From a virus: a DNA stretch of 21,333 nucleotides. Below are positions 1 to 21,333 of the stretch, piece after piece; the stretch's first letter is position 1; every line of letters starts with the position of its first letter. The notes beneath the pieces are model-generated. The model was not told the origin of the DNA, made no database searches, and was given only the letters and a program-made list of their open reading frames with translations. The position numbers and the translations under genes were made by a program. The DNA is taken from the IMG/VR virus record IMGVR_UViG_3300045738_000930, positions 1 through 21,333 of that record; one strand, written 5' to 3'.

Positions 1-761
1 TAATACTTCGGTGTGCCCGTGGGTGAATAGCCATTAAACATTCCTCGCATACCGCGTTCTTCCATCTCGTGAATCATCTTAAACCGAGCCATGGTCTGTG
101 AATAATCAAACTCATCCATGGTAGAGTTAGTTAAGTGAGAAACTATACAAGCATCCTTGACATGAGTATTGCCATCAATGCGATCTGAAGGGTAGAACCA
201 GATTTGCTTGACAAAATCATCCAAGGTTTCGATGAGATCGATTTCATGCTTGCCTCCACGATTAAACGCTATCCAATCATAACATATATAAGACGTGTCT
301 GCAACCTCTTTTTCTACCAGCCCTGTACAATTATCATCCCCAAAATAATAGGCTTTGTCGAATTCGATCTCGGCTATCTTAGAATACTCATTAGAACATA
401 CCAATATCTTTCCATTATATCTTAAGCTGTCACACAGAAGACTCAAGGGGGCTTGACCATTGAGAGACAGAATAAACAAGAGGCGGTCCCAGAGTTCTTC
501 CTCAGCGGGCCCTACCTTAATGTTTTCGCTATGCGTATGCAGCAATCGAGTTTCATTAGAAAGCCCTACACATTCTAGTGGTGTGTCGGTCGGCAAGTGG
601 TCAAACCGAAATGGGCGTCTAGGATGACTAAAAAAAATAGGCAACTTGTTATTAAACGCATACAATAACGCGGTTAAATTACTGCCAATTACAATAGCGT
701 CGTGCTTATAAATTATCGTCGCAGACTTCGCTGGCCGAATGGTATCCGGACTCTTCTTCAC
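1..761 (-). CDS. Partial protein with Rossmann-like N-terminus, function unknown
   Basis: An open frame runs from a GTG at 759-761 to the left window edge without a stop (253 codons; C-terminus missing). No ATG lies in frame near the N-terminus. The GTG is preceded by GAGG at 768-771, six bases away, so I chose it, although it overlaps the end of the amidase gene by 56 bp. Near residues 20-40 the protein has a hydrophobic strand followed by GSNLTALL and a second strand (LPIFF), a pattern reminiscent of the beta-alpha-beta entry of FAD/NAD-binding folds such as UDP-galactopyranose mutase. The glycine signature is incomplete. The visible C-terminal part is rich in charged and aromatic residues (for example DEFDYSQTMARFKM). 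I do not recognise the family; the dinucleotide-fold idea is inference only. It follows the amidase and co-chaperonin genes in the same direction and is probably co-transcribed with them. Confidence 0.7.
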   Translation of the reverse strand, partial: MKKSPDTIRPAKSATIIYKHDAIVIGSNLTALLYAFNNKLPIFFSHPRRPFRFDHLPTDTPLECVGLSNETRLLHTHSENIKVGPAEEELWDRLLFILSLNGQAPLSLLCDSLRYNGKILVCSNEYSKIAEIEFDKAYYFGDDNCTGLVEKEVADTSYICYDWIAFNRGGKHEIDLIETLDDFVKQIWFYPSDRIDGNTHVKDACIVSHLTNSTMDEFDYSQTMARFKMIHEMEERGMRGMFNGYSPTGTPKY

Positions 762-1662
762 TCTCCACCTCTTCGAGCAGAACTTTAAGGTCTAACCCGG
801 CGCAATCTTTTTTAGTTTTGCTTACATGATAATGGCTGACAAAACCGCTGAAATCTCCGTACTTTACATGCTGCGCGTAGCTTCCATCGGTGTTCCCAAA
901 CTGAGTGAGCGGCGCAGCGTAAGGAAGATCTAATCCTTTATGGATCGCTTTCCATAATTGTTTGAGTGCCCGAATCTGTACAGGATAAAACCCTAAAAAC
1001 GGTTCGAGCGCGATACTTTGACAGCGAACACCTTCTAAAATAGGTCTTTCTCCGTGTCCATTTCTTACATACCAGCCTTGGTACTTAGGATAATAAGCAT
1101 TTGAAATCTCTACGCCTACCGAGGCTCTGTTGGCCCGTTCGCTTCCTGCATGCCAGCACCCCTGTTGCATATCAATCGTTTGGTAGATGGTCCCATCATT
1201 ATCAATCAAAAAGTGTACCGAAATTCCTCTATTGTTTAAAACCTTCTGGCAGGCATGAGAATTTAAGCATACATCCCAATGGTTTACAAAGTAACGAATG
1301 CTACGCGGGGCGCGGCCGGTATAATCATAATGGGTGCCGGTGTTGGCTTTGAGCCCTCCCTGTTCGGACCATAACACTACCTTGTCCCACTCAATAGGAA
1401 TGAAATTGCCATTATATACAATGTAGTTAGAGTAGGTGGGTGTATCAGGTTTAAATTCATCAATGTCGGCTTGGCGCTCGGTCCACACGCGACGAAAGGT
1501 CATCGGACCCACGAGCCCATCGGGCGTCAGTTCTCGGTCGCGTTGCCACTTCTTGACGGCTCGTACTAACTTGTCATCAAAATATTTTTCGCCAAACCAT
1601 GACGGATCCCAGCCTAAATTAGCGGCCGAGGATTCATTATAAAAGTTCTTATCAATTGACAT
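706..1662 (-). CDS. N-acetylmuramoyl-L-alanine amidase endolysin with peptidoglycan-binding domain
   Basis: This 318-residue protein should cleave the amide bond between N-acetylmuramic acid and L-alanine in peptidoglycan, most likely to lyse the host. Residues about 20-60 form a peptidoglycan_binding_1 type domain (KKWQRDRELTPDGLVGPMT). Residues about 120-295 form an Amidase_2 (T7 lysozyme/PGRP) domain. Probable zinc ligands are His128 in NHWD and His277 or His279 with Asp286/Cys287 in HYHVSKTKKDC; Glu185 in VGVEIS sits where the family has a conserved acidic residue. There is no signal peptide or membrane segment, so release would need a holin, which is not visible in this window. The start ATG has AGGA about 11 bases upstream. 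The last 56 bp overlap the next gene. It lies 16 bp after the co-chaperonin gene. A structural cell-wall hydrolase role is possible but less likely, as it is away from the tail genes. Confidence 0.9.
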   Translation of the reverse strand: MSIDKNFYNESSAANLGWDPSWFGEKYFDDKLVRAVKKWQRDRELTPDGLVGPMTFRRVWTERQADIDEFKPDTPTYSNYIVYNGNFIPIEWDKVVLWSEQGGLKANTGTHYDYTGRAPRSIRYFVNHWDVCLNSHACQKVLNNRGISVHFLIDNDGTIYQTIDMQQGCWHAGSERANRASVGVEISNAYYPKYQGWYVRNGHGERPILEGVRCQSIALEPFLGFYPVQIRALKQLWKAIHKGLDLPYAAPLTQFGNTDGSYAQHVKYGDFSGFVSHYHVSKTKKDCAGLDLKVLLEEVESEEESGYHSASEVCDDNL

Positions 1663-1678
1663 GTCATGGTTTTTCCTA

Positions 1679-1993
1679 TTAATCAGTTACAATGGCTATG
1701 ATATAATTATCTTGTATCATAGTTAATTGCCGATTATGGATCATAATTTCTTCTGCCATGGACTTGTCTACTACTACTTCTATGTTGGTACTCAAACTAT
1801 CAGCAAAGCGAACATCGTCTGCCCAGGCATTAACCTTGGCAACCACATAGCGTTCTTCAGTAGGTTTAAAATCGGACGGTAATAGGATTGTAGTCTCGTC
1901 GTTCTCACCTCTGACTGTTGGTAATTCAATATGGATATATCTATTAACTGGTTTACAATACACAACCATCTCCATCGCAATATTTCGTTCCAT
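1679..1993 (-). CDS. GroES/gp31-like co-chaperonin
   Basis: This protein of at most 104 residues follows the GroES layout. It has an N-terminal strand (KPVNRYIHIEL), a polar mobile-loop segment (about residues 25-35) leading into ILLPSDF, a central region (YVVAKVNAW), then the C-terminal barrel strands ending NYIIAIVTD, comparable to the GroES ending DILAIVEA. Phage members of the family (T4 gp31) cap host GroEL to fold large capsid proteins; that role here is inference. The longest start (1993) overlaps the ribonucleotide reductase gene by 41 bp. ATGs at 1975 and 1969 are also possible, and 1969 would give an N-terminus (MVVYCKPVNRY) closest to normal GroES. I cannot decide between them. No DNA-encoded GroEL is seen, so it would work with the host chaperonin. 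Confidence 0.68.
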   Translation of the reverse strand: MERNIAMEMVVYCKPVNRYIHIELPTVRGENDETTILLPSDFKPTEERYVVAKVNAWADDVRFADSLSTNIEVVVDKSMAEEIMIHNRQLTMIQDNYIIAIVTD

Positions 1994-3917
1994 TGCCCCC
2001 GTTGGTATCCATTCGTTGGATAGGGGTAATCTTTTTATTCATTTCTTCAAACTCTTTCTTAGTAATGGGTTCATAAGGTGCTTGCTTATAACCTGTTTGC
2101 TCATATCGCAAAAAGGATACTGCTTTAAGGCGTGTTTCATACATTTCTAATGCATCTTTAAGTTGGGGTGCTTCAGCGTCCGTGAAGGTAACAGTGACAG
2201 ACACAGAGTTGTCGGCCCAATAGTATTGATATTGGGCTGCTATCTCTAATTGCTCCCACATACTAACGTCTTTCTTGCCTTTGATAAAATAAGGTTCGTG
2301 CACTGGAAAGTCTACCACCATGGTGTTAGGCGAATAGCTATCTTCCTCTATATTATAACCTGCTTTTTCTAATCTCGCAAGTACTTCTGAATCTGTGGAG
2401 AACCTCACCCGGCGAATGTAATATTCACTTTCTGGAAAATGAATGCCTGGAGTGGATCCATTGAGCAGAGAAACAGTACCGGAAGGTTTAATAGAGGTGG
2501 TACGTACCGACTTAGGGATGCACAGCCAATTAGAATATTCTTCATCTAACTCGTTGACATACTTGTAGGCATCGTCACACCACCCATACATCTGGCGCCG
2601 GCCATGCTTAGTAAATGCCTGGACCACTCCCGATTGAGATAGACCGATGCGTCGGTTCTTGAGCATCTTAGCATTTGTTTCGGGCCAATGCGTGTTAGAG
2701 AGAGTGATGGTCTTGCCATATAAATAAGCAATCTTTAACGTTCGTAAATAATCCTCTAGATTCTCATGTTTAGCGGGAAAAGTTTCCACAAGGCAGCAAA
2801 GTTCTGCGTCTTCTAGTTGTTGTTCAACACAGGGATTAAATCCAGCTACATTAATATCATCTAAGCGCTCTCCGTCTTTAAAGCGGCCGCGGGTGCGGGC
2901 GTTATCGAGCCAAATATATCCTGGCTCCCCATTGACTTGGCTTTGTTGCGCATGCCATGTATAATCCATTCCCACCTTCGCATTGAAGGAATTATTAGAA
3001 CCCCATCGATGATGATAGAGCTTTTCTTGATCGTTTTTCATTTCTAAATATAAACGATCATCATGGGAGCCCATGGCCAACGCGGCCGACCGGCGAACAT
3101 TGCCAGCCACCACACAGCGTCCAATCAAGTTTTCAGTATCTACAATATCGACGGAGCTAATAGGGTCCCCACTCTTGCTGCTATACAGCTCGATCAGATT
3201 ATTGTGCAGTTCTTTAAGGGGTTTATAGCCACTGGAAGTTCCTCCAAACCCATGGATGGGTGCGCCTTCTTGGCGAATAGCAGAGTAATCAAACTTGGGG
3301 ATACGCCGTCCAAAGAAAAATCCATCTAGTAAAATATGAATTGAGTTTACCCATCCTTCTCGGGAATCATCGATAATATGTACGTCTTTAGTATACTCCG
3401 GCTCTTTAATAGTGAGACTGCCTTCGCCTTCAGTATCAAATCCCACACCAATCCCCAGCATTAAGGCGTCCATCATCCACGCAAAGAGATAGCCTCCCTT
3501 GGCCGACAGATCGCGCGTAGATCTAAATGCACAATTAAATAAGCCAGCAGCAGTCTTTTCTTCTACAAACTTAGTGCCCATCATCCACAGGCCGCGGCCC
3601 GGAGGTGTCCACTTTAATTCAAACAAGCGGTCATAAGCTTCCTTGGCAGTGCGTTGAGCTTTGCTGTCATTCCACTCTAATCCCAATACGAATACATGTT
3701 TCTTCTGCATGTCAAACATGCCTTCGATAACGCGACGACATGTTTGCCACCATTCTTCGGAGCCCGTTGCCTCTGGTTCAAATTCACTTAACCGTCTGGA
3801 ATATGTACGCTTATAGGTAACATACCCCAATGGTCCCCATGGGACCTCTTTGGTTTTATAGGGCTCAATAAAGGTATCGGATAGTCTGAATCGACGGATG
3901 TTGGCGGTTGTTCTCAT
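1953..3917 (-). CDS. nrdJ: Adenosylcobalamin-dependent (class II) ribonucleoside-triphosphate reductase
   Basis: The 654-residue protein converts ribonucleotides to deoxyribonucleotides for phage DNA synthesis using vitamin B12, without oxygen or a separate radical subunit. The class II monomeric RTPR (Lactobacillus leichmannii type, about 739 residues) residues can be placed. Cys129 in LFNCAF and Cys374 in ELCCLVE are the redox pair. Cys363 and Glu365 in NPCVE are the thiyl radical cysteine and the catalytic glutamate, and the 11-residue spacing Cys363-Cys374 matches the family. Asn361 is the conserved Asn. The C-terminal CDGDGC (Cys647, Cys652) is the swinging dithiol that receives electrons from thioredoxin or glutaredoxin. 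Nothing looks broken. It starts 5 bp after the helicase stop, with AAGGA upstream, and its end overlaps the co-chaperonin gene. The host must supply or import B12. Confidence 0.93.
   Translation of the reverse strand: MRTTANIRRFRLSDTFIEPYKTKEVPWGPLGYVTYKRTYSRRLSEFEPEATGSEEWWQTCRRVIEGMFDMQKKHVFVLGLEWNDSKAQRTAKEAYDRLFELKWTPPGRGLWMMGTKFVEEKTAAGLFNCAFRSTRDLSAKGGYLFAWMMDALMLGIGVGFDTEGEGSLTIKEPEYTKDVHIIDDSREGWVNSIHILLDGFFFGRRIPKFDYSAIRQEGAPIHGFGGTSSGYKPLKELHNNLIELYSSKSGDPISSVDIVDTENLIGRCVVAGNVRRSAALAMGSHDDRLYLEMKNDQEKLYHHRWGSNNSFNAKVGMDYTWHAQQSQVNGEPGYIWLDNARTRGRFKDGERLDDINVAGFNPCVEQQLEDAELCCLVETFPAKHENLEDYLRTLKIAYLYGKTITLSNTHWPETNAKMLKNRRIGLSQSGVVQAFTKHGRRQMYGWCDDAYKYVNELDEEYSNWLCIPKSVRTTSIKPSGTVSLLNGSTPGIHFPESEYYIRRVRFSTDSEVLARLEKAGYNIEEDSYSPNTMVVDFPVHEPYFIKGKKDVSMWEQLEIAAQYQYYWADNSVSVTVTFTDAEAPQLKDALEMYETRLKAVSFLRYEQTGYKQAPYEPITKKEFEEMNKKITPIQRMDTNGGNGTKYCDGDGCVL
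2352..2380 (-). promoter_or_regulatory. Possible internal sigma70 promoter in the reductase gene
   Basis: On the minus strand TTGCGA (2380-2375) is followed after 17 bases by a perfect TATAAT (2357-2352). The -35 matches only 4 of 6 positions and the site is inside coding sequence about 360 bp before the co-chaperonin gene, which it could serve. It is weaker than the other promoters in this window and could be chance. Confidence 0.25.
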
Positions 3918-3922
3918 GGAAG

Positions 3923-5299
3923 TTATGTCCTTTTTAGTTTAGTATATTTTTCTCGCAACAATTGTTGTTGTTCTCTTACTCCTAGTGCTACGGGAGCAGT
4001 AGCAACGCCATTAGGAGCGGTGGGGATGCTGGCCTTCGGAAGAATGGCGATCTTAACAATGGATGTGTCCATAAAGATCGGATATATAATCCCATCGGGG
4101 CCGTTTCTGTTCTTGGCAATAAATATTTTACCTTGATTGTTTTGTTTGTCTTCGATAGTGCGAGAGATCGAAAAGATAAAATCAGAAACGAAACACTTGT
4201 TAAAGGCTTCGGAAATCTGCTCCATCGTAATGACTTCTGCATTGAGTCCTGACCGATTCGTTTGTGAAGCTGTCCAAATAGGACATTTAAATTCACTAGC
4301 GAGAGCACGCAGTTCCTCATAAATAGACTCAAGTTCATTTCTCTTCTCTTTGCGTATAATAACTGGCTTCAATAAGTCTGCATAATCTACAATGATAAGT
4401 CCTGGCTTAATGTCTCTTTTGGTTAGCCGGGATAAGTGTGCTCGTAAAGTATTAGTGGTGGCCGATTTAGTAGGATACTCTTTTATAATTAACGCACCAT
4501 CAAGATTTTTAATCTCTTCATAGATCTCTTCTTTAAAGCTGCGGATATCAGAGAGGGGGTAACCAGTGATACAACTGTCGTAACGTATACCAATAACAGT
4601 ATCTTGAAGTTCCAAAGTATAATGAACCACCGTTTTTCCTTCTTTGATCGCGTGGGCTCCCAAGTGTACGAGCGCCATAGATTTTCCAGCGCCCGTGGGA
4701 GCAATAACTACCCCGAGTTCACTTTTACCAAGTCCCCCGCCTATTATACTATCAATCTCCTTCCAGCCGGTAGCAACAGGGGCGCGGTGTTTGAGTTTGA
4801 ATCGCGCCTCAAAATCGACCAGATAATCATAACCAAAGTTATTCTCGGAGCCCAACTTAAGCGCATCATTAATAACGGTGGAGATCTCATCGAAGGAGCA
4901 GTTCTGGAGCAGACCTACTGACTTCATCATGGCTTCTTTAAGGTTCTGTTTACGACAAAAATCCAAAGATGTCTCTTTGATATATTCTACATCCGTTAGC
5001 TCGCGCGTATGAATACGTGCAAAATAATCACGCACCTGATTTTGTGTCACTTCATCTTCTTGATCCATTTGAGTACGGAGGATCGTAATCATGGTATCTA
5101 AGGAGGGATGCGTACTATAACGTGTCCGATAGTCAAGAATTTTATTTACAAAAACTCGCAAATATTCGAGTTCTAAAAATTGGATATCTAATACTTCTGT
5201 AATCTGATCGGCAAATGGCCGGTCTTCAAAAATAAGTTGTACTAATCCCTCTTGGAAGGACTTCCCGTACCTTCCAAAATTCACGTTTTCAGTGAGCAT
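3923..5299 (-). CDS. Replicative DNA helicase, DnaB/T4 gp41 type
   Basis: A 458-residue hexameric helicase that should unwind DNA ahead of the replication fork. Residues 1-150 are a helical N-terminal region without clear motifs. The RecA-like core starts near residue 175. It has Walker A PTGAGKS (201-207), a catalytic glutamate in YTLE (Glu230), Walker B LIIVDYADLL (301-310), the DnaB motif ASQTNRSGLN (344-353), and a C-terminal AKNRNGPDG (396-403) carrying the likely arginine finger. The N-terminus resembles gp41-type phage helicases rather than T7-type primase-helicases; no zinc or TOPRIM primase domain is fused, and no separate primase is seen in the window. The ATG is preceded by AGAGGG with a six-base gap and by two promoter candidates (5326-5386), so this gene probably starts the transcript that continues through the reductase, co-chaperonin and amidase. 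Confidence 0.92.
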   Translation of the reverse strand: MLTENVNFGRYGKSFQEGLVQLIFEDRPFADQITEVLDIQFLELEYLRVFVNKILDYRTRYSTHPSLDTMITILRTQMDQEDEVTQNQVRDYFARIHTRELTDVEYIKETSLDFCRKQNLKEAMMKSVGLLQNCSFDEISTVINDALKLGSENNFGYDYLVDFEARFKLKHRAPVATGWKEIDSIIGGGLGKSELGVVIAPTGAGKSMALVHLGAHAIKEGKTVVHYTLELQDTVIGIRYDSCITGYPLSDIRSFKEEIYEEIKNLDGALIIKEYPTKSATTNTLRAHLSRLTKRDIKPGLIIVDYADLLKPVIIRKEKRNELESIYEELRALASEFKCPIWTASQTNRSGLNAEVITMEQISEAFNKCFVSDFIFSISRTIEDKQNNQGKIFIAKNRNGPDGIIYPIFMDTSIVKIAILPKASIPTAPNGVATAPVALGVREQQQLLREKYTKLKRT

Positions 5300-5325
5300 C
5301 TATTCCCTCTCGATAGTGTATTATA

Positions 5326-5353
5326 TATATAACAGATTGGCAGCTAAAGTCAA
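5326..5353 (-). promoter_or_regulatory. Promoter of the helicase operon (proximal)
   Basis: TTGACT (5353-5348) is followed after 16 bases by TATATA (5331-5326) preceded by TGT, i.e. an extended -10. It lies in the 76-bp gap between nuclease and helicase and ends about 26 bp before the helicase ATG. An 18-base spacer to the next TATATA is also possible. Confidence 0.65.
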
Positions 5354-5357
5354 ATCA

Positions 5358-5386
5358 ATTTTAAAATATTTCTTTTTAATTGTCAA
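5358..5386 (-). promoter_or_regulatory. Promoter of the helicase operon (distal)
   Basis: TTGACA (5386-5381) with a 17-base spacer and TAAAAT (5363-5358). The -35 box is formed by the last codons of the nuclease gene (Leu-Asp-Asn-stop). Together with the proximal box it gives a tandem promoter arrangement. Confidence 0.55.
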
Positions 5387-6341
5387 GACACTCTCTACTA
5401 ATTTTGTTTAAGTTTTCTTTGAGAACTTCCCAATTTAATTCACCAAATCCATCATCACGCATCATGCCAATAATTTCAGTTTTATTAAATTCACATTCAA
5501 AGTTTGCAATCGATTCTTTGACGTGCGTTTTTGCCTGAACAGACATTTGCGGAGCATACAGTTGCATCATCTTGTAGTTGTGTTCAATGAGGTTTCTGTT
5601 CTCGGCGATGTTGGTAAAAAATTTAAGTTTGCTTTTTGTATTCTCACAAAATTCTATTACTTCATCAATAGTATAAGATTTGCTATCGCTCAAAAAGTTT
5701 AATCTTTTTCCAACCGTTGCAAACCCGGCTCCTTTGATCCCGGGAAGGTTGTCGGAGGTGTCTCCTACGATGGACCGTGCAAGGGCCATGTTGGTAGGGT
5801 GTACTCCGGTTTGTTCAATAATTCTTTCTTTATTTAAAATTTCGTTTTTGGTGGGGCGCCACAAGATCGTTTCATCATCACAGACTTGCATGAAGTCTCG
5901 GTCATTAGAAATAATAATCTTCTGCCAGCCCTTATAGCGAGGAAGCTGGGTGATGAATGCAATAACATCATCGGCCTCAATCTCGGGCAACATGAATTGA
6001 ATGATGGGCATGTTGTTAAAGTATTCAATGACACGACTTTGTTGCCACATTTTATTGTGCAACTCTTCATCATCAGTAAGATTGTGGAACGCCCGATTCA
6101 AACGGATAGGCTTGCGCCCTTCTTTATAGTTCTTATCCATGCTCTTTCGCTTGCGTGATCCATTAGGTCCGTCCCATACCACGATAATCTGATCTGGTTT
6201 TGTCTCTCGGACATGACGCTGGAGGATCTTAATGAACCCCTTGATACCGCCGATGGGATCCCCGTGGGTGGAGATGCTTGGATCTACAATATACGCCCTA
6301 AGATATGCATTCAATGCATCAAATATTAGTACTCTCTTCAT
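5376..6341 (-). CDS. FEN/T4 RNase H-type 5'-3' exonuclease
   Basis: A 321-residue metal-dependent 5' nuclease that should remove RNA primers and flaps from lagging-strand fragments. The acidic metal-binding set of the FEN/PIN superfamily is present: Asp8 (IFDALNAY), Asp57 (VVWDGP), Glu120/Glu122 with Asp124/Asp125 (PEIEADDVI), Asp147/Asp149 (SNDRDFMQ), and Asp194/Asp197 (VGDTSDN). A helix-hairpin-helix DNA-binding loop (NLPGIKGAGFATVGKRL) follows at about 198-214. The length is close to T4 RNase H and to stand-alone bacterial 5' nuclease domains. The start overlaps the deaminase stop as ATGA, with AGGTGG about ten bases upstream, indicating translational coupling. A 5' nuclease activity supplied as a separate protein fits the small polymerase at 12064-13248, which has no nuclease domain. 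Confidence 0.92.
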   Translation of the reverse strand: MKRVLIFDALNAYLRAYIVDPSISTHGDPIGGIKGFIKILQRHVRETKPDQIIVVWDGPNGSRKRKSMDKNYKEGRKPIRLNRAFHNLTDDEELHNKMWQQSRVIEYFNNMPIIQFMLPEIEADDVIAFITQLPRYKGWQKIIISNDRDFMQVCDDETILWRPTKNEILNKERIIEQTGVHPTNMALARSIVGDTSDNLPGIKGAGFATVGKRLNFLSDSKSYTIDEVIEFCENTKSKLKFFTNIAENRNLIEHNYKMMQLYAPQMSVQAKTHVKESIANFECEFNKTEIIGMMRDDGFGELNWEVLKENLNKISRECLDN

Positions 6342-6739
6342 AATTTATAACCACCTACTTCCTTATTATCTATGGTATATATAACGCGCTTAATCCCGAC
6401 GTGTCGTAGGGTCGATTCACACATTTGACACGGCTTCGACATTCTAAACTCACCTGCTTTTCCTATTCTCGCAACATAAAGCGTTGCGCCGTCAGTTATT
6501 GACCGGGCTAGCCCTAGGATGGCACCTATCTCTGCATGAACTGTGGCATGTCCGGGTTGTTCATGGTCGTTTCTAAATCTTGCGCCGAAAGAACAAAAGC
6601 TATCCTTGTTTGGAGACGTGCTGATGATAGAGCCACCCTTTACGAGGACGGCGCCATGGCGATAATCTGAAAATTCTGATTGTCCTGCTATGTTTTTTGC
6701 CAATGACATAAAACGTGCGACCTTGCCATTATAAGACAC
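6338..6739 (-). CDS. Cytidine/deoxycytidylate deaminase family protein
   Basis: A 133-residue zinc-dependent deaminase. The signature is His68-Ala-Glu70 followed by Pro103-Cys104-x2-Cys107: histidine and the two cysteines bind zinc, and the glutamate shuttles the proton. The core strand KRVIYTIDNKEVGGY follows. The likely job is nucleotide metabolism (for example dCMP to dUMP to feed dTMP synthesis), which fits the nearby ribonucleotide reductase, but substrate cannot be told from these motifs. An RNA or tRNA deaminase is less likely in this context. The start is GTG (6737-6739), supported by AGGAGG five bases upstream and by a promoter directly ahead. It overlaps the nuclease gene by 4 bp (ATGA). 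Confidence 0.82.
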   Translation of the reverse strand: MSYNGKVARFMSLAKNIAGQSEFSDYRHGAVLVKGGSIISTSPNKDSFCSFGARFRNDHEQPGHATVHAEIGAILGLARSITDGATLYVARIGKAGEFRMSKPCQMCESTLRHVGIKRVIYTIDNKEVGGYKL

Positions 6740-6759
6740 AAGCCCCTCCTGTTATATAT

Positions 6760-6788
6760 AATATAACACAAGGAGCTTCAAATGTCAA
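6760..6788 (-). promoter_or_regulatory. Promoter of the deaminase-nuclease unit
   Basis: Perfect TTGACA (6788-6783), 17-base spacer, TATATT (6765-6760), with TGT just before the -10. It occupies the 57-bp gap between the secreted-protein stop and the deaminase GTG, and the -35 begins eight bases after the upstream stop codon. Confidence 0.75.
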
Positions 6789-6796
6789 GCAGTTTT

Positions 6797-7126
6797 TTAA
6801 CGATATCTGCGAGGCGGCGGGTGCGGTCGACCACGGCCGCGGACTTGTCGGACATAGGTATGCGGGTGGCGACTAATCATATGTCGAGGCACACTACGCA
6901 ACTCCCAATATCCATGCGACCACACTCCGCGAGGGGTTTGGTGACCACTTACCCAAACCCAAGCCTGTACCTTTACAGGTTGAGGTTGATGTGCGCGTGG
7001 CGCAGGGCGGGGTGGTGGCGCGCGGTGAACCGCATGAGGCGCCGGGGCGGGGGTCGGATGAGGATGGGCATGCACTACACAAGCACTACTCAACAACCCA
7101 ATAATTGCAATTATAATCTTATTCAT
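6797..7126 (-). CDS. Small exported His/Pro-rich protein with a YXWXXG-like motif
   Basis: I start this gene at the ATG 7124-7126 because AGGAG (7134-7138) lies seven bases upstream and the next residues form a signal peptide; the open frame continues 20 codons further upstream but into recA with no reason to use it. The 109-residue product has a Lys-containing start, a hydrophobic core IIIAIIGLL, and a probable cleavage after VVHA (residue 20). A weak lipobox around Cys16 is an alternative. Residues 21-50 are His/Pro/Ala-rich. Residues 56-74 carry WVWVSGH-x6-W-x4-W, resembling the YXWXXG(X)W repeats of secreted bacterial proteins. The C-terminus is Arg/Pro-rich. It should act in the periplasm or envelope. 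Function is unknown; exclusion of other phages, envelope modification or lysis are only guesses. It overlaps the recA end by 8 bp, so is probably coupled to it, and is visibly GC-richer than its neighbours. Confidence 0.72.
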   Translation of the reverse strand: MNKIIIAIIGLLSSACVVHAHPHPTPAPAPHAVHRAPPPRPAPRAHQPQPVKVQAWVWVSGHQTPRGVWSHGYWELRSVPRHMISRHPHTYVRQVRGRGRPHPPPRRYR

Positions 7127-8264
7127 TTGAAATCTCCTGTTCTTCTTCATCATAAAAATCTGCGGCGTCTCCATCGCGTCGATCAAATCGTTGAATCACT
7201 TCTTCATCCATCAGACGTATGACTCGCTCTTTAAATTCATTATCTGATTTAATAATCTCGGTCCACTTTGACGGCTGGAACTTCTTAGAGTATCCATCGG
7301 GAGTTTCTAGAGTATACCATGCACCTTTTGCAGTAAGGTATTCAGAACTCTTAATGGCATCAAACCAGCTTTCTTCATCGCGGATGCCTACCTCATCGCT
7401 TCCCCACATAATACGGAAAGCACAATTTCTTCCTTGGGTACCAAAGCGAGACTTTTCCAGTCGAACTTTAATTTCCGATCCAATACGGAAACCTTTATCA
7501 TCAGTTACAAAGGCACTCTTGGCTTTGCGGCCGGTGAGCCAGATTCGTAATGAATAAGAGTAGTGCATGGCTTTACCTCCCGGTGTCATGTAAGGTGTAG
7601 TCATAGCTGTGATGTGAGCCATGGGTCCGCTGGTGATGTTGGTCTTAAGTTGATTAAGAACCAAGAAGGTTGCTTGCTTGTCTGCAATAGGAAGAGTCAG
7701 CTTTGACATCCCCTTCGCAAGAATACGCGCCTTCATTGCCATCGAGGATTGAGGATTAAAGTCGCCTTCAACATCCGAAACGGCCGGCGTAAATGCGAGA
7801 GAGTCCCAGATCAATAGCAACTTTTCATCGGTTGCTCCTAGAAGTTCTTCAATTGTCTCAAGAACGAACTCGACAGACGCTGCCTGAATATACATTAAGC
7901 GCCCTAGGTCGCATCCTGCTGCCTCCAAAAAAGCAGGGTCGATGGCAGACTCGGAATCAAAATATACAACGAGCTTACCCTGTTTCTGGGCGTTAGCTGC
8001 GATCTGTGCAGCCATATAAGATTTGCCCGTGGACGTGAGTCCTGCAATCTCTGTGGTTTTGCCAACAGGGATGCCGCCAATATGTCCTTTACATATAATG
8101 CTGTCAAGCCAGCGCGATCCTGTGGGGATCCATTCCTTGACTTCGGTGGGGTTCTCCCCCGTTAGATCATGGGCGACATTGCGGCCGGCTTTCTTGTTTA
8201 CTAAGGTCATGAGTTCCCGCATGGATACACGACCCGCTTTTGGTTGTTTTGCCTTTCTCGGCAT
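7119..8264 (-). CDS. RecA/UvsX-like recombinase
   Basis: A 381-residue ATP-dependent strand-exchange protein for recombination, repair and recombination-primed replication. The core begins near residue 45. It shows Walker A GLTSTGKS (75-82), a catalytic Glu in YFDSES (about 105), Walker B LLLIWDSLA (149-157), the region QLKTN that ends the second DNA-binding loop in this family, and TPGGKAMHYSYSLRIWL, equivalent to RecA GG-ALKFYAS-RLD. The C-terminus is strongly acidic (EEEQEISNE), as in RecA where it tunes DNA binding. The overall sequence looks closer to phage RecA/UvsX than to bacterial RecA. The ATG has AAGGAG seven bases upstream and a strong promoter at 8287-8315. The product would work with the gp32-like protein from the same region. 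Confidence 0.93.
   Translation of the reverse strand: MPRKAKQPKAGRVSMRELMTLVNKKAGRNVAHDLTGENPTEVKEWIPTGSRWLDSIICKGHIGGIPVGKTTEIAGLTSTGKSYMAAQIAANAQKQGKLVVYFDSESAIDPAFLEAAGCDLGRLMYIQAASVEFVLETIEELLGATDEKLLLIWDSLAFTPAVSDVEGDFNPQSSMAMKARILAKGMSKLTLPIADKQATFLVLNQLKTNITSGPMAHITAMTTPYMTPGGKAMHYSYSLRIWLTGRKAKSAFVTDDKGFRIGSEIKVRLEKSRFGTQGRNCAFRIMWGSDEVGIRDEESWFDAIKSSEYLTAKGAWYTLETPDGYSKKFQPSKWTEIIKSDNEFKERVIRLMDEEVIQRFDRRDGDAADFYDEEEQEISNE
7134..7138 (-). promoter_or_regulatory. Ribosome binding site fixing the exported-protein start
   Basis: AGGAG inside the last codons of recA, seven bases before the ATG at 7126; it decides the short start and implies translation coupled to recA. Confidence 0.6.
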
Positions 8265-8286
8265 AGTGCCTCTCCTTATATATTAT

Positions 8287-8315
8287 ATTATAACACACTT
8301 ACATGGTTATGGCAA
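8287..8315 (-). promoter_or_regulatory. Promoter of recA-like gene
   Basis: TTGCCA (8315-8310), 17-base spacer, perfect TATAAT (8292-8287) with TGT before it. The -35 is part of the last two sense codons of the Dam gene. The -10 ends 22 bases before the recA ATG, leaving a short leader that contains the AAGGAG site. Confidence 0.75.
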
Positions 8316-9164
8316 GCATGTAATAATAATTTCTGATGAATTCCCCATCTTTTTCTTTTCTGTTTGTGTTTTCGATTTAACGTTCTTCATTCCCATGGCC
8401 CACTTGGCTTCTACGATATTATAATCTTTATACAATTCTCGAATCTCTGCGCAATCGTTATAAGATAATATCCAGTTGGATCGTTGAGAGATTATATCAT
8501 ATAGACCATGATGATCAAAACCAAAATGAGTGTTTCCCTTATCTCCATAAAGCTTATCTTTGTCGGCGCCTAGCATGTAGGGTGGATCTAGATATAGTAA
8601 TGCGTCGGGGTGCGCTGGGATTGATTGCTTAAAATCTTTTTGTTCAACTGTTAGGTTGGGTTCATTAAAGTTATGTAGGCGTTCAATGGAGGTATCAGTA
8701 AACCGTGCATATGAGGCGCGCTCCGACCATCCTCCGCTAAATGTTGCTCCCGAAAAGCTGCTACGATTAATAGCATAAAACTTGGCTGCGTTTGCATAAT
8801 TATAATTGCCGGGGTAGCGAATAGCTTGTCGGAGTTCTTCTCGGATGCGCTCGAAATCTTGACGCAGTAAGCCCCTGCCCCACACTAATTCTCCCTTGTG
8901 TTCATATTGATTGGGCCCCGTCCGCAGCTTGTCAGATTCATTTGCTATGCGCAATGGTTCCGCTAGGAGGGCGCGCCAAAACCAAACCAGCGGTCTGAAT
9001 AAATCATATCCATACACTCGAATGCCGCGCTCGGCTAGCGCCAATTCAAACGAACCACCTCCAAGAAAGGGGGAGCAAAGCTCCCCACAGTCTTCGGGGA
9101 CGAATTCCATTAACGTTTTGACCGCCCGACTTTTACCGCCGGGGTATCGCAACGGGGTCTTCAT
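8307..9164 (-). CDS. DNA N6-adenine methyltransferase, Dam (D12) class
   Basis: A 285-residue SAM-dependent methylase that should methylate adenine in DNA. The N-terminus carries the D12/alpha-class pattern: LRYPGGKSR (5-13), then the SAM-binding motif SPFLGGGSFE (31-40), and the catalytic DPPY (193-196), followed by FDHHGLYDII and SYND motifs typical of Dam/DpnM. A target such as GATC is common in the class but cannot be read off here; GATC is frequent in the window and not visibly avoided. The ATG directly abuts the stop of the ParB-like gene (TAA ATG) with no good Shine-Dalgarno, so translation is likely coupled. There is no cognate restriction enzyme nearby, which points to an orphan methylase that protects phage DNA or marks it. 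Confidence 0.92.
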   Translation of the reverse strand: MKTPLRYPGGKSRAVKTLMEFVPEDCGELCSPFLGGGSFELALAERGIRVYGYDLFRPLVWFWRALLAEPLRIANESDKLRTGPNQYEHKGELVWGRGLLRQDFERIREELRQAIRYPGNYNYANAAKFYAINRSSFSGATFSGGWSERASYARFTDTSIERLHNFNEPNLTVEQKDFKQSIPAHPDALLYLDPPYMLGADKDKLYGDKGNTHFGFDHHGLYDIISQRSNWILSYNDCAEIRELYKDYNIVEAKWAMGMKNVKSKTQTEKKKMGNSSEIIITCLP

Positions 9165-10301
9165 TTAAACGTTCGATTCCACAACTTCTAGTTTAGGACA
9201 TCGGAACACATCGTCTTGGGTGAGAAGGTCCCCAACGTTAACTAACTTGACCTGTCCCAGCATGAAAACATAGTCAAACTGTTGACCGGTGATATGTTGA
9301 GCGTCCATAAAGGACACTTTATTAAAAACCTTCTGCTGAGACTCTAGAATTTTCGTCGGTTTGGTCGCTGTCGTGTGAACAATTAAAATAGAGGGCCGGG
9401 TGTCGGTGCCTTCTCCCTTTCGAACCTGCTCGGTGCCGGCTGACTTTTCAATGTTTCCTTGATCGCAACGAACACTATAGATCTTATAGTTTTTGTGAGC
9501 CAATCCATGGTCACTTTTCCATCCATCTCGAATGTTCCGGATCTTACTAAGTTCCAGTTGACGACGAATAGTCTGATGACGATCACTTTGGACTCTCCAC
9601 GACTGGATACCGTTCTGGTTAGCTTCGATGTCGGCATATGCCTCTGAAATCCAATCCTTAACAGTGGCTGGTTTACGATTGTTTTGAACCATCTCGTATA
9701 CATCGTCTTGCAGATCTGCTCGGAATTCCTCTGTCTCTGGTTCTGGCTCTCTACTAATTTGTTCTTTAATATAGAGCATGGTGTCGGCCTTGCTTGCAGA
9801 ATCACAAGGCAAGTGGTCATTAAGTAAGTTCTGGAAGAACTTCTTCTTGCGCCGAATGAGTTTCACCAGCGTCCGATCTGTGATAAAAATTGTGGGGACA
9901 TCAATCGAAGAAGTATTCGGATTGCCCCTTTCTGCTTCGCCAGCCAATACGGTGCGCGTACATCCATCAATTGCGTCACCCTCGTAGGGGGACTCGTCAA
10001 AATTCTTAAGCACAATAACATCGTTCTTAATGCCCACACTCAAAATAGATTGATATAGCTGGGGGTATTTTTCTGATCCTACCTCTTGGATACGTACCTG
10101 ATCTAAACGATATCTCGCCGTATCTGCTAGCTTCTCATGCGAAGCAAGATCTGGGTGGTAAAAATCCGAAATGGGATTTGTTTCTTCCGAAGCTTTTCCG
10201 TGAAAACGGTTCTGGGTATCGGTGATAATCTCGCGACTTTGAATAGCACATGCTAGTTCAATCAATGTTGCGCGATCTTTCTTCTGTTGTTTGGTGCTCA
10301 T
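9165..10301 (-). CDS. ParB-like domain protein, possible DNA-binding partner of the methylase
   Basis: The 378-residue protein contains, at about residues 66-142, a ParB/sulfiredoxin-like segment. It reads QLYQSILSVGIKNDVIVL, then AIDGCTRTVLAGEAERG, then VPTIFIT, matching the order strand/helix, G-x-x-x-P/D-x-x-V, (I/V)DG-x-x-R-x-x-A, and IPV-type strand seen in ParB N-terminal domains. The rest is charged and mostly helical; residues about 215-260 (ATVKDWISEAY then RRQLELSKIRNIRD) could hold a helix-turn-helix. Proteins of this superfamily bind DNA and CTP or act as nucleases; which applies here is not known. It is transcribed just ahead of dam and is adjacent to it. AAGGAA lies five bases before the ATG. 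No good promoter was found in the 100-bp gap before it, although the ssb terminator is there. Domain call is by eye and moderately certain. Confidence 0.6.
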   Translation of the reverse strand: MSTKQQKKDRATLIELACAIQSREIITDTQNRFHGKASEETNPISDFYHPDLASHEKLADTARYRLDQVRIQEVGSEKYPQLYQSILSVGIKNDVIVLKNFDESPYEGDAIDGCTRTVLAGEAERGNPNTSSIDVPTIFITDRTLVKLIRRKKKFFQNLLNDHLPCDSASKADTMLYIKEQISREPEPETEEFRADLQDDVYEMVQNNRKPATVKDWISEAYADIEANQNGIQSWRVQSDRHQTIRRQLELSKIRNIRDGWKSDHGLAHKNYKIYSVRCDQGNIEKSAGTEQVRKGEGTDTRPSILIVHTTATKPTKILESQQKVFNKVSFMDAQHITGQQFDYVFMLGQVKLVNVGDLLTQDDVFRCPKLEVVESNV

Positions 10302-10342
10302 AAGGTTCCTTTAATATTATTGATAGACACAAGTATAGAATC

Positions 10343-10357
10343 AGTTGTTAGACAACT
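10343..10357. repeat. Short inverted repeat upstream of the ParB-like gene
   Basis: AGTTGT-TAG-ACAACT: six-base perfect arms around three bases, lying between the ssb terminator and the ParB-like start. It could be an operator, for instance autoregulation by the ParB-like protein, or chance. No strong -10/-35 pair overlaps it. Confidence 0.3.
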
Positions 10358-10360
10358 ATT

Positions 10361-10392
10361 TAAAAAGGTGGCAGACGTTTCCCGGTCTGCCA
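10361..10392 (-). terminator. Intrinsic terminator after ssb
   Basis: On the minus strand an 8-bp perfect stem (TGGCAGAC and GTCTGCCA, at 10392-10385 and 10376-10369) encloses an eight-base loop and is followed by CC and five T residues. It lies 11 bp beyond the ssb stop and is the clearest terminator in the window. It should isolate or attenuate the high-level ssb transcript from the downstream ParB-like/dam genes. Confidence 0.88.
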
Positions 10393-10403
10393 GCGGGGCG
10401 AGC

Positions 10404-11171
10404 CTAGCCTGCTACCAGTTCATTGAACGCACGGTCTACATCAGTAGTTTCCGTACTCTTGTACTTGGCAGTCTCGTGTGAGCGCGACTCGGCAGATCCG
10501 TCTCCGGCGAGTTGCTCATCGAGAATAGCACCTACCTGTTCCGCACTAAGACGCTCGAAAAGAGAGTCAAAGTCCGGAATACCATCAAGGAGGGCAGGGA
10601 TGGCTTCGGTATCCTCAAGTAGCGTTGAGGTATTACGGCGCATTTTCAGGCTCGTCTGGGGGTATGCACCGGGCTTGGTGGGCTTGGTGTAAGTAAGAGT
10701 AATATCTGTACCCTCCTGAATATCGGTGACATCACCATACTCTGGATCCAGAATGTAGCCGAGCAGCAATTCGTATGCGGTCTTACCGTAGCCGTATACC
10801 TTAATGCCCTCTTCCTCTCGGCCACGAACAACTACGGGGCTGAAATAGCGAGTGCGTACAAAGAGTGACTTTGCAAGCGTCTTGCTTTCCTCGTCGTTGT
10901 TGTCGGTGCCTTCTCGCCAAAGCGAGGAAGCGAATTCGCAAATCGGACATTGTTCTCCAAAGTTTCGTTTGGGACAAGGGACTCCGCCCCTGTGATCCCC
11001 AACATTATAGTGGAAAAACATTTCCTTCAAAGGATCTCCGTCCCGGGTAGGAACAATACGAATATCCGTATCGCCCTCGTCTGGCTTGAACCAAACAGAG
11101 TTGGAATCACCCTTGTTGTCACCGCGCAAAGTTGAGAGCTTGCGGCGCATAAGCTCCATATCAATTGACAT
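10404..11171 (-). CDS. gp32-like single-stranded DNA-binding protein
   Basis: A 255-residue SSB of the T4 gp32 type, which coats single strands at the fork and cooperates with the recombinase and helicase. The N-terminal MRRKLSTLRG resembles the basic LAST-type cooperativity segment. A zinc-binding segment follows: His54 or His60, Cys66 (PCPKR), Cys75 and Cys78 (QCPICEF), inside an OB-fold core. Residues 160-200 complete the core and the C-terminal part is acidic and low-complexity, ending TTDVDRAFNELVAG, as expected for the protein-interaction tail. It has its own strong promoter (11198-11226), an AAGGAG site and a strong terminator, consistent with very high expression. A short ATG-started mini-frame overlaps its start (see findings). 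Confidence 0.9.
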   Translation of the reverse strand: MSIDMELMRRKLSTLRGDNKGDSNSVWFKPDEGDTDIRIVPTRDGDPLKEMFFHYNVGDHRGGVPCPKRNFGEQCPICEFASSLWREGTDNNDEESKTLAKSLFVRTRYFSPVVVRGREEEGIKVYGYGKTAYELLLGYILDPEYGDVTDIQEGTDITLTYTKPTKPGAYPQTSLKMRRNTSTLLEDTEAIPALLDGIPDFDSLFERLSAEQVGAILDEQLAGDGSAESRSHETAKYKSTETTDVDRAFNELVAG

Positions 11172-11197
11172 TATTCATTTTCTCCTTTTGTGAATAA

Positions 11198-11226
11198 AGT
11201 ATAACACACTCAACTTTATGAGTCAA
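11198..11226 (-). promoter_or_regulatory. Promoter of ssb
   Basis: TTGACT (11226-11221), 17-base spacer, TATACT (11203-11198), TGT just before the -10. The -35 is made by the last codons (Leu-Asp-Ser-stop) of the tubulin-like gene. Confidence 0.75.
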
Positions 11227-12067
11227 GTGTTTTTTGTTCTTGTACTACGTTTGTGTGGGCAACGCAGAACCCAAAATCTTCATGTTCGGTTTCATAAATG
11301 GCATAAGATAACTTTCTAAATGCATTAGTCGGTCTGTCTTTGAGCATATCCACCAATTTCTTGTGCAAGCCGCCTTCGCTTGCTAATCTTTCTTCGTTTA
11401 TACATATATAATAACACAGTTCGCGGGGGCTGTCAAGGTTAAAAAGCCATTTTTCTTCAAGATTTTCCATATTGAGTATTGCAATGCTTCTAATACGGTT
11501 TAGTGCGGCCGGCTGTGCGGTTTGTCCAATCTCTGGTTCCGAGAATTCAAAGTAGTTTAAATGATGAACGGTCGAAAAAATAGATTGGTTTAGTAAAGTG
11601 TAGTAAGTTTTGATCGGAAGCTCTCCAAGCGCCTGTTCCAAATTCAAATTAGAAATTAAAGTAATTGTTTTGAAAACTGCTGATCGTGCATATTCCTGCA
11701 GCACCCCAAAGGTAATCGCTTCTAGAATTTTGCGAACACCCGTTAACAATTCAGTGTCAGGCTGAATATAGAACAGTTCAATGTCTTTATCTTTAATCTG
11801 CTCCAAGATTCCTAATACATAATTTGAACTCATCGAAGAGCCCATCACAAATACTTGTACTCGGTCTCGCATGTCGGCAAAGAACTCTGTTAAGTCTGGG
11901 ATGTTAGTTTCATATTGATCAGGTGTGGAGAAGGTTTCTAAATGAAAAGACCGGTCAGTATTTTGCACAACCTTATTATTTAAGCAGTATACTTCATAAT
12001 TACTGATGCTCGTAAAATTCTCTGCGATGGCTGATGCCGCATTTCCAATTCCTACTACTGAAATCAT
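11216..12067 (-). CDS. Divergent FtsZ/tubulin-fold-like protein
   Basis: I do not recognise this 283-residue protein by name, but its layout parallels FtsZ from end to end. MISVVGIGNAASAIAENF fits the first strand and T1 loop. VYCLNNK fits the FtsZ AVNTD strand. RVQVFVMGSSMSSNYVLGILEQIK fits the strand and T4 loop where FtsZ has GGGTGTG. IELFYIQPDTELLTGVRK fits the TVAVVTKPFNFEGKK segment, and TITLISNLNLE fits SLITIPNDKL. The final CYYICINEERL and KLSYAIYETEHEDFGFCVAH fit the C-terminal domain strands. The tubulin glycine signature is degraded to GSSMSSN and no acidic T7 loop is evident, so GTP hydrolysis is doubtful. A plain Rossmann-like fold is the alternative. The start overlaps the polymerase stop as ATGA. 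Two promoters lie inside its end. Confidence 0.6.
   Translation of the reverse strand: MISVVGIGNAASAIAENFTSISNYEVYCLNNKVVQNTDRSFHLETFSTPDQYETNIPDLTEFFADMRDRVQVFVMGSSMSSNYVLGILEQIKDKDIELFYIQPDTELLTGVRKILEAITFGVLQEYARSAVFKTITLISNLNLEQALGELPIKTYYTLLNQSIFSTVHHLNYFEFSEPEIGQTAQPAALNRIRSIAILNMENLEEKWLFNLDSPRELCYYICINEERLASEGGLHKKLVDMLKDRPTNAFRKLSYAIYETEHEDFGFCVAHTNVVQEQKTLDS
11408..11436 (-). promoter_or_regulatory. Internal promoter within the tubulin-like gene
   Basis: Perfect TTGACA (11436-11431), 17-base spacer, TATTAT (11413-11408), with TGT before the -10. It is inside coding sequence about 240 bp before the ssb ATG and would add a second start for ssb. Confidence 0.55.
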
Positions 12068-13248
12068 AACTTTAACTCTTTAAGATCGTAATAATTCTCG
12101 CCACATGCAAGGTTAACTAAGAATGTATCTAATTTGTTGTTGGCAAATATTTCTTTAATCTCGGGCACTAACGTGCGATCTTCATCGGCCAAGTCTACTA
12201 CCACTTCATCATGGACAATATGAGAAACAAAAGATTTCTTTCCTGCCAAGAATTTATCTAGTACTATTGCTCGCTCTATTACCAAGTCGGACGTAGTGCT
12301 TTGGATTAAATAGTTAAGTGCCTTCCTTGCATCCACTCGTATTTTACGGTTGAATATAGTATTAATATAACCTCCTTCGTACCATTTGTCAAGAACTTTT
12401 TCACGTCGGTAAATATTAAATTCATCATTAGCAGCCTCGGGATTATACAACCACGCAAAGAATTTTATCTTAGCGTCTTCACGATCTATCTCACCCTGAA
12501 TTAAGTTTTTAATATGCCATTGATGCACGTCTTCAGTAGGTTGTTGTTCCCCTGCCAGTGCAATGAAGGTACGTACCTCTGCGGCATTGTAATCTAAGGA
12601 TAAGAACCACTCATTGTGAGGCTTTAGAAGCTTCCGAAAATCTTTTTGGACCGTCAGTATGGGGAAGCTTTCTGCGTGGGTTGTAAGACGTCCTGTGACC
12701 GTTCCAAAGGGGTTGTAGTCTATATATGCTGGTCCCCGTAGGAGGTTCTTCACCCGGGCGGTGTTCCGCGATGACATGTGGAGATTCTTGCATCCTTGGT
12801 TGTTCAGGTTTAACTTCTGATAGCGGAGTTTGTATAAAAGTTGTTGCGCTTCGTTCAAGTGTTCATAACACGCTGGCTTCTCATATGTTTCAAATACATG
12901 TTCCGTAATTTTATTCTTAATCTCGCAAAATTCTTTGAGAAAATTTTCGGGGACCAAATCAAAGATGCAATGGTCGTGCATGTTAATTTTGGCCAATTGA
13001 AACGACTTCATGTAAGCACGCAAGTGTTTTTGAGTCTTCAACAATACTCCTTGAAGTTCAGGAGGACAGACTTCATTGAGGCTTCGTCCTTCGCATCGAA
13101 GCCATCCATATTCTACAGGCGTATCTTTAAGAGAGCCAGTGTATTTCCACGTCCTATTAAGATCGGTGGGAAAGTCATCGTAATAAAGCTTTCCCTCCGT
13201 ATATATGCCGATACATTCTGACTTATCATCTATAGCTTGAAAATACAA
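12064..13248 (-). CDS. Small family A DNA polymerase lacking an exonuclease domain
   Basis: The frame is open from a TTG at 13302, but I prefer the TTG at 13246-13248: it comes one base after the upstream stop and has GAGG five bases ahead. This gives 394 residues (numbers below count from the longer 412-residue form). The polymerase palm is clear: TVTGRLT (201-207), motif A with Asp237 in LDYNAAEVR, motif B region RxxxK (Arg274-Lys278) in a shortened O-helix ending YN rather than YG, and motif C His364-Asp365-Glu366 in VHDEVVVD. The motif A to motif C distance (about 128 residues) is much shorter than in E. coli Pol I (about 177), so the fingers are reduced. No 3'-5' exonuclease motifs are seen in the N-terminal 190 residues. 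It overlaps the tubulin-like gene by 4 bp. Confidence 0.88.
   Translation of the reverse strand: MYFQAIDDKSECIGIYTEGKLYYDDFPTDLNRTWKYTGSLKDTPVEYGWLRCEGRSLNEVCPPELQGVLLKTQKHLRAYMKSFQLAKINMHDHCIFDLVPENFLKEFCEIKNKITEHVFETYEKPACYEHLNEAQQLLYKLRYQKLNLNNQGCKNLHMSSRNTARVKNLLRGPAYIDYNPFGTVTGRLTTHAESFPILTVQKDFRKLLKPHNEWFLSLDYNAAEVRTFIALAGEQQPTEDVHQWHIKNLIQGEIDREDAKIKFFAWLYNPEAANDEFNIYRREKVLDKWYEGGYINTIFNRKIRVDARKALNYLIQSTTSDLVIERAIVLDKFLAGKKSFVSHIVHDEVVVDLADEDRTLVPEIKEIFANNKLDTFLVNLACGENYYDLKELKL
12364..12392 (-). promoter_or_regulatory. Possible internal promoter within the polymerase gene
   Basis: Perfect TTGACA (12392-12387), 17-base spacer, TATATT (12369-12364), preceded by GGT rather than TGT. 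It lies about 300 bp ahead of the tubulin-like gene and could express that gene independently of the polymerase. Confidence 0.4.
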
Positions 13249-13249
13249 T

Positions 13250-14581
13250 TTAACCTCGGGTATTGGAAGTACCGTCTTGGACCCGTAATAATTCGCGTTC
13301 AATATCGCGAGCCGCTTCTTCTGTTTCTCGCTGATCCAAGCCTCTTGCCTGTGCCCTAGCTTGTTCTGCTCTTATAGTATAACCCGTAGAGCCACGATAG
13401 TCAAATGGTTTATTCAAAATTGTTTCAAAATAAAGCAAAGCTTTATATCTATCGCCCCCATTAAATACTTCTATACACTCTCGCCCAATCTTGCGTTGTT
13501 CTGCGTCGGTAAAGAATGTTTCTTCTTCGGCGAATCTCATCTCAAAATATTTACTCATAAAATAAGCAGCCGAATATCTCTCATTTAAGCTCTCCAACGT
13601 ATAGGTAACGCTCTCCTTCATCACAGAACAGATAGAATTATCAGGGCCTACCGCGGCCATACTTGTTTTTGGCTTTCTCACCTTGTTGTAGAGATTTAAA
13701 AGCTGTTGTCCAAAAAGCCTGAACACATATACATGCGGGGCACTAGCAAACTTAGTAGATAATACACCCAGGGCGCCCGACGATCCATATCTCAACGCTG
13801 CTTGCTTCATGGTTAGCGAATTTAAGTCTGCCATAATACGCCATGGCATATTGCCGTCTACTACGAAACCATAATTATTACATTGGTTTGTCCATAGTCC
13901 CCAATTCAGACTATTAAAGAAGTCCGTTACTTTGGCCTCGTCATCATTGGTTCCCACATCCGCTATTTCTAACACGAGCCCACTGTTGGTGCAGGAATAC
14001 AATTTACTCTTAACATATCCTGGTAACGTGAATGGAAACTCTAAAGCGATATTCTTGGTGAGGTCCATCAAAACGGCCATAAAATCATCAAAGTTCAAAA
14101 TGGAAATTTGATTACCATATATATGATCACGTATAACACTAGCTAAATTTTGAGAATAAGTTTTATAGTGAGAGCGGGGGGATTCATAAGCTCGAAAGAT
14201 CTTTAATTCAGCGAGGTGTTTATCTTTAGTATCGAGTCTTCCGGTCATACCCAGCTTTTGAAACTGGCGCGCCATATCTTCAAATTGATCTACCACAAAA
14301 TCCATAGCTTGTATACTTATTTTCGGATCCGCTGTGCGTCCGTTAGAAAAGCTTTTCATCGTCTGGGATCGCGGGATCACCGGGATCGAGAAAGCATTAA
14401 CCTTTCCAAACAATACCAATTCACCTCGTTGATAATCGAGCAGGTTAGTGGTCAGCGGTGGTACATTGGAGGATGGGGCATACTTTTGTAAATCGTAGAT
14501 GGCATCTTTGTAATTGCGTCTCTTATAATAAAGCGCCTTTAGACTCTTGCCTCGATTTTTACCTACATAATTTTTGCCCAT
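13250..14581 (-). CDS. Unrecognised 443-residue phage protein, possibly virion-associated
   Basis: A complete gene with a good start (GGAG nine bases before ATG) that begins 17 bp after the hub-like gene and ends one base before the preferred polymerase start. I do not recognise the family. The N-terminus is basic (MGKNYVGKNRGKSLKALYYKRRNYKD), the middle is mixed alpha/beta with aromatic-rich stretches (LNWGLWTNQCNNYGFVVDGNMPWRIM near 225-250), and the last 45 residues are a charged, probably helical or coiled-coil segment rich in Arg, Glu and Ala. No signal peptide, membrane segment or nucleotide-binding motif is visible. Position next to the baseplate genes and shared direction suggest a structural or assembly protein, for example a baseplate-associated component, but a replication role is not excluded. 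Confidence 0.75.
   Translation of the reverse strand: MGKNYVGKNRGKSLKALYYKRRNYKDAIYDLQKYAPSSNVPPLTTNLLDYQRGELVLFGKVNAFSIPVIPRSQTMKSFSNGRTADPKISIQAMDFVVDQFEDMARQFQKLGMTGRLDTKDKHLAELKIFRAYESPRSHYKTYSQNLASVIRDHIYGNQISILNFDDFMAVLMDLTKNIALEFPFTLPGYVKSKLYSCTNSGLVLEIADVGTNDDEAKVTDFFNSLNWGLWTNQCNNYGFVVDGNMPWRIMADLNSLTMKQAALRYGSSGALGVLSTKFASAPHVYVFRLFGQQLLNLYNKVRKPKTSMAAVGPDNSICSVMKESVTYTLESLNERYSAAYFMSKYFEMRFAEEETFFTDAEQRKIGRECIEVFNGGDRYKALLYFETILNKPFDYRGSTGYTIRAEQARAQARGLDQRETEEAARDIERELLRVQDGTSNTRG
13254..13257 (-). promoter_or_regulatory. Ribosome binding site fixing the polymerase start
   Basis: GAGG lying in the last codons and stop of the 443-residue gene, five bases ahead of a TTG codon at 13248; used to choose this start over the upstream TTG at 13302, which has no good site. 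Confidence 0.5.
13376..13404 (-). promoter_or_regulatory. Promoter for the DNA polymerase inside the upstream gene
   Basis: TTGACT (13404-13399), 17-base spacer, TATACT (13381-13376). It is inside the 3' end of the 443-residue gene and about 130 bp before the polymerase start, well placed to separate polymerase expression from the virion transcript. Confidence 0.5.
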
Positions 14582-14598
14582 TTATTATTTCTCCCCCT

Positions 14599-17500
14599 TT
14601 AAGGAACAGTCGTTGCGCTTTCCTGTCGTACTGCAAGATTAGTGTCGCAATTTCCTTGGGTACCACCGGGTGTTGCCACCTGTGTAGAGTCTTGCAGAAG
14701 TGGTGAGTCTGTACCGGTGCAATCACTGATGCCATTAACCCACTTAGCATGTAATCGCGTTTCTGCTTTTCCGGGGGCAAACGAATGTTCGGATTTTATA
14801 ATCATCATATATCCTCCGATGCCGTACTGAGTCAGGTTAAGAGGATCCTGGCAAGTCAAATTGGTACTTGGAGCAACTCCGCGGGGATCGACAAAGATAT
14901 AGGTACCAGGAAAGGTTTTTACATTTGCATACATCTCAATATCTGCATCATATAAGACCCGTAATTGTTGGAGTCCTTTATAGCCATCTTGTTCAAAGCG
15001 TACTTCTGCTAGCCCAGGTGAATCGGTTTTATTAAACTTAATATTTTTAATTAATCCTCGATTACGTCCTGCTAAGTAATGGTAAATGCCCGCTTGTTCG
15101 TCTGTTTCTTTGTCTCCGTTCATGCGCTCCATTGGTGCCACGCGGCCAGCAAAATAAATAAAATAATTCATTTCAGTAGAAACATGACCAGCAGCAATGG
15201 GAGTATCGGGCACTCCTGAAATATTAAAAACAGGACTAGGAAGATCAGCTAGGTTTGCTCGTGACTTCCATTTGTCGTCCCATTTCATGACGGCCGGGGG
15301 TCCGATGTGGACGGGGGGTACATACCCTTCGGTTAAGCTAGCTGTTATTTCATCAATTCCAGGGGTATCGGCACGGGGATAGGAAGTTATCACAGTTTGA
15401 TTCATACGAATTTTACCGCCCGGCTTAATATCCCAATTAAAACAAGAGCCATCATTAAGGAAGTCAGTAATTAATTTATTAAACAAGTCATTCAGAAAGC
15501 GTGTAAGTGTATAAATAGTCTCGGCAGTATCACTTAATTTTTCCGTAATCCATTCCAATAAATATTTGAGAGAAATGGGAACATCGCCAAAAGTACAATG
15601 AAGGGGTTCCCCGGCGGCCTTTCCTTGGTTGACTATCTCTAACGGTCCCAATACAATTCGCAACTTCTGGTAAGCTTTGTGTAATCTTTTCATTTTTTGC
15701 TTTTCTAGTGCAACGTCGCACTCATTAAATCCGGTCTCCTTGTAGATGGCCAGATTAATTTCGTCTTCCATATCCTCGGGCAACTCTTTTAATTCAGCCT
15801 CAATATTCGCCATAATACAATCTACCAAATCGCTTACATATACAAAAGGAAGATTTTCATTCTTTGGATCGGTTGCTCTCAAACCCGCTTTAAAAAGATG
15901 TGTCTCCTCGGCGTTTGGATCACCGCTGAATTGATAATCTGCGATGGCTTCTCGCATTTGACCATGAATCGTGTCTATTGCGGAGGCGCCTTGCTGCGGC
16001 TCCAGGTCGCCCACATTGGCAGACCAATCATAATACGGACCTTCCGAATTAAACAAACCAATATTTTCTATGGGCAAATCTAGATAGTAAATCTTGTTCT
16101 GCTTGGCGAGACTGCTTACCAAGGCTGTGAGAATCAGCGGCTTTTCTTCGTTAGCTTCCTCCGCAAGATTTTTCTTGATGTTGCCTATTTCAGTGGCATC
16201 GCACTTTGAACTCAGATATTTAAGCTTAAGATTTCTCACTAATTGTTTAGCAGTGGGGTTCGTGGCGCCGGCACTGGCAAAAATATTAAATGCGGGCTGA
16301 TCATAAAAGTCTTCTACATAGGCGAGATATTTAATGACCATTGTTGTTCGTCCCATCTCATCAAATTCAAAATGATGAATCGTAGGAGTCAAATTCAATG
16401 TAATGGTGGAATTCCAAATTCCTTTATATAATAATTCTTTACCAGTCTCAGCCGTAGTTGCTAAGTTCGACCTTTCCCATGGTCCGGTTCCATTCGGAGT
16501 GGCCCAGCCTACTACTGCTTTCAATCTAAACGTAAGCTTATCTAGATTTTGATTTTGTTGTGCAAGGATACCTCCCGCACCTCCGGAGTTCGCGGCCCCC
16601 GTCGTCCCGGGCTGGCAATTAGCGGGGAGCGCTCCAGGCACATTGTTGCCTCGGGCAGGAGGGGGATTGCGGGTCTTAAGTGCAAGATCGGCAAAGCTAA
16701 TTAGATTTCCTTGCTGGTTTCGGCGCGGTAACAATAATTCATCCATCGAGCTTGCGAATACTTTAAGAGTAGCACTGATGCTTTTCTTAACTGCGAAGGG
16801 GTTGCTTCCCTCATAAGCAAAATCAAAACTTTTGATGCCCACGCCGGCCCCTCGGCGCCGGCGGTCTTGTAACATGGTAATTAAACCAGATGCACTCGAT
16901 TCAAATATAAACTCATCTTCACCTTCTACTCCATCATCATCATAGCTAATCTTAAAGAGCCGAATCATAGGTTGTAAGTGCGAAACAACTTCGGGATCAG
17001 CATTAAAAAAGAGTCTTCCCCCTTCACTCTGGGTTAGCTTATTAAGAAATCCATAGGGATCTCCATCTAATAAGAGGGTACTGTTGGGAGAACCATTAAT
17101 ATAAGGGAGAGCCTTCTTGGGCTCTCCGCGGCCAGGCGGCGGACCAACATAAGGTGCAGCCTGGGCTACGCCCCCATCATAATCTCGCTTTTTCTTAATG
17201 GCAGAAAGTTGTCGCATATAACTTAACAAAAAGCATTGTTCTTTAAAGATGTTACGTTGAACTGCGGCCCCAATCGCTTCAGACGCGTCCTGAGACCCTA
17301 TCGCGTGCATAAGATCGTTCATTAGTCCCGTGTTACTAATGCTATCAAAACCCGGTATAATCCCGATGGCGCTAGCCCAAAATCCGGATGCATCTTTGAA
17401 GGCTTCTTTAATATTGGCCATGGCTGCATCCAAAATAGGAAGATAAAGCATCACCGCATCTCGGATACACTTCCAAGCGGATGCAAAATTCTTAATCCCT

Positions 17501-18783
17501 CGTATCAATACCTCAGCAGCAGGTTTCATGGCGGCAAGAATCGGCTTAAGCTCTTGGGACAACCCAGCATCTATTGCAACGCCCTCAATTTGTGCCTTGA
17601 AAACTAACCAAATTTGTTCAAAGGTGCCATGATGTTGAATGCTGTGGGGTGCTTTTATCCAGCCGCCGGTGCCCGCTTTGCCTGCTTCTGCGGCATCAAG
17701 ATTTCCTATTCCAGGCTCATATTCATAGCCTTGTACATTTCCTGTAAATCCTAGGGATAATAATTTCGCGTCGGATAGCAGCCCGAGATAATCATTTTGC
17801 CGATTGTCTGAATTGGTGGCATCTTCTAATGCCTCATCGATTACGCGCTGATCAACGGTACCTAAGTTGAACTCACTCTCCTTAATGTTCGCGTCCGACA
17901 TGGAATATTTATTAGAAGCAAATGACCATTTTACTGCTTGATACCATTGGCTCGTTTGGCTTTGTAAACCGGAAACAGTCAACGGTAGTCCGCTGGCCGC
18001 GGCATTTTGTTGAGCATAGGCAAAGATATAAGGAAATTTGCCGGTGACTATATTCATAAAATCGTTCAGAAAGGTATTAGAACCCCCTGTAGCAGATGGA
18101 TCAACAAATGCATCTCTATTCTCGTCCGTTCCTACATAGAAGCTTTTGACTTTAAACCTATTGCTCATCGTCTTTCTCCAATCAATACTATTGCCGCCAG
18201 AGCCGTTGTCGGTAAAGACATAATGATGAAAGCGCATCTTGTCGCCGATTACCCCCGACTTAAGATATTCCGAAGACTGAACAACCCCTGAGCTAGGCTT
18301 TGTGGTGGTCGCAGCCCTGAGATCGTCGACGGTGAGCCCATATTTTAGAGAATAAGCCTTATTATCCTCCCAATTCAGTTTCTCGTCCTGGAGGGGGAGT
18401 CCAAAATTGGCAGCAATGGTGTGCATGTTGCGGGCTATATTTAACAGCGCAGTCTTCTGGTCCCGGGAATTCTGGTGTCCTCCCCATAAGGTGTCCGGGT
18501 GTTGACTCATTCGATAAGTAAAATTTGCATCCGAATCTTGTAGCTTTTCACTATTAGGGATGATAGACAGATCCAATAGTTTTCTAAATCCTATGTCATA
18601 ACCAATCCATCCTTCCTGAAGTTGCGTTTCAGCAAAGCGTAAATTGGTTACACAAGTCTTAAGCGAATCATATAAGACAGCTATTCCTTCATTCTTGGAA
18701 CCTTGTGCATCTAAGATCACATCCTGCTGGTCGGTATCTGTAATCCCTTCCTCTATTAAATCTTCTCTGGTGATCTGCGCCAT
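14599..18783 (-). CDS. Large baseplate hub-like virion protein
   Basis: A 1394-residue protein, the largest in the window. The N-terminal 400 residues are mixed and polar; around 400-500 there is a helical, Ala-rich stretch (KPAAEVLIRGIKNFASAWK, then IKEAFKDASGFWASAIGIIPGF). The middle has beta-rich segments. The C-terminal 220 residues contain a run typical of phage hub proteins: NIKFNKTDSPGLAEVRFEQ, then YIFVDPRG, and GGYMMIIKSEHSFAPGKAETRLHAKW, comparable to the late-control/gp27-type hub barrel. No lysozyme or peptidase motif was recognised. It probably forms the central baseplate hub or spike base, possibly as a fusion of several baseplate parts. The ATG overlaps the preceding stop by one base (TAATG) and has GAGGG seven bases upstream. 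Certain as a gene, inferred in role. Confidence 0.75.
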   Translation of the reverse strand: MAQITREDLIEEGITDTDQQDVILDAQGSKNEGIAVLYDSLKTCVTNLRFAETQLQEGWIGYDIGFRKLLDLSIIPNSEKLQDSDANFTYRMSQHPDTLWGGHQNSRDQKTALLNIARNMHTIAANFGLPLQDEKLNWEDNKAYSLKYGLTVDDLRAATTTKPSSGVVQSSEYLKSGVIGDKMRFHHYVFTDNGSGGNSIDWRKTMSNRFKVKSFYVGTDENRDAFVDPSATGGSNTFLNDFMNIVTGKFPYIFAYAQQNAAASGLPLTVSGLQSQTSQWYQAVKWSFASNKYSMSDANIKESEFNLGTVDQRVIDEALEDATNSDNRQNDYLGLLSDAKLLSLGFTGNVQGYEYEPGIGNLDAAEAGKAGTGGWIKAPHSIQHHGTFEQIWLVFKAQIEGVAIDAGLSQELKPILAAMKPAAEVLIRGIKNFASAWKCIRDAVMLYLPILDAAMANIKEAFKDASGFWASAIGIIPGFDSISNTGLMNDLMHAIGSQDASEAIGAAVQRNIFKEQCFLLSYMRQLSAIKKKRDYDGGVAQAAPYVGPPPGRGEPKKALPYINGSPNSTLLLDGDPYGFLNKLTQSEGGRLFFNADPEVVSHLQPMIRLFKISYDDDGVEGEDEFIFESSASGLITMLQDRRRRGAGVGIKSFDFAYEGSNPFAVKKSISATLKVFASSMDELLLPRRNQQGNLISFADLALKTRNPPPARGNNVPGALPANCQPGTTGAANSGGAGGILAQQNQNLDKLTFRLKAVVGWATPNGTGPWERSNLATTAETGKELLYKGIWNSTITLNLTPTIHHFEFDEMGRTTMVIKYLAYVEDFYDQPAFNIFASAGATNPTAKQLVRNLKLKYLSSKCDATEIGNIKKNLAEEANEEKPLILTALVSSLAKQNKIYYLDLPIENIGLFNSEGPYYDWSANVGDLEPQQGASAIDTIHGQMREAIADYQFSGDPNAEETHLFKAGLRATDPKNENLPFVYVSDLVDCIMANIEAELKELPEDMEDEINLAIYKETGFNECDVALEKQKMKRLHKAYQKLRIVLGPLEIVNQGKAAGEPLHCTFGDVPISLKYLLEWITEKLSDTAETIYTLTRFLNDLFNKLITDFLNDGSCFNWDIKPGGKIRMNQTVITSYPRADTPGIDEITASLTEGYVPPVHIGPPAVMKWDDKWKSRANLADLPSPVFNISGVPDTPIAAGHVSTEMNYFIYFAGRVAPMERMNGDKETDEQAGIYHYLAGRNRGLIKNIKFNKTDSPGLAEVRFEQDGYKGLQQLRVLYDADIEMYANVKTFPGTYIFVDPRGVAPSTNLTCQDPLNLTQYGIGGYMMIIKSEHSFAPGKAETRLHAKWVNGISDCTGTDSPLLQDSTQVATPGGTQGNCDTNLAVRQESATTVP

Positions 18784-19115
18784 TAATAAACCCTCAGTAT
18801 TTTAAGAGCATTTTCTAAATTGAGGGGAATTGCAATTACGGCGCCGGGTCGTATATCCGCTTCGGTCATGTAACCGTTATATAGCGCAATGACCCACCAA
18901 AAATTAGGACTCTGATAATATTGCTGGGCCAATTGATAAAACCGATCTCCATACTTCCACAAATGGTTAGTGGTTCTCAATGAAGCGCGATCTGCGACGG
19001 TAGGGTTATAGATGTAGGGAGTCTCATACTGACGTATGTTTCTGACTCCGCGTTTCTTGCATAAGAGTTCGCTGTCATTGTTAATGATGCGGTATTTTGA
19101 ATATCGTGATGCCAT
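18783..19115 (-). CDS. gp53/LysM-like baseplate protein
   Basis: A 110-residue protein whose C-terminal half (KYGDRFYQLAQQYYQSPNFWWVIALYNG followed by IRPGAVIAIP) has the LysM-like pattern shared by T4 gp53-type baseplate wedge proteins and the gpX/LysM tail proteins: a D-x-x-x-x-I/L-A-x-x-Y-Y, tryptophans, then PG-x-x-I-x-IP. In contractile tails this protein ties the baseplate to the hub. The position between the tube-associated protein and the hub-like gene matches that role. It starts 3 bp after the previous stop; the nearest Shine-Dalgarno-like GAGG is far (about 15 bases), suggesting coupling. Confidence 0.78.
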   Translation of the reverse strand: MASRYSKYRIINNDSELLCKKRGVRNIRQYETPYIYNPTVADRASLRTTNHLWKYGDRFYQLAQQYYQSPNFWWVIALYNGYMTEADIRPGAVIAIPLNLENALKILRVY

Positions 19116-19118
19116 AAG

Positions 19119-20363
19119 TTAGTAATCGCCCTCAGAAGCGCTGCTGCCGCCTTCTCCGCTCCCGTACCCCGGGACACTCTGACGCATCGCCAACTCATCC
19201 ACCTCGAACCCCCGCAGGCGAGCTTCCTGCGCGTACTCCGCGGCCGTGTCTATGTCTGGGTCCCAAGGGTCCATGCCCGGGGGCGTGCCGGTCGTACCTC
19301 CTTGGTAAGGAGGCAACGCTTCATAAGCCTGTGCTGCAGCATTGTCGGCGGCTTGTTGTGGTACCTCATCTGCCGGCACAGTGCCCTCGGGGGTTTGGTC
19401 CAACGGGGCTGCGCCGTTAGACGTGGAGTCTCCTGGCGCTCCACCGCTAACCGCCGGGTCGGGTTCCGTAGTCTGTTCGTCTTGTGCGGTAGTACTCGCG
19501 GGGGGAGGCTGCGGATAAGGCACGCCGGCACTAGTTTGATAATCGATCCCGTAAGGAAAAGCATTATTAGAAAATTGCCCCTGTTCATCCCACCCTAAGT
19601 GGTGCTCATGAATGACTCCAAAATCAAAATTGATCTCGATTAATTTTGGAAGCACGCCGGCATCGTGGCCGCCCGGGCCAGGCGCTACCTCTACTACGCC
19701 CTTGTCGCTATTTAAATTGTGATTAATGGTGAGGCTCTTTAGTATACCTAACAACCCTTCGGTGCCGGTACCACCACCCATCGATTTATAAACCATTCCT
19801 TGTTGCTGCTCGGTGTACTTCGTACCGGGAGTTTCCCCCAGAATCCATGAACCCGGGCGGTTAGGATCCGGCACATAATGAGTAAGCTTAGGTGCCCAAG
19901 CTTTTTGACTTCTAGCTAGGTTCATTAGTCCTAAGCGAAGCAAAGGAGATTGAGAGATAGTGGTGGCTATGCCGGCTTGGCTATAGTTAGGATATAAAAA
20001 TTGCGTGAGTGCTTGAACTTTGGCCAGATTCTCGAAAGCCTCACTTTCAGAAGCGGCCGGAATAGCAAGTCCGACCGTAATATTCCGAGTAGTATTTTTA
20101 AATTGATAAATCGGATCGGCTCGGCCATAAACGGTTTCCGATGACCAGTCGGGCGAAAAAGTTTCATTATAGGACATTATAAAAGCTTTGAAATATATAG
20201 AACGCCCACTCGGAACATGGGTAATCGTTACCACCATTCCTTTATTAGCTAATGCGTCCGCACCATCTGCAAAGTTATTCGTCGAATCTAATTTATTTAC
20301 ATCAAAGATATCGGAATTGATTGCATGTGAGGGAGAGCGCCATGGCTCCTTTGGATCTGACAT
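19119..20363 (-). CDS. Tail tube/baseplate-associated protein with a disordered C-terminal tail
   Basis: A 414-residue structural protein. Residues 45-130 hold a phage tail signature: IYFKAFIMSYNETFSPDWSS, VYGRADPIYQFKNTTRNI, then SEAFENLAKVQALTQFLYPNY, seen in tube-initiator/baseplate proteins of contractile-tailed phages. Residues about 203-258 form a second beta region (LKSLTINHN, then LIEINFDFGVIHEHHLGWD). From about residue 281 to the end the sequence is Pro/Thr/Gly/Ala/Glu-rich with no fold, GC-rich in DNA, and likely disordered; it could be a linker or surface extension. It lies between the tape-measure gene (15-bp gap, AAGGA upstream) and the gp53-like gene, the usual order in myovirus tail modules. 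Confidence 0.78.
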   Translation of the reverse strand: MSDPKEPWRSPSHAINSDIFDVNKLDSTNNFADGADALANKGMVVTITHVPSGRSIYFKAFIMSYNETFSPDWSSETVYGRADPIYQFKNTTRNITVGLAIPAASESEAFENLAKVQALTQFLYPNYSQAGIATTISQSPLLRLGLMNLARSQKAWAPKLTHYVPDPNRPGSWILGETPGTKYTEQQQGMVYKSMGGGTGTEGLLGILKSLTINHNLNSDKGVVEVAPGPGGHDAGVLPKLIEINFDFGVIHEHHLGWDEQGQFSNNAFPYGIDYQTSAGVPYPQPPPASTTAQDEQTTEPDPAVSGGAPGDSTSNGAAPLDQTPEGTVPADEVPQQAADNAAAQAYEALPPYQGGTTGTPPGMDPWDPDIDTAAEYAQEARLRGFEVDELAMRQSVPGYGSGEGGSSASEGDY

Positions 20364-20378
20364 GTGTATTATTATCCT

Positions 20379-21333
20379 TTATGAAGCCTCGGCAAACTTG
20401 CCGTCCACTATATTAAGTACTTTCTCTTCCAAAAGCTTACCATCTAATTCAAGTTTTACTGTGATTTGTTGGTTGGTGCGAGGGGCTGCTGCAGCCGGTG
20501 CTGCTCCGCCACCACCACCTCCACCGCGCACTCCACCGGTCGCATTTCCATAGGCGGTTGCACCGCCTGCACGATTGATGGCATTAGCCGAAGCTTCTAC
20601 GCGTTCTAAGATTGTCCTAAATGTCATAGCTTTATAACTTGGAATATCATCCATTGCCTTGGCTACTTGTTTAATAGCCTTGGCAGTTTCTAATAGCTGT
20701 CCCGATTGAATGCTTGCTAATGATTCAGTGAAAAGAGCAATCGCTTCTAGATCTTTGGTGGCAATAAACTTTAATGCGAAGGCTACAGAAAGCAAGCCGA
20801 TGCCTAAAGCGAACATCCCTACGGCTGCGAGGGGCAAGAAAATAGCCGCTAGCGCGAGGGTGGCAATCATGCCCGTAAACGCCATTATCTTATCCACCTC
20901 AAGGGCTTCGAACATTAGCACCATACCCTTAGCCAGCAACAAGAAACCAAGTCCTGCTAGGGCCACGCCAACCCCCACCAAAGCTAGAGCCAATCCAACC
21001 CCAAGCAATGGGATAGCAGCGGCCGCGGCTGCCGGCGCGACCGCGCTTAAAGCAAAAGACATCAGCCAAAGTCCCGCAGCAACTAAGGGGATTGCTATAT
21101 AAAGCGGGGGAGAGTAAAGAGCAGCCAAGAGGACCATGGCCACTAGTCCGATTGCTGCGGCTAATAGGACCCATTGTATTGTAGTAGCACCACTAGCAAT
21201 GGCCAACGCCCCCTGTGCTGCAGCCAACCCCCACGTAAGAGGGATCATAATAATCGACCACGCCTTCTGTGCTACGGCGATGACGGCTGCTCTAGCGGCC
21301 GAGGCCGCCCACAAATTTTGAGCCGCAGTTAGT
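20379..21333 (-). CDS. C-terminal part of a tail tape-measure-like protein
   Basis: The frame is open to the right window edge with no stop, so the N-terminus lies outside; a TTG at 21314 is not a convincing start. About the first 200 visible residues are Ala/Gly/Leu-rich and hydrophobic, with several membrane-like helices (for example LLGVGLALALVGVGVALAGL and LAAIFLPLAAVGMFALGIGL). They are followed by helical segments, a glycine run (about residues 260-272) and an Ala/Pro linker, then a short C-terminal strand/helix part. Hydrophobic helices ahead of the tail-tube and baseplate genes are characteristic of tape-measure proteins, which set tail length and can enter the membrane during DNA ejection. 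A membrane protein of other function is a weaker alternative. Confidence 0.7.
   Translation of the reverse strand, partial: LTAAQNLWAASAARAAVIAVAQKAWSIIMIPLTWGLAAAQGALAIASGATTIQWVLLAAAIGLVAMVLLAALYSPPLYIAIPLVAAGLWLMSFALSAVAPAAAAAAIPLLGVGLALALVGVGVALAGLGFLLLAKGMVLMFEALEVDKIMAFTGMIATLALAAIFLPLAAVGMFALGIGLLSVAFALKFIATKDLEAIALFTESLASIQSGQLLETAKAIKQVAKAMDDIPSYKAMTFRTILERVEASANAINRAGGATAYGNATGGVRGGGGGGGAAPAAAAPRTNQQITVKLELDGKLLEEKVLNIVDGKFAEAS

Follow-up and report, generated by a model that had tools for sequence, protein, structure and literature searches.

What a small gene for a His/Pro/Trp-rich protein with an export signal is doing at the end of a phage recA gene, and whether it is a foreign acquisition or an established member of its genome, is the question raised by gene X of the viral record IMGVR_UViG_3300045738_000930. 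All 21,333 nucleotides of this record constitute the window analyzed here; L-numbers (e.g., L010) label loci in other viral contigs.

Gene X Overlaps recA and Is Under Purifying Selection

X occupies positions 6797..7126 of the minus strand and encodes 109 amino acids, as defined by translation, alignments and pairwise comparison; the initial annotation had placed it correctly. Directly upstream on the same strand lies the gene for a 381-aa recA/UvsX-like recombinase (7119..8264, minus; PF00154, E 7.3e-34; phrog_97, E 1.4e-61), and the ATG of X at 7126 overlaps the recA stop codon (7119-7121) by 8 nt. A Shine-Dalgarno sequence, AGGAG (7134..7138, minus), is read within the 3' end of recA at a spacing of 7 nt from this start. 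Together with the N-terminal hydropathy discussed below, the overlap and the Shine-Dalgarno sequence bear out the original description: a small His/Pro protein that carries an export signal and whose gene overlaps recA. X is a real gene, as demonstrated by these features of its start, by the 48 distinct proteins of its family and by purifying selection. A chance open reading frame is ruled out by the homologs and by the omega values, which are below 0.25 in 48 of the 49 pairs with finite dS, the pair L067/L138 being the sole exception. The reading frame antisense to X (6782..7222, plus) was unmatched in Pfam at E up to 1. Translation from an upstream in-frame TTG at 7186 was judged unlikely, because the Shine-Dalgarno sequence fits the ATG at 7126 and several relatives (e.g., L090-L092, L097, and L099) lack an upstream in-frame ATG, which is present in others, such as L089 and L116.

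The median omega of X across the 49 pairs is 0.10, compared with 0.043 for recA (65 pairs), and X is thus under purifying selection. Among 66 close pairs (recA dS <0.9), which are not independent of each other, dN of X exceeds that of recA in 65, and dS of X is either higher than that of recA or saturated in 64.

A Protein Family in a Slot Behind recA

Scans of IMG/VR, with hits confirmed by tblastn, identified 8 loci with X itself as the query, 30 with type A (the type found in the window), 21 with type B and 14 with type C; the loci from these four scans overlap in contigs and are not independent. The 48 distinct family proteins were assigned to types A (19), B (17), C (10), and D (2). In profile-profile comparisons, type A matches type C along a 24-column stretch of the Trp core (E 1.1e-7) and type C matches type B over 77 columns (E 1.4e-11); types A and B gave no direct match (E 0.081) and are joined only via type C. 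Homology of all types is likely, short of proof, given alignments that are shallow and biased in composition.

The association with recA is nearly invariable. The recA gene lies directly upstream of X in 49 of the 50 new loci from the type A and type B scans and in all 14 type C loci, that is, in 63 of 64 loci, and in the sole exception (L107), X starts 8 nt from the contig end. X also follows recA in L068, which is outside this count. Relative to the recA stop, X starts at -8 to +52 nt, or at 211-223 nt in L106, L108-L112, and L114. X looks like an established, uncharacterized accessory gene of one uncultured phage lineage, with its slot behind recA, and it defines a small, probably exported phage protein family that is undescribed in the libraries searched and belongs to a lineage without close isolates.

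Composition, Distribution, and Origin

The initial annotation regarded X as compositionally unlike its neighbors and, hence, as an acquired, moron-like gene. The GC content of X, 0.578 vs. 0.38-0.52 in the 17 other genes of the window, does set it apart, but its GC3 (0.45) equals that of recA, and a GC of 0.582 and a GC3 of 0.46 are predicted for the amino acids of X if they are encoded as in the 17 other genes. Among 5,000 random synonymous versions of X, 63% reach the observed GC or more, and 66% do so for GC3. The GC island is explained by the codons for Pro, Arg, Ala, and Gly, and therefore foreign DNA is not needed; such an island in a phage gene can arise from protein composition alone and does not imply foreign origin. 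The genes at 19119-20363 and 20379-21314 (GC 0.52 each) likewise stand above their neighbors for the same amino-acid reason, and the GC of the ssb gene, 0.511, is above its own codon-based expectation of 0.467.

The distribution of X was assessed in a recA-seeded set of 81 loci, 80 of which, including the window, were usable (L060 was dropped because its recA runs off). Sixteen loci have a recA at least 90% identical: the window itself, 12 testable relatives and three that are too short. All 12 testable relatives carry a type A gene, and L008, one of the three short loci, ends in an incomplete X. Type A genes have the same composition as the X of the window (GC 0.56-0.60). The initial annotation had itself set against acquisition a core gene of unchanged composition in the relatives, and this is what is observed within the close clade. 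Among the 64 loci with recA below 90% identity, two of them untestable, X is present in 15 of 62 (9 of type B, 4 of type C, 2 of type D) and absent from 47.

A recA tree was built from 83 distinct rows, retained from 150 recA sequences after dropping duplicates, short recA matches and sequences with too little downstream DNA; 19 of these rows are of type A and 12 of type C. The types are clustered on this tree, with 11 changes vs. 42.7 in shuffled data (L143, of type C, was counted as type A), and one branch of 25 rows is entirely devoid of X. Thus, the types of X track the recA clades, with exceptions: L128 is of type B beside type A rows, and L127 is of type B in a mostly X-less branch. These placements suggest that X, or recA and X together, moved between lineages.

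To look for X elsewhere in the contig, 27 chosen records (whole contigs, mostly fragments) were searched with a profile; the gene was recovered in the six carriers already known and in none of the 21 X-less records, including a contig of 195 kb. Inspection of hydropathy up to 1.5 kb behind recA in the 47 X-less loci for an exported stand-in yielded five small hydrophobic reading frames, none of them convincing. Genome contigs were scanned with exact short patterns, which miss diverged homologs: the type A alignment (one of two patterns) gave 26 pattern matches and RecA gave 45, within the limited reach of such patterns, and none was confirmed. All 1,562 phage records with a RecA match are below 60% identity, the best of the 20 listed being at 32.6%, and psbA was not found in nine records.

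Recent acquisition of X from a bacterium, as a moron, would be in line with the patchy presence in distant relatives and with the interlineage transfer suggested by L127 and L128. However, the scan of genome contigs with the type A alignment confirmed no relative within the reach of its exact patterns, and the foreign reading fails because the GC content stems from the amino acids, X is present in 12 of 12 testable close relatives and the gene follows recA in 63 of 64 loci. We therefore consider such an origin very improbable.

Protein Architecture and Export Signal

The X protein comprises four regions. The signal peptide region (residues 1-20; 7067..7126, minus) has the highest N-terminal hydropathy among the 18 genes of the window (best 11-residue mean of 2.72, the next being 1.67) and includes the single cysteine, Cys16 (7079-7081), as part of the lipobox-like LSSAC, with V-V-H-A-H next in sequence. 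It is succeeded by a His/Pro-rich linker of variable length in the alignment (residues 21-54; 6965..7066, minus) and by the Trp core (residues 55-77, AWVWVSGHQTPRGVWSHGYWELR; 6896..6964, minus), a predicted beta hairpin, as judged from its invariance, two AlphaFold strands (54-63 and 69-75; block pLDDT 76) and the profile match to type C. The motif A55-W-V-W-V59, G61-H62, H71-G72, W74 is invariant in all 18 aligned window-type sequences, so that the YXWXXG-like Trp motif noted originally is real. The cationic, Arg-rich C-terminal tail (residues 78-109; 6800..6895, minus), which ends in GRGRPHPPPRRYR, was observed in type A only. The computed pI of X is 12.0, and histidine is frequent in every subtype (mature means of 10.0-16.4).

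What looks like a signal peptide in X is recognized from hydropathy, lipobox and AxA patterns, and conservation. Each of the 19 distinct type A proteins contains exactly one cysteine, always in a site that is loosely lipobox-like (by a PS00013-like pattern), and three fit a strict lipobox; residue +2 is V, T, or S. Because the cysteine is kept through diverse h-regions (e.g., LSSAC, LTSAC, and GLTGC), lipidation is the better reading for type A, and these proteins probably are lipoproteins. Given that the strict lipobox is found in 3 of 19 and an AxA-type site in 13 of 19 (the upstream ATG was used for seven in this test), cleavage of type A by signal peptidase I is conceivable, and V-H-A-H behind Cys16 could be a signal peptidase I site. 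All 29 proteins of types B, C, and D lack cysteine and contain an AxA-type site; none has a basic residue at positions 2-6, and in type B, basic residues directly follow the cleavage site, which makes export of these types less certain. Thus, probably lipid-anchored and nonlipidated forms appear to share one recA-coupled genomic position.

The persistent coupling to recA and the Arg-rich tail are also in keeping with a nonexported protein, inner-membrane or cytoplasmic, for instance, a membrane-tethered nucleic acid binder working with RecA, and the charge pattern of types B and C could favor a C terminus on the inside. Nevertheless, type A combines a basic n-region with the conserved lipobox-like cysteine, AxA-type sites are present in 29 of 29 type B, C, and D proteins, and only one basic residue, an arginine, is found among the 15 residues after the VHA site of the window's X (histidines not counted). 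Retention inside the cell is thus improbable, and we proceed with export as the preferred reading.

The AlphaFold models of the window's X and of a type C protein are poor overall (mean pLDDT of 63.8 and 63.5, respectively), the Trp core alone reaching 75-90 by blocks. In the former, the signal is a helix and a third strand spans residues 91-97; in the latter, a run of strands covers residues 62-85 with block pLDDT of 75-90. Foldseek searches of BFVD with both models gave no match below E 0.001 (best, 0.57 and 0.82). The sole PDB match of the sequence profile, C5a anaphylatoxin (E 0.15), was taken as chance. No family member reached a Pfam or NCBIfam cutoff, the best weak matches being to the VPA0510 family (E 0.0062), PHROGs (E 0.062), and PF12779 (E 0.13). 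A single representative of each of types A, B, and C was unmatched by PADLOC as well as in tblastn searches of 50,697 GenBank phage records at E up to 1 with the low-complexity filter on. Searches of Pfam, PHROGs, NCBIfam, PDB profiles, and PADLOC detected no homology to exclusion proteins.

Transcription Context

Three sigma70-like sites on the minus strand match 11 of 12 consensus bases: one upstream of recA (8287..8315; TTGCCA-17-TATAAT, with TG before the second hexamer), one between X and the dCMP deaminase gene (6760..6788), and one before the helicase gene (5358-5386). Two of the three are embedded in a nearly identical TGTGTTATA context. These sites possibly represent a phage early promoter class. 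In the region 5200-9300, 15 promoter-like sites were found on both strands, vs. a shuffled mean of 7.8. A score of 11 of 12 is reached in four of the 54 regions upstream of recA, three of which, including the window, share the window's site, whereas none of 1,080 shuffled regions scores 11; a conserved sigma70 promoter before recA was rejected, the window's site occurring in 3 of 54 such regions. On its own strand, X has no promoter match immediately ahead of it. One terminator-like hairpin lies inside X, and the total for the region, four, compares with 3.9 expected. X is probably translated from the recA message, and the flanking promoter sites may make recA-X a unit of its own. The site upstream of the window's recA, which is not conserved, may point to the activity early in infection that the initial annotation supposed.

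In several loci (e.g., L068, L119, L132, and L146), a GC-rich hairpin with T's after it (GGCAGACCGG...AGTCTGCC-type) was seen by eye before recA, uncounted; it resembles an intrinsic terminator of the upstream gene and was not seen in the window, where the promoter-like site is found. Farther away in the window, the Pfam match to DNA polymerase A is strongest in the C-terminal portion of a 412-aa reading frame with a TTG start (12064-13302), which overlaps a frame of 443 aa (13250-14581); the polymerase may be split or truncated. The large reading frames at 9165-10301, 11216-12067, 13250-14581, and 14599-18783 gave no significant PHROGs match, and the 1,394-aa frame among the large ones had no match in GenBank phages.

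A Mosaic Junction at the recA End

Counted per 100 columns, the window and L010 share 93-100% identity for more than 4.4 kb, as far as the end of recA. Within X, the identity drops to 89, 79, and 70%, and the genes beyond X are unrelated (L010 4400-5329 against window 7130-6346): behind X, the window encodes dCMP deaminase and L010 has a reading frame without a Pfam match. For this pair, dS is 0.98 in X vs. 0.10 in recA, and the window's X is closer to that of L002 (dS 0.45) than to that of L010. Judged from these profiles, X is located at a mosaic junction, with its alleles swapped in place. In relatives, the genes observed behind X or directly behind recA are of the repair/nucleotide type, namely, dCMP deaminase, a Pyr_excise-type glycosylase behind X (L016), or UvdE behind recA (L027). 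Rapid divergence and exchange in place, against a background of purifying selection, would be in keeping with a protein that has a varying partner in the envelope.

Possible Functions of X

The initial annotation envisaged phage exclusion, metal binding, or alteration of the host envelope, all of which are possible. We tentatively favor an envelope-anchored protein for which superinfection exclusion is the likeliest role, although we would stop short of calling it probable. Type A X would be exported by the Sec pathway, cut before Cys16, and lipidated. Lipoproteins without Asp at +2 are sorted to the outer membrane in Gram-negative bacteria, and type A X, having no Asp at this position, would reach the outer membrane of a presumably Gram-negative host. 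There, the Trp-rich beta hairpin and the strongly cationic tail would be held by the flexible Pro/His linker close to the cell wall or to the inner side of the outer membrane. In types B and C, a domain of this kind would probably be freed into the periplasm by signal peptidase I. X would then alter an envelope component, such that further phages fail to adsorb or inject. This role is preferred because of the anatomy of a small phage lipoprotein, the variation and recombination under purifying selection, and the precedent of T5 Llp; against it, the neighbors of X are DNA-metabolism genes rather than a gene for a receptor-binding protein, and 47 of 62 testable distant relatives do without X and show no convincing exported stand-in.

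The abundance of histidine in all subtypes and the HxH and HH clusters in the linkers of types B and C would fit a metal binder of the envelope that captures periplasmic Zn, Ni, Cu, or Fe and detoxifies, buffers, or supplies the metal. Yet the linker is the most variable part, few histidines of the type A linker keep their position while the Trp core is invariant, Asp and Glu are scarce, no cysteine ligand is available except that of the type A lipobox, and no metal-protein family gave a convincing match, so that we regard this role as unlikely. A contribution to lysis or weakening of the outer membrane, in the manner of o-spanins or disruptins, could be expected of a cationic, Pro-rich, outer-membrane-tethered protein; X is small, Pro-rich, extremely basic, and probably a lipoprotein, and a few members weakly match five Rz-like spanin PHROGs (best E 0.1). 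These scores are at noise level, however, no gene for an i-spanin-like partner adjoins X in the window, and X resides in a replication cluster with the amidase gene about 5 kb off, leaving this explanation doubtful. As for exclusion itself, recA-X might even be a deliberate unit, in which RecA promotes exchange between phages and X, made from the same message, gates entry at the envelope, allowing the phage to regulate co-infection and recombination, with lipid-anchored and soluble versions of the Trp hairpin interchanging at the slot; this is a speculative extension to which we attach little credence.

Comparison with Known Systems

Among described families, the best weak NCBIfam match is to the VPA0510 family (NF052668), in 3 of 25 members of A3; in the best case, L051, it covers residues 5-52, the signal and the His-rich part, with 17.1 bits vs. 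a cutoff of 95. As the Trp core is not included, composition may explain this match. The BcpO lipoprotein (NF037971) weakly matches residues 4-69 of L073, from the N terminus to the Trp core, with 11.5 bits vs. a cutoff of 80 (E 0.26). The type C core, W-x-x-G-H-W...W-x-x-G-H-W with predicted beta strands (e.g., L146), resembles the WXXGXW repeat of PF12779, although the spacing of the two motifs looks shorter in type C. No member of the X family exceeded the PF12779 cutoff of 18 bits, the E value of 0.13 being the best and reached by 1 of 11 type C and D members, and no match was found in four whole records at E up to 10; the available text of PMC8078820 tabulates PF12779 without a template.

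Compared with phage morons, X has the GC and GC3 predicted by the codon use of the window, is present in all testable close relatives (12 of 12) and in 15 of 62 distant ones, and lacks a promoter match just ahead of its start, which overlaps recA; the one terminator-like hairpin lies inside X.

A precedent among known systems is T5 Llp, a receptor-blocking phage lipoprotein of small size with an intramolecular disulfide, as described in the available text of PMC9586334; according to the same text, Llp and Cor-like genes adjoin the gene for the receptor-binding protein or gpJ. X shares with these proteins its small size and phage origin and, in type A, what is probably the layout of a lipoprotein, perhaps one of the outer membrane. 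It differs in having a Pro/His linker and a Trp hairpin, with no sequence similarity detected. To our knowledge, the extreme basicity and the histidine content are not typical of Llp/Cor-class proteins. The lipobox is loosely matched in 19 of 19 and strictly in 3 of 19 type A proteins, and the other 29 proteins are free of cysteine; with the single cysteine of type A, an Llp-type intramolecular disulfide cannot form. Also, X is located behind recA in 63 of 64 loci rather than beside a receptor-binding protein or gpJ gene. Because both the disulfide pair and this location were looked for and not found, we do not class X as a member of the Llp/Cor group. If X does exclude phages, lipoprotein-type exclusion would extend to an uncultured lineage, and the position behind recA would serve as a marker for finding more such proteins.
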